This document shows, one piece after another, positions 1-64,000 of a stretch of DNA of 64,000 bases. How positions within the stretch are numbered: position 1 is the stretch's first letter; every line of letters begins with the position of its first letter. Under the pieces are notes generated by a model. The model was not told the DNA's origin and ran no database searches. It saw only the letters and a list, made by a program, of their open reading frames with translations. The position numbers and the translations under genes are program-made. This DNA is from Ipomoea triloba (taxonomy: Eukaryota; Streptophyta; Magnoliopsida; Solanales; Convolvulaceae), in the NCBI RefSeq assembly GCF_003576645.1, contig NC_044930.1:16318620-16382619 (forward strand), in the 5' to 3' direction.

Positions 1-1
1 T

Positions 2-1594
2 AGTGATGATAGTAGAAAAGAAAAAGAAAATAATGAGAAAGATTTAAAAATAGTAGGATACATAGAAGGATTAGTAGAAGAAGAAGAAGAAGATGATACA
101 GAAATAGTTAAAGAAAATGATCAAATTATAGAAGTACTAAGAAAAATGAAATCCGTCAATGCTATAATAGAAGAAGAACCAACAAGCGATATAGAAGAAG
201 AGTCTGACCAAAACAATAATAATATAGAAACTGATGCCGAAACAGAAGATATAATAAATGAAGATGCTAATGATTATCCTGAAGAAGAATTAGTAGACCC
301 AAACTTAGAATTAATCAGCAAAAGAAAAACAAGACTACCAGACCACATACCAATAGGACAACAATCTGAATTTAAAGATTTTGTAGGATCTATGAGTCAA
401 GGAGTAAATTTAAATGGATATTTTCTAGACTTAGATAATGTTTATGATGAACAAGAAATTAATAGAAGAATACATGACTGGAATTTAGGAATGTTTATAG
501 CACTAATGAACTCAAATTACACTGCAGATCTTGATTATGTTTATGGCTTAATATCAAAAACTTTAATAGGAAAAGTAGGATTTTGGTTTGAATCTATAAC
601 AGTTCAATTTAGAGCACAAGCACCTAGTTATGCTACAGATTGGAAATCTATGTTATCAATATTTGATATAGTATTAAAAAGAGAATTTTTAGGAGAAAGA
701 TGGTTTGTATCACAAGAAAAAGTAATAGCAGAAAGAAAAACCGAAATAATAATGAATTTAAATAATATGAAATGTTGTAAAATTAGTAAATTACCAGAAT
801 ATACTATAAGCTTTAGCAAATTCTTTTATGAAGCAAGATTTTCCCAAGAAGAAGGTATAACATATCAACAATTATATTATGATCATTTACCAACACCATA
901 TAATACAGAAATAACTAAGGAATATAGTCAATATGAACCAAAAGAAAATACCTTAGGAGAAAGAATTAGAGTATTAAGGTCATATTTAATGAGAAAATGT
1001 GAAGAATATAGGATACAACAAAAGATTAAAAAAGATAAGAGGAAAGGATTAAGTGAAATATGTGGATTTACAGAGAAAAGATTAATATTTGGATGTGATA
1101 GAGACTATAAAGATAAGAGAAGAAAAAGAAAATATTCTAACAAATATAGGAAATTTAGGAAAAATAGAAATAATGAATCTTATTATAAACCATATTATAA
1201 ACCTTATAGAAGATATAAAAGGAAAAAATTTAGAAAGTATAAAAATACCCCTGAAACTAGAAGAAGATTTAGATATAAGAGAAAATTCAGGAAAAGAAGA
1301 AGAAATATAAAACCATTAGAAGGAGAAAATAAAAATAAAAAACCTTATGAATGTAGATGTTGGAATTGTAATGAAAAAGGACACTATGCTAATAAATGCC
1401 CTAAGCTAAAACAAAAAGGAGTAAAATATATTAATACTACTGAATTTATAATGAATCTAGAGCAAATACAAGAACAAAATGATCAATGGTATGAATATGA
1501 AGTATTTTATATCAGTGAAACAGAACCAGAAGAAGAAGAAAATATTAATGAATGTAGTAATAATGACAGTAGTGAGGATGAAAGTTCGGAATAA
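2..1594 (+). CDS. Pararetroviral coat protein region, 5' end beyond window
   Basis: The frame is open from base 2 with no upstream stop, so the visible methionine at 146 is probably internal to a longer protein, perhaps a movement-coat polyprotein. Counting from that methionine there are 482 residues. The N-terminal part is very acidic, residues of about 310-400 are extremely rich in Lys, Arg and Tyr, and a CCHC zinc knuckle follows at about 405-418 (CWNCNEKGHYANKC; Cys405, Cys408, His413, Cys418). An acidic tail ends the protein. This acidic-core-basic-knuckle-acidic order is typical of caulimovirid coat proteins, which package genomic DNA. The stop overlaps the next ATG by one base (TAATG). 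No internal stops are present. The movement-protein part would lie outside the window. Confidence 0.82.
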   Translation, partial: SDDSRKEKENNEKDLKIVGYIEGLVEEEEEDDTEIVKENDQIIEVLRKMKSVNAIIEEEPTSDIEEESDQNNNNIETDAETEDIINEDANDYPEEELVDPNLELISKRKTRLPDHIPIGQQSEFKDFVGSMSQGVNLNGYFLDLDNVYDEQEINRRIHDWNLGMFIALMNSNYTADLDYVYGLISKTLIGKVGFWFESITVQFRAQAPSYATDWKSMLSIFDIVLKREFLGERWFVSQEKVIAERKTEIIMNLNNMKCCKISKLPEYTISFSKFFYEARFSQEEGITYQQLYYDHLPTPYNTEITKEYSQYEPKENTLGERIRVLRSYLMRKCEEYRIQQKIKKDKRKGLSEICGFTEKRLIFGCDRDYKDKRRKRKYSNKYRKFRKNRNNESYYKPYYKPYRRYKRKKFRKYKNTPETRRRFRYKRKFRKRRRNIKPLEGENKNKKPYECRCWNCNEKGHYANKCPKLKQKGVKYINTTEFIMNLEQIQEQNDQWYEYEVFYISETEPEEEENINECSNNDSSEDESSE

Positions 1595-1776
1595 TGGATA
1601 CGCATAAAGGATGGTTAGTTTTATTACAATTAGGAATAAAAAACATTGAAAGAAACTTTATTGAGAGGATGATAACCTTAAAAAGAGTAGAAAAAATATT
1701 AGAAGAAAAATTAGGAGAAGATCTAAGAGACAAAATTATGGAAAATTATTATAACTATTTACTTTATAGATGGTAG
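1594..1776 (+). CDS. Small frame between coat and polymerase genes
   Basis: A 60-residue frame is tightly packed between the coat and polymerase frames. Its ATG shares one base with the upstream stop and its TAG lies within the start region of the polymerase frame (ATGGTAG). It is rich in Lys, Glu, Ile and Leu and looks mostly helical, with no motif I recognise. The overlaps suggest stop-restart translation from a polycistronic RNA, and the frame may be a real small protein or only a translational bridge. No family assignment is possible. Confidence 0.4.
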   Translation: MDTHKGWLVLLQLGIKNIERNFIERMITLKRVEKILEEKLGEDLRDKIMENYYNYLLYRW

Positions 1777-3632
1777 CAGTTTATATAGAAGCATATGTAG
1801 AATACAAACCTAATAAGATGGGAATACAAAAAATATTTATAGATAGTGGAGCAGATATATGTTTAGCTAAAAAAGATATAATAGCACCATACAGATGGAA
1901 AAAATCAAATAGACATAGAATAAAAGTCTCAGGATTTAATGAACATAATAAAGAACTAGATGTAGTAGCTGAAGATGTAAAAATCATATTAGACAAATTA
2001 ATGATTAAAATACCAATAATATATCAAGAAAATAATATGAAACACCCTTTATTATTAGGAAACAACTTTTTAGACTTTTTTAAAACACAAGTAATAAATA
2101 CTGAAACATTAAGTCTATTAACACCCTGTAATAAATGGATTATATTAAAAAGAATTTTACCAGTACATTTTTTAAAAATATATAACATTAAAATAGAAAG
2201 AAATAATAATTTAGAACAATTAAAGAAAAAATATTTAGAACTATTAAAAGTAAACTTTGGAGAAAATCCTATTACCTTATGGGATAAAGAAAAAATATAT
2301 GCCGATATAAAATTAATAAATCCAAATGATATTATAAGAAGTAAACCTATAAGATATAGTCCAACTGACCAAAAGGAATTTGAAATACAGATAAAAGAAT
2401 TATTAGAATTAGGAATAATTAAAGAAAGTAGCAGTCCACATAGTAGCCTTGCCTTTTTAGTAAGAAAACATAGTGAACAAAAAAGAGGAAAAGCTAGAAT
2501 GGTAATTGACTATAGAGAATTAAACAAGAAAATAATATTTGATGGATACTTTTTACCTTATAAAAGAAATTTAATAAACAGAATAGCTAGTAAAAAATGG
2601 TTTAGTAAATTTGATTGTAAAAGTGGATTTTGGCAAATAAAACTTACTAAGGAAGCTCAACCTTTAACAGCTTTTAGTACCCCTCAAGGACAACATGAAT
2701 GGAAAGTATTACCCTTTGGATTAAAAAATGCACCACAAATATATCAAAGAAGAATGGATCAAGTCTTTAGACCTTTAAATGAATTTTGTATAGTATATGT
2801 AGATGATATTTTAATATATAGTAATACTTTAAAAGATCATGTAGGACATTTGAATGAATTTATAAAAACTGTTAGAAAACATGGAATCTTATTATCTGAA
2901 AAGAAATCTGAAATATTTAAAAATACAGTTGAATATTTAGGATACATAGTCTCAGGAGAAGGATTACAATTACAAGAATACATAGTAACAAAAATAAAAG
3001 ATTTTAAAGAAAAACTAAATAATAAAAAAGAAGTACAACAATTCTTAGGAATAGTAAATTATGCATCAGATTATATTAAAGATTTACCAACACTTAGAAA
3101 ACCCTTACAAAATTTAATTAAAAAATCTAATATATTTGAATGGAAAGAGGAACATACTAATGCTATTAAAACTATAAAACAAAAAGTAAAATCCCTACCA
3201 AAATTAAGATTACCAGAAAAAGATGATCAACTAGAATTATATACAGATGCTAGTGATGTAGGATGGGGAGCAGTATTAGTTGCTTATACTAAAGAAGATA
3301 TAGACAAGGAAAAATCTTTAATATGTGGATATGGATCAGGAACATGGAAGCCTAATGAACAAAATTATCATATAAATGAGAAAGAGGTATTAGCAGTAAA
3401 ATTAGGAATAAAAAGATTTCATTATCATCTATTACCGGTAAAATTTATAGTAAGAACAGATAATACTCAAGTTAGAGCCTTTATTATGAATAAAATAGAT
3501 CCATTACCAGAATTAAACAGAAGGAGATATTGGCAATCTTTCTTTTGCTATTATGATTTTATTGTTAAACCTATATCAGGAACTAAAAATGTGTTAGCTG
3601 ATTTTTTGAGCAGGTACAAAAATGTCAAGTAG
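1770..3632 (+). CDS. Pararetroviral protease-reverse transcriptase-RNase H
   Basis: This 620-residue frame is uninterrupted. The aspartic protease motif DSGA is at residues 25-28. Reverse transcriptase motifs follow: VIDYRELNKK, FSKFDCKSGFWQIKL, LPFGLKNAPQIYQRRMD and the catalytic YVDD at 343-346. RNase H begins at YTDAS (491-495), and a final HINEKEVLA-type segment and LADFLSRY end complete the fold. There is no integrase, so the protein copies RNA into DNA without dedicated insertion, as in caulimovirids. The catalytic residues I can see are all present, which is unusual for an old endogenous copy. It overlaps the previous frame by a few bases and the next by 11. Lack of stops suggests recent integration or maintained function; sequence alone cannot separate these. 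Confidence 0.93.
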   Translation: MVAVYIEAYVEYKPNKMGIQKIFIDSGADICLAKKDIIAPYRWKKSNRHRIKVSGFNEHNKELDVVAEDVKIILDKLMIKIPIIYQENNMKHPLLLGNNFLDFFKTQVINTETLSLLTPCNKWIILKRILPVHFLKIYNIKIERNNNLEQLKKKYLELLKVNFGENPITLWDKEKIYADIKLINPNDIIRSKPIRYSPTDQKEFEIQIKELLELGIIKESSSPHSSLAFLVRKHSEQKRGKARMVIDYRELNKKIIFDGYFLPYKRNLINRIASKKWFSKFDCKSGFWQIKLTKEAQPLTAFSTPQGQHEWKVLPFGLKNAPQIYQRRMDQVFRPLNEFCIVYVDDILIYSNTLKDHVGHLNEFIKTVRKHGILLSEKKSEIFKNTVEYLGYIVSGEGLQLQEYIVTKIKDFKEKLNNKKEVQQFLGIVNYASDYIKDLPTLRKPLQNLIKKSNIFEWKEEHTNAIKTIKQKVKSLPKLRLPEKDDQLELYTDASDVGWGAVLVAYTKEDIDKEKSLICGYGSGTWKPNEQNYHINEKEVLAVKLGIKRFHYHLLPVKFIVRTDNTQVRAFIMNKIDPLPELNRRRYWQSFFCYYDFIVKPISGTKNVLADFLSRYKNVK

Positions 3633-4614
3633 TAGAAGTTTCAGTGAAAAAATGAAGAAAACAATAGAAGAAATTACTAAAAAACATGAATTAATATTAG
3701 AAACTCTAGAAGAGTGTGCAGAACTTATTAATATATTAAGAGAATATAAAGAGGAACCCAGTATTAATTCACCAGTACAAGCAGTATTAGAACCCCTAAA
3801 AACTTTTTCATCAAAATTAATCAACCAACCAGAATCTTCCACCACTAAAATTCCTTTCACCATGGCAGATAAAATTAAGTACCCCTCTCAAGTAATAGAA
3901 GCCTATGAAGTTATTAATAAATTTTATGAATATAAGTCTAATAATACCATATTAAGAGTAGGAAAAGTAACAAAATATCCTAGATTTTTATGTACCGAAG
4001 AAGCCAACCCTACAACAGTATATAAACTATTTACTTATGGTTTTATTGATAAAATAATAGTAGATGAAAGCATGTATAATATAAGCAAATTACCAACAAT
4101 AATAGGAGACTCATTATTAAAAATGATGGAAACATTTGGAAGTGGAACTTTTGGAATACAATTTTTTGATGCCTCTACAGACTTCTTAGGAAAACCAATA
4201 GTAATATGTCAACTATTTAAAATGAGAAAAAATACTACAATAGAAGGAGATAATAATACCCTCAATATGAAAATCCCCTGTACCCTAGATAAATTCAAAG
4301 AATGGATGAGTCAAAAGAGAGCATGGGGAGTAGTAACATTAAAATCAAGAATTGAAGATATGTTAAGGAATAAAAAAGCTTGTGTAGTAGGACATAGCAA
4401 AGGAGGAGAAGTAGAAGAAATAATAACATTATACTATAATAATTATGAAGTAATAACCAGTGATCCCACATATTTAATAGAAATGCATAACAAATTAAAA
4501 AATTTAGAACATAAGCATGATCCACTTACTATCGAATATTATACAAATGTCATCGAGCAAAGGAAAAAGCAGGTCACAGCCAAGGCGATCCCAAGTTCTG
4601 AAGATCCATTCTGA
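3622..4614 (+). CDS. Transactivator/inclusion-body-like protein
   Basis: A 330-residue uninterrupted frame starts 11 bases before the polymerase stop. It occupies the place of the caulimovirid translation transactivator (viroplasmin), directly after the polymerase and before the intergenic promoter. The N-terminal 50 residues are charged and helical, a globular region runs from about 80 to 230, and the C-terminus is Lys/Glu-rich and helical. I see no catalytic motif. The assignment rests on position, length and general character; a family profile search against the Cauli_VI domain would test it. In the family this protein allows reinitiation on polycistronic RNA and forms the viral inclusion body. 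Confidence 0.62.
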   Translation: MSSSRSFSEKMKKTIEEITKKHELILETLEECAELINILREYKEEPSINSPVQAVLEPLKTFSSKLINQPESSTTKIPFTMADKIKYPSQVIEAYEVINKFYEYKSNNTILRVGKVTKYPRFLCTEEANPTTVYKLFTYGFIDKIIVDESMYNISKLPTIIGDSLLKMMETFGSGTFGIQFFDASTDFLGKPIVICQLFKMRKNTTIEGDNNTLNMKIPCTLDKFKEWMSQKRAWGVVTLKSRIEDMLRNKKACVVGHSKGGEVEEIITLYYNNYEVITSDPTYLIEMHNKLKNLEHKHDPLTIEYYTNVIEQRKKQVTAKAIPSSEDPF

Positions 4615-4629
4615 AGAAGTATTAACTGG

Positions 4630-4646
4630 CCTGATGTAACATCAGG
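4630..4646. repeat. 17-bp palindrome in viral upstream region
   Basis: CCTGATGT-A-ACATCAGG is a perfect 8+1+8 inverted repeat just after the transactivator-like stop, flanked by ACTGG and by TGTATTA. A shorter inverted repeat, GCCCA-A-TGGGC, sits in the same context at about 4718-4728. Together they suggest a repeated unit of short palindrome plus GTATTA. Confidence 0.6.
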
Positions 4647-5253
4647 TGTATTATCAATTATTAGCTATTAACTGGCCCAATGTAGCCTAAAAACTACAGT
4701 AAGCCAACGGCTCTCTGGCCCAATGGGCGTATTAACATATTAAAATATTATCATGGCCTAGCGATGGCGTATCATGGCATCAAAATATTATCAAGGTTCT
4801 CTGACCCAAGTGGCGTATTATCTGGTCCAATGGATGTATTAGCAGAATATTATCAAGGAAGATCTGTCCTGACGAAAAATTCAGGAGAATTATCATTATT
4901 AGCAAGTATTAAAGGAAAAATCTCAAGAGAAGAAATAAATTTCAACAAAAGATCAGTGGCAAAATATTATTATCAGATGGTGGCAAAAAGGAGATCCAGA
5001 AAGAATCCCTTATCAACAATGGAGCAAGAAGACAAAAATACTAGAAGACAAAAATGTAGATAGCAAAATAAAGAGACTTTATTAGAACTTATCTTATTGT
5101 ACTTGGTGTAATAAGTTAGATCTTGTATAATTGTACTAAGTGTGTACTAGTTTGAAGACTTTTTGTAACTTGTTAGATAAGTTTGAAGACTTTTCTTGTA
5201 GTAGTTATCTTTTAGGAATGGTAAAAACTTTGTAAGTTTCCTACGAGGTTTTC

Positions 5254-5260
5254 TATATAA
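5254..5260 (+). promoter_or_regulatory. TATA box of pararetroviral promoter
   Basis: TATATAA within TTCTATATAAAGAACC lies about 640 bases after the transactivator-like stop and is the best core-promoter match in the region. The transcription start would be near 5285-5290. Confidence 0.65.
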
Positions 5261-5826
5261 AGAACCTCTTTGTGAAATAAGAGAAGGAAGAAAAAAGTTA
5301 TCAGTTAAGTTCAATCTCTTGTGTTTCCTTATGGCCTTCTAAACTTTCTTTCTTCTATAACCAACTGTCAAGAGTATAAACATACTACCCTTAGAAGAGA
5401 AAAACTCTAGAAAAAATTATTAAACAACTGTTGGCGAAAGCTTGATAAATTGTGTGGAAATATCAAGAAGATCCGTGGAGGACTCCCAGCTTCTAGCCTA
5501 TATCCCGTAGTTGAGTGAACAGTCAAGGGAGCAGAAGGGCAGGAAGGGTTGAGTATCCGGTGACTTGAGACGTCTATACAAGGTAAGAGCTAAGCTAACT
5601 TTGTTTGATGATTTTTAAGAGTAATATCTGGAGGGGTATGTTGTTTAGAAATTGATGGGAGGTTATAGATATTTAAACTCAATGATGTTTACTTCTAAGA
5701 TGATTTGTGTTTTATTTATAATATTTGTTCGTATTATTTGCTTTATTAAATCCTTGAGTATATTAGATATAATTAGTAACTTATCCACCTTTTTTAAGGT
5801 TTAAGAAGATCTTGGAAAATATTAGT

Positions 5827-6150
5827 ATGGAGTATAATGGAGAAGCTTCAACTAGTAATAGTCCTAATAATTTTACTAAAGAATGGAATCAAATTATTAA
5901 TAATAAAAATAAATTAGAGCAGGAGAAAAGAGATTGGTATCAAGTAGGTAATTACCATAGAACTAAATATATATTTTGTGAAAATAAGACAGGAAAATAC
6001 TATCATTATGATAAATGTAAACAAACAATAAATAATTTAAACAAACTAGATAAAAAGATAGTAGAACTTGAAAAACTAGCAGCAGAACAAAGAAGAGCAG
6101 TATTAACACGTATTACAGCAAGATTCAAGAATTTAGAATACCCAGACTAA
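5827..6150 (+). CDS. Small pararetroviral frame 1 after the leader
   Basis: From the ATG at 5827 this frame encodes about 107 residues. It is charged and helical, with a Lys/Asn-rich middle and a C-terminal coiled-coil-like stretch. It is the first substantial frame after the viral promoter and leader, and the next frame starts four bases after its stop, so the two look like a translationally coupled pair. In badna-like viruses two small frames occupy this place, but I see no motif that fixes the function. Confidence 0.5.
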   Translation: MEYNGEASTSNSPNNFTKEWNQIINNKNKLEQEKRDWYQVGNYHRTKYIFCENKTGKYYHYDKCKQTINNLNKLDKKIVELEKLAAEQRRAVLTRITARFKNLEYPD

Positions 6151-6154
6151 AATC

Positions 6155-6541
6155 ATGAGTAGTAAATTTAGAGCAGGAAAACTTATTAAAACACTTGATA
6201 GAGCAATAAAAATTAATAAAGAAGCCTTAGTAGAAATAAAAAGGACTCATGAAATTCTTAAGGAAATACACAACAAGAATCAAGAAAAATATTACAAAAT
6301 AATCCATAATTTTTCCCAAGAACTAAAAGAGACTAACACAGACATAACAAAGATAGAAGCAAATCTAAGAGAAGAAACTGAACAAATAAATCAATCCGCT
6401 CAACAAATACAAGTTATTGAAATACAAATTACAAGGCTTTTCGCTGATTTTCGCGCGAAGTGGTTTAAAACCCTTTCCTTGCTTCATTTCTTCCCCACCA
6501 CGAGCAAGAACTCTCCCAAGCTGAAAATATACACTTTCTAA
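6155..6541 (+). CDS. Small pararetroviral frame 2, 3' end replaced
   Basis: The first 93 or so residues are Lys/Glu/Ile-rich with a strong coiled-coil character (6200-6430), like a virion-associated or assembly protein (inference). Near 6434 base composition changes, and the rest of the frame (…SLLHFFPTTSK…) is translated element A sequence containing its TTTAAAA promoter-like site. The viral gene is therefore cut at the junction and the C-terminus is chimeric. Confidence 0.5.
   Translation: MSSKFRAGKLIKTLDRAIKINKEALVEIKRTHEILKEIHNKNQEKYYKIIHNFSQELKETNTDITKIEANLREETEQINQSAQQIQVIEIQITRLFADFRAKWFKTLSLLHFFPTTSKNSPKLKIYTF
6464..6470 (+). promoter_or_regulatory. Internal TATA-like site before ORF-1 gene of element A
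   Basis: GTGGTTTAAAACCC just inside the truncated left end matches GGGTTTAAAACCC of element B (40538-40550). In B this site is preceded by a palindromic GC-rich cluster; here only a short GC-rich remnant (CGCGCGAAG) is left next to the viral junction. Confidence 0.45.
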
Positions 6542-6595
6542 GCATTTCCTTCCAAGTCTCTCAACTTTTCTTAAGGATCTTAAGTCATTTCCAAG

Positions 6596-7208
6596 GTAAG
6601 AACATACTCTTCTTTGCTATTTACTTGTTTAATGAAGAACTTGTTCTATTTTGAAGAATATCTCCATGGGTTTTTCTTGTATGACATTTTTCTTGAGATA
6701 CATTGTTATGGGATGACTTGATAGACTTGTATTAAGCCTACATTGCTTCTATACACTAGAAATTCCATGTTTTAACATCTCTTTGTGACTAGATCTTGAA
6801 ATTGCTTGATTTGGGTATTTTCTTGTTATGATGAGATCCTTGTTGATATAGTGAGCATGGTGGGCAAAGTTTGCAACTTTCCTACTCTATAGGCACTACA
6901 TTGCTATATTCTACTAGTTAGTTGGTCCAATTTTAACTTTCATGATGCTTCAATTTTTCAACCTTGAGCTAGTCTAGAGGAAGAAGATGAAGTTGACCAT
7001 ATGTTGACCTTTTGACTATGAAATGAGTATGGAATAGAATGAGCTAGTTCTTGCATGTATAGGATAGAATTGTTGATGGAAATCAAAATGATGTTGCATG
7101 CAATGAATTCTTGTAATCTTTTCTTTAGATATGTGCAATATTGTTCATAATCAATGTTTAAATTGGCAAACGTTTTTCCTTGTGTTGCTTTGATTGCCCA
7201 TGTTATAG
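6596..7208 (+). other. Predicted intron before ORF-1 gene (element A)
   Basis: A donor CCAAG|GTAAG at 6596 and an acceptor TTATAG|G ending at 7208 bound 613 bases of T-rich, stop-filled sequence. The first in-frame ATG follows at 7214. Element B has the same arrangement (40691-41363), which supports a real leader intron. A probable assembly duplicate is at 7879-8491. Confidence 0.55.
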
Positions 7209-7853
7209 GAAAGATGTCTTTGCCACATGACCTTGCACAACAAATTGCTCAAAGGCTCCAAAGAGGGAAAGCCCCGTCAGAAGAAAACAGTGCGAGGGAC
7301 GCTAACACTCGCTATATTGAAGTACCCACCGGAACACAAATTTTACTGATGACAGCAACCATGCTAGGTCGGTACAGGCATATTGGAACAATTTGTTAAG
7401 CTGGAGACAGGATACTTTTATCCCTCTAGTGCATGAGTTTATTGCGAGCTTGAATGTTGACGGAGTGGCTGGAGATCTCTACAGCCCTACCATTAAGTTT
7501 AGACTCTTCAACCAGGACTATAACATATCGGCCAACCGTTTAGGTGTTCTCCTTGGATTTTACGATGAGGAAGACCAGTCAAAGCACTGGTATCAGAGAT
7601 TAAGGCATGACTTTGGAGACATGGACATTCCGAGAAAATATTGGTCGATGATCGCAAGACAAGGAGTCGAATGGGAAGGGTCAAGGGTAAGAGTCTCCCA
7701 AATTATAAGAGAAGATTTAAAGGTTTTACGGAAGGTGATTGCTCATTCATGGGAAGGAAGGCCTGAGACATATGACCGAGTCTCAAAGGCGGAGCTGTTC
7801 ATGCTATGGAGTATGGACACCGGGAACTCAGTGAATATGAGCTTGATTTGTAG

Positions 7854-7854
7854 N
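7854..7854. other. Assembly join (single N) with repeated flank
   Basis: Sequence after this N repeats 6572-7853 essentially exactly for about 1,280 bases and then continues into new sequence. A true tandem duplication is unlikely because the join cuts the ORF-1 gene mid-domain and is marked by an N. Confidence 0.85.
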
Positions 7855-9071
7855 TAAGGATCTTAAGTCATTTCCAAGGTAAGAACATACTCTTCTTTGC
7901 TATTTACTTGTTTAATGAAGAACTTGTTCTATTTTGAAGAATATCTCCATGGGTTTTTCTTGTATGACATTTTTCTTGAGATACATTGTTATGGGATGAC
8001 TTGATAGACTTGTATTAAGCCTACATTGCTTCTATACACTAGAAATTCCATGTTTTAACATCTCTTTGTGACTAGATCTTGAAATTGCTTGATTTGGGTA
8101 TTTTCTTGTTATGATGAGATCCTTGTTGATATAGTGAGCATGGTGGGCAAAGTTTGCAACTTTCCTACTCTATAGGCACTACATTGCTATATTCTACTAG
8201 TTAGTTGGTCCAATTTTAACTTTCATGATGCTTCAATTTTTCAACCTTGAGCTAGTCTAGAGGAAGAAGATGAAGTTGACCATATGTTGACCTTTTGACT
8301 ATGAAATGAGTATGGAATAGAATGAGCTAGTTCTTGCATGTATAGGATAGAATTGTTGATGGAAATCAAAATGATGTTGCATGCAATGAATTCTTGTAAT
8401 CTTTTCTTTAGATATGTGCAATATTGTTCATAATCAATGTTTAAATTGGCAAACGTTTTTCCTTGTGTTGCTTTGATTGCCCATGTTATAGGAAAGATGT
8501 CTTTGCCACATGACCTTGCACAACAAATTGCTCAAAGGCTCCAAAGAGGGAAAGCCCCGTCAGAAGAAAACAGTGCGAGGGACGCTAACACTCGCTATAT
8601 TGAAGTACCCACCGGAACACAAATTTTACTGATGACAGCAACCATGCTAGGTCGGTACAGGCATATTGGAACAATTTGTTAAGCTGGAGACAGGATACTT
8701 TTATCCCTCTAGTGCATGAGTTTATTGCGAGCTTGAATGTTGACGGAGTGGCTGGAGATCTCTACAGCCCTACCATTAAGTTTAGACTCTTCAACCAGGA
8801 CTATAACATATCGGCCAACCGTTTAGGTGTTCTCCTTGGATTTTACGATGAGGAAGACCAGTCAAAGCACTGGTATCAGAGATTAAGGCATGACTTTGGA
8901 GACATGGACATTCCGAGAAAATATTGGTCGATGATCGCAAGACAAGGAGTCGAATGGGAAGGGTCAAGGGTAAGAGTCTCCCAAATTATAAGAGAAGATT
9001 TAAAGGTTTTACGGAAGGTGATTGCTCATTCATGGGAAGGAAGGCCTGAGACATATGACCGAGTCTCAAAG

Positions 9072-9253
9072 GCGGAGCTGTTCATGCTATGGAGTATGGA
9101 CACCGGGAAAAAGGCGGAGCTGTTCATGCTATGGAGTATGGACACCGGGAACTCAGCGGAGCTGTTCATGCTATGGAGTATGGACACCGGGAACTCAGTG
9201 AATATGAGCTTGCTATGGAGTATGGACACCGGGAACTCAGTGAATATGAGCTT
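9072..9253. repeat. Exact 42-bp tandem units in element A ORF-1
   Basis: GCGGAGCTGTTCATG recurs at 9072, 9114 and 9156, and CTATGGAGTATGGACACC recurs at 9171 and 9213, always 42 bases apart. The same period appears at several unrelated places in the window, so this is probably an assembly artefact and not protein evolution. Confidence 0.85.
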
Positions 9254-9947
9254 GATTTGTAGGAACTTGCTTGTTGCACAACAACAAGAGTCAGCCAGGG
9301 CAATCTTTATAGGCCCCTTGGTGACGAGGCTATGCGTCTCTTTAGGTCATCAAATGAAAATGCATTGGTTTGAACATCGGCTTCCAGGAGCGCACATAGT
9401 TCCTTTATCTCCCGAAGACGTCGCAAAACTTCACTTGAGACAACTAGCGCGAACAAGGGTAGATGAGGAGATGGCGGAAGATCATGCTAACACGCCCATG
9501 ACATCCCCAGGATTCACACCTTCTCTGATGTCATTCAATTCCCCATCTCTCCCGGAAATGTATTCGCCTTTGGATTCTTCAATGTATTCTCCACCACCAA
9601 GAGAGTCCGGACCGTCTGCACCTCCACCACAACCTAAAGAGCAAAACACCAACTCCTCTAGCTTCAACATTCCGAGCTGGTTCACCCCAGTCACTGATTG
9701 GAGATCCCTCCAAAATTTCCAATACCAATTGCACTTGGAGCAAATGCAGAAGCTGGACGAGATTTCGAGAGAGTTCAAGGAAATCAAGAGAACATAAAGG
9801 AAGGAAGAAACTGAAGAAAAGAAAAGACAAATTTAGATGATGATGACTTGTGATCTGATAATTCTGAACAATTGATTGTGGACAATCTCTTTACTTTTGT
9901 TTATATTTTTAGCTATATTTCTGTTTATGTTTTATCTTGCACGTTTC

Positions 9948-9993
9948 GTCTAGCCAAAGACGTTAAACGTGGCGCTTATGGGAGGCAACCCAC
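9948..9993 (+). other. Conserved GGGAGGCAACCC block (element A)
   Basis: GTCTAGCCAAAGACGTTAAAC followed by GGCGCTTATGGGAGGCAACCC is shared with elements B (38128-38173) and C (24622-24673, minus). The GGG/CCC arms flank the invariant hexaloop AGGCAA. It lies 150 bases after the ORF-1 stop, before the noncoding 3' region. Confidence 0.7.
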
Positions 9994-10091
9994 AAATAAG
10001 GAGAAGAAGGGACCACTCAACCAACAACCATGAAAAACCAATCTTAAAAGGTATAACTTCAACTCCTAATTTATTTCCTTACCTTTACTCT

Positions 10092-10304
10092 GACCGAGTT
10101 TTGAAGGGCGAACATAGATTGCAAAACTTTGATGACCGAGTTTTGAAGGGCGAACATAGATTGCAAAACTTTGATAAGGATACAAATTGTAAGTATTTCT
10201 TTTATCCTGATTCAATGCAGGATACAAATTGTAAGTATTTCTTTTATCCTGATTCAATGCCGGATACAAATTGTAAGTATTTCTTTTATCCTGATTCAAT
10301 GCCT
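10092..10304. repeat. Exact 42-bp tandem units in noncoding part of element A
   Basis: GACCGAGTTTTGAAGGGCG starts at 10092 and 10134. GATACAAATTGTAAGTATTT starts at 10179, 10221 and 10263. All spacings are exactly 42. The later copy after the N at 11777 has only one unit of the second repeat, which supports an assembly origin. Confidence 0.85.
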
Positions 10305-10476
10305 TGTTTTGGTTTGCTTTATTTTCTAGAATCGTAAATGAAGAGCTGCATAAAATTATTGTGTTGGATATAGTCTGTTTATTAGAACTGTTTTAGCCCA
10401 GTTCACACTTTTAAGTGTGGAAATGGGGCGTGTGTAGAACCCTTAAACATATATCCTTTTTCCCCGCTTCTTATGG

Positions 10477-10496
10477 AAACATCGAGGATGATGTTT
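10477..10496 (+). other. AACATCG-AGGA-TGATGTT hairpin (element A)
   Basis: AAACATCGAGGATGATGTTT can pair over eight positions around AGGA, with one G-U pair next to the loop. Element B has the fully paired form and element C a form with a compensatory change at the base of the stem. An AAGTGTGGAAA word follows within 10 bases in all three. Confidence 0.7.
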
Positions 10497-10988
10497 ATTT
10501 TTAAGTGTGGAAAGGGTGTATGCTTCTTGAAACAGTTGATTGATTAAGTGATAAGGTATAGGAACCTAGAGGGTGTGTTATTGCCAATACTATCCAGAAG
10601 GGCTCCTAACCTTGTGCCAAGGATTGAATGTCTTAAATATGCTTTGGAAGCTTCACTTTGCACGAATTTTCACATTCCGACCCAAATTGAAAAAATTTTG
10701 ATGAGTGCTTGCATGCTTTCACCTTGTATTTTGTTTGGACCTCAGTCAAGGATCTCTCAAAGTGGGAGTGTGAATCCTTTGAGTTTTAGAAAGATAAGAA
10801 TAGCGAAGCCTGGAAACTGAATTAATCTTAGCAGGACATGGGGCAAAAGGTGAGGCTAAGTGAGCTTTGAGTGAAAACAATCCCTAATCCCTAGAAAAAG
10901 GCATGAGGGGTTGATATGGTGAAACGTGAATAAAGGCTTAAGGTCATTCCTAGAGATAAAAGCGAGGTGAGCCATCTTGTCTGGATAA

Positions 10989-11048
10989 GGGGTAACCATT
11001 GCACTGTCCTCGAAAAAGCATGGAGATCCATGTGAAGTTGGTTACCCC
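10989..11048 (+). other. Covarying stem-loop module (element A)
   Basis: GGGGTAACC (10989-10997) pairs perfectly with GGTTACCCC (11040-11048). The enclosed loop holds ATTGCACTG, a CGAAAAAG run and the inner palindrome CATGGAGATCCATG (11019-11032). Element C carries three related modules and B one; both stems show compensatory changes between them. Confidence 0.7.
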
Positions 11049-11776
11049 GAAGAGATCTTGAAAGATGAGAAAATAGAGAGGAGGTGAGCCACTTCGCTAG
11101 GATTCAGGCACCCATTGCACTGACCTTCGAAAAAGCATGGATCTCCAGGAAGTGAGAAAATAGAGTGATCGCCCAAGCCATGGCGATGAGCGGTCCATGT
11201 CCCTGCCCTCACTTATATAATGTAAAGAGGCTTTGGCATTAGGTTGGAAATTGGCTAAGGGGTGAGCATCGGTCCCACTAGTCGGATCGGCTGGAGGCCC
11301 CTAGAAAATACAAGGTGAAAACTCTTTGGTCACTTGCATGCTTAAAGGTGTGAATAAAAACTTCTTATATAGTATCCATCGAGACCTTAACTTCCTTAGC
11401 ATATTTCTTACATTTGGTTGGCATGAGTTTAGCAGTCTTGGTAGATAGTGTAGGGGATTTTACCCGCTCAACTCCGAACACCTACACATCACTTGATTGG
11501 TTAACTGTGAAAGAAAGAACTATCCTTGGTGCTTACATGATTAGGGTTTAGAAAAGTATGCTTGCTTGAGGACAAGGAAGGTTTAAGTGTGGAAACTTTG
11601 ATAAGCACCAAGAATAGCACTTATAAGGGGTCTTTATTAGATTAAAAGCGCATCGTTTTGACATCCGATTACAACAATTGCATGCATTTTAGCTCAAATG
11701 CGATCAAAATCTTCTAACAACATTTCTAGAAAGAGTTTTGAGGTATTTCACAGGTTGGAGAGGGATTTGAGGCTAA

Positions 11777-11777
11777 N
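11777..11777. other. Assembly join (single N)
   Basis: The sequence after the N restarts at the GATTGCAAAACTTTGATAAG text first seen near 10159 and repeats the following 1.5 kb, including the start of the 3' LTR, before running further into the LTR. Confidence 0.85.
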
Positions 11778-13916
11778 GATTGCAAAACTTTGATAAGGAT
11801 ACAAATTGTAAGTATTTCTTTTATCCTGATTCAATGCCTTGTTTTGGTTTGCTTTATTTTCTAGAATCGTAAATGAAGAGCTGCATAAAATTATTGTGTT
11901 GGATATAGTCTGTTTATTAGAACTGTTTTAGCCCAGTTCACACTTTTAAGTGTGGAAATGGGGCGTGTGTAGAACCCTTAAACATATATCCTTTTTCCCC
12001 GCTTCTTATGGAAACATCGAGGATGATGTTTATTTTTAAGTGTGGAAAGGGTGTATGCTTCTTGAAACAGTTGATTGATTAAGTGATAAGGTATAGGAAC
12101 CTAGAGGGTGTGTTATTGCCAATACTATCCAGAAGGGCTCCTAACCTTGTGCCAAGGATTGAATGTCTTAAATATGCTTTGGAAGCTTCACTTTGCACGA
12201 ATTTTCACATTCCGACCCAAATTGAAAAAATTTTGATGAGTGCTTGCATGCTTTCACCTTGTATTTTGTTTGGACCTCAGTCAAGGATCTCTCAAAGTGG
12301 GAGTGTGAATCCTTTGAGTTTTAGAAAGATAAGAATAGCGAAGCCTGGAAACTGAATTAATCTTAGCAGGACATGGGGCAAAAGGTGAGGCTAAGTGAGC
12401 TTTGAGTGAAAACAATCCCTAATCCCTAGAAAAAGGCATGAGGGGTTGATATGGTGAAACGTGAATAAAGGCTTAAGGTCATTCCTAGAGATAAAAGCGA
12501 GGTGAGCCATCTTGTCTGGATAAGGGGTAACCATTGCACTGTCCTCGAAAAAGCATGGAGATCCATGTGAAGTTGGTTACCCCGAAGAGATCTTGAAAGA
12601 TGAGAAAATAGAGAGGAGGTGAGCCACTTCGCTAGGATTCAGGCACCCATTGCACTGACCTTCGAAAAAGCATGGATCTCCAGGAAGTGAGAAAATAGAG
12701 TGATCGCCCAAGCCATGGCGATGAGCGGTCCATGTCCCTGCCCTCACTTATATAATGTAAAGAGGCTTTGGCATTAGGTTGGAAATTGGCTAAGGGGTGA
12801 GCATCGGTCCCACTAGTCGGATCGGCTGGAGGCCCCTAGAAAATACAAGGTGAAAACTCTTTGGTCACTTGCATGCTTAAAGGTGTGAATAAAAACTTCT
12901 TATATAGTATCCATCGAGACCTTAACTTCCTTAGCATATTTCTTACATTTGGTTGGCATGAGTTTAGCAGTCTTGGTAGATAGTGTAGGGGATTTTACCC
13001 GCTCAACTCCGAACACCTACACATCACTTGATTGGTTAACTGTGAAAGAAAGAACTATCCTTGGTGCTTACATGATTAGGGTTTAGAAAAGTATGCTTGC
13101 TTGAGGACAAGGAAGGTTTAAGTGTGGAAACTTTGATAAGCACCAAGAATAGCACTTATAAGGGGTCTTTATTAGATTAAAAGCGCATCGTTTTGACATC
13201 CGATTACAACAATTGCATGCATTTTAGCTCAAATGCGATCAAAATCTTCTAACAACATTTCTAGAAAGAGTTTTGAGGTATTTCACAGGTTGGAGAGGGA
13301 TTTGAGGCTAAAATAGAGCAAAAGACAAACAAGCCGAATTGCAGTAGCGTCCCACGCAGCCTCACACGCGTGTGGCTGGGCGTGGAATAATTCCAATGAG
13401 CTCCCACGCCCACCACCACGCGTGGAAGCAAGCGCGGTCGGGCCAAGGGCCATTTTGGGAAATTTGTTCCCTTTTTGTCACCTATATAAATCCCTTTTGC
13501 CCTAAACCTAAAAGAGAACTAAAATAGATCAGAAAATTCATAGAATAGGGTAGAATAGATCTAGAGGGTTTTCTCCCCTCTTGGGGGAAAATTCCTTTCT
13601 TTCATAGTTTAGAATAGATCAAGGGCAAGAATGAAGATTGAAGATTGGGATTTCAAGATCAAGGTTGTAAAGATCCCCTTTTTAAGGGTGGTAACCATTC
13701 TCTTCAATTTCTAATTCAATACTTGTTTCTTTGAATTTTCCTTTCTTTTTCTTGTTTCTCTTGTATGATAGAGTAGATTAGATAGGGGATTGGTGGCCCC
13801 ATTGTAGATCTATGTGGATGTTTAATATTATTGCTTTGATTTGTGAATTGCTTGTTTGTTGGATGTTGAACTTGTGTGGATGATGATCTTCAAGCTTTGT
13901 GCCTTTTATGGCCACA

Positions 13917-13917
13917 N
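13917..13917. other. Assembly join (single N)
   Basis: Sequence after the N repeats 12409-13916 for about 1.5 kb and then runs on into the rest of the LTR. The three versions of the element A 3' region are therefore probably one locus. Confidence 0.85.
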
Positions 13918-14991
13918 AAAACAATCCCTAATCCCTAGAAAAAGGCATGAGGGGTTGATATGGTGAAACGTGAATAAAGGCTTAAGGTCATTCCTAGAGA
14001 TAAAAGCGAGGTGAGCCATCTTGTCTGGATAAGGGGTAACCATTGCACTGTCCTCGAAAAAGCATGGAGATCCATGTGAAGTTGGTTACCCCGAAGAGAT
14101 CTTGAAAGATGAGAAAATAGAGAGGAGGTGAGCCACTTCGCTAGGATTCAGGCACCCATTGCACTGACCTTCGAAAAAGCATGGATCTCCAGGAAGTGAG
14201 AAAATAGAGTGATCGCCCAAGCCATGGCGATGAGCGGTCCATGTCCCTGCCCTCACTTATATAATGTAAAGAGGCTTTGGCATTAGGTTGGAAATTGGCT
14301 AAGGGGTGAGCATCGGTCCCACTAGTCGGATCGGCTGGAGGCCCCTAGAAAATACAAGGTGAAAACTCTTTGGTCACTTGCATGCTTAAAGGTGTGAATA
14401 AAAACTTCTTATATAGTATCCATCGAGACCTTAACTTCCTTAGCATATTTCTTACATTTGGTTGGCATGAGTTTAGCAGTCTTGGTAGATAGTGTAGGGG
14501 ATTTTACCCGCTCAACTCCGAACACCTACACATCACTTGATTGGTTAACTGTGAAAGAAAGAACTATCCTTGGTGCTTACATGATTAGGGTTTAGAAAAG
14601 TATGCTTGCTTGAGGACAAGGAAGGTTTAAGTGTGGAAACTTTGATAAGCACCAAGAATAGCACTTATAAGGGGTCTTTATTAGATTAAAAGCGCATCGT
14701 TTTGACATCCGATTACAACAATTGCATGCATTTTAGCTCAAATGCGATCAAAATCTTCTAACAACATTTCTAGAAAGAGTTTTGAGGTATTTCACAGGTT
14801 GGAGAGGGATTTGAGGCTAAAATAGAGCAAAAGACAAACAAGCCGAATTGCAGTAGCGTCCCACGCAGCCTCACACGCGTGTGGCTGGGCGTGGAATAAT
14901 TCCAATGAGCTCCCACGCCCACCACCACGCGTGGAAGCAAGCGCGGTCGGGCCAAGGGCCATTTTGGGAAATTTGTTCCCTTTTTGTCACC

Positions 14992-14999
14992 TATATAAA
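14992..14999 (+). promoter_or_regulatory. TATA box of element A LTR
   Basis: CCTATATAAATCCC lies about 42 bases downstream of the palindromic GC-rich cluster. The same spacing is seen in the other Athila-like LTRs of the window. An assembly copy is at 13483-13490. Confidence 0.65.
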
Positions 15000-15177
15000 T
15001 CCCTTTTGCCCTAAACCTAAAAGAGAACTAAAATAGATCAGAAAATTCATAGAATAGGGTAGAATAGATCTAGAGGGTTTTCTCCCCTCTTGGGGGAAAA
15101 TTCCTTTCTTTCATAGTTTAGAATAGATCAAGGGCAAGAATGAAGATTGAAGATTGGGATTTCAAGATCAAGGTTGT

Positions 15178-15680
15178 AAAGATCCCCTTTTTAAGGGTGG
15201 TAACCATTCTCTTCAATTTCTAATTCAATACTTGTTTCTTTGAATTTTCCTTTCTTTTTCTTGTTTCTCTTGTATGATAGAGTAGATTAGATAGGGGATT
15301 GGTGGCCCCATTGTAGATCTATGTGGATGTTTAATATTATTGCTTTGATTTGTGAATTGCTTGTTTGTTGGATGTTGAACTTGTGTGGATGATGATCTTC
15401 AAGCTTTGTGCCTTTTATGGCCACACAAGATCCAAGTCAAGATCCCCCTTTTAAGGGTGGTAACCATTCTCTCAATTTCTAATTCAATACTTGTTTCTTT
15501 GAATTTTCCTTTCTTTTTCTTGTTCTCTAGTATGATAGAGTAGATTAGATAGGGGATTGGCCCCATGGTAGATCTATGTGGATGTTTAATATTATTGCTT
15601 TGATTTGTGAATTGCTTGTTTGTTGGATGTTGAACTTGTGTGGATGATGATCTTCAAGCTTTGTGCCTTTTATGGCCACA
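15178..15680. repeat. Diverged 245-bp tandem duplication inside element A LTR
   Basis: The text from AAGATCCCC to CTTTTATGGCCACA (15178-15425) recurs at 15437-15680 with several small indels and substitutions (TTGGTGGCCCC versus TTGGCCCC, TTGTTTCTCT versus TTGTTCTCT). The differences argue for a real, older duplication, unlike the exact 42-bp repeats elsewhere. Confidence 0.65.
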
Positions 15681-18600
15681 TTAGGTAGCAAACCCAAAGG
15701 AAGTGAGTGTGTGCGCGATAGCGGCCACTCACGAGTCTAATTCACCCACATCTCCGCTCTTAGTCCGAAAGGACGAGATTCGAGAGGAGTGGTAGACAAA
15801 GTGTTCGATAAAATGCCCTAACCGAATGAGGATGTGGGAGTCCAAAGTGTGACGCCACTTGGTGATGTGCCACGAACTCCCTAGTCTATTCCACAACTTG
15901 CACTCGCAAAACCATCCAAAGATAGACCACATGGAAAAACCTATAGCCTCAATCTCCACTTTACTTTTCTTTACTTTACACAACCACTATCAACCTTCCC
16001 CTTCTTACAAATGAATCCAATCCTTCGCATTCCCGTAACTCTTTCTCTTCAACCTCTTAGATGCCAACACACTAATTCGATTCCCATTCGTCATCCTTGA
16101 GAGACACGACACTCGGGGAGTCTTGACTCTTCGTTTTATCACCACTCACCTTCACATTCACTCCCACTAAATCCGCAATCCTGTCAGGAACCTCTGCACA
16201 ACGAATCTCAGACCAAATTCATCGAATTTCAGTACATCTTCTCCCCACATAGAGACCTGATGGTGCAACTAGTTGATGAAGTAGTCTTTTGGGTGAGTGG
16301 ATGTGTAAGAGGGTATCCTTACACCGGATATCGTTCTCACAAGGATTGGCGATATGAGTAGAGCTTTAGTGTTCCAAGCATAAGATACTAATGTTCCTTA
16401 TGGAAATCTAGCTAAACTGACGGGTTGATTTGGATACAAACACAATATCAAACAACAAACTATAATGAAAACAATTGATAATAAAGTGAAGGTAGATAGG
16501 AACTAAAGGTAGGTCAAGATAGTGAAATCAAATTGAGGACCAAAAGATGAAGATGTCATATAACAATAGGGAAGCCTTTCTCAAGGTCATCCCACACTCC
16601 TAGAACATTCAAGGACATTCTCATGACTCAAGAATGTCTAAGAGGCATTTTATCAAACACTTGGTGTTCATAACATCACACACTCCCCTTTTCTCAAAGG
16701 TGAAGCATGGTTGATCAATTCCTTCAACTTAGATTAGGTTGTCACTCCCTAAACGGGACTCAAATAATCATGTCCATCAACAACATCAAAGTCAAGTCTC
16801 AACTTTCATTAACCAATTCAAAATTATCCATCAAATACCTAGCCTACATCCCTACCTCCCTCTAAGGAGAACTAATCACACATAAGCATAATGAAAAATA
16901 ACACAAGATTCATAATCGACAAGGAAATCCCTAACAAACACAAGATAAAGATCAATGCAATAAAACAAGAAAGTAAATTGCAAGGAATGAAATAAATAGA
17001 AGAAGAACTTATCTAGTGAAAATAGATATGAAATCCTTCAAATCCAAGTTTAAATGCTTCAATACAAGCTTCCAAAATGTTTAGGAACCTAAATATATGT
17101 CTAATCTAATCTAAAAATATCAAAGAAAATGAAAGAGAGAAGCTAGGGTTCTAAAATGGGTCTGAACCGAGTTAAAATGGCTGAAAACGGGGTTAAATAA
17201 AAGCAAGGAAGGCTGGTGTAACACCCCCAAAAACGGCCTATTTTTTTTTCTCATTTTCACCAATTAATAAGTAATTCTTAAAACAAAACTTAGAATGCGG
17301 AAGCTTTTCAAAATCTCAAAACATAAACGAGGGTATTACCGCCACACTTAGGCAACCACAACCTAAGTGCTAAGGCTAATCCATAAAACAATAGCTCATA
17401 AGTTCTCAAATATAAGTCTTAAACAATAGGGTCTTAAAACAAATCCTGAATACAAAAATTTAATCACTAAGTTCCCAAAGCCAACTGCAACTCATCCTAG
17501 TGCATTTGCCACTGCATCTTTCATCAACTATTTCCTGTTACTCAAATAAGCAACAACAACAACATAACAAAGAGAAAGGGGTTAGCATAACATGCTAAGT
17601 AAGGGATTGCCTGCCCCTATAAAAATAATTTTAATAATTTCATAAGGGAAAATACTTTACCAACCGCTCAACTTGGCTGCAGTGTCATATTAAAAATATT
17701 TCAATTTTGTAGGTATAAGGTAAAGTAATCATATAGAACTTTTCACAATATCATCACTAATAAATTTCTTATAAACTTTATATTTGTGCCACACTTGCAC
17801 ACCACAAAATACATATGGAAGCACATCAATCACACATAAATGGGACATGGTCCTTTATTTTTAGGCCCTAGTGACGGTGCTTCCCACACAACCGAACACT
17901 CTACACATTTCCCATTTCTAATGGAAACCGGACTCTAACCTTAAGTGTGCACACCCCCGAATGAGGATTCCAAGCCTCAACGGGAAGTTACCAGCCCTAG
18001 TAGCCAGGATAAGGTTTCTACTGACTACTCCTGAAATTGGGGTACATAGACCCACCTTAACAGAACACACCATAGTGTCCTAGTACCCGAGGATTGTTCC
18101 TTCCGGGCACTCCTCAACATAAAATAATTCACATAATATATTCACAATTTCACATAGCTTCCATAACTTGAAAAAAAAAATTAGTTTGAATACTTTTTAG
18201 CATCATAAATAAAATAATAATTTGCAAGGTAATACTTTGGTTAAAAACCACACTTTGCTCACAACACCTTAATTCTCAATCTTTCAAAGTAATATTTTTA
18301 GAAAAAAAACCATACTTAGCATAAAAGCTTGCTCATAGGTTCCATAGTAATTTTATAAAAATAAATTCATACTTGGGCCAACTCAACTCAAATTTCACAA
18401 GAAGGCTAAAATCAACACTTTGTCACATTTCATCCTTTGCAATAATTTCATAAAAATCATAAGACTTACTTGTGATCACATATCACACAATTGGTATTTT
18501 ATAATATAGATACATAATTAACGTAAAACAATCATTACTCAATACCATTACAAAATATACTTGTATTGCATGAGTATTATAATATATATACATATTTCCA

Positions 18601-19070
18601 ATAAAGCAATCCTACGCCATTCATTAATAAACTCTTAACAATAATAATATAAATAAATATCATAAGATTATGTACATACTACTATCTACGGCACCGACAT
18701 CATATAACATTACTATTATTATTTATTTTATTTTTTTAAATATAAACCACCGTACGTACTTATATATAATAAACTATATAAATAGTTTTTTTTTTACACA
18801 CTACCGTACTACATACAATTTAATAAATAAAATCATTTTTTTTATAATATAACTTATTATACGCACTCATAAATACATACTAATTATATATATACTTTTA
18901 GATACACACCATACGTATATAGTAGACATATATATATACATACGTAAATAGCAAAGCAATCATATATATTTTTTTAATATATATATAAACTACCGTACGT
19001 ACATATTTATAATAAAAGAAAGTATATATATATATATTTTTTTATATATAAGAACACACGCACACAGAAT

Positions 19071-19071
<1 letters not shown>

Positions 19072-19137
<66 letters not shown>
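19072..19137. repeat. (CA)n-(TA)n microsatellite
   Basis: A run of about 16 CA units passes directly into about 17 TA units. It lies inside the Tekay-like solo LTR. Confidence 0.9.
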
Positions 19138-19140
<3 letters not shown>

Positions 19141-19877
19141 TATCCACATAGTGTACACGTATGTATACTAAAACATATATACATAGATATTTAGAATATA
19201 TACACATACGTATCAGTACACACATATATAAAAGAATTTTATAAAAATAGAGTTTGAATAAAAATATACCAACAATTTTCTTGAAATCAAGGTGGTATGA
19301 ACTACTTGGGTAATCAAACAAATTAACAATTTCCTCATAGGAACAACACATGATCATACATAAAATCTCATCCACCAAGTAGAACAATACCTAAAAATAA
19401 AAGGGCAAGCAAGGAGAGTAAAATCCACTTACTTGAAAACTGTAGGTACACCCTAGAAAATCCTCTTCTAACCGTTGTTGGTTTGATTCACCACCTCTAC
19501 TATCAAGACTTTGCTTCCCAGGATGGATTTCAAATCAAAGAAAGAAGAAGAAGAATTTTTTTTTCTTTGTGATGTTTTCTTCGGCCAAGAGAAAGAGGAG
19601 AGAGGAAGACAAGATAAATACTCACCCCTTTGAATGAGAATAAATAGGATAGAATCACAAATTTGAAAACTCTCAATCACTCTCTTGTAACTCCCAATCT
19701 AGAGATTTATGATAATCAAAAAGATAATAATTTGATAGGATAAAGAATCTTGATTTGATATGCATTATATATATATATGTATCATATATACGGCTAACAC
19801 ACACACACATATATATAAATAAATCATGGTTTGTATAGATTAATTGTATCATTAATACAAATATATAGGTTCACACT

Positions 19878-19880
<3 letters not shown>

Positions 19881-19942
<62 letters not shown>
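19881..19942. repeat. (AT)n microsatellite
   Basis: About 31 uninterrupted AT units lie in an AT-rich part of the Tekay-like LTR. Confidence 0.9.
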
Positions 19943-19944
<2 letters not shown>

Positions 19945-20879
19945 TAATATAAACGTACACATCTATCTATACATATATACATGTACATATCATATTTATA
20001 TACATATATATTATATATATCATAACACATGCATAATTATATAATTTATATATATATATATACACATCATACCATACATACGTATATAAGTATATATAAT
20101 ATTAAAAATTAATTTATACATATATATCACCTAATTCAAGAAAAGAAATATTATATTATAATTATAATAATATTCTAAGTAGTTTAACAGCTAGTTGGTC
20201 CAAATGAATAGAGTTTGTAATTCCAATGGATATGAACATGAGAGTAGACTTTAATGAACATGGATTAGGGACCAAAAATCTCAACTGAACATAAGAGTAG
20301 GGTTCAATGAATACGGTTGAAGGAATAAATGAATATTGAGGAATAACAGGAGTAACTTGGAAATTCAAATAAGTAGAATTGTGAGCAGAAATTTTCGGGT
20401 GTCACAGCTGGCCACGGGCATGGCCACGGGTGTGCCCGTGGCTAGAAATGCGGGGCATACTGCCCAGTGGCAACGGGTGTGGCCAGACCCGTGGCCACAA
20501 TTGTGGCCATCTGCGGGAAGGATTTCTGTGCACATTGCTCGTCTTCTAGGCTAATTTTCAGCCCTAAATCATTTGAATTAGTGGTTGTCTTCATCAAAGT
20601 GTAGTCCTTCATGTTAGCTTTCCAATGATATACAAATCACTTGATTTGGACATTCCTACGCAGAGATATGGTCAAAAAACTGAGTAGTGGACGAATTGTG
20701 CGGGAATCTCAACTTCTTGCTCTTTTGCTCCAATTTTGCCTTTGGTTGTCCAAATGACCAAGACCATTTAAAAAAAACATCATAATTTGGCTCTCTTAGA
20801 GGTGTTTCCCCCATCTTCATAGCTTCTCATTGGCTCTTGGGGTGTTAGCGAACAGAGCTTTCGACAAACTACTCGTGTT

Positions 20880-21128
20880 CGAGCTCGGTAAGCATTCGTT
20901 TATGTTCGTTTATTAAGGTAAACGAACATTAACAAACAAAATTTAGAGCTCGGTTAATAAACGAACAGAGTTTGAACAGTGGTAAGCTCGTTTGCTAAGT
21001 TTTCGCGAACAAGCTTGTTTGTATTCGTTTAGTAGTGTTCGTGAACAAGCTCGTTTGTGTTCGTTTAGTAGTATTCGTGAACAAGCTCGTTTAGTGTTCG
21101 TTTAATAATGCTCGCAAAAATGTTTACA

Positions 21129-21130
<2 letters not shown>
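20880..21130. repeat. Subterminal TTCGTTT/AACGAAC repeats of the hAT-like element
   Basis: Direct and inverted copies of GTTCGTTTA and TTCGTGAACAAGCTCG recur with spacing of about 35-40 bases. The far end (29169-29291) has the complementary AACGAACACG words. Confidence 0.7.

Positions 21131-21131
<1 letters not shown>

Positions 21132-21173
<42 letters not shown>
21132..21173. repeat. (TA)n microsatellite
   Basis: About 21 TA units lie inside the hAT-like element. Confidence 0.9.
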
Positions 21174-21177
<4 letters not shown>

Positions 21178-21408
21178 AGGTCATTAAGGTCATTTACTGC
21201 AACCTGATAGGGTTTCAACTTATTCAATTATTTGTATTAGTTTTGTAATTGTGTTGTTTGTTTGATTATTGTTCGTGAACGTTGATTATTTCTTGTTCAC
21301 GAACAAATTGTGTTCATGAATATGTGCAGGTGTTTGATTATTAAGTGTTCAAGAACGTGTTCATGAAAGTAAATGAACATGTTTGTGAACGTGTTCGCGA
21401 ATGTTAAC

Positions 21409-22943
21409 TGAAGGGTGTAGTTTTCGCGGTGGATGGAAAGTAATAGGTGGTAAAACGGGAAGAAGTTCCCGAGTATCGTTCTCAAAGGATGGCAAGGAGG
21501 GAATTCAAGCGGTAAGGGGATTAAGCACAAGAGTGTTTAGTGTTTGAAAGCTAACCCAAACATAGGTAAGAAAGGTGCATGAAACATAAGGAAAATAAGG
21601 AACAAACAAAGGAAACAATTAAAGTGGAAAGGAGGATTTGGATATTGCAACTCATATAGGTATCCTTGATTTCCTAAGATACTAGGCTAGCAACACTTAG
21701 ATAATGAAAATGAGGCAAGACAACTATGCCAACGCCACTCTCGTGGTCATTGGCCTATCATCTAGTCCATAGTCCCATTCTCATGGCAACTAGGCTAGGT
21801 GAGGCAAATTATCGAACACATGGTGTGCTATTTGCCTTCCAATCCCCCTTTTCTCAAAGGTGGGAAGGAAACGTGCTAGGCTAGGCTAAGGAGTATCCCT
21901 ACTCTCGTAGGTGAGACTCCTTCTCCAAACACCTCTCATATAGGTTGATCATTCCCACACAAGAGTCAAAGAAGATCACCATTCACACAATCAAACTCAT
22001 AATCAAAGCAATTGCAAAACCTAATTGATCAATTCAAAGCTCAAGAACATCCATAAAACATTGCTCAATCCAAATCCACAAAGATCTATCTAATCATACT
22101 TGAAATTGAAATAGCAAAAGCAAAAGTAATGACAAGAAATTAAAAGGAAGACTTAGCTAGGAATTGAACTTTGAATTTGAACTTGAACTTGAAATTGAAC
22201 TTTAATCTTGAACTTGAATGTAGATCACAATCTTGCAACAATGGAATTCTTCTCTAATTCTAATCTAAACTAAGAATTGCAATGTGGAGTGAATTGGGAA
22301 TGTGGAGTGAATTGGGGGAGATCTCTCTAGGCTAATCCTAGAGAGAGAAATATTCTAAACTGATCTAAAATTGAAGTGTGATGGATCCCCTGAAAAATGG
22401 CTAAATTCCCCTTTTAAATCTCGCCCAACCGCCAATTTTCCGCGCTGGACGCACGGGTGGACGCACGCGCGTCCACTGGGGCGTCCACTGCGCGTCCACT
22501 GCGTTTCTGCTGCGTTTCTGCTGCACAGACTTCAACTTCAGAGAGCTGCTTGGTGGACGCGTGCTGGACGCGCGCGTCCATTGCGCGTCCACAGCAGACT
22601 GCTGTTCTGCTGTGCGAGAATCAGAGAGCGAAAAGTTGGACGCAAGGGTGGACGCACGGTGGACGCGCGTTGGACGCGCGTCCACTGGGGCGTCCACTGG
22701 GCGTCCATGGTGTATTTCGCACTCCAACTTCGACTCGTGAATCCTTCTTCGGAATCTAGCCATTTTCTGCCTTTTTGCCCATCTTTTTACCTACAAAATG
22801 ATTAACCAAGTGTGGAACGGGGTCCAATGGAAATATGAAGCATTCTAATGCAATTTAACACTAAAACATTCATAAAAGCTTTAACTTGTATACTAAACGA
22901 TCCACGAACAACCGTATAAAAGTGGTATATTTTGCACTTATCA
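21409..22943 (-). repeat. 3' LTR of element C (complete)
   Basis: It reads TGATAAGTGCAAAA…CCTTCA on the minus strand. A dense cluster of GGACGC/GCGTCC words at 22441-22708 precedes a TTTAAAAGG TATA-like site at about 22411-22420. It aligns with 28277-29168 with few differences, so insertion was fairly recent. Confidence 0.8.
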
Positions 22944-23407
22944 AACTTTCCACACTTTAAACCTTGCTTGTCCTCAAGCAAGCAATCATAGGACAACCAA
23001 CACAACAAGTGCAAAATATATCACCAAGCTTTAGAAACGCATATGAGCTAGATGGAAGAACAAAGCACAACATTGAAATTAAGGGTTCCTTTATTCTATC
23101 AAAGAAATGTGTCCATAAATGAACCATAAAGTTCAAAAGTGAATATCCTAAGACTTGACACCGTTCTTTTGGTAAAGTAAATTTTCAGTAATAGACTTTG
23201 TTTCACACTTTTCAAGCATGCATACCAAAAGGGAATTCACCAAATATTTTGAAAGGGCCACTAGCCGAGCCAACTAGTGGGAACGATGTGCACAAGTCAA
23301 TGCTAATAGTCCAACCTTATAACCTCAAGCCCCCTAGATTCTAGCGTGATTAACAACAACAAAAAAAAAGCTTCAAGGTTGTCTACTACCCCTCAAGACC
23401 AACCATC

Positions 23408-23466
23408 GGGCTACCCGATCTCACATGGAGCTCCATGCTTTTTCGAGAACTGTGCAATGGGTGCCC
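23408..23466 (-). other. Covarying stem-loop module 1 of element C
   Basis: Plus-strand arms GGGCTACCC (23408-23416) and GGGTGCCC (23459-23466) pair over eight positions with one bulge. The inner palindrome CATGGAGCTCCATG is at 23424-23437. It is the first of three units spaced 111 and 113 bases apart. Confidence 0.65.
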
Positions 23467-23518
23467 GGTCCTAACGGGATAGATCTCTCCTTTTCTCATT
23501 CCCCAAGATAACCTCATC

Positions 23519-23577
23519 GGGCTACCCGACTTCACATGGATCTCCATGCTTTTTCGAAGACGGTGCAATGGGTGCCC
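23519..23577 (-). other. Covarying stem-loop module 2 of element C
   Basis: The arms GGGCTACCC and GGGTGCCC recur at 23519-23527 and 23570-23577, with the inner palindrome CATGGATCTCCATG at 23535-23548. Confidence 0.65.
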
Positions 23578-23631
23578 GAATCTCAGCGGAATGGCTCTCT
23601 TAAATTTTCTCATCTCCCAAGACCTCGTATC

Positions 23632-23691
23632 GGGGCAACCGACTTCACGTGGATCTCCACGCTTTTTCGAAGACAGTGCGATGGTTGCCCC
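23632..23691 (-). other. Covarying stem-loop module 3 of element C
   Basis: The outer arms are GGGGCAACC (23632-23640) and GGTTGCCCC (23683-23691), a perfect 9-bp pairing. The inner palindrome is CGTGGATCTCCACG (23648-23661). Compared with module 2 the inner A-T pair has become G-C on both sides; compared with element A the outer T-A pair has become C-G on both sides. Confidence 0.72.
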
Positions 23692-24174
23692 CAACTTGCC
23701 CTAGCGAGACGGTTCATCTTTTTCATTTCCTAAGGTGGCCACATTGGACTCTTTTGGGGTTTTGGCCTCATTGGGCTCTTTTAAACAAAATAAAGCAAAG
23801 CATCACCTTCACAACCCCACACACCACCTTCGGGAGAGCAAAAACAAAAATTATGTTCATTTCCGGGCTTAGCATATTATCTTTCTAGCATTGGCGAGTG
23901 CACACTCCCACTTCGAGGGATCATTGACTATGGTCCGAACAAAATAGAGGGTGAATTATCATGCAAGCACACAATATAATCAAATTTCAAAAGTGCCAAA
24001 GAGTTCATTTCAAGGGATATTCAACATTGAAATCAATTATTCATTCATAGCAACACATTTCTAAGATAGATTAAACAAAACATTAATTTCAACACCACAC
24101 AAGATTCTATACTAGCATCATATACTTAACCACATTTTAAGCACAAAGTGCTTTCCTTTCCACACTTTAGAAAT

Positions 24175-24194
24175 GAACATCGTCCTCGATGTTC
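24175..24194 (-). other. AACATCG-AGGA-CGATGTT hairpin (element C)
   Basis: On the minus strand GAACATCGAGGACGATGTTC forms an 8-bp stem with an AGGA loop, followed by TAAAGTGTGGAAAGG. The basal pair is G-C where A and B have A-T. A probable assembly copy is at 25965-25984. Confidence 0.72.
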
Positions 24195-24621
24195 GCTCTA
24201 TGCACACGGTGAGAAAGAGATAAGGTCATTCGCCTAGTGCAATGCCCTTTCCACACTTTAAAAGTGGGCTATGGGCTAGGAGGATCACAACATTGCTTTT
24301 ATGAAAGACTTTTAACAACATACACTATAATACCAAACAACCCCGGGTTTCCACACTTTAGAACGAAAGCATATAGGTAATGAAAAATAAGTAAGGGAGA
24401 TAAAGAGACTCCCCTTGTTGCTTCTCTTAGAGTTCCTTGACTTTGATCATGGTGGGAAAGGCATAACCTCTTAGCTTTGAGCCATTTATCAATTTTCCTA
24501 CACCATCAACAAACACATTGCAATACTACAAACCATATTAGAGAATTTAACTTCCATTAATGCAAAACTTATTGAAAGCACAAGTAAACAACAAAAACAA
24601 AATGCATAAAAATGTAAGATA

Positions 24622-24673
24622 ACCTCGGGTTGCCTCCCGAGAAGCGCTCCGTTTAACGTCCGTAGCCCGACGC
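24622..24673 (-). other. Conserved GGGAGGCAACCC block (element C)
   Basis: On the minus strand the block contains GGACGTTAAACGGAGCGCTT and then CTCGGGAGGCAACCCGAG, a 6-bp stem around AGGCAA. The TAA inside GTTAAAC is the stop codon of the gag-like frame, so the motif straddles the end of the coding region. The copy at 26412-26463 is a probable assembly duplicate. Confidence 0.7.
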
Positions 24674-25226
24674 AACTTTCAAACCTTCATTCCAACACAC
24701 TTGGACGGGGACAAGTCCTTTTGCCCCATCCACTCTTTCCTCACGATATGCCCTCAAGTGCCGGGCATTGATAAACTCCTTTAATTCTATTAATAGCATA
24801 CTCTCTTCCAAAGGTTTGCAACTATCCACGTCCATGAGTATGCTATTCTCTTCCGAATTTCCTCTTTTTTCATTTTTCTTCTTTTCACCAAACTCCTTTT
24901 CATCATTTCTCACTTTATACTCAACTTCCTCCTTTACACTCTCATCTCTTGTCTTTTCCTTCTCCTCTTCTATGATTTTGCCATGAACTTCCTCAAACAA
25001 CACCTTCTTATTTTCAAAATTTTCTTCTTCATTTTCCTTTTCTATAGTCACACTCTCCTCAACCTCCTCTTTTTCACTACTTAACAACACATCCATTAAA
25101 TCTCCATCCGTTTCCTCTTTTTCTTCTCCAAGCAAATCATGAATATATATAGCATCATCAAGGCAATTATCATGGAAAGTGTCAAATTCAACATCATTTA
25201 AATCAAGCAAACTAGCATCAACATTC

Positions 25227-25227
25227 N
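25227..25227. other. Assembly join (single N)
   Basis: Sequence after this N repeats 23438 onward with an offset of 1,790 bases, including the 185-codon C-terminal part of the gag-like gene, before continuing into new gene sequence. Confidence 0.85.
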
Positions 25228-26442
25228 CTTTTTCGAGAACTGTGCAATGGGTGCCCGGTCCTAACGGGATAGATCTCTCCTTTTCTCATTCCCCAAGATA
25301 ACCTCATCGGGCTACCCGACTTCACATGGATCTCCATGCTTTTTCGAAGACGGTGCAATGGGTGCCCGAATCTCAGCGGAATGGCTCTCTTAAATTTTCT
25401 CATCTCCCAAGACCTCGTATCGGGGCAACCGACTTCACGTGGATCTCCACGCTTTTTCGAAGACAGTGCGATGGTTGCCCCCAACTTGCCCTAGCGAGAC
25501 GGTTCATCTTTTTCATTTCCTAAGGTGGCCACATTGGACTCTTTTGGGGTTTTGGCCTCATTGGGCTCTTTTAAACAAAATAAAGCAAAGCATCACCTTC
25601 ACAACCCCACACACCACCTTCGGGAGAGCAAAAACAAAAATTATGTTCATTTCCGGGCTTAGCATATTATCTTTCTAGCATTGGCGAGTGCACACTCCCA
25701 CTTCGAGGGATCATTGACTATGGTCCGAACAAAATAGAGGGTGAATTATCATGCAAGCACACAATATAATCAAATTTCAAAAGTGCCAAAGAGTTCATTT
25801 CAAGGGATATTCAACATTGAAATCAATTATTCATTCATAGCAACACATTTCTAAGATAGATTAAACAAAACATTAATTTCAACACCACACAAGATTCTAT
25901 ACTAGCATCATATACTTAACCACATTTTAAGCACAAAGTGCTTTCCTTTCCACACTTTAGAAATGAACATCGTCCTCGATGTTCGCTCTATGCACACGGT
26001 GAGAAAGAGATAAGGTCATTCGCCTAGTGCAATGCCCTTTCCACACTTTAAAAGTGGGCTATGGGCTAGGAGGATCACAACATTGCTTTTATGAAAGACT
26101 TTTAACAACATACACTATAATACCAAACAACCCCGGGTTTCCACACTTTAGAACGAAAGCATATAGGTAATGAAAAATAAGTAAGGGAGATAAAGAGACT
26201 CCCCTTGTTGCTTCTCTTAGAGTTCCTTGACTTTGATCATGGTGGGAAAGGCATAACCTCTTAGCTTTGAGCCATTTATCAATTTTCCTACACCATCAAC
26301 AAACACATTGCAATACTACAAACCATATTAGAGAATTTAACTTCCATTAATGCAAAACTTATTGAAAGCACAAGTAAACAACAAAAACAAAATGCATAAA
26401 AATGTAAGATAACCTCGGGTTGCCTCCCGAGAAGCGCTCCGT

Positions 26443-28287
26443 TTAACGTCCGTAGCCCGACGCAACTTTCAAACCTTCATTCCAACACACTTGGACGGGG
26501 ACAAGTCCTTTTGCCCCATCCACTCTTTCCTCACGATATGCCCTCAAGTGCCGGGCATTGATAAACTCCTTTAATTCTATTAATAGCATACTCTCTTCCA
26601 AAGGTTTGCAACTATCCACGTCCATGAGTATGCTATTCTCTTCCGAATTTCCTCTTTTTTCATTTTTCTTCTTTTCACCAAACTCCTTTTCATCATTTCT
26701 CACTTTATACTCAACTTCCTCCTTTACACTCTCATCTCTTGTCTTTTCCTTCTCCTCTTCTATGATTTTGCCATGAACTTCCTCAAACAACACCTTCTTA
26801 TTTTCAAAATTTTCTTCTTCATTTTCCTTTTCTATAGTCACACTCTCCTCAACCTCCTCTTTTTCACTACTTAACAACACATCCATTAAATCTCCATCCG
26901 TTTCCTCTTTTTCTTCTCCAAGCAAATCATGAATATATATAGCATCATCAAGGCAATTATCATGGAAAGTGTCAAATTCAACATCATTTAAATCAAGCAA
27001 ACTAGCATCAACATCAAATTCAACATCATTTAAATCAAGCAAACTAGCATCAACATTCAATTCAACATCATTTAAATCAAGCAAACTAGCATCAACATTC
27101 AATTCAACATCATTTAAATCAAGCAAACTAGCATCAACATTCAATTCACCATCAACATTACAAAGCATATCATGCAATTCACCAACATGTTCATTTAACA
27201 AAGAATTATCATCAAAAGTAAACAACTCAAGGCCATCATTATCATTAGAATTNTGGAAAGTGTCAAATTCAACATCATTTAAATCAAGCAAACTAGCATC
27301 AACATTCAATTCACCATCAACATTACAAAGCATATCATGCAATTCACCAACATGTTCATTTAACAAAGAATTATCATCAAAAGTAAACAACTCAAGGCCA
27401 TCATTATCATTAGAATTAAAAGAATTATTTTCACAAGTATCAACACAATTTTCATCATCATCATCGAAGGAGTCAAATGAATCACTATCATTAAAGTCAT
27501 AAGGGTTAAGAAAATTGACTTCATTATCAACACCTTCAATTATGCAATTATTTTCACTAGGCATATCTACCACTTTTTCAACTCCATTATCAACACAATC
27601 AATATTAGAATTATCAAAATGAATAGGCACACCAATATCATCACAATCATCATTCTCATCACACATGTTGGCCCAAGATTTAGAAATTTTATCACCAAGA
27701 GTAGTGCTAACACTAATAGGGTCAAGTGTCTTACCATATGCAAGCTCAATGTTTTCTTCTTTGTCTTTAACATCTTCTTTAGGCTCTTCTTCCTCTATGA
27801 CATCTCCTTGTGATCTCTCGGCCAATGCCTTGGAGTTTTGAGCTACTTGTGTTTCCAAGTTCCTTATTGAAGCATGACTCTCTTGTCTAAAATTTGAGAC
27901 ATCTTTCCTTATAGTGGAGAATTCTTGCCTAAAGTCTTGTTTCCACTCTTGACTTATGTTGGCCATTTCTTGCCTAAGCTCACCAAACATCCTTACCATT
28001 TTGTCCTCAAAACTTTCCGTAGGAGCCTCATCCATTGGTGGTGGCTTTCTTGGTTGATATTGTGCTCTATAATCCTCATCATCTTCATAACGATAGGGGT
28101 TAGAATGTTGACCATTATATTCTTCTTGTGAAGATCCATATGCCCTTGAGTAGGGTTGTTCATAGTCCTCATAATCTCTATAACCATAGGGGTTAGAAAC
28201 TTGAGCATTATAGCCTCCCCTTGGTTGCCTATATCCATAAAAACATTGCTCAATCCAAATCACAAAGATCTCTTCTACATTGCTCAA
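26443..28287 (-). CDS. Gag-like protein of element C, 5' end replaced by LTR
   Basis: The frame is open for 614 codons across an N at 27253. The first 15 or so residues read through LTR sequence, so the genuine start is missing. Tyr/Gly/Gln-rich repeats (about residues 18-75) are followed by a coiled-coil stretch with MVRMFGELRQEMANI, FRQEFSTIRKDV and NLETQVAQNSKAL, comparable in layout to the end of the element B gag. The rest is strongly acidic (Asp/Asn- then Glu/Lys-rich). Three extra 14-residue units around DASLLDLNDVE are exact 42-bp duplications and the N join repeats a further stretch, so the true protein is shorter. No protease, polymerase or zinc knuckle is seen. Confidence 0.6.
   Translation of the reverse strand: MSNVEEIFVIWIEQCFYGYRQPRGGYNAQVSNPYGYRDYEDYEQPYSRAYGSSQEEYNGQHSNPYRYEDDEDYRAQYQPRKPPPMDEAPTESFEDKMVRMFGELRQEMANISQEWKQDFRQEFSTIRKDVSNFRQESHASIRNLETQVAQNSKALAERSQGDVIEEEEPKEDVKDKEENIELAYGKTLDPISVSTTLGDKISKSWANMCDENDDCDDIGVPIHFDNSNIDCVDNGVEKVVDMPSENNCIIEGVDNEVNFLNPYDFNDSDSFDSFDDDDENCVDTCENNSFNSNDNDGLELFTFDDNSLLNEHVGELHDMLCNVDGELNVDASLLDLNDVEFDTFXNSNDNDGLELFTFDDNSLLNEHVGELHDMLCNVDGELNVDASLLDLNDVELNVDASLLDLNDVELNVDASLLDLNDVEFDVDASLLDLNDVEFDTFHDNCLDDAIYIHDLLGEEKEETDGDLMDVLLSSEKEEVEESVTIEKENEEENFENKKVLFEEVHGKIIEEEKEKTRDESVKEEVEYKVRNDEKEFGEKKKNEKRGNSEENSILMDVDSCKPLEESMLLIELKEFINARHLRAYREERVDGAKGLVPVQVCWNEGLKVASGYGR
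27001..27140. repeat. Exact 42-bp tandem units in element C gag-like gene
   Basis: ACTAGCATCAACAT begins at 27001, 27043, 27085 and 27127. After the N at 27253 the same region is given with a single unit, so the array is probably an assembly artefact. Confidence 0.8.
27253..27253. other. Assembly join (single N)
   Basis: The text after the N restarts at TGGAAAGTGTCAAATTC, first seen at 26963, and repeats the sequence up to the join with fewer 42-bp units. Confidence 0.85.
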
Positions 28288-29168
28288 TCCAAATCCACAA
28301 AGATCTATCTAATCATACTTGAAATTGAAATAGCAAAAGCAAAAGTAATGACAAGAAATTAAAAGGAAGACTTAGCTAGGAATTGAACTTTGAATTGAAC
28401 TTGAACTTGAAATTGAACTTTAATCTTGAACTTGAATGTAGATCACAATCTTGCAACAATGGAATTCTTCTCTAATTCTAATCTAAACTAAGAATTGCAA
28501 TGTGGAGTGAATTGGGAATGTGGAGTGAATTGGGGGAGATCTCTCTAGGCTAATCCTAGAGAGAGAAATATTCTAAACTGATCTAAAATTGAAGTGTGAT
28601 GGATCCCCTGAAAAATGGCTCAATTCTCCTTTTAAATCTCGCCCAACCGCCAATTTTCCGCGATGGACGCACGGGTGGACGCACGCTGGACGCGTGTCCA
28701 CTGGGGCGTCCACTGCGCGTCCACTGCGTTTCTGCTGCGTTTCTGCTGCACAGACTTCAACTTCAGAGAGCTGCTTGGTGGACGCGTGCTGGACGCGCGC
28801 GTCCACTGCGCGTCCACAGCAGACTGCTGTTCTGCTGTGCGAGAATCAGAGAGCGAAAAGTTGGACGCAAGGGTGGACGCATGGTGGACGCGCGTTGGAC
28901 GCGCGTCCACTAGGGCGTCCACTGGGCGTCCATGGTGTATTTCGCACTCCAACTTCGACTCGTGAATCCTTCTTCGAAATCTAGCCATTTTCTGCCTTTT
29001 TGCCCATCTTTTTACCTACAAAATGATTAACCAAATGTGGAACGGGGTCCAATGGCAATATGAAGCATTCTAATGCAATTTAACACTAAAACATTCATAA
29101 AAGCTTTAACTTGTATACTAAACGATCCACGAACAACCGTATAAAAGTGGTATCTTTTGCACTTATCA
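28277..29168 (-). repeat. 5' LTR of element C (3' part deleted)
   Basis: It aligns with the first 890 bases of the complete LTR at 21409-22943, including the GGACGC word cluster (28661-28930) and the TTTAAA TATA-like site (about 28630). Homology ends in a short duplicated stretch (28240-28306, ATTGCTCAATCCAAATC twice, 33 bases apart), then gag-like sequence begins. Confidence 0.75.
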
Positions 29169-29574
29169 TTAACGAATACTAATGAACGCTTAACAAACGA
29201 ACACGAACAGAATTTTCAAAAACCTTAACAAACGAACACGAACACGAACACCGTACCCCCAAATCCTTAACAAACACGAACACGAACAGCCCTAATTGGC
29301 TCCCATTGACTCTACATGCATCCGAAATGCTCCAAAAATCATTCAATTCATCTAAATCACCAAGAATTGGGCCCAAACACACAAATGAATCAAATGAGAA
29401 CATTTTGAGCAAAATTATAACAAATGACAAGGAAAGTAAACTTAAATGCAAGGTGAAAACATGAACATTTTGGCATTTATCACTAGTCTCCTCCGTTGAG
29501 ACCCAACTTGAATCCGCCCTTCAGCCTTGTACTCTCCCACGCGATGTCCAGTACTACCAACACCCTACTGGCTC

Positions 29575-29829
29575 GACAAATTATTGCATAGACCATGGTC
29601 CACACAGCTGTGTGTCCAAAAATAAAAAGTACATTATTTTTGTACTGAAGGTACATTATTTTTGTACTGTAAGTACATTATTTGATAGTATATATCAAAT
29701 AATGTACCATCAGTACAAAAATAATGTACCTACTGTACAAAAATAATGTACCTTCAGTACAAAAATAATATACTTTTATATTTTTGGTCCACACAGCTGT
29801 GTGGACCATGGTCCATGCAATAATGATTG
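29575..29829. mobile_element. Foldback MITE with nested palindromes
   Basis: ATTATTGCAT and GACCATGGTCCACACAGC on the left are mirrored on the right, and between them GTACATTATTTTTGTACTG words in one orientation give way to CAGTACAAAAATAATGTAC words in the other. The whole unit can fold on itself. A 9-base direct repeat TACTGGCTC (29566-29574, 29830-29838) may be the target duplication, which would suggest a Mutator-type element, but the outermost bases do not pair well. Confidence 0.6.
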
Positions 29830-29838
29830 TACTGGCTC

Positions 29839-30585
29839 CACCCATGCCTCTCTCCATGTCCGATCCGGCCTCCCATCCTCCAAGGCCACCATCTTGAAAC
29901 TTAGTAAGCTATCCTGCCAACATTCTTCTAAAAATTCCCAATTGCAACCTTTCTTTGTATGATTGAAATTTAAAAAAAGTTCTCCAGTTATGAAATGAGA
30001 CATAAGAAAAGTTGGCAGACTAAAAAAAGTAATTAAATAAATAAATTGGGTTTGATTTACTCTTCGCCCATATTGGTCTTGTTGTGGTGTCAAATTTTGT
30101 GCCAAGTTAGTATTGTGAGCAAAGGATGTTTAATTTGTATGATGAACTGGGACTTAATTTTCAACTTTTGCTTGCTTGTCTAAGTGGGTTTTCAACCAAT
30201 TTTCATATCATGGACTATAGATGGATTATTGACATAAAAATTTATTTTTAGTATACTTATAGTTCACTTTTAGTGTAAGTTTGTTTTTAGTATATTTGAA
30301 CATTTATTAGTAGTCTCTTGCAATGTGATTCATAGTATAATTTGGTGTTTTTCAATTATGCCATCTTAGTTCACATGATTGTATGTATTGCACTCTTAAA
30401 ATGTTTTAAATTTTGGGTGTTGAAGTATGTGTGCATGTGTTTATATATACTTTGACAATTCGTTTGCTCTTTTTTTGGTATGGAATATATATTTTCCCGT
30501 TTGCTCTTTTTTTGGTATGGAATATATATTTTGATTTGTTAATTTACACATATTAATCTTGATTTATTAATAATTCAAATTTTAT
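29839..30585. other. Intergenic sequence, nothing recognised
   Basis: AT-rich sequence without a credible reading frame. The only structure is a 37-base tandem repeat of CGTTTGCTCTTTTTTTGGTA (30461 and 30498). Confidence 0.5.
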
Positions 30586-31229
30586 TTATTTATAGGGTAA
30601 CACTTGTGTGAGACCGTCTCACGGGTCTCAATCCGTGAGACGGGTCGGGTCACATAATTTGAGTCATTTATGAATTAGTTCTGTTTGGGCTATTTTTTTA
30701 ACAATCAGATATGGGCTTTTTTTTAATTCATTTTATCAATTTTTGGTTCCGAATTTCGCGATTCTTGAGTTCTTCACGCACGAACTATCCGAGCAGTAGA
30801 GACGCGAGTTCCCCTCCACTTTTTCATCTAATTTTCAAATTTTCTCTTCACAAAGGTGGATTATATTCACAATCTCAGGTGAGTTTTTGTTTTTGATAGT
30901 TTTAATGTGTAAAATTTGCTAGGGTTTTGCTATTAAACTCCAATTCTTCCATTTCTCGCGGCACACTCCGATTCTTCCGTTTCTCGCCATCGCCATTAAA
31001 ACAAGAATTTTTGCATTTGCAGTAAGTTGGATTGTGTTTGCAGAGGAATTTCACCACTGGCAGCTATACTCTCCGTTTGCATCATAAAGTATTAGATTTA
31101 ATGCTTTAAGTGTTGAGTATTCATTTTTGCTATGAAGTAGTATATTTGTGCTATTATGTATTGTGTTTGCTGGTTAAAGTGTTGATTATTCATTTGTAGT
31201 ATGAAGTAGTATATTTGGACTATTAAGTA

Positions 31230-31486
31230 CTACCTCCGTCCCAAAATGGTTGTCTGATTCGTTTAACGAGGCTTGACTGAAGTAATTTGTAATTCAATTT
31301 TTCACAATATTACGTTTAGCATTAATATTTAAAATTTATATATTTAGAAACTACATTAAAAGTACTATTAAACACAAAAAATTAAATTTAAAAATAAAAA
31401 AAATTACTAAAGAAAATAAGCAAAGAAGAAATAGTTGGTTTGACCAATGAATAGTAAATAGGACAGGTAAAATGGGACAGAGGGAG
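31230..31486. mobile_element. Stowaway-type MITE
   Basis: The 257-base element starts CTACCTCCGTCCCAAAATGG and ends CCATTTT…GGGACAGAGGGAG in inverted relation, with TA on both sides (31228-31229, 31487-31488). This is the classic Tc1/mariner-derived Stowaway terminus. It lies inside one unit of the degenerate repeat array. Confidence 0.8.
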
Positions 31487-32071
31487 TATTAGATTTAATG
31501 TTGTAAGTGCTGGTTATTCATTTGTGCAATTAAGATGTATATTTGCTCTATAAAGTATTGTGTTTGATGGTTAAAGTCATATATGATCATTCATTTGTGA
31601 TATAAAGTAGTATATTTGCACCATAAAGTATTAGATTTAATGCTTTAAGTGTTGAGTATTCATTTTTGCTATGAAGTAGTATATTTGTGCTATTATGTAT
31701 TGTGTTTGATGGTTAAGTGTTGATTATTCATTTGTAATATGAAGTAGTATATTCGGGCTATTAAGTATTAGATCTAATGTTTAATTGTTGGTTATTCATC
31801 ATTTGTGTAATTAAGAAGTATATTTGCTCTATAAAGTATTGTGTTTGATGGTTAAAGTCATGATCATTCATTTGTGATATAAAGTAGTATATTTGCACCA
31901 TAAGAGTTATTCTTGGGTCATAGTTGCTTTGGAAAATATTAATTTTAATTTCCTTTTGGAACATAGCAACTGAGCTGTCTATTCCCTTCATAGTTTGCCC
32001 CAACGCTGGCCAATGGTTCTCTTTAAATTTTGGTGGACACTGTACTGCTGATTATGAAAATATATTTCTAA

Positions 32072-33201
32072 ATGATTACATATGACCAAGATCCTGATGT
32101 GGTTAGGTGGGATCTCCAGCTATTTGACGGTGATCCATATTCTAACTACTATGGTTGCTCCATCACCGTACCCAAAGTAGTCCAGATTATTATCAAGATC
32201 ACTACTTTAAAAAAAGTATTTATACTCTAGCTTCTAGCCTGGAAAACAATGAGTACAATGCATGCGCTCTTGGGGAAGAACTATCACAGCTCTCAGTTGT
32301 TGAACCCCATTCAGACATCCATCTAGTGATAGATCATACACAAACACCCTATTATTCTAAGGGATGGTTTAGTCAACCTATGGGTAGCTATATATATATA
32401 TATATATATATATATTTGGTAATGAAAGTGACTCAAATTTGAAACCATATTTGTTTGTGTCATTTCCATTACTGTTATAATCACACTATTCATATTATAN
32501 GTCAACCTATGGGTAGCTATATATATATATATATATATATATATTTGGTAATGAAAGTGACTCAAATTTGAAACCATATTTGTTTGTGTCATTTCCATTA
32601 CTGTTATAATCACACTCATATTTGTTTGTGTCATTTCCATTACTGTTATAATCACACTATTCATATTATAATTTGTATGAGATGAGAATGGTGAAGAAGA
32701 AACAACTAATGTTGGACCATCCAGTTCATGTCCTAGTCCTCGAGAAGGGTCATACTCTGAGGAGGAGTGGTCTTATTCTCTTGAATTATTGGATGAATAT
32801 GATCTTGATGGTGAAGTAGGGAAAAGGTTGAACCGGATCAGATGGTTCTTATTCCAATAAGTGTGCACCTTTATATTGGTATGCATGGCTAGAAAGACTA
32901 TAATTTGGGGTTACTTTCCTTTTGAAAATCATTTCAGTACGACTAGAATACATGTAATCATGTTGGATGAGCTTATTAGTGAATGCATTTTGCAATCGTG
33001 TTCCTTGCCTTGATGATCAATATATGCAAAATTACTAAAATTATATGTCAGGTACTGATTTACTGATGTTCTGCATCCTCAAATTTGCATTCCACTGATC
33101 AATTTCTTTTTCATGTTTGCAACATATTCCTAAAATTAATGGGGAAATACCATCAATTGATGAGGCTACTTTAGATCATCAAAGGCTCTTGAACAAGTAT
33201 T
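32072..33201 (+). pseudogene. Captured OTU-domain deubiquitinase gene fragment (N-terminal exons)
   Basis: The pieces in order match the N-terminal part of plant OTU9-12-type deubiquitinases: MITYDQDPDVVRWDLQLFDG (from 32072), ENNEYNACALGEELSQL (frame of 32155-32395), SYSEEEWSYSLELLDEY and DLDGEVGKRLNRI (32681-32850), and KINGEIPSIDEATLDHQRLL (33130-33190). Intron-like sequence with a TA microsatellite separates the second and third pieces. A frameshift near 32158, the loss of the catalytic OTU domain and the setting inside the MULE make it a captured pseudogene fragment. Identification rests on recognition of the conserved text. Confidence 0.72.
32500..32500. other. Assembly join (single N) at a TA microsatellite
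   Basis: Sequence after the N repeats 32372-32499, including the TA run. An exact 42-bp duplication (TGTTTGTGTCATTTCC at 32581 and 32623) follows. Confidence 0.85.
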
Positions 33202-33942
33202 CTTCTGTTACTTTCCTGGAAATTGTGTTGAAGTTCACATAAATCTGGAAACATATATGAATAATTTCTATTAATAGCAAATAATAAAGTCTACGAAATG
33301 TGTAAGTTCACAAATTTGAAGCATGTATGAATAATTCCTATTAATAGAAAATAATAAAGTCTCCGTTATTAAGAGGTATATTTGCTCTATAAAGTATTGT
33401 GTTTCATGGTTAAATTCATGATCATTCATTTGTGATATAAATTAGTATATTTGCACCATAAAGTATTAGATTTAATTCTTTAAGTGTTGAGTATTCATTT
33501 TTGCTATGAAGTAGTATATATGTGCTATTAACTATTGTGTTTGATGGTTAAGTGTTGATTATTCATTTGTAATATGAAGTAGTATATTCGGGCTATTAAG
33601 TATTAGATCTAATGTTTAATTGTTGGTTATTCATCATTTGTGTAATTAAGAAGTATATTTGCTCTATAAAGTATTGTGTTTGATGGTTAAAGTCATGATC
33701 ATTCATTTGTGATATAAACTAGTATATTTGCATCATAAAGTATTAGCTAGATTTAATGTTTTAAGGGTTGACTATTCATTTTTGGTATGAAGTAGTATAT
33801 TTGTGTTATTAAGTATTGTTTTTTATGGTTAAAGTGTTGAGTATTCATTTGTGTTATACAGTACTAGTTTTAACCTATTAAATATTACATTTAATGGTTA
33901 AAGTGTTGACTATTCATTTGTGTTTTAAAGTACTAGTTTAGG

Positions 33943-35276
33943 TGATAAGACTCCGAGATACCCTTATTTTAGGCACATTTTAGGGTGTTTTATCGCGTCT
34001 ATAGCATCCTTATTCGGTAAATGATGTGCGTAAATGCTTGAAAATCACTAACTGATGCACAAAAGCTATTTTTAGCTTAAAAGAAGTAAAACAGGAGCCC
34101 CGGGAGCATATAGGACCAAAAGATGAGCTTAAAGAGCAAACCAGGCAAAAGCGGAGCCCCGGAGGACCAATCTGGAAGGCCACACGCGTGTGAGCAAGCG
34201 TGGAAACTTTCCAGAAGCTCCCCACGCATGCTCACACGCGTGTGAGAGGCGTGGAGGCGTGATGCGCGAATTTCAGCTAGGGTTGTCATTTCGGAGACTA
34301 TTTAAACCCCTTTGATGAATTTCCAGAAGAGGATTTCCAGAATTTTAGTTTTCCTTTTCTTGGTTTTTCTTTGGAGAGTTTTCTCCATTTTTCTTAGTTT
34401 TTAGATTAGATCAATACTCCATTGTAGAAGACATCAAGTTTGGATTGAAGATCTTCTTCTCTCTAGGTGATCTCTATTTCATTTCTATAATTTTAGCTAT
34501 CTTGTTCTTGGATTGAATTAGCTTTTACTTTCATTTCATATCATGAGTAGCTAATTTAGTCTAGGGATTTGGATTGTGTGATTGAATATTGCTTTTGTGA
34601 TGATCTTATTTTTATATCTTAAATCTATGAGTTTGTGTTGATGGATTATTTATTATTGTCTTTTGATTGTTGTTTTGATGAGATCTTGTTTGGATTTGTC
34701 CAATCTAGATGAGAGATTGAACTCTTGACTCTTTCATGTCTTTGATTAGAGTTAGGATTTGAAGCTTTACACAATCAAAGTTCCTATGGACTTCTTAAGA
34801 ATAGTAGGATAGTGTGTAGCTTAAGTGTTTGATAAAATTCCTCTTAGAACTTTGGATGCTTGAAGGCACTCCTAAGTCAAAGAAGCCTTAGTACACAAGG
34901 TGGAAAAGGAGTTAAAGGACTAAGACAACACACTCTTGAATAGACAATATCCTAGCAATCCTAATCCTTGACCTTAGACTCTCACAATGCAATATTCATG
35001 AACACTACCCAATCCCTACCCCTTTTACATATTTCGAAAACCACTTTTATTTCAATACTCTCTTGCACTCACAACCAATCAATGAGCTACACTCTCACTT
35101 GCAATTCCACCCTTCACCACACTCAAATCCTATGCATAACTCCATCTAGTAAACTACCGAATGTTTGACACACCTCCACGTCCCTCCTTCGAGACCGACA
35201 CTCGGGGAGTCACAGACTTTTCGTTTTAACATAAATATCTTTTGACGAATCAACCCCACACAATACTGCTTCACCA
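33943..35276 (+). repeat. 5' LTR of element B
   Basis: 1,334 bases, TGATAAG…CTTCACCA, very similar to the 3' copy. A palindromic word cluster (CACACGCGTGTG, CCCACGC) lies at 34186-34262 and a TATTTAAAC TATA-like site at about 34299-34307. Confidence 0.88.
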
Positions 35277-35279
35277 AAA

Positions 35280-35297
35280 TGGCGCCGTTGCCGGGGA
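35280..35297 (+). other. Primer binding site, tRNA-Asp type
   Basis: TGGCGCCGTTGCCGGGGA begins three bases after the LTR end. It is the sequence complementary to the 3' end of plant tRNA-Asp that is typical of Athila/Tat elements (established). Confidence 0.9.
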
Positions 35298-35476
35298 GGG
35301 CAATATGTTGTCATATGTTTTTGTTTACTTTGATTGCATGAATGCTAGATTTGAGAAATGTTAATCCATTCCACTTAATTTTGATTTTTATTATTACTTG
35401 TGTTTGCTACTAACCCAATTGACTACTTCTAGTCAATTGTGGAAATTATCTTTTCATTGATAATTTTACTAGATGA

Positions 35477-38094
35477 ATGCACACGAGAGCAAAAGGAAAT
35501 CAAGGTTTACTACCCTACATTCCTGAAATTAATAGAGCAACTAGAAGGAAAAATACCCAAGGATCACTAATGGCTTCATCAAGCGCAACAAGAAACCCAC
35601 AAGGAAGAGGCACAGCAGTACCAAATCCACCCCAGTTCCAATCAATCCACAAGTACCGATTAACCATGAGGAACCAATTATTGAAGAACCGCAAGCTAAC
35701 AGAGCAAATAATCAAGAGAACATTCGTGAAGAGGAATATTATGGAAACCCTCAAGAACCACAAAGATCAATTGCAGATTACATGACTCCGGATTTTAACA
35801 TGCACAACTCGATCTATGTACCTCCAATGGAGAATGTCAACTTTCACGTGCATCCGACTATACTCACACTAGTTCAAAACAGTCAATACTTGGGATTACC
35901 ATCTGAGGATCCCAACGCGCACATCACAAGATTTATACGAGCATGTGGGATGTACAGACAGGAAGGCATTAGCGAGGAAATAGTTCGACTAAAATTATTC
36001 CCATTCTCAGTTATAGGAGAGGCAGCACGATGGTTGGAAAGCCAAGACGACAATCATTTCAGAACGTGGCAGCAGTTGCACCGTGAATTCATGAACGAGT
36101 TCTTTCCCGTTACAAAAACTATGAGGATTAGAAGACTGATACAGGAATTCAAGCAAGGAAGACTTGAAAGTTTGGGAGAGGCTTGGCGAAGATTTAAAGT
36201 TCTTAAGAGGCAATCCCACAAGATCTGATACACCCATGGGACATGATTAGCTCATTCTATGGAGGGTTAACAGATGAAGGAAAAATGTCTCTTGACTCAT
36301 CTTCCAGCGGTGCCTTTGTCTCTCTAGCTTTGCAAGAGGCTGAGGAACTAATTGAGAGAATATCTAAAAACACATCCTGTTGGTATGAACGAAGAGGAGA
36401 TCATGGAGGAATTTATGAAGTTGATAATCGAGTNGAAGAGGAGATCATGGAGGAATTTATGAAGTTGATAATCGAGTGGCGAGTGAGGCCAAAATAGAAG
36501 CAATGAATCACGAAATCAAAAAGCTAAAAGCTATGGTAGAAAAAATGGAAGGAAAGCCCAAGCCTTGCATGGCATTGGCACTTTATTGTAATATCTGTGG
36601 AGGACCTCATGACACCAATATTTGCACTTCTACGTCTGCATCTGAACAAGTTGAGGCGGTAGATTATCAAAGGAACTCCAACTTCAATGCTTATGGACAA
36701 AACCAAAGATCAAACAACAATTGGAAACAGGGAGAGGGTTGGAACAATAGCCACAATGACGGATATCAAGCGCAAAGACAATACAATTATGGACAGAAGC
36801 CTGCATATGGACAAAATGACAAGAACAGACTGATGTACAATCAAAACCAAGGAAATGGAAATCAAATGACCCAGTTCAGGCCACAATACGACTCTCAACT
36901 TGATTTTACTCAACAAAGAAGGGATGACATCCGTGAGGTAGATGAAAGACTTACAAGGACGATCATGGAACTCAAAAATGATCGGGCAAATCTGAAACAA
37001 GAAATTACTCAAGAGATTAGGCAAGAAATTTCTAGTCTTCGCCAATAGTCGAAGGCTACACTAAAGACAATTGAGAATCAAATCTCTCAGATGTTTAAGA
37101 TGATGTCAGATCGACACTACGGACAACTCCCGAGCAACACTGAAAACAACCCAAAAGAGAGAGTCAACGCCATTGATGCCAAAGAAGAAACACATGAGAA
37201 ATGTGATCCAATGGATGCTATCTGTGGAACTTGCCAATGTAAGGTAGACAACCAAAGAGACAAGACTACCTCTTGTAGTCTTAATCTTGAATTAAAAAAT
37301 GCAAACAGCTCGTGCACCATATCAATGAAGGAACGCAAGGAGGAAACCACTTCGGAAGAATGCCCGAAAGAAAAGGAAATACCAAGAGACACTATCAAAA
37401 GCTTAGAAGAGAAAGAAACAGCTCGAGAAGGTAAATTTAAAGCTTTTATTCGAAAATTATTCAATAGCAAAGAATGCCGTGAGTTGTTTGAGAGTGACAT
37501 TTGTGATAACTTTACATGTTTAAGCCAAGAATCTTCGGCTTGTTTGACTGAGGGAAACCCCAGAAAGAAGGGTGACCCTAGAGCTTTGTTAATTCCTTAT
37601 TCTATACAGAACATGGAACCTAGAAACGCTCTTGCAGATCTTGGAGCTTCAATCAATGTCATGTCTCTAAATCTTTTTGAAAAATTGAACCTACCACGTT
37701 TGAAACCGACGAGGCTAACTCTACGTTTGGCTGACGGAACCACCCGGTATCCTGAAGGCTTAGCGGAAGATGTTCTAGTAAGAATAGGAAAATTTCTTGT
37801 GCCTGTCGATTTTATTGTCTGTAAAATGGGAGATGATGAACCCCATGAATCCTAAATTCTTCGAAGACCATTTCTGGCTACTTGTCGTGCACGAATAGAT
37901 GTTAGTTCAGGTGAAATTACCCTGAGATTCGAAGGACAAGCCACGAATGATGACAAGGAGAAGGAAAAAGAAGGAGCTGATGACGATGAAAGGGCAAAGG
38001 TCAAATCAAAAGTGAAACCAAAACCGAAGCGGAGGAGCGATAAGCTTACATGGAAAAACACGTGGGTACCAAAATGCTTTCTACCCACTACCAA
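35477..38094 (+). pseudogene. Gag-protease gene of element B (broken)
   Basis: The gag core (AARWLESQDDNHFRTWQQL, FMNEFFPVTKTMRI, ESLGEAWRRFKVL) is the retrotransposon gag domain. A degenerate CCHC knuckle, CNICGGPHDTNIC, follows near 36590, then a Gln/Asn-rich coiled coil. An aspartic protease with DLGAS and ADGTTRYPEG lies at about 37630-37830. Frameshifts near 35630 and 36210, a TAG at 37046-37048 and a TAA at 37853-37855 break it. Downstream, the basic tail ends at about 38094 and the GGGAGGCAACCC block follows, with no polymerase. An N at 36434 with a 43-bp repeat and an N at 38405 with a 1.97-kb repeat are probably assembly errors. Confidence 0.82.
36434..36434. other. Assembly join (single N) with 43-bp repeat
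   Basis: The 43 bases before the N (36391-36433) recur immediately after it. Removing the N and one copy restores the reading frame of gag, which supports an artefact. Confidence 0.88.
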
Positions 38095-38127
38095 AGAATA
38101 TGGTTGAATTCAAACCAAGGTATGATG

Positions 38128-38173
38128 CGTCTAGCCAATGACGTAAACCGTGGCGCTACTTGGGAGGCAACCC
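38128..38173 (+). other. Conserved GGGAGGCAACCC block (element B)
   Basis: GTCTAGCCAATGACGTAAACC and GGCGCTACTTGGGAGGCAACCC match the element A and C blocks. CTTGGG and CCCAGG can pair (one G-U) around AGGCAA. It follows the end of the gag-protease gene. The copy at 40099-40144 is in the repeated segment. Confidence 0.7.
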
Positions 38174-38404
38174 AGGATTTTAATAAAATGATTTACATTA
38201 TTGCTATGCTTTCGTTTTTAATGTTTTTGTTCTAATAAATTGCTACAATCAAATGGAACCATGTTTTGAGGACTAATTTGTAGGATTTGAGACTAGAAAT
38301 TGCTTTGGAAGAGCTTAAACTGGATATAGGTATGGAAGGCAAAGCCAAAAATCGAAAGAAAACGATGCAGTGGACCTACACGAGGCTCACACGCGTGTAG
38401 CCGT

Positions 38405-38405
38405 N
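38405..38405. other. Assembly join (single N) with 1.97-kb repeat
   Basis: Sequence after the N repeats 36435-38404 to 40375 with an offset of 1,971 bases and no differences noticed, then continues. The second set of gag C-terminus and protease at 38447-40065 is therefore probably the same gene. Confidence 0.88.
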
Positions 38406-40364
38406 GAAGAGGAGATCATGGAGGAATTTATGAAGTTGATAATCGAGTGGCGAGTGAGGCCAAAATAGAAGCAATGAATCACGAAATCAAAAAGCTAAAA
38501 GCTATGGTAGAAAAAATGGAAGGAAAGCCCAAGCCTTGCATGGCATTGGCACTTTATTGTAATATCTGTGGAGGACCTCATGACACCAATATTTGCACTT
38601 CTACGTCTGCATCTGAACAAGTTGAGGCGGTAGATTATCAAAGGAACTCCAACTTCAATGCTTATGGACAAAACCAAAGATCAAACAACAATTGGAAACA
38701 GGGAGAGGGTTGGAACAATAGCCACAATGACGGATATCAAGCGCAAAGACAATACAATTATGGACAGAAGCCTGCATATGGACAAAATGACAAGAACAGA
38801 CTGATGTACAATCAAAACCAAGGAAATGGAAATCAAATGACCCAGTTCAGGCCACAATACGACTCTCAACTTGATTTTACTCAACAAAGAAGGGATGACA
38901 TCCGTGAGGTAGATGAAAGACTTACAAGGACGATCATGGAACTCAAAAATGATCGGGCAAATCTGAAACAAGAAATTACTCAAGAGATTAGGCAAGAAAT
39001 TTCTAGTCTTCGCCAATAGTCGAAGGCTACACTAAAGACAATTGAGAATCAAATCTCTCAGATGTTTAAGATGATGTCAGATCGACACTACGGACAACTC
39101 CCGAGCAACACTGAAAACAACCCAAAAGAGAGAGTCAACGCCATTGATGCCAAAGAAGAAACACATGAGAAATGTGATCCAATGGATGCTATCTGTGGAA
39201 CTTGCCAATGTAAGGTAGACAACCAAAGAGACAAGACTACCTCTTGTAGTCTTAATCTTGAATTAAAAAATGCAAACAGCTCGTGCACCATATCAATGAA
39301 GGAACGCAAGGAGGAAACCACTTCGGAAGAATGCCCGAAAGAAAAGGAAATACCAAGAGACACTATCAAAAGCTTAGAAGAGAAAGAAACAGCTCGAGAA
39401 GGTAAATTTAAAGCTTTTATTCGAAAATTATTCAATAGCAAAGAATGCCGTGAGTTGTTTGAGAGTGACATTTGTGATAACTTTACATGTTTAAGCCAAG
39501 AATCTTCGGCTTGTTTGACTGAGGGAAACCCCAGAAAGAAGGGTGACCCTAGAGCTTTGTTAATTCCTTATTCTATACAGAACATGGAACCTAGAAACGC
39601 TCTTGCAGATCTTGGAGCTTCAATCAATGTCATGTCTCTAAATCTTTTTGAAAAATTGAACCTACCACGTTTGAAACCGACGAGGCTAACTCTACGTTTG
39701 GCTGACGGAACCACCCGGTATCCTGAAGGCTTAGCGGAAGATGTTCTAGTAAGAATAGGAAAATTTCTTGTGCCTGTCGATTTTATTGTCTGTAAAATGG
39801 GAGATGATGAACCCCATGAATCCTAAATTCTTCGAAGACCATTTCTGGCTACTTGTCGTGCACGAATAGATGTTAGTTCAGGTGAAATTACCCTGAGATT
39901 CGAAGGACAAGCCACGAATGATGACAAGGAGAAGGAAAAAGAAGGAGCTGATGACGATGAAAGGGCAAAGGTCAAATCAAAAGTGAAACCAAAACCGAAG
40001 CGGAGGAGCGATAAGCTTACATGGAAAAACACGTGGGTACCAAAATGCTTTCTACCCACTACCAAAGAATATGGTTGAATTCAAACCAAGGTATGATGCG
40101 TCTAGCCAATGACGTAAACCGTGGCGCTACTTGGGAGGCAACCCAGGATTTTAATAAAATGATTTACATTATTGCTATGCTTTCGTTTTTAATGTTTTTG
40201 TTCTAATAAATTGCTACAATCAAATGGAACCATGTTTTGAGGACTAATTTGTAGGATTTGAGACTAGAAATTGCTTTGGAAGAGCTTAAACTGGATATAG
40301 GTATGGAAGGCAAAGCCAAAAATCGAAAGAAAACGATGCAGTGGACCTACACGAGGCTCACACG

Positions 40365-40550
40365 CGTGTAGCCGTGCGTGGGAACGAGGCAGTAGCCTCC
40401 CACGCACGCTCACACGCGTGTTGCCATGCGTGGGAGCAAGGCAGAGAGCTCCCACGCACGGTCACACTCGTGTGACCNGCAAGGCAGAGAGCTCCCACGC
40501 ACGGTCACACTCGTGTGACCGGCGTGGAGGCCCCTACGGGTTTAAAACCC
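40365..40550 (+). promoter_or_regulatory. Internal promoter-like module before ORF-1 (element B)
   Basis: Repeated CTCACACGCGTGT and CCCACGCACG words alternate over 150 bases and are followed by GGGTTTAAAACCC at 40538-40550. This is the same order as in the element's LTR (cluster, then TATTTAAAC). An intron donor lies 140 bases further on. The N at 40478 with an exact 42-bp repeat is a probable assembly error. Confidence 0.6.
40478..40478. other. Assembly join (single N) with 42-bp repeat
   Basis: Bases 40436-40477 recur directly after the N. Confidence 0.88.
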
Positions 40551-40690
40551 TTGTTCGGCCATCCCACCTTATTTTGCTCCCAAAATCAATTTCTCTCTTC
40601 TCTTCTCCACGCAAGGAAGACCTAAACTCAAGGTTTGAACATACTTTTCACTTTTTACCATTCAAGGGAGATTAAAACATCAACATCAAG

Positions 40691-41363
40691 GTAATCTTTC
40701 ATCTTTTTGACTCTTTATCCTTGAATATTCATGAGTTTGGAAGAGTTTGAATGTGAAATTTATTCTACATTGCCTAGCATGATTTTGAATGATTAAATTA
40801 GTTATAATGCTTCATAGAACTATCCTTTGATGTTTTCTTTCATTATTGATAGTTACATTGGTGGATAGATGTATATTCTTGAACTTCAAGTGTGAACACC
40901 ATTGATGAACAAATGGGTTTGTTAGATTTCTTGTTGAATTTATGAAATTGATGTTTGAATTGATGAGTAAACTTGTTATAGAACTGTTATATGTCATCAA
41001 TTTGACTTTTCACATACTACATTGCCCAAATTGAATTTTCAATTTCAAAACCCTAATTTTGAATTTGGGGAAGAAGATGAAGTTGACTTTTTGAAATTCT
41101 TGACTTTTGTAGTTGACTTCTTATTTGACTATCAAATTGACATATCTTATGATGAATTTATGCATGTGTGTGATAATGGAATGATATTGTTGATATTATT
41201 ATGCTTGAATTATCCTATATGTAGGGGAAACTATGGCGAAATTTTCGAAAATTCTTAGCCCTATATGTTCGAAATCCATTATCTTGACAATGAATTTTAC
41301 AAAAATATAATGGTGACTTATTCAAAGCCAATTACCATGAATGATAATTTCAATAATTTGTAG
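40691..41363 (+). other. Predicted intron before ORF-1 gene (element B)
   Basis: Donor ATCAAG|GTAATC at 40691 and acceptor AATTTGTAG|G at 41363 enclose T-rich sequence. The ATG at 41365 follows two bases after the acceptor. Element A has the same layout and similar length. Confidence 0.55.
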
Positions 41364-41364
41364 G

Positions 41365-42675
41365 ATGGGACGCTCGAAAGAAATTGCAAAGAAATCAAAA
41401 CATGATGTGGGAGAATCGAGTCGATCAAGGACACGACAGCACACTACAGCTCAACAGGCTATACAAGAGCCGGGGTCAAGGTCACTACGACACTTGACAC
41501 CCATTCAACTCGCGACAGTAGACAACTATAAATGAAAGCAGCTTTCTGTTGGCCGTCACTTTGAGGACAATGTTTTAAGAGAGTTTGGTTGTTTGGAAGA
41601 GGTAAATAAACTTTTAAGCCACCAACAGCTCCGCCATCTGTTCCAGTGGAGAGGACCCACCTATGCACCTGTCACCTATGAATTCTTGGCGACCCTGAAC
41701 ATCAGGAAAGAAGTCAACGATGCAAGGGAATCTATCTCATTCACTCTTTTCGACAACCACTACAGTATGTCTGTTAACACTTTGGGTGTTACACTCGGTT
41801 TTCATGATGCAACAAGCGTGTCCATGCCATACTTTAGAGATTTCAAAGAAGATTTTGATTCAGATGAAGTTGCTAAAAGATATTGGAGAAGAGATTTTGA
41901 TTCAGATGAAGTTGCTAAAAGATATTGGAGAAGCATCACAAACAATGCCCCATACAACTCTTCGAACTTGAAAGCAAAGCTCATCACCCGGAATGCTCTC
42001 TCTTCGAACTTGAAAGCAAAGCTCATCACCCGGAATGCTCTGAAGGCTATCAGATTAGCCTTTGCTATAAATCTCTCTGGCCGAACCACGAATAGAAACA
42101 AGATATACAGGCAGGACTTATTCTACATGTGGTGCATGGAGAACGATGTCAGTATCAACATGGGCGTTCAGGCTAAGAAATGGCTCCAAACCCAACAAAA
42201 GCTAAAGGTTCAGACCGTGTTCATTGGACCTTTCGTTATTAAACTGTGCATGGGATTGGGCCTATTGAACCAGTTGATGGGAGAGAGATCTGATGGTTGG
42301 ACAGTTTCTTTTACCGTGGGTGAGTTCTTTGCTGCAGAACTGAGGCTTGGAGGTGATGATGCACCTGATCTTGAGGCTTATGATGATGACGATGACGACG
42401 AGGAAGAGAATGAGGAGGAAGAAGCTGCCCAAGAGCAAGGCTCTATCCCGATGGATTGGACCTCGACACAGAGACAGCTCCATGAGGAACAAATGATTTA
42501 CTGGCGTGAGCAACACACTTGGCAGGAAGGCCATTTCACATCTATCTCTGCGAGAGAGGATGTTCACACCGAGGATCTCAACCGCATGAGACAAGCGGTG
42601 GAGAATAATGATAGAAGAATTGCCGCTCTTGAAGCTCGATTCAACAGGCAATTCCATCCCTTCGGTGATGAGTGA
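41365..42675 (+). pseudogene. Athila ORF-1-type protein of element B (one stop codon)
   Basis: From ATG 41365 the frame runs to a TGA at 41533-41535 and continues in the same frame to 42675. The core (FQWRGPTYAPVTYEFLATL, ISFTLFDNHYSMSVNTLGV, LFYMWCMENDVSINM and QTVFIGPFVIKLCMGLG) is shared with the element A protein and is recognisable as the Athila ORF-1 family. An Asp/Glu-rich linker and a C-terminal coiled coil follow. Two exact 42-bp duplications (DFDSDEVAKRYWR and SSNLKAKLITRNAL) are probably artefacts. The family's role is unknown; env-like roles have been discussed for Athila, but I see no clear signal peptide or membrane segment here. Confidence 0.78.
41850..42042. repeat. Two exact 42-bp tandem duplications in element B ORF-1
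   Basis: GATTTTGATTCAGATGAAG begins at 41851 and 41893, and TTCGAACTTGAAAGCAAAG begins at 41961 and 42003. Both periods are exactly 42, as in unrelated genes of the window. Confidence 0.88.
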
Positions 42676-43320
42676 TACCTTCCTCAACTATTCTTGATCC
42701 TGACTAATTGACACTTGATTCTAAGTCCTGTGAAACTGGTTACTTTGATTGATGGTCCCATTTGAACATTAGGTGCCTTATGCGTGGGGTTCTGACCTTT
42801 ATTTCTTTATTTCTTTTCTATGCTTTACTTTACTTTATCGCTTTATGTTATTTAGTTTCGAACTGCTTTACTTTTCTACATTTATATTCGGATATTTCTA
42901 CTTATTTTTATGCTTTATTATCTAAAATTTTTGTTATTATTACTGCTTTTATATTTCTAATCGGTTTATAATAATTGAATAGTACTCCGAAAACCCTTTT
43001 TTTTCGTATGTTATGTCTCCATTTCTTATAGAGCATCTATAACGGGAGCAGGCCTATGCTGGAAGCTAAAGTGTGGAAAGAGGGATGCATACTTGGTTTA
43101 TCCTCTTATCCCTTTTCTAATTTTAAACCCCGTTTTGATCTTTAAAATGTGGAAATATTTTCTTTATAGCTTTGTGTATGAGTATATTAGAGTTTACCAT
43201 GATTAATAGGATCGTTTGATGCATACCCTTTATCCCAGAGCAATTTCCAAAGTGTGGAAAGAGATTTTTATTTGTCTATCTTTAGAATCCCAGTTTCGTT
43301 CCTTTACCTTGTGCGTATGG

Positions 43321-43340
43321 AAACATCGAGGACGATGTTT
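43321..43340 (+). other. AACATCG-AGGA-CGATGTT hairpin (element B)
   Basis: AAACATCGAGGACGATGTTT pairs over eight positions with an AGGA loop and is followed after three bases by TTAAAGTGTGGAAATG. Confidence 0.72.
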
Positions 43341-43968
43341 ACTTTAAAGTGTGGAAATGACGCACTTTGTGCTTTACATGCTTACATGCTCTTGGGAATG
43401 ATAAGCGGGTGCATTTGCAGTTTTGAAAAGAGAGTTATTATTTGTGTTATCTAGATAGAATTTTGACTGGATGCCCAAAAATTTTTACTCTCGAAATATC
43501 TTTGAGGAAGTTACTTTTCGCACCCATGAGTGTTTAGAGCCAAATAAGTTTATGTTCTTGCCTGCTTGCATGTTGTTCACCTCTTATTTATGTAGGACCT
43601 TAGTTAAGGATCTCTCGAAGTGGGAGTGTGCACTCTTTAATTTGAGAAAGATAAAACTAGCGAGGCCCGGAATTGAACTAACCTTGGTAGGGCATGGGGC
43701 AAAAGGAGAGCCTAATGGTGAACTCAATGAGAAAACAAAACCCTTGAACATTAAATAGAAAAAGGCATGAGGGGTTGCACGAGGAGAAGTCGAAAAGGCG
43801 AAAGGCTAATCACCAAAGAGTTTAAAATTGAGGGAAGCCAATTCGTTGGGTTGTGTCCAAACCATAGTCTTCGATAAGTAAAAAGCTTTATCTGGAGTCG
43901 GTAGTTCACATAAAAAGATCCCAAGAATTGAGAAAATAGAGCTGAGGTGAGCCGCTTCGCTAGGATTC

Positions 43969-44029
43969 GAGTAACCCATTGCACTGACCTTCGAAAAAGC
44001 ATGGAGCTCCATGTGAAGTCGGGTGGCTC
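43969..44029 (+). other. Stem-loop module (element B)
   Basis: GAGTAACCC (43969-43977) faces GGGTGGCTC (44021-44029), giving seven Watson-Crick pairs, one G-U and one mismatch. The loop holds ATTGCACTGACCTTCGAAAA and the palindrome CATGGAGCTCCATG (44000-44013). Confidence 0.62.
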
Positions 44030-44514
44030 GATGACGTTATCCTAGGAAGTGAGAAGAAAGAGGGACCGCGCTAAGCCAAAAGCGGTGAGTGGTCCATGCC
44101 CCTACCCTCATTTACATTTACGTTGGGCTTTGGCGTATAAGGATGGAAAGTTGATTAGCTAGTGCACATTGTTCTCACTAGTGAGATCGGCTAGAGGCCC
44201 TATTTAAATAGAAGGTGAACCAAAACTTTGGAAATGCATGCTTGCGTATGGTGCGAGAAGTGTGATCCCTTGTTTTATTTGTTTATCTACGAAAGGTTTT
44301 TATTTCCCGGAAATATTTCTTGAGTTGCTGACATCTGACCAAAATCCTTTATAAATAACACAAATGATTTCTCCCGTTTTCAACAGTCTTAGACACCCAT
44401 CATTTTGATTTGCCAAAAGCTTTGTTTTGCATGAGAAAGTATCTCGGAGACTTATATGCTTAGAGAGTAAAAAGTCTTGCTTGAGGACAAGCAAGAAGCA
44501 AAGTGTGGAAAATT

Positions 44515-45839
44515 TGATAAGACTCCGAGATACCCTTATTTCAGGCACATTTTAGGGTGTTTTATCGTGTCTATAGTATCCTTATTCGGTAAATTATGTG
44601 CGTAAATGCTTGAAAATCACTAACTGATGCACAAAAGCTATTTTTAGCTTAAAAGAAGTAAAACGGGAGCCCCAGGAGCATAGAGGACCAAAAGATGAGC
44701 TTAAAGAGCAAACCAGGCAAAAGTGGAGCCCCGGAGGACCAATCTGGAAGGCCACACGCGTGTGAGCAAGCGTGGAAACTTTCCAGAAGCTCCCCACGCA
44801 CGCTCACACGAGTGTGAGAGGCGTGGAGGCGTGATGCGTGAATATCAGCTAGGGTTGTCATTTCGGAGACTATTTAAACCCCTTTGATGAATTTCCAGAG
44901 GAGGATTTCCAGAATTTTAGTTTTCCTTTTCTTGGTTTTTCTTTGGAGAGTTTTCTCCATTTTTCTTAGATTTTAGATTAGATCAATACTCCATTGTAGA
45001 AGACATCAAGCTTGGATTGAAGATCTTCTTCTCTCTAGGTGATCTCTATTTCATTTCTATAATTTTAGCTATCTTGTTCTTGGATTGAATTAGCTTTTGC
45101 TTTCATTTCATATCATGAGTAGCTAATTTAGTCTAGGGATTTGGATTGTGTGATTGAATATTGCTTTTGTGATGATCTTATTTCTATATCTTAGATCTAT
45201 GAGTTTGTGTTGATGGATTATTTATTCTTGTCTTTTGATTGTTGTTTTGATGAGATCTTGTTTAGATTTGTCCAATCTAGATGAGAGATTGAGCTCTTGA
45301 CTCTTTCATGTCTTTGATTAGAGTTAGGATTTGAAGCTTTACACAATCAAAGTTCCTATGGACTTCTTAAGAATAGTAGGATAGTGTGTAGCTTAAGTGT
45401 TTGATAAAATTCCTCTTAGAACTTTGGATGCTTGAAGGCACTCCTAAGTCAAAGAAGCCTTAGTACACAAGGTGGAAAAGGACTAAGACAACACACTCTT
45501 GAATAGACAATATCCTAGCAATCCTAATCCTTGACCTTAGACTCTCACAATGCAATATTCATGAACACTACCCAATCCCTACCCCTTTTACATATTTCCA
45601 AAACCACTTTTATTTCAATACTCTCTTGCACTAACAACCAATCAATGAACTACACTCTCACTTGCAATTCCACCCTTCACCACACTCAAATCCTATGCAT
45701 AACTCCATCTAGTAAACTACCGAATGTTTGACACACCTCCACGTCCCTCCTTCGAGACCGACACTCGGGGAGTCACAGACTTTCCGTTTTAACATAAATA
45801 TCTTTTGACGAATCAACCCCATACAATACTGCTTCACCA
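44515..45839 (+). repeat. 3' LTR of element B
   Basis: 1,325 bases, TGATAAG…CTTCACCA, followed by TTAGG. It differs from the 5' LTR by scattered substitutions and a small deletion (near 45480), so the element is not brand new. Confidence 0.88.
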
Positions 45840-45844
45840 TTAGG

Positions 45845-46015
45845 CTATAAAGTATTAAATTTAATGGTTAAAGTGCTGAATATTCATTTATGCTATTAAG
45901 TAGTATTTTTGTGCTATAAAGTATTGTGTTTGATAGTTAAAGTCATGATTATTCATTTGTGATATGAAGTAGTATAGTTGCACTATAAAATATTTTGTTT
46001 GGTGGTTAAAGTATG
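45845..46015. repeat. Continuation of the degenerate repeat array beyond element B
   Basis: CTATAAAGTATTAAATTTAATGG and related words continue the array that stops at 33942, as expected if element B inserted into it. Confidence 0.75.
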
Positions 46016-46952
46016 ATGATTGTTTTAGTTAAGGATTTGTCTCAATTTTAGCTTCTATAATACTTGGCATATCACATGTTCAAGTGTGTTCTATTCGATC
46101 TCGGACACTGTCATTATTATGTTGACTTGTGCTTTATTTATTGTGAGCGGTTATTAGTTATTGAACAGTTGGAAAAATGGTCTGCTATATATTTGTTGCC
46201 CCGGACACTAAAATGCTAAAGTTGCCAGCTATAGTATGATTTATTTCTGCTACTTTTATTAGAATTTTTCATCCAATTAATCATATTTTGATTGATGTTT
46301 TGCATATAACAACTTTTGTATATGTGAGGATTCTTTTGGTGCATAAAATTCAAATGTTTAATAAAGCACATCCAAATTGAAAATATCTTTTCAGCAAGGC
46401 ATGAAACATATAGAGAATGTTTTGTCGAAAATAGATGGAAATTTAATGACCTTTTGGTTTTCTCCCAGGGTTGAAATATTCCAACCATTACTACATAAAA
46501 CAGAATACAAGGGATTAATTCTACAACTTATCCTAAAATCAGCCAGAACAATTCTAGATTTCTTATAAACTGAAGCTCTTTTCCAATCTTCTCTGTAAAT
46601 TGTTCTTTTGCTTCTATTATTCTTCACAAGGTGCAAATATGGCAAAGAAAATGCCCCGTCCAAAGCAGCAATTCGAGGTCCTAACTTTTTTCTCTTCCTC
46701 TTGTCCTGATAAACCAGAAAGCCTAGAACAATCAATAGTATCCGCAAAGACAATGCTATACATTTGTTTTTATTGATGTGTAGTGACTTAGGAATCTTAA
46801 AACTTGAGTTGTTAGGTTTCATGGTTTTTGCTTGTTTTGTTATTTACAAATTGTGCCTATTCCAGTATTCAGTTTCAAGGTTATTTTTGTAGTATCATTG
46901 TGATCTTTTCAGGAATTATAGCTTCATTTGTCTAATTCTTAGTCATTTTGGG

Positions 46953-47105
46953 GCAACAGCTGGTGATTGGTTACAGGGTCCATATGTTTACTACCTTTAC
47001 ACTACTTACGGCTATGGAAAGGGAGAGATTGAGCAACTCTTTATTGCTGGGTTTGGGTCATCCATATTGTTTGGCACAATAGTTTGATCTCTAGCTGACA
47101 AACAG
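46953..47105 (+). pseudogene. Captured MFSD5-like (molybdate-anion) transporter exon fragment
   Basis: One frame reads AGDWLQGPYVYYLYTTYGYG then GEIEQLFIAGFGSSILFGTI and SLADKQ, a highly conserved stretch of plant MFSD5-type major facilitator proteins covering a transmembrane helix and the following loop. A TGA interrupts it just before SLADKQ, where a glycine codon is expected. Neither the preceding nor the following parts of the gene were found. It lies 270 bases from the right inverted repeat of the Mutator-like element. Confidence 0.72.
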
Positions 47106-47599
47106 TGAGTTACTCCTTCAATATACAGTATAAATCCATGCTCATTTTGATGGCGAGACGCAAAGATGAGAGGCATCGACGGAGATGGTGAGGGCGAGAT
47201 GCAAGGATGAGAAGCGTGAGATGCAGAGAGTGAGAAACAGAGATCGTAAGATAGGAAATAGAGAGAGAAACATATAAATGCACATAATATGCACATGTTG
47301 ACCCATATAATTGTGTGACCCGACCCGTCTCACGGATGGAGATCCGTGAGACGGTCTCACATAAGTTTTTGCCTTATTTATATGTGTAGAATGGTCAATC
47401 TTTAAAGACTGATATCATTAACAAGTTCAACTTATAAGCATAATTCTCATGTGGTGGGCGGACCTCTTAACAATGAGGTTTCTAATCAACAACTCAACGG
47501 AATAGTTGAAACAACAAACATTGCACGAAGAACATGTTATTGGTTGCATAGGTGATGTGATTTTTAAAAATTTTTTAGTTTAAAATTTAATCTTCTTTT

Positions 47600-47630
<31 letters not shown>

Positions 47631-47639
47631 TTTTATCTT

Positions 47640-48773
47640 AATTGCAGAATAAAATTCAAGAAGAGGGAGAGAAGAATAAAGAAAAGATTTCATCAGCTGC
47701 ACTTCTACCACTTGTTGAGCATTTTGATTTGGTATTTAAAAGAAAGTCAAGCTATGCACACGGTTTAGGTCTTAAGAGAATAACTTCAAAGGCCCAAGAG
47801 AGACCTTCAAGTAGAAATAGAAGCTTCAAAGAAGCCTAAGAAAAATTTAGAAGAACAAGTTCCAAAATTTAAAGACATCGCACAAGCAACTTTAGAGAAA
47901 CAAGCGGTTGAAATCAAGCAAATTTTTGCTCACTTAGCAAGCAATTAAGGGTTTCGAAATATGCTAAGCAATGCATCTCCATCAACTACCTCAAGTGAAG
48001 AATAATCAAGACATTTTATTTTAAAAAGTGTTTATTTGTTATATGTCTTACAACGTATATTTGTTAGACAATGGTGCCTTTTTTTTAATATATATTTTAA
48101 TTTGACGAGTAACATTTGTTGAATGAATTATTTTATTTTAGATAATAATTAATTAAAACATTTAATTATGACAAGATTTTGAAATAAATAATTTTATATT
48201 GTGTGCATTTGGCTAGTATTATTTGAAAAAAATAATTGTGACCAAGTAATGGTCACTTTAGTTAACACTAATGGTTGTTTTAGAGTTAATTTCTTTTGTC
48301 ACAAATAAATACAACATTTGTTACCATGATTGTTGTCACAACAAAGTAATTATTGTTATCACTTTTTAGGTCACTGCTAATCATTTTTTGCGTCAAGAAC
48401 AATTCTCACAAATAAGTACAATTATTTTGACTAAAGTGTTGTCACAATAAAATAATTAATTGCAACAATTTTAGTTGTCACTAGATCAATTTTTTGTAAT
48501 AACATATTTGGTCACGAATTGTACATTTATTGTGACAGCTATTGTTAACACTCAAATACTACTTTTAGTGTAAGTAAAATTTGTCACAAAAGGCTTGAGT
48601 AATTATATTGTGACTACTTTTCAAAAGTCGTCACTACTACAATAGTGATGGAGGATATAGTGACCACAGGTGACGACTTCAAAAAGTGGTCACTAATTGA
48701 ATTTCAATAGTGACCAAAATCGGTAGTTTTGTTGACAATTTCTGTTGTCACTAAATGTGAAATTTCTTGTAGA
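47640..48773 (+). mobile_element. CACTA (En/Spm)-like remnant: transposase tail and subterminal repeats
   Basis: The frame at 47642-47839 (SSYAHGLGLK core, continued by a Lys/Glu-rich coil to about 47945) resembles the C-terminal region of plant Ptta/En/Spm-type transposases. Beyond it, 48200-48770 is full of GTCACTA and TAGTGACCA words typical of CACTA subterminal repeats, and the block ends TTTCTTGTAG, the inverted CACTACAAGAAA terminus without its last two bases. The matching left end was not found. Confidence 0.5.
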
Positions 48774-48916
48774 GCCGGTGGTTGAGTCTGATTCTAAGCA
48801 AGCTTGTGAATCATGTGCACCATAGAATCTAACGTGGCAACCAAAGCAGAAGTTTGATCAATCTCATAAATCCCAGCCTCCAGCTTCTGATTAGACCTCG
48901 CACTATACCAATAAGC
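48774..48916 (-). pseudogene. Short retroelement gag-like fragment
   Basis: On the minus strand a short frame reads KLEAGIYEIDQTSALVATLD and SMVHMIHKLA, with Gln/Pro text after the stop. It resembles plant gag protein text but is too short for assignment. It is sandwiched between two oppositely oriented CACTA-type ends. Confidence 0.3.
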
Positions 48917-49052
48917 CACTACAAGAAAGTTAACATTTAGTGACAATAGAAGTTGTTGCCAAAAGTATCTATTTTGGTCACTATTGAAATTAGTGACCAA
49001 TTTTTGAAGCTGTCACCCGTTGTCACTATATCCTCCGTCACTACTGTAGTAC
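48917..49052 (+). mobile_element. Short CACTA-type end, inverted relative to 48636-48773
   Basis: CACTACAAGAAAGTTAACATTTAGTGACAA starts at 48917 and the block is an inverted, diverged copy of 48636-48773, including GGAGGATATAGTGAC in reverse. It ends CACTACTGTAGTA. The following copia sequence starts abruptly at 49053, so this insertion may have cut the copia element. Confidence 0.55.
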
Positions 49053-50602
49053 ATGTTTGTCCTATTGATCCCACATGTTACTCACAGGCAGTCAAGCATC
49101 CTGAATGGCGGGAAGCAATGGATCAAGAGTTTAATGCTCTCTTACATAATCAAACATGGTGTATTGTTCCCTCCAAGCCTGATATGAATGTTATTGGTTG
49201 CAAACGGGTATTTCGCACCAAGAGAAAAGCATATGGTTTCATTAAGAGACACAATGCCAAGTTAGTAGCTAAAGGTTTTAATCAAGTTCCATGTCAAGAC
49301 TTTTTTGATACACTCAGCCCTGTGGTAAAACCTACTACTGTTAGATTACTTCTCTCATTAGCTATATCCTCTAGTTGGGTGATTAGACAGCTTGATGTTC
49401 ATAATGCGTTTCTAAATGGTAATATGTCTGAAACTGTCTACATGAAGTAACCTCCTGGTTACATTGATGCTTAGTATCCAAATCATGTTTGCTTGCTTCA
49501 ATAATCTCTATATGGTCTAAAGTAGGCTCCTAGAGCATGGTTTAATCATTTGCACTCACTTTTGCTCTCTGTCGGCTTTCAAGCATAAAAACCGGATGTG
49601 TCTCTGTTCTATTTTTATCAAGATTCTGCTTATGTGTACCTCTTAGTTTATGTGGCTGATATACTTGTAATGGAGAGTGATCCAGATCTTGTAACTCGTT
49701 TATTATCAAAGTTGTCTGCTGGTTTTAAGATTAGGGATCTTGGTGAATCTGGTTTCTTTCTTGGAATTGAGACAGTTAAATGTGATGGTGGGATACTACT
49801 TTCGCAAAAGAGATATATGACTGATATTTTAAAATGTGCTGGAATGGCAGAATGCAAAGCATTATCTACTCCTATTTCTGTTTCGAAATCTATTCTTTTT
49901 AGTGCAAACTTGTATGAAGATCCTACTAAATATAGGAGTTTAGCAGGAGCACTGCAATATCTAACTGTCACGCGCCCGAACTTATCCTTTGCAGTCAACC
50001 AATTGTGTCAACATATGCATGCTCCTACAGTTTCACATTGGGAACAACTGAAACGAGTCTTGAGGTATGTTAAGGGAACTATCACATATGGTATACGAAT
50101 AAGAAAGTCAGTATCTAGAGATTTGCATGCTTTTTTTTATTCTGATTGGGCTGGCGGCTGCCCTGAAGACCGAAAGTCAACTAGTGGTTATGCTGTGTTT
50201 CTTGGGTCCAATCTTGTGTCTTGGGTCTGTAAGAAACAAAGAATTGTTGCTAGATCTTCTACTGAGCCTGAGTACAAAGCACTAGCAGATGTTTGTGCTG
50301 AAGTAATTTGGATTTTGTCTTTACTATGTGAGATAAATGTCCCCAATATTGCCGTTCCCAAGTTATGGTCTGACAATCTTGGTGCTACATACATGTCTGC
50401 AAATCCGATTTTTCATGCACGTACCATACATGTTGAGATTGATTATCACTTTGTTAGAGACAGAGTTGTTTCAGGAGATATTCAAGTCAAGTTTATTTCA
50501 ACCAAAGATCAACTTGCTGATATCTTTACTAAAGCTCTACCTGGTCCTAGATTTTCTCTTCTTAGAGACGAGCTACAGGTTACTAGCTTACCATGTTCTT
50601 GA
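49053..50602 (+). pseudogene. Ty1/copia reverse transcriptase-RNase H, inactivated
   Basis: One frame covers the copia polymerase: HPEWREAMDQEFNAL, TWCIVPSKPD, RHNAKLVAKGFNQVPCQDF, RQLDVHNAFLNG, then RNase H text including DRKSTSGYAVFLGSNLVSW and ADIFTKALPG. Five in-frame stops (49448, 49472, 49502, 49523, 49586) cluster in 140 bases, and at least three fall where Gln codons are expected, suggesting C-to-T change. The catalytic YVDD reads YVAD (49649-49660), so the enzyme would be dead in any case. Gag, protease and integrase are missing; the 5' side is replaced by CACTA-type sequence. Confidence 0.88.
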
Positions 50603-50874
50603 GGGGGAGTATTAGAACATTATGTATTTGAGTTAGATTATGACTCCCTATTCTAGACTTTCGTGATTCTCCTATTTCTAGTCTCCCTGAGATTCTCTTA
50701 TTATATATATATCCCTGTAAAGTTCTCATATAAACAAATGGTATATGTGATCCTTTTTAGTAGAAAGGGTTGTAAATTGTTGACTTTTCGCGACCCAATC
50801 ATATACCACCATTGCACAACGGTTGATACTCTTGTACAAGAGTCGTGGATTAGCAGTTTTGTATCAGTGTCACA
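50601..50874 (+). repeat. Copia polypurine tract and probable 3' LTR
   Basis: GAGGGGGAG at 50601-50609, right after the polymerase stop, is the usual copia polypurine tract. TATTAGAACATT follows as the likely LTR start (TG changed to TA), with TATA-like TTATTATATATATCC near 50698 and a possible end …GTGTCACA at 50874. No partner LTR exists to confirm the borders. Confidence 0.42.
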
Positions 50875-50884
50875 TAAAAATTAA

Positions 50885-51346
50885 GAACAAATCTTAGACA
50901 TAAAAAATATGCGATCACGACTATGATTAAAATTGAACACCCTAATTTTATGCACATAATCAACAATCCAATCACCATGACCCCATCAAGGGACAAATCA
51001 GTACAAGAAAAATTCTAAATTTTCATAAAAAATAGGTACGTTAATAATAAAATAGGAGTTTATATATTATTAAATTCTTTCATTAAAATAATAAATTATT
51101 ATTATTATTAAATATGAAAAGTTTTGATCATTTTGTTAATATCTGGTACTTTAATTTAGCGAGATAAACATGTGGTGTTGTGCTGTGCTCTAGACAATTG
51201 TTTGCACTCATGCAGAATATCATGTGCCGCACTGTGTAGAATGACACCAGAACTGTGTGCACACACATCACACACCCACATGACTCTATGCACACTCTAA
51301 AAGTGCACTATGCACATGTTCACAACTTTACATTAAAATGCAAACA
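50885..51346. other. Intergenic sequence, nothing recognised
   Basis: AT-rich sequence with runs of TGCACA/CACACA words near 51190-51330. No reading frame or element end is convincing. Confidence 0.5.
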
Positions 51347-51351
51347 TGCAC

Positions 51352-52879
51352 TGATAAGGACATTTTTCACGTATCCATCAAGTATCAAATCACAGTATAG
51401 AGTTTAGATATCGTTCCACTGGAGATGACTCTTATAATGTTAGGAATTGATGCAAGGTGGAGTTAAGCACAAGCTAAACTATTTTTTACAGAAGCTAGGC
51501 CTATCGTTAAAGAGTTGGATTGATATGATTAAGCTAATAACAAATAAGACAAGTAAAACAAAGGACCGGGACTTGATTGATTCAAGCTAAGATGCCAAAT
51601 ATTATACTAAGGGTTAGGAAATTAAAACAAGGCATATGGTAGGTGAGATTCACAAAAGTGTCCAAATACCACTCTCGTAGCTATTTGGACTTGCAACCTC
51701 ACATTGAACTCTACTCTCATGGAAATTCAACCCAAGGTTGCCCATTCAAGAACACAATGCATAAGTTCTCCTTAATACCCGAAATATTCTCGTATTGGGC
51801 ATCAAGTGTGTGAATGTGTAGCTAGTGTACAAGCTCTACTCTCGTAGCAACAAACACACTCCAAATAAAGCATATAATTGAGATCCAACAATCATACACA
51901 AATTTCACAACAAACCCATTTCACACAACAACCCTAGAACACCAAAATAATCCCCTTTTATGCAATACAAAATCAAATAGGCATCAATAGCAAGAAATCA
52001 AACCAAATCCTAGCCCTAAAGAGTAATTGAAAGCATAAATGGAAATTAAAGGAAAGAGGATAATAAGAAAACTTGTCTATTTAAGCTTTGGAATCTAAAA
52101 TTGCAAGGTGTTTTGAGCTTCAAAATGGAAAGGAACAACAAATCTACACTAATCTAAGCTATCATAAACCTAAACCTAACTAAAAATTGAAGGGGAAATG
52201 AAAGATGTGTTTGTGGGTGGAAGAAATCACCTTTTAAAGGGTACGTAAAAATGGGGCTGTAAAATATTGCAGAGGCTGGCCACGGGTGTGGCCACGCCCG
52301 TGGCCGAACCCGTGCCCAGAAATGAGGGGCTTACTGCCAAGTGGCCACGGCCATGGCCACACCCGTGGCCACCTTCAGACAACGTTTCTGTGCACATTGT
52401 CCATCTTCTAGGATAATTTTCACCCCTAAATCCTTTGAATTAGCATTTGTTATCTTCATCAAAGTTGTAGCCCTTCAAGTTAGCGTTTCAATGACATAAA
52501 AATCACTTGATTTGAACATTCCTACGCGGATATATGGCAAAAAAACTGAGCAGTGGACGAGTTGTGCGAGAATTTCAATTTCTTGTTCTTTTGCTCCACT
52601 TTTGCCTTTGTTTGTCCAAATGATCAAGACCATTGAAGGCACCACAATTTGGCTCTCTAAGAGGTGTTTCTTCCATCTTCATGGCTTCTCATTGGCTCCC
52701 ATTGACTCTACATGCATCTGAAATACTCCAAAAATCATTCAATTCATCTAAATCATCAAGAATTACACATAAACACAAAAATGAATCAAATGAGGAACAT
52801 TTTGGGTAAAATTATAACAAATGACAAGGAAACTAAGATTAAATGCAAGGTAAAAATATGGACATTTTGACACTTATCA
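51352..52879 (-). mobile_element. Solo LTR D2 (intact relative of D1)
   Basis: The unit begins TGATAAGGAC and ends ACACTTATCA, and TGCAC flanks both sides (51347-51351, 52880-52884). GC-rich words GGCCACGGG/CCCGTGGCC cluster at 52275-52375, and on the minus strand a CCTTTAAAAG TATA-like site follows about 40 bases downstream (52231-52240). No primer site or coding region adjoins it, so it is a solo LTR. It serves as the empty-site reference for two insertions in D1. Confidence 0.82.
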
Positions 52880-52884
52880 TGCAC

Positions 52885-53479
52885 CACAATAAGCAAATGT
52901 ACACGCATATGTATTGTAGCTTACAATACATGCACACATCACATGCATAAACACAAAGTGTGCACTAGGCCGCAACGAGGTGCACACATATGACGAAAAC
53001 TCAACAACAAAGAATGATAATGCAAATGCACAGATATGGAGGACGCAATGCACAACAATATATTGCCCACGAAAACTACACATATGTCAATCACAAATAT
53101 AGATAATATTATACTAAAAAAAATAGACAATTAAAAAAATACAAAAATAAATTTGAGTTCATGATTGAGTATAAGAAATGTAGAAGAAGAAAAGTTTAAA
53201 TCAAGATAGAGAAAGAATTCCACACAAAGAAGGATAATACATCAACAAAGAAATCCAAACATTCTATGATTTATTTTCCTAATATCATGCTTAATAGCCA
53301 TATAAAATCCTATACACATTTAAAACAAGTGTAAATAATCTAAATTACCCCTCAAAAAATTACCAAAATTAAGAAACAAAATAAAAATAATAATATCACA
53401 GTGACACACATCCTCTAAATATAATGTAGAGTCCAGATTTGTCAATAGTTTTTGTTAAGGTATATTCTCATATAAATGC

Positions 53480-53529
<50 letters not shown>

Positions 53530-54144
53530 TTATCGGCTTGCTTGTCATGCATGGATGGTATTTGAGTATATCATCCGAAATAAAACTAAAAAAATAGCAC
53601 TCAAAAATGTTGAGTATTTAAAATAAAATTTAGACAAAATCAAACCAATCATATGTCTGGAGTTCTGCACCACAGCACCAGTAGACATTATTGTTACTTA
53701 CCACTACAATTTGTCAATTAAAAATATTTTTTTTTTGAAAACATAATTAAAAATATATTTAAAAAATCATATTACAAATAATAATTTTTTAATTTATATA
53801 TTGCTTGCATAATTTTCACCCGAAATACAAGCAAAAGAAGAGCTTGTGAATGGAGTAATGGAGGACAGTCGATTATCAATGATTTGACCATATATGGAAT
53901 TCTTGGCGGTTGAAATTTTAATTAGCTAGATTTATTTCTCTAGTACCAACTTTGGTACTAAGCCATTAAATTTGAAGGTAAAGTTGTACGTACTAGTTCG
54001 GAAGGAGGGTCCGTCAGTCAAACATAATTCTCGTCTTAACAACACCTAACAATAGAGTCTTAATATGTACAAATATCTTGAAACTAAGAGTGTGTTTGGT
54101 TCACACATGAAAATCAGAATCAGAATAGAAATCAAATACTTGTA
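52885..54144. other. Intergenic sequence with (AT)n microsatellite
   Basis: AT-rich sequence. An AT run at 53482-53527 and TGCACA/CATATG words near 52890-53090 are the only structures. I see no gene. Confidence 0.5.
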
Positions 54145-54480
54145 ATGATATGTACAATGGGGAACGCTATTAATCAGTATGGCATCATCTCAAATCTTCA
54201 GAAGAAAGGTGAAATAGATATTCAACAGATTCGTTCAAGCAAGAATCTAACAGGCATATTCACCAATGCACTACCCACGACAACATTCAAGAAATCAGTT
54301 CGTGAAATTGGTATCTTAAAGATCTTCAATGATGTCCTTTTCAAGGGGAGCATATATTGTACTCTTTTTCCCTTAACCAAAGTTTTTATCCCACTGAGTT
54401 TTTCTTTGTTAAGGTTTTTAACGAGGCAATATGATATTCTTCCTTTGGACATCCAAGGGGGAGTGTTATGGAATAAAAGA
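54145..54480 (+). pseudogene. Copia polymerase C-terminal remnant and LTR start
   Basis: GEIDIQQIRSSKNLTGIFTN and ALPTTTFKKSVREIG match the last residues of copia RNase H regions (usually …ADIFTKALPT.TFKKLV…). Noncoding text including TTAAGGTTTTTAACGAGGCA and the purine-rich AAGGGGGAG (54455-54463) follows, then TGTTATGGAATAAAAG, a probable 3' LTR start at about 54464. The rest of the element is missing. Confidence 0.62.
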
Positions 54481-54489
54481 TATAAGGTG

Positions 54490-54563
54490 GATGTCCAAGG
54501 AGAGAATTGAACTCAAGACTACTTGTTGCAAAACAAGAATCATACCAGCTGAGCTATGGGCAC
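54490..54563 (-). other. tRNA-like or SINE-like sequence
   Basis: On the minus strand a perfect polymerase III A-box consensus (TAGCTCAGCTGG, 54545-54556) is followed at normal distance by a B-box match (GTTCAATTC, 54504-54512), with an anticodon-arm-like CTTGT…ACAAG between them. The acceptor ends do not pair, so it is not a functional tRNA gene. It may be a tRNA pseudogene or part of a tRNA-derived SINE. Confidence 0.4.
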
Positions 54564-54658
54564 TATTGGTATTACTTACCTGCAGTAAGTATTAGACATA
54601 AAGTCTCAACATGCAATCAGTCCCTCAAGTTCCAAAAAGAGATGACTCATGAAAGTGG

Positions 54659-56342
54659 TGTTAGGAACATCATGTAATAGGTTTTGATGATACCAACTGT
54701 TAAGTAGAAATCCCCAAGTCTCGATACATAGGCAAAACGCTGTAAGTTCGACAAGTAAACCAAGAGCGAAAATACAACCGGGTAACTTTGAGCTCAACTC
54801 GGAAAATATTTAAGCTTAAGGTAAACCTGTTTGAACATCTTAGAAGTCTCGTGTTGTAATCATATAGACAGATCAGAAGAAAGCATGGGACAACACTGGA
54901 GGAATAAGGGTCTGCGAGACATCAACTAAGTCTCGAGACATAAGCAGAGTTCGAGAGGTAGGACCTCTCGATACAGCTATCTAGTTCGAGACATAAACAG
55001 AGTTCGAGAGATAGACCTCTCGATATTTGAGTACGAGACATCAAGCAATCAAGATATCAACCTTGGTCTCGATACACTAACAATTCTCCAACAAAGCTGA
55101 ATAACGGTCAGGAAGCATACTTAAAGTTTGGAAAAGAAGAATATCATGGAGATAGAATAATGAAGAGGTGCCGAACGTGAAGATTTCAAAATGGGCGGAA
55201 ATGGATGACACGTCAGATTTCCACCACAAACGGTCAAAAGGTGCACCAATGCTGAAGTGGTCTGATTCCCTACAAACAAGGAATAATGGGAATATAAAAA
55301 CAGTAACTTTTACCAAAAGACGAAAGTGGAGCATGGACTCAAGAAAGTGAACTATGGAATATTCACTACAAGACAAAGAGGTTCAAGTTACAAGATCACC
55401 ACTCCATGAAATATGCTGAAAATATGCAAGATCCATGATCAGCATGGGAGACAAATTTCAAACGGAATAATTTTCCCTCCAACGGAATTATTCCTCTACT
55501 CTCATATATAAGGACGTGAAGACACAGAAGCAAAAAAAAAAAAAAGTTCGGGGGTTAACCAGTTCGAAATTCTTAAGAGGTGTCTGTCTAAAACGTTCAA
55601 GTGCAAGTACTAAATTTGGAATATCATCCTGATATTCAAAACAGCGAGAAAACACATCTTAGTGTTTAAGAGAGTTACAAAGCTTAAACTGTTATACATC
55701 TAGAAGGTGACCGAAGCTGCTCTACATCGAAGTTGATTCAACGATAGCTTGTGGTCAGATTGGAGCCTGTTACATTCAACTGTGACAACCAAAAACACCT
55801 TGCTTTGGATTAAGCAAGAGAGGTGGAGTAACCTGGCAGCTGTCCGAGTGAAAGAAACCTGAGGCTTGACGCGGGCTTGGTGATCAAAGGTCAAGTGCTC
55901 GAGAGGTGGAGTAACAAGAAGCGGGGCGAAAAACCTGAGGCTTGAGGCGGGCTTCGTGATCAAAGCTCAAGCGCTCGATATTGTACTAAAAAGGGAAGTT
56001 TTAGTGCAATCCTTCCAGGGAGTTTCTGGAAGAAGAGTGGACGTAGGCAGGTTGGCCGAACCACTTAAAAATCTCTCTTGCATTTACTTATTGCTTTTAT
56101 CTCTCGCTAACCTCTCGATTGCACTGCATATAAACACACTTCTCGAACTAACTCAAACTCGTGCTAACTAAAAGGGGATAACATTTCCGCTGCGCATAAA
56201 ACTTTGTCTTCACCTCGTGAGGTATCGAACCTAAACATCCTAAGTTCAATACACACGAGAGGTCGAAAAGATTTGCAAAATCTTATACAAGTCTATTCAC
56301 CCCCCCCCTCTAGACTTGTACCCCATCCCCTTGGGACCAACA
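54659..56342 (+). repeat. Probable copia (SIRE/Maximus-like) LTR
   Basis: It starts TGTTAGGAACATC with GTTTTGATGATACCAA soon after and ends TTCACCCCCCCCTCTAG…GGGACCAACA, a layout familiar from SIRE/Maximus LTRs. CATATATAAGGACG (about 55505) may be its TATA region, and GCCGAACCAC…AAAATCTCTC lies near 56053-56078. ATTGGGATTCAAAC just after the end could be a decayed methionine-tRNA primer site. No coding region follows. Confidence 0.45.
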
Positions 56343-56399
56343 ATTGGGATTCAAACACGCGTCCTCTAGTGTATACTGAGCTCTTTCAAAGATTGACAC

Positions 56400-56700
56400 G
56401 TTAACTTTGCTAGCCTGGACAGTTGTCCTAATCTTGTATAAACTATATTTCTTTATTCCACATCCTGATGCTATATAAACCCACATCCCCTTTGTACATT
56501 ATATCCGATCATAGATGAATACAAGAGATCCTCTCTCCTTAGTATATTATACTTCTGGTCTCACTATTACTATTATCATTTTATTATTAGTATTATTATT
56601 ATTATCATTATATTAGTATTATAAATACTATAGTCTCGATCAAATTTCATAACATTGTGTAAATACAAAGAATTCGAGCTCATTATGTGAGAGGACTAGT
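56400..56700. other. Copia LTR-like debris
   Basis: GACAGTTGTCCTAATCTTGT, CTATATAAACCCACATCCCC and GATGAATACAAGAGATCCTC resemble the R-U5 part of another copia LTR. Borders are unclear. ATT trinucleotide runs follow at 56565-56625. Confidence 0.3.
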
Positions 56701-57545
56701 GTCTGATATCCACAATGAGCCACATTAATGTCATTAGAACTTAAAGTCAATTTGTATAAGTTGCTCAAATTGTCAATCTCCTGTGGAATATAATTCGTTC
56801 CCTGATGTTACAATTTCCTACGTGGAAATTTTGAAGAGTGTGAGAGAGGTTGCCAATTGCATTTGGGAGCTCGGCGTTTAGAGGGTTCACAGTTGAAAAA
56901 ATTGCATTTTCCATCAACTTTTCCGACCGTCCAGGAAAGTGAACGGTATATTAGTTTTTTTTTCTTCTAAATTATTGACCACTCTATTAGATGGTCGGAA
57001 TGTGGACAATATTTTTGACCACTCCCAAATGGTGGTCGGAAATGTTATGACCATTATTTTTTTAATGTTAAATACTAACTGTAATTTTTAGATATATCTA
57101 CAGTTCGCCAATGAAGTCATAAGGCTAAATTTTAGATTGTTCTCAATCAGACTTAGATATTTGAGTTGTGCTAAGTTTCCAAGGGGATTCAGAATGAAGC
57201 CTGCGAATTGGTTCTTGCCAAGATAAGGACGACTAGGTTAATTGGAAGCATTTGAGATTTGAGGAGGTATAACTCCTCCAATATAGTTTATGTCAAGCTA
57301 CAATTCTTTTACATTGGGAAGTCAATAACCTAAAGATGATGGAAGAGTATCTGAAAGGTCATTTACTGTAAGTGATAGTGTTTAATTTGAAGTGTTGAAA
57401 TATTGAAGATTCTCCATGGAATAAAACCACTTAATCCATTAGCATTCAACGCAAGTATCTCTAGTCTATCAAGATTGCCCAATTCTCTTGGTATTTTACC
57501 AGTCAATATAATATTAAAGTTACCCAAGTCAAGAACAACTACAGT
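56700..57545 (-). pseudogene. LRR receptor-like kinase pseudogene fragment 1
   Basis: On the minus strand LTGKIPRELGNLDRLEILAL and NGLSGFIPWRIFNISTL are plant-type extracellular leucine-rich repeats. The rest aligns at nucleotide level with fragment 2 (60425-61150) but has stops, frameshifts and an insertion of about 190 bases (roughly 56895-57085, with GGTGGTCGGAAA words). A CACTA MITE cuts it at 57548. No transmembrane or kinase part is present. Confidence 0.7.
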
Positions 57546-57547
57546 AC

Positions 57548-57988
57548 CACTACAAGAAAAATGCACATAGACAACACTAAAAAGACAACAGTTTTTAACA
57601 AAAGTGTTGTCTTTTGTGTAAAAGACAACAGTTTTGGACAAAACCGTTGTCTTTGACACAACACTTTTATCAAAGACAACGGTTTTTACCGAACCGTTGT
57701 CTTTAGTGTGTTGTCTTTGTGCATTTTGTCAAAAGACAACACCGCAAAGACAACGATTTTTAAAAACCGTTGTCTATGTGCATTTATAAAAAAAAAAAGA
57801 CAACAGTTTTATGTAACCGTTGTCGTTGGTGTGTTGTCTTTAAGTGCATTTGAATACACAACACTACAAAGACAATGATTTTTTAAAACCGTTGTCTTTG
57901 CGCGATTTTTCTTTTTAAGACAACGATTTTATTTTAACTTATAGACAATGGTTAAAAACCGTTGTCTATGAGCATTTTTCTTGTAGTG
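57548..57988. mobile_element. CACTA-type MITE
   Basis: CACTACAAGAAAAATGC and its inverse GCATTTTTCTTGTAGTG bound 441 bases. TAC flanks both sides (57545-57547, 57989-57991), the 3-base duplication expected for CACTA elements. Inside, AAAGACAACGGTTTTT words recur in both orientations. It has no transposase. Confidence 0.85.
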
Positions 57989-57991
57989 TAC

Positions 57992-58920
57992 GTATTCATA
58001 TGTAGTTGTCAACCCTAGTTAGTTTTAGTTTATTTTTCCCCTTCTCTTTATATTTCTCTAGTATAGTTTAGATTAGTTTTATATTAGATTTTTAATCTCA
58101 AGCTTGGAATCACGGATTAAAGTTGGAATTGTTCTTCATTATCAGTAAAGTTTTCTATTCCCTTTATATTCCTTGCAATATTTATGATGATTTATTATAG
58201 TTTTGCTTTGTTTACTTTTATGATGCATGAGTAGTTAGCTTTTGGGTTTCGATTAGGGTTCTATTGCTATTCTTGATGCTAGGGTTATAATTATTGCATA
58301 AAGGGATAATTTATTGATCTAGGGTTTTATATTTGAATTGGATTATATTTTCCTCTTATTGGTAATTGATGCGCAGCTTTTATTGATTTGTTTTGGAGAG
58401 GATTTCATCACAACGAAAGTTGGGTGAAAGACTCAGCCTAACCAATTTCAACCCAATTTTTCCTACTATGAGAATATGGGTAATTTGGGGGCTTACAATG
58501 CTTTTGTGTTTAAGGTTTTTTTTTTTTTTTGAAAACAATTGTGTTTAAGGTTATGATTGATGCATCACGAAAGTGGGGCAATCTTAGCCTAATTCTTGTT
58601 ATTGATTACAAAAGTAGCTAACTTGAATTCTTGAGTGCATTGCCAATAAATCCCTTGGTTAATTGTTTTTCCCTAATTTTGAGATTGTTAGAGCATCAAG
58701 ATTGCAATACCCCTAATCTGACCCACTCTTTTATCATATAGTTTTTCCTTATTTTATTTGCATCTTTTATTTTATTTTAATTCCTAAATCATATTTTCCT
58801 TGGATTCTAGTGAATTCAAATACTTTAGTGCCTGTGATTTAATAATTCACACAATACGTGCCATTGCCCCAATCCTCAGCGGAACGACATTTTACACCCA
58901 TATTTTCACTTACCATTATA
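57992..58920 (+). other. LTR-like sequence, no gene
   Basis: Sequence such as GATGCATGAGTAGTTAGC and CAATCTTAGCCTAATTC is similar in character to the U5 half of the Athila-like LTRs (compare 34540-35200), but borders and partner are missing. No gene is seen. Confidence 0.35.
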
Positions 58921-60420
58921 CACATCATAACTTTCACACAATCCCAGATGATAAGATAAATATGATATGAATAGTAAATGGGTTAGCTCAGATCAGTTTG
59001 CAAAAAGTAAAGCTACTGCAAGTAAAGTAAAGAGATAGAGAGATTTATAGTGGTTCGGAGATGGTGTAATTCTCCTACTCCACTTCTTCCTTTAACTCCA
59101 AGGAAGGTTTCCACTATCTTCAATCACCCAGATACAATAGTGAAACTCCAAGTGCTACACAAGCACTTCTCCGAGTATCTTGCACAAAGCTACACTCCAA
59201 TCCGAACGTCTCGCACAAAGCTACGTTCCCGAGCGTCTCGCACCCTGCTATGCTCCTACAACCAAGTGTCACGCACAAAGCTACACTTAGTCCTCTGAGT
59301 GTCTCGCACAAAGCTACACTTAATTTTCTACACTCAGTAGAAATGGGTTTCACAAAGAAAATATTTTTCTTCTCTTTTCTCAGACTTGTATTTTCACGTT
59401 TGTAGCTCAACAATTTGTGTTTCTCGATTGTGTGCTTATTCACCAGTTATTCACAAGTTCTTATCTTCATCTTCAAGTCTGTCTCCTTTTATAACTTGAA
59501 AAAGTTATATGCCCGTTGTGAATATTCAAACTTGAACGTTCACTTGATTTGATAGCTCTTCTAGCTTGATATGTATCATTAAATGTCCTTGATAGGCTTT
59601 GTTAGATGAATTTGAATTTTCCTTACTTATCCCTTCAAAAGTCTTCCAATAATCTGACAAGTATGGGCCTTGTAACTTCCAGCCTCCAATTTTGACTTCT
59701 TGCACCTTTTGGTAGTGTGAACATTTGACTTGTTCACTTTTGATTTTGACAAATCAAACACTTCTTTTCAATAACGTAACTCACTCCGTGATTCTTGCTT
59801 GAGCTATAAATAATTTTCACCGAAAAAATCCTTGACTTGTTCGTAAGTTAAATCAGCTCCAAATATGAAATATTTGATTTTCCTCCGTTGAATTTCTTCT
59901 CGCTGGTGCATTCATTTTCTTTCCAGATTCAGAAGTCATCCTCATCCTAAATTGGATTGCGGTCATCCTGTTTCCTCATTTGGAAGTCGTCGTCATCCTG
60001 ATTTGGAATTGAGGTCATCCTCATCCTGATTTTCTTTCTATTTCTGGAAAGTCAGTCTCTTCTCGATTAGTTGATTGAAGTCATCTTCTTCTCGATTTGA
60101 ATATCATCCTCTCCAATTTTGCAATGTCAACCTCATCCTCTTCAATGTCATCCTCTCGATTTCAATGTCATCCTGATCAAATTGATTCAAGACTCGTCCT
60201 GATTCCAATTAATTGAGGTCATCCTGATCGATGTCATCCCGATTGAGGTTTGAGCTGTCAACCTCTTCCTTAAAATTGATTTGTGAGAGAACTCATTCAA
60301 TTTTGACTTTTTCAATTTTGACTTGTGTTAGTCATCCTCTTCCTTGATAAATTAATTCTTCCAAATGAATTAATTCGAGGCTTGAACTCGTGACCTTAGC
60401 GTCGAAGATTATTCCGGTGC
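58921..60420. other. Repeat-rich, copia LTR-like sequence
   Basis: GAGATTTATAGTGGTTCGG and CTCCTACTCCACTTC (59037-59090) are familiar from copia LTRs. At 59150-59330 a unit of about 45 bases around GTCTCGCACAAAGCTACACT repeats four to five times imperfectly. At 59930-60280 GTCATCCTCATCCTGATTT repeats about a dozen times. No gene is supported. Confidence 0.4.
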
Positions 60421-60424
60421 TCGA

Positions 60425-61420
60425 TCATTTTTCCACTTCTTCTATTTTATGTAGTTCACAAATCACATTTGGAAATGATCCTATTAATCTGTTCTCGTAT
60501 ATGCCGAATACCTGAAGACTCCGAAGAGCTTGAATGGTTGTAGGCAAAAATCCTATAATGTCATTGGACCCTAAAATCAACAGATATAAGCTACTCAGAT
60601 TGCCAATCTCCTCTGGTATTTGTCCCTTGATGTTACAATTTGGTAAGTGGAGATATTGGAGAGTGTGGGAGATGTTGCCAATCGCATTTGGGAGCACAGC
60701 GTTTAAAGGGTTAAATGACAGAATCAGTTTTTGGATATATCTACAGTTTGTCAAGGAAGTTATAAGGCTAAATTGAGGATCAACTGTTAGGTTGTTGGAA
60801 AGCAGCACTAGAATTTCGAGTTTTGCCAAGTTTCCAAATGAATTTGGAATGAAGCCTACGAATTGGTTATTGCCAAGATCAATATGAACAAGGTTGGAAG
60901 CATTTGAGATTTGGGGAGGTATAACTCCTCCAATATAGTTTTCGTCAAGGTATAAGTACTCTAAATTAGGAAGGGAATGACCTAAAAATGTTGGAAGAGT
61001 ACCATAAAGGTTATTTACTACAAGGGATAGTGATTCAAGTGTTGACATGTTGAAGATTTCCCATGGAATCGAACCACTTAATCCATTTTCCTGCAATCGA
61101 ATATTCCATAGTTTAACAAGGTTGCCCAACTCTTTTGGTATTTCACCTGTATGCAATTCGAGTTACTCAAGCTAAGTCATGAGCAAATACAATATCAAAA
61201 TATAGTTGTCATGATAGGAATCTATTCCAAGATTTACATTATAATATATTTATTTTGATTTTTCCCCTGAATAAAAAATTGTATGTATTGAGAGTGCAAA
61301 ACAATTAAAAAAAAAAGCTCCATTGTCCATACCTGACAAAGAATTGCCACCAAAATCAAGAAACTCTAGCATTGTCAAATTCCCAATCTGTCTTGGCAAC
61401 GACCCTGTTACGAATAATTG
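60425..61420 (-). pseudogene. LRR receptor-like kinase fragment 2
   Basis: Reading the minus strand, a first piece (61420 to about 61333) encodes GSLPRQIGNLTMLEFLDFGG and ends at a donor TCAG|GTATGG. An intron runs to an acceptor CATACAG at about 61151, and the next exon (61150-60425) encodes nine or ten repeats with GEIPKELGNL, GSIPWEIFNMSTL and GQIPEEIGNLSSL. It ends at TGA after HKIEEVEK. The repeats are of the type in FLS2/EFR/Xa21-like receptors (subfamily XII), which sense ligands outside the cell. No signal peptide, transmembrane or kinase region is present, so it is a fragment. Confidence 0.72.
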
Positions 61421-62280
61421 TGCAATTTTTATGAGCCAAAATGTAATTTAAAAAATGTTTAGTATCCCTAATTTTATTTTTAGAGTCTAGTAATTTTAGA
61501 GTTATTTGGTTCAAGCAAGTTTACACAAGAATTTTGAGCAAGGGAAAGTAATAAAAATTATTCGTGCCAAGAAAAATTAAAGATTTCAAAAATCAAATTA
61601 TCACGCTCCAATCGATATATTTGATAATCTATAAAAGGCATGAAAACTTGAAGAACAAAAAGAAGAGATATGGAAGAGAGACATGAAAAAAAGCGAAAGT
61701 GTGAAAACATCTACGAATAGCAAAGCATACGTGAAAGATGCCGGGTTCAAAAGTCAAAATTATCAAGTTCATAATTTTTCATAAAAATATCTAGAAAAGT
61801 GACTAATATTTAAGTCTCTAAGAGTAGGACAGAAAAGGAAATTGTATTTTCTTATAAACAAAATCTCTACTAGGTGTAGATAGAGGGAAGATCAACCAAA
61901 AGATCAGAGCTTGTGAAAATCTGAGAAAGTGCAGGCTTTATGCAACGCACTCGTGTTATTCAAGTGCTGAGTTGGTGAACTAGTACTTGGTTGTTCACTA
62001 CCGTATCTGGGTGATTGAAAATAGTAAACTTCTCTGGGAGATAAGAGTAGAGTGTAGTAGAAGGATTACAACACCTTCGAACTACTATAAAAATTCTCTC
62101 TACTTTACTTATTATTTTCACGTACACTCTTCTTCAATTTGCATGCATGATATATATTTTCATACACATCTTATATACATTTCTATCGTATTGCATGTGT
62201 TGAACACTTAACAAACACTTCATCTTGTAGTACTTCAAATCTAAAGAATAGAGAAATATTTTGAGAAAAAAAACGCTCTG
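61421..62280. other. Intergenic, LTR-like text before the LINE
   Basis: The part at 61860-62170 (CGTGTTATTCAAGTGCTGAG, TTCGAACTACTATAAAAATTC) resembles the end region of SIRE-like copia LTRs and parallels 55960-56100. The final 100 bases are AT-rich and lead into the LINE start. No gene is supported. Confidence 0.35.
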
Positions 62281-63966
62281 ATGGCCGACGAATCCCTTTC
62301 GTCGCAACCCAATAGCGAAGAACAAGATCAGCTTGATCGGAGCACGAAAAAGATGAAAACCTCTACCGAATCTCCGATGAGAGAGCCTTTGCCAAGTGAA
62401 AATGGGGTACCAAATGGTGATGCTAGGGCTGAAACGCAAACTGGAGCACTATCCTTTAAGCAGATCGTGGCTAACGAGACGATGCAAAGTGAACAACAAT
62501 TGGAGGACGAACTCGATCTTATATCAGAAGATGAAGAAGAGGCTGATGACGACATCGACACTAGCTGTCCGATCATTAGACTAACAAGAGAAGAAAAGGT
62601 AAGGTTGAGAAGCAAATGGAAGCAAACCCTCATTGTGAAGGTGATGGGCAGAAATGTGGGATATGCATACCTATTGAGGAGACTCATGTCGCTATGGAAA
62701 CCCAAAGCCAGGATGGAACTAGTAACAGTTGACAACGGGTATTTCCTGGTGAAGTTCGCATCCGTAGATGACTATGAATTTGCTAAGTATGGAGGGCCAT
62801 GGATGGTCCTGGACCATTATCTCGTTGTCAAAGAATGGAGGCCGAATTTCGATCCATTCACAAACAAAACGGAAAACATGATTGTGTGGATAAGGTTTCC
62901 ATGTTTACCAGCGGAGTATTTTGATCGCAAATTCCTGATGAGAGTTGGGGCAAAGATCGGTCGGCCGATCAATATAGATACGGAGACAAGTCTGGTGTCG
63001 AGAGCGAGTTTTGCAAGAGTATGTGTTGAGGTAGACATCACCAAACTGCTTCTTGCCAAATTCACTTTAAAGAATAGAGTTCGTCCGATAGTGTAAGAGG
63101 GCCTTCATCTCATATGTTTCAAGTGCGGTAGGTATGGGCATAATGCTGAAAATTGCAGCCTGAATAGGAGGGAGGAAGATAGCCAGAATGTGAACGTTGA
63201 CGGCGAAGATCGAACGGCGAGCAGTGCCGGAGCCGATAACGGTCACATGAGCAGAGAACATGGTAAGAATGCGAACCACACAAGACTTTCCTTAATCCGC
63301 CCTGAGCTTATTGAGGACTATGGCTCGTGGATGGTAGCTAACAAGCCAAAAAGGAATTATGCCAATAATCAAGGAAGCAGATATAACGGAGCGAAGGAAA
63401 ATGGAAGGAAGGGCCAACAGGAAAACACAAAAGGAAATAACGTAAATGCACAGCAGGGGTCACAATTTGCGTCGCTGGCTGATACTACTAACGAAGATGA
63501 GGAGTTACCAGAGGAGAATGTGAATAGCGGACCAAGCGGGAAAGGGAATCAGAATCAGGGTGCTAAGCGAGGGGGCCCATCAAAGGGAAAGAGACCAACA
63601 ACCCAAGTCTCTGAGAAACAAATAAACGGGAATAATGCCCATGGCATGCATAAACGTCAAACTGAGGTTGGAGAGCCAAGCAACAGGAGAAACAACAACA
63701 AGAGAGTTCATGAAACACAAGTGAACCAGACTGGAGCTGCAACGGAGCACACATTAGTTATGGGAGATAAGAATGGGTCCAGGTCTGTTCAAGTCTTCGA
63801 AACTGAGAAGGAGAACGATGTTGATTGCATGGCAGGGTCGCAGCTTTTCCCTAAACACTCTGGTGACCCATCGGACGGGGAGCACACTGCTAGGCAGGAG
63901 TTGGTGGATCCTGGTGCAGATGATGTGAGCCTTGAGGATGAGGAGGCTGCTGCTATGGAGCTTTGA
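62281..63966 (+). pseudogene. L1-type LINE ORF1 (DUF4283 plus CCHC), one stop codon
   Basis: The frame from ATG 62281 is open to a TAA at 63094-63096 and continues in the same frame to 63966. The central part (LIVKVMGRNVGYAYLLRRLM, GYFLVKFASVDDYEFAKYGG, WIRFPCLPAEYFDRKFLMRV) is the DUF4283 domain of plant LINE and LINE-derived proteins. A CCHC knuckle, CFKCGRYGHNAENC, follows at 63115-63156 just after the stop. An Asn/Gly/Lys-rich tail completes it. The stop replaces what is normally a Tyr codon before EGLHLICF. ORF1 proteins bind LINE RNA; ORF2 with endonuclease and reverse transcriptase would lie beyond the window. Confidence 0.82.
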
Positions 63967-64000
63967 GGTGTGAGGGTTCCCTCCCTTTGCTTTTTGTCGT

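Follow-up and report, generated by a model that had tools for sequence, protein, structure and literature searches.

Three Athila-like elements (A, B and C) in a 64,000-nucleotide stretch of the Ipomoea triloba genome (NC_044930.1, positions 16,318,620 to 16,382,619; the window, numbered here from its first letter) carry stem-loop modules in their 3′ noncoding part. The locus raises the question whether these modules are kept as structures and, if so, as which molecule and for which task. A sequence-only reading had cited two paired changes as a sign of selection on structure and had suggested a cis role of the RNA. All sequences cited there were found in the window, and the modules with their stems, loops and positions are real. 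Element C (− strand) carries three of them at the reported spacings of 111 and 113 bases: C3 (23611–23711, type 1, full hairpin of 101 nt), which is the 5′-most in element sense, C2 (23497–23593, type 2, 97 nt) and C1 (23387–23481, type 2, 95 nt). The array spans 23387–23711, and 15 and 17 nt separate the neighbouring hairpins. As described before, element A (+ strand) has one intact module (A1, 10973–11067, type 1, 95 nt) and a truncated one (A2, 11090–11154), in which an internal deletion removed the 3′ arms of the outer, middle and inner basal stems and left the outermost CACTTC/GAAGTG. Element B (+ strand) contains an intact module (B1, 43953–44051, type 2, 99 nt) and a decayed one, which an alignment shows as a remnant upstream of it. 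The independent modules in the window are five intact ones and A2. A 28-base module pattern with up to three mismatches matched four times in the window, three times within one triplicated stretch, and in none of 100 shuffles.

One module is a single hairpin of about 95–101 nt with 32 pairs (the five intact ones in the window span 95–101 nt), built from a basal stem of 13 pairs and an outer, a middle and an apical stem. In element sense the core runs from the outer stem through the AUUGCACNG loop, the middle stem and the GAAAAAGC bulge to the apical stem. Both unpaired motifs are conserved and sit on the 5′ side of the hairpin, and the 3′-side unpaired stretch between basal and outer stems is variable in the type-2 and type-1 alignments. 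The loop motifs are 97% conserved compared to 60–64% in the flanks, the loop figure being inflated by the search pattern. The layout of two stems and a loop given originally was correct but incomplete: the middle stem and the basal stem had been overlooked, and the coordinates were too short. The basal stem was exposed by folding the whole C array and by flank comparison.

The outer stem reads GGGGTAACC/GGTTACCCC in A1 and GGGGCAACC/GGTTGCCCC in C3, and the inner one CATGGA/TCCATG in most modules and CGTGGA/TCCACG in C3, both as first noted. The middle stem is CUUC/GAAG in B1, C2 and C3 and UCUC/GAGA in C1. Basal arms are CACUUC-G-CUAGGAU / AUCCUAG-GAAGUG in one family, CAUUCC-G-CUGAGAU / AUCUUGG-GGAAUG in C2 and CAUCUU.. 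/ ..AAGAUG in A1. Between native basal arms the mean pairing energy is −13.0 kcal/mol and between swapped arms −9.25 kcal/mol (97 distinct arm pairs; none of 5000 permutations reaches the native value), in a statistic that ignores descent. Predicted lone folds of C1 and A1 depart in detail from the common model.

The window holds nine single N's, and long blocks that are 100% identical to their neighbours adjoin or cross them (6572–7826, 10262–11776, 23438–25224, 36432–38404 and their copies). The exact or nearly exact duplications of 1.2–2.0 kb span 6572–9109, 10262–15428, 23438–27014 and 36432–40375; among them are exact duplications inside element B (1.97 kb, 36432–38404/38403–40375) and inside element C (1.79 kb, 23438–25224/25228–27014). 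Because of the exact identity and the adjoining single N's, they are probably assembly duplications, that is, gap-filling artefacts. Extra module copies at about 12.5, 14.0 and 25.3 kb fall within 100% identical blocks beside single N's, and the window tests treat no module within a duplicated copy as independent.

A pattern fixing the loops only gave 777 + 755 = 1,532 matches in the I. triloba assembly (462 Mb, 17 contigs), any duplicated assembly stretches included; the reversed pattern as control gave 0. Our module sample comprised the first 100 listed of the 1,532 matches (chromosomes 1 and 2), eight loci, four longer stretches and the window. In this sample 209 hits merged by position into 124 distinct modules, and 105 of these have all three core helices largely intact (at least 8/9, 3/4 and 4/5 pairs). 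A stricter module filter, which lost 16 sequences including some genuine modules, was left unused. Arrays in the sample hold one to four modules. The 81 distinct arrays comprise 34 lone type-2 modules, 27 of the order 1-2, 15 of the order 1-2-2, two lone type-1 modules and one each of 1-2-2-2, 2-2 and 1-1. One type-1 module followed by only type-2 modules is thus found in 43 of 45 multi-module arrays of the sample, and type 1 lies 5′ of type 2 in every mixed array seen. One sequence, L016:2331-2446, is a natural chimera with a type-2 5′ outer arm, a type-1 3′ arm and a mismatched outer stem, and probably arose by recombination within an array.

Across the five intact modules of the window, both sides have changed in 7 of 19 pairs, and one of 95 cells is non-canonical, the other 94 being paired. 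The register used here was chosen by the analyst, omits a constantly unpaired U-U/C-U position and allows one bulged base in B1, C1 and C2. Exchange of 3′ halves among the modules, which is free of register, left the native arrangement as the best of 120 permutations, and swaps always fold worse in sum. For larger sets we aligned 42 type-2 rows (39 of 40 representatives and three window modules; omission of the chimera slightly favours structure) and 24 type-1 rows (22 of 24 representatives, the re-cut A1 and C3, with the truncated A2 omitted). In type 2, 94.6% of 1,333 cells are paired, compared to 31–46% in registers slid by 1–3, and 98 cells changed on both sides compared to 33.2 with 3′ letters shuffled (0 of 500 reach this). 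In type 1, 94.0% of 768 cells are paired (slid registers 37–50%), with 68 cells changed on both sides compared to 22.0 shuffled (0 of 500). Counted by pairs, 17 of 32 changed on both sides in type 1 compared to 8.7 shuffled (0 of 500), and in type 2 the 15 of 32 were not above the shuffles (12.8; 79 of 500). Further pair types did not exceed the shuffles in type 2 (39 compared to 38.0; 189 of 500) or in type 1 (32 compared to 30.2; 90 of 500). The basal stem has ten pairs changed on both sides in either type; for types 2 and 1, respectively, the outer stem has 3 and 5, the middle stem 2 and 0 and the apical stem 0 and 2. A further alignment (32 of 47 representatives and three more rows) was 95.6% paired, with 33 double cells compared to 11.0 (0 of 500); its five pairs changed on both sides did not exceed the shuffles (3.9; 115 of 500).

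Since letter shuffles ignore descent, we wrote a tree-based null in which the substitutions retain their number and type on each branch and in each column class. Paired cells exceed it in type 2 (1,261 compared to a mean of 1,124 and a maximum of 1,177; 0 of 400) and in type 1 (722 compared to a mean of 578 and a maximum of 660; 0 of 400), and so does the summed covariation (0 of 400 in each type). Among the 124 cores, 16 double events lead from one Watson–Crick pair to another, compared to a null mean of 4.1 and a maximum of 11 in 400 runs. Nulls attain the observed paired cells of the cores in 1, 0 and 1 of 1000 cases for the outer, middle and apical stem and in none for the sum, and none of 400 reaches the kept-minus-broken changes on inner branches.

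The check proposed with the original claim, run as a home-made equivalent of R-scape, gave a divided answer: the set beats every null, but single pairs hardly stand out. When every column pair was scored (home-made G-test with average-product correction), no structure pair of the 72-nt core fell at E<0.05 (best 10-57, E=3.15, and 35-46, E=3.67), and the highest rank went to columns 57-60, which are not a base pair. For the full hairpin 1 of 64 did so (type 1, 71-78, E=0.01), the next best being 1.3, 1.37, 3.14 and 3.48. With structure pairs only counted, 2 of 24 in the core and 5 of 64 in the full hairpin lie below 0.05. Single pairs have little power because the shared history is shallow and each pair offers few independent changes. 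The covariation supports the structure as a whole, within one genome, rather than single pairs, and the claim of selection on structure, first built on two paired changes, is supported by a far larger number of them.

Neutral tandem repeats might also show paired changes if template switches during replication or reverse transcription correct one arm to match the other (quasipalindrome correction). In one survey, tandem repeats between pol and the 3′ LTR were present in about half of active Retand elements (PMC11963269), and the adjacent two-base change that distinguishes C1 from C2 in both middle arms could have come from a single event. Such correction should, however, erase irregularities that in fact persist across the alignments: the bulged G, the type-2 bulged base, the one-sided loops and the U-U mismatch. 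The core changes are also scattered over helices and clades, and the raised share of G·U described below would be unexpected, so that we regard neutral repeats as unlikely. A coding explanation was rejected: stops occur in all sense frames across the A modules, and the C spacings of 111 and 113 shift the frame. Stops are nevertheless missing from one sense frame across the B module, and over the C array one sense frame stays open for 104 codons. This C frame is spanned by two database proteins, one on an ENA contig and one on a JGI contig, which indicates that further copies of the C array exist.

Selection on the sense RNA would tolerate G·U more than A·C, which is not so for DNA or antisense RNA. 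The G·U share of all G·U and A·C cells was 0.722 in type 2 compared to 0.563 in the null and 0.746 in type 1 compared to 0.533 (0 of 1000 nulls with the same substitution types in each case); this measure was picked after the difference of G·U minus A·C had failed to exceed the nulls (213 and 104 of 400). Both kinds of cell are rarer than in the nulls, with 96 G·U and 37 A·C compared to 217 and 156 in type 2, and 50 and 17 compared to 95 and 75 in type 1. The core-only result was borderline (28 and 62 of 400 nulls), and a Fisher test of inner against outer branches gave p=0.002 but depends on ties (median 0.02, 95th percentile 0.10). Since G·U is over-represented relative to A·C among the deviating cells, the sense RNA is favoured as the selected molecule, which is supported, not proved.

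This bears on inverted repeats that would act as DNA, as protein-binding palindromes or cruciforms influencing transcription in the manner of Sirevirus LTR motifs. The cores are palindromic, and Sireviruses likewise have conserved palindromes in noncoding parts of plant LTR elements, which their authors tied to transcriptional activators (PMC2829016). However, the modules keep their pairing while the sequence changes, their arms pair across about 100 nt, the G·U share lies above the nulls, and they are internal, outside the LTR. Sireviruses are Ty1/copia elements with CGG-CCG palindromes in the LTRs and multiple polypurine tracts, and the relevant sections of that paper describe no covarying hairpin of about 100 nt (PMC2829016). 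With their internal position and CATGGAGCTCCATG-like palindromes the modules do not answer to the Sirevirus description. A role at the DNA level is therefore very unlikely.

Plant miRNA precursors contain a near-perfect duplex of about 21 nt. In the predicted folds of the modules bulges and one-sided loops leave no such duplex (by eye); the longest helix has 13 pairs with a bulged base and is followed by an internal loop of 1–2 versus about 8 nt. Processing of the hairpins to miRNA- or siRNA-like RNAs, as first proposed for Athila6 (miR854/siRNA854), would have a precedent in siRNA854, which Athila6 yields and which was first predicted from a stem-loop (PMC3276544). The purine-rich spacer between modules slightly resembles the siRNA854 21-mer (local score 12), but the ORF stretch 9461–9510 gives an equal score, and homology is unconvincing. 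We consider such a source of small RNAs highly improbable. Least probable is a genome dimerisation signal, in which two genomic RNAs would first make kissing or duplex contact through the apical palindrome (AUGGAGCUCCAU, present in many modules), as the central dinucleotide is self-complementary in 60 of 124 modules (GA and TC account for 58) and the predicted apical loop has just 4 nt.

We return to the reading of the modules as an RNA hairpin in the genomic RNA and to the elements that carry it. Element B (33943–45839, +) is bounded by LTRs at 33943–35276 and 44515–45839 (97.4% identical); its ORFs match gag, a protease-like domain and ATHILA ORF-1, with no RT match in the ORFs examined. A primer binding site, TGGCGCCGTTGCCGGGGA, follows its 5′ LTR and is one that we take to be typical of Athila/Tat; a shorter form of it was not found in the module-bearing sequences L099–L102. 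Element C (22024–29168, −; LTRs 28245–29168 and 22024–22943, 96.7% identical) has a single long acidic ORF that matches nothing in Pfam and part of which is matched by an I. triloba database protein, and no RT match was found in its two ORFs of at least 150 aa. The 3′ LTR of element A starts near 11,600, and self-comparison of the window revealed no 5′ LTR for it. L102 shows RNase H pieces followed by a zinc-binding domain and an rve integrase that ends about 1.0 kb before the module; this is the Ty3/gypsy order, in one element, and because copies nearby are rearranged a nested insertion may be involved. The ORFs examined in L100 and L101 had no Pfam match, and an RT domain match was obtained from no module-bearing element. 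ATHILA ORF-1 (PF03078) was matched in element B (8.6e-08) and in an ORF of L099 that ends about 1.8 kb before the module (1.9e-10); it is absent from the two element C ORFs examined and was present in only 16% of Athila elements in one survey (PMC6317226). As part of the best explanation as a whole, the modules likely belong to a group of Athila-like Ty3/gypsy elements and lie in the 3′ noncoding part of their genomic RNA.

Several further observations were made on these elements and their surroundings. The long ORF of element C contains 42-base tandem repeats (26933–27417, −) that encode 14-residue acidic repeats. The protease-like ORF of element B (37049–37852, +) has a sub-threshold match to MT-A70, an RNA methyltransferase domain (21.4 bits, cut-off 23.9). 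Repeats of 69/73 bases flank element B (31013–33987 and 45845–46026), and since they lie on both sides the element may have inserted into a repeat array. Elsewhere in the window, the AT-rich stretch 1770–4611 (+) looks like the remnant of an endogenous pararetrovirus, its first ORF matching a caulimovirus-type protease (Peptidase_A3), reverse transcriptase and RNase H. The stretches 48950–50599 (+) and 62245–63963 (+) contain remnants of Ty1/copia reverse transcriptase, and DUF4283 followed by a sub-threshold zinc knuckle.

Beside the 3′ LTR a second hairpin, CUUGCUU-GAGGAC-AAGCAAG, was found in element B (44476–44495, +), in element C (22963–22982, −) and, with one mismatch, in element A (11561–11580, +). 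In all three it directly precedes the polypurine tract and the LTR start TTTGATAAG. In L102 it reads TTGCTC-GTGGAT-GAGCAA, a paired change, and the LTR starts behind the hairpin are of at least seven kinds (counted by eye). Among arrays with long flanks 18 of 23 have it downstream and 21 of 23 a conserved AAGTGGGAGTGTG block upstream. The distance from the array end is 461–502 nt in 16 of 18 measured arrays, with hits at most 20 bases apart merged; these counts and distances, like the neighbourhood of L102, drew on an earlier list of 195 entries that held shifted duplicates. A candidate additional hairpin occurs 3′ of the modules in A- and B-type families (44065–44086, +; 11168–11187, +), with a paired change between ACCGC..GCGGT in B and ATCGCC..GGCGAT in A, and is gapped out in C-type copies. 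A block GTGCACATCGTTCCCACTAGT..GGCTAG.GGCCC is conserved between modules and 3′ LTR (44160–44200, +; 23250–23295, −), and part of it pairs with the polypurine-tract region in alignment folding.

Taken together, we consider it likely that the modules form an RNA hairpin in the 3′ noncoding genomic RNA that is presented to a protein for packaging or export. The conserved loops on the 5′ side and the tandem copies suggest a protein platform on the genomic RNA. The fold would present the AUUGCACNG and GAAAAAGC motifs to a trans-acting protein, either the element's own Gag/nucleocapsid or a host export adaptor, and tandem copies would raise avidity. Full-length RNA of autonomous and non-autonomous copies could thereby be picked for packaging, our first choice, or for nuclear export. 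The cis role suggested earlier is plausible because B and C, in which no RT was found, keep the modules and because L102 has one close to RNase H and integrase; dimerisation, named with it, is not favoured. Packaging is ranked first since elements without detected RT keep the module. Export or stability may come second, by analogy with the CTE, RTE, MTE and DR elements of retroviruses and retrotransposons.

Structured cis elements of this kind are known. The fold of the constitutive transport element (CTE) differs from that of the modules, and Rfam gave no gathering match in the window; for 23300–23800 the only hit up to E=10 was RF00236, a plasmid antisense RNA, at E=9.9. Searched viral contigs contained no related stretch. 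The CTE of MPMV, the RTE of IAP and the MTE of musD export unspliced retro-element RNA (PMC3856414, PMC12786077). The direct repeats (DR) of Rous sarcoma virus, 115-nt cis elements flanking v-src, were proposed as transport elements for unspliced RNA, and reports of what they do to packaging, Gag expression, stability and cytoplasmic RNA contradict one another (PMC3856414). They resemble the modules in being repeated cis elements of similar length, but belong to a different virus group, whereas here the copies are in tandem, of two types and with a covarying fold. Repeats of Retand/Tat elements occupy the same part, from pol to the 3′ LTR, and are arrayed like the modules, but are described as family-specific, and the paper nowhere uses the words hairpin, stem-loop or secondary structure (PMC11963269). 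Our literature search, covering titles and the beginnings of abstracts, revealed no family of covarying hairpins, in tandem and of two types, in Athila-like elements of plants, and module sequence words led to no paper.

A compact hairpin with fixed loops, which has 1,532 pattern matches and is kept without detected RT, offers a defined RNA for binding tests with Gag or export factors. More tentatively, and with somewhat less than even confidence, the modules may be a plant counterpart of retroviral packaging and transport elements: a new structured RNA family of two types, common to autonomous and non-autonomous Athila-like elements, that would mark the genomic RNA for packaging or export and allow defective copies to draw on the machinery of intact elements.
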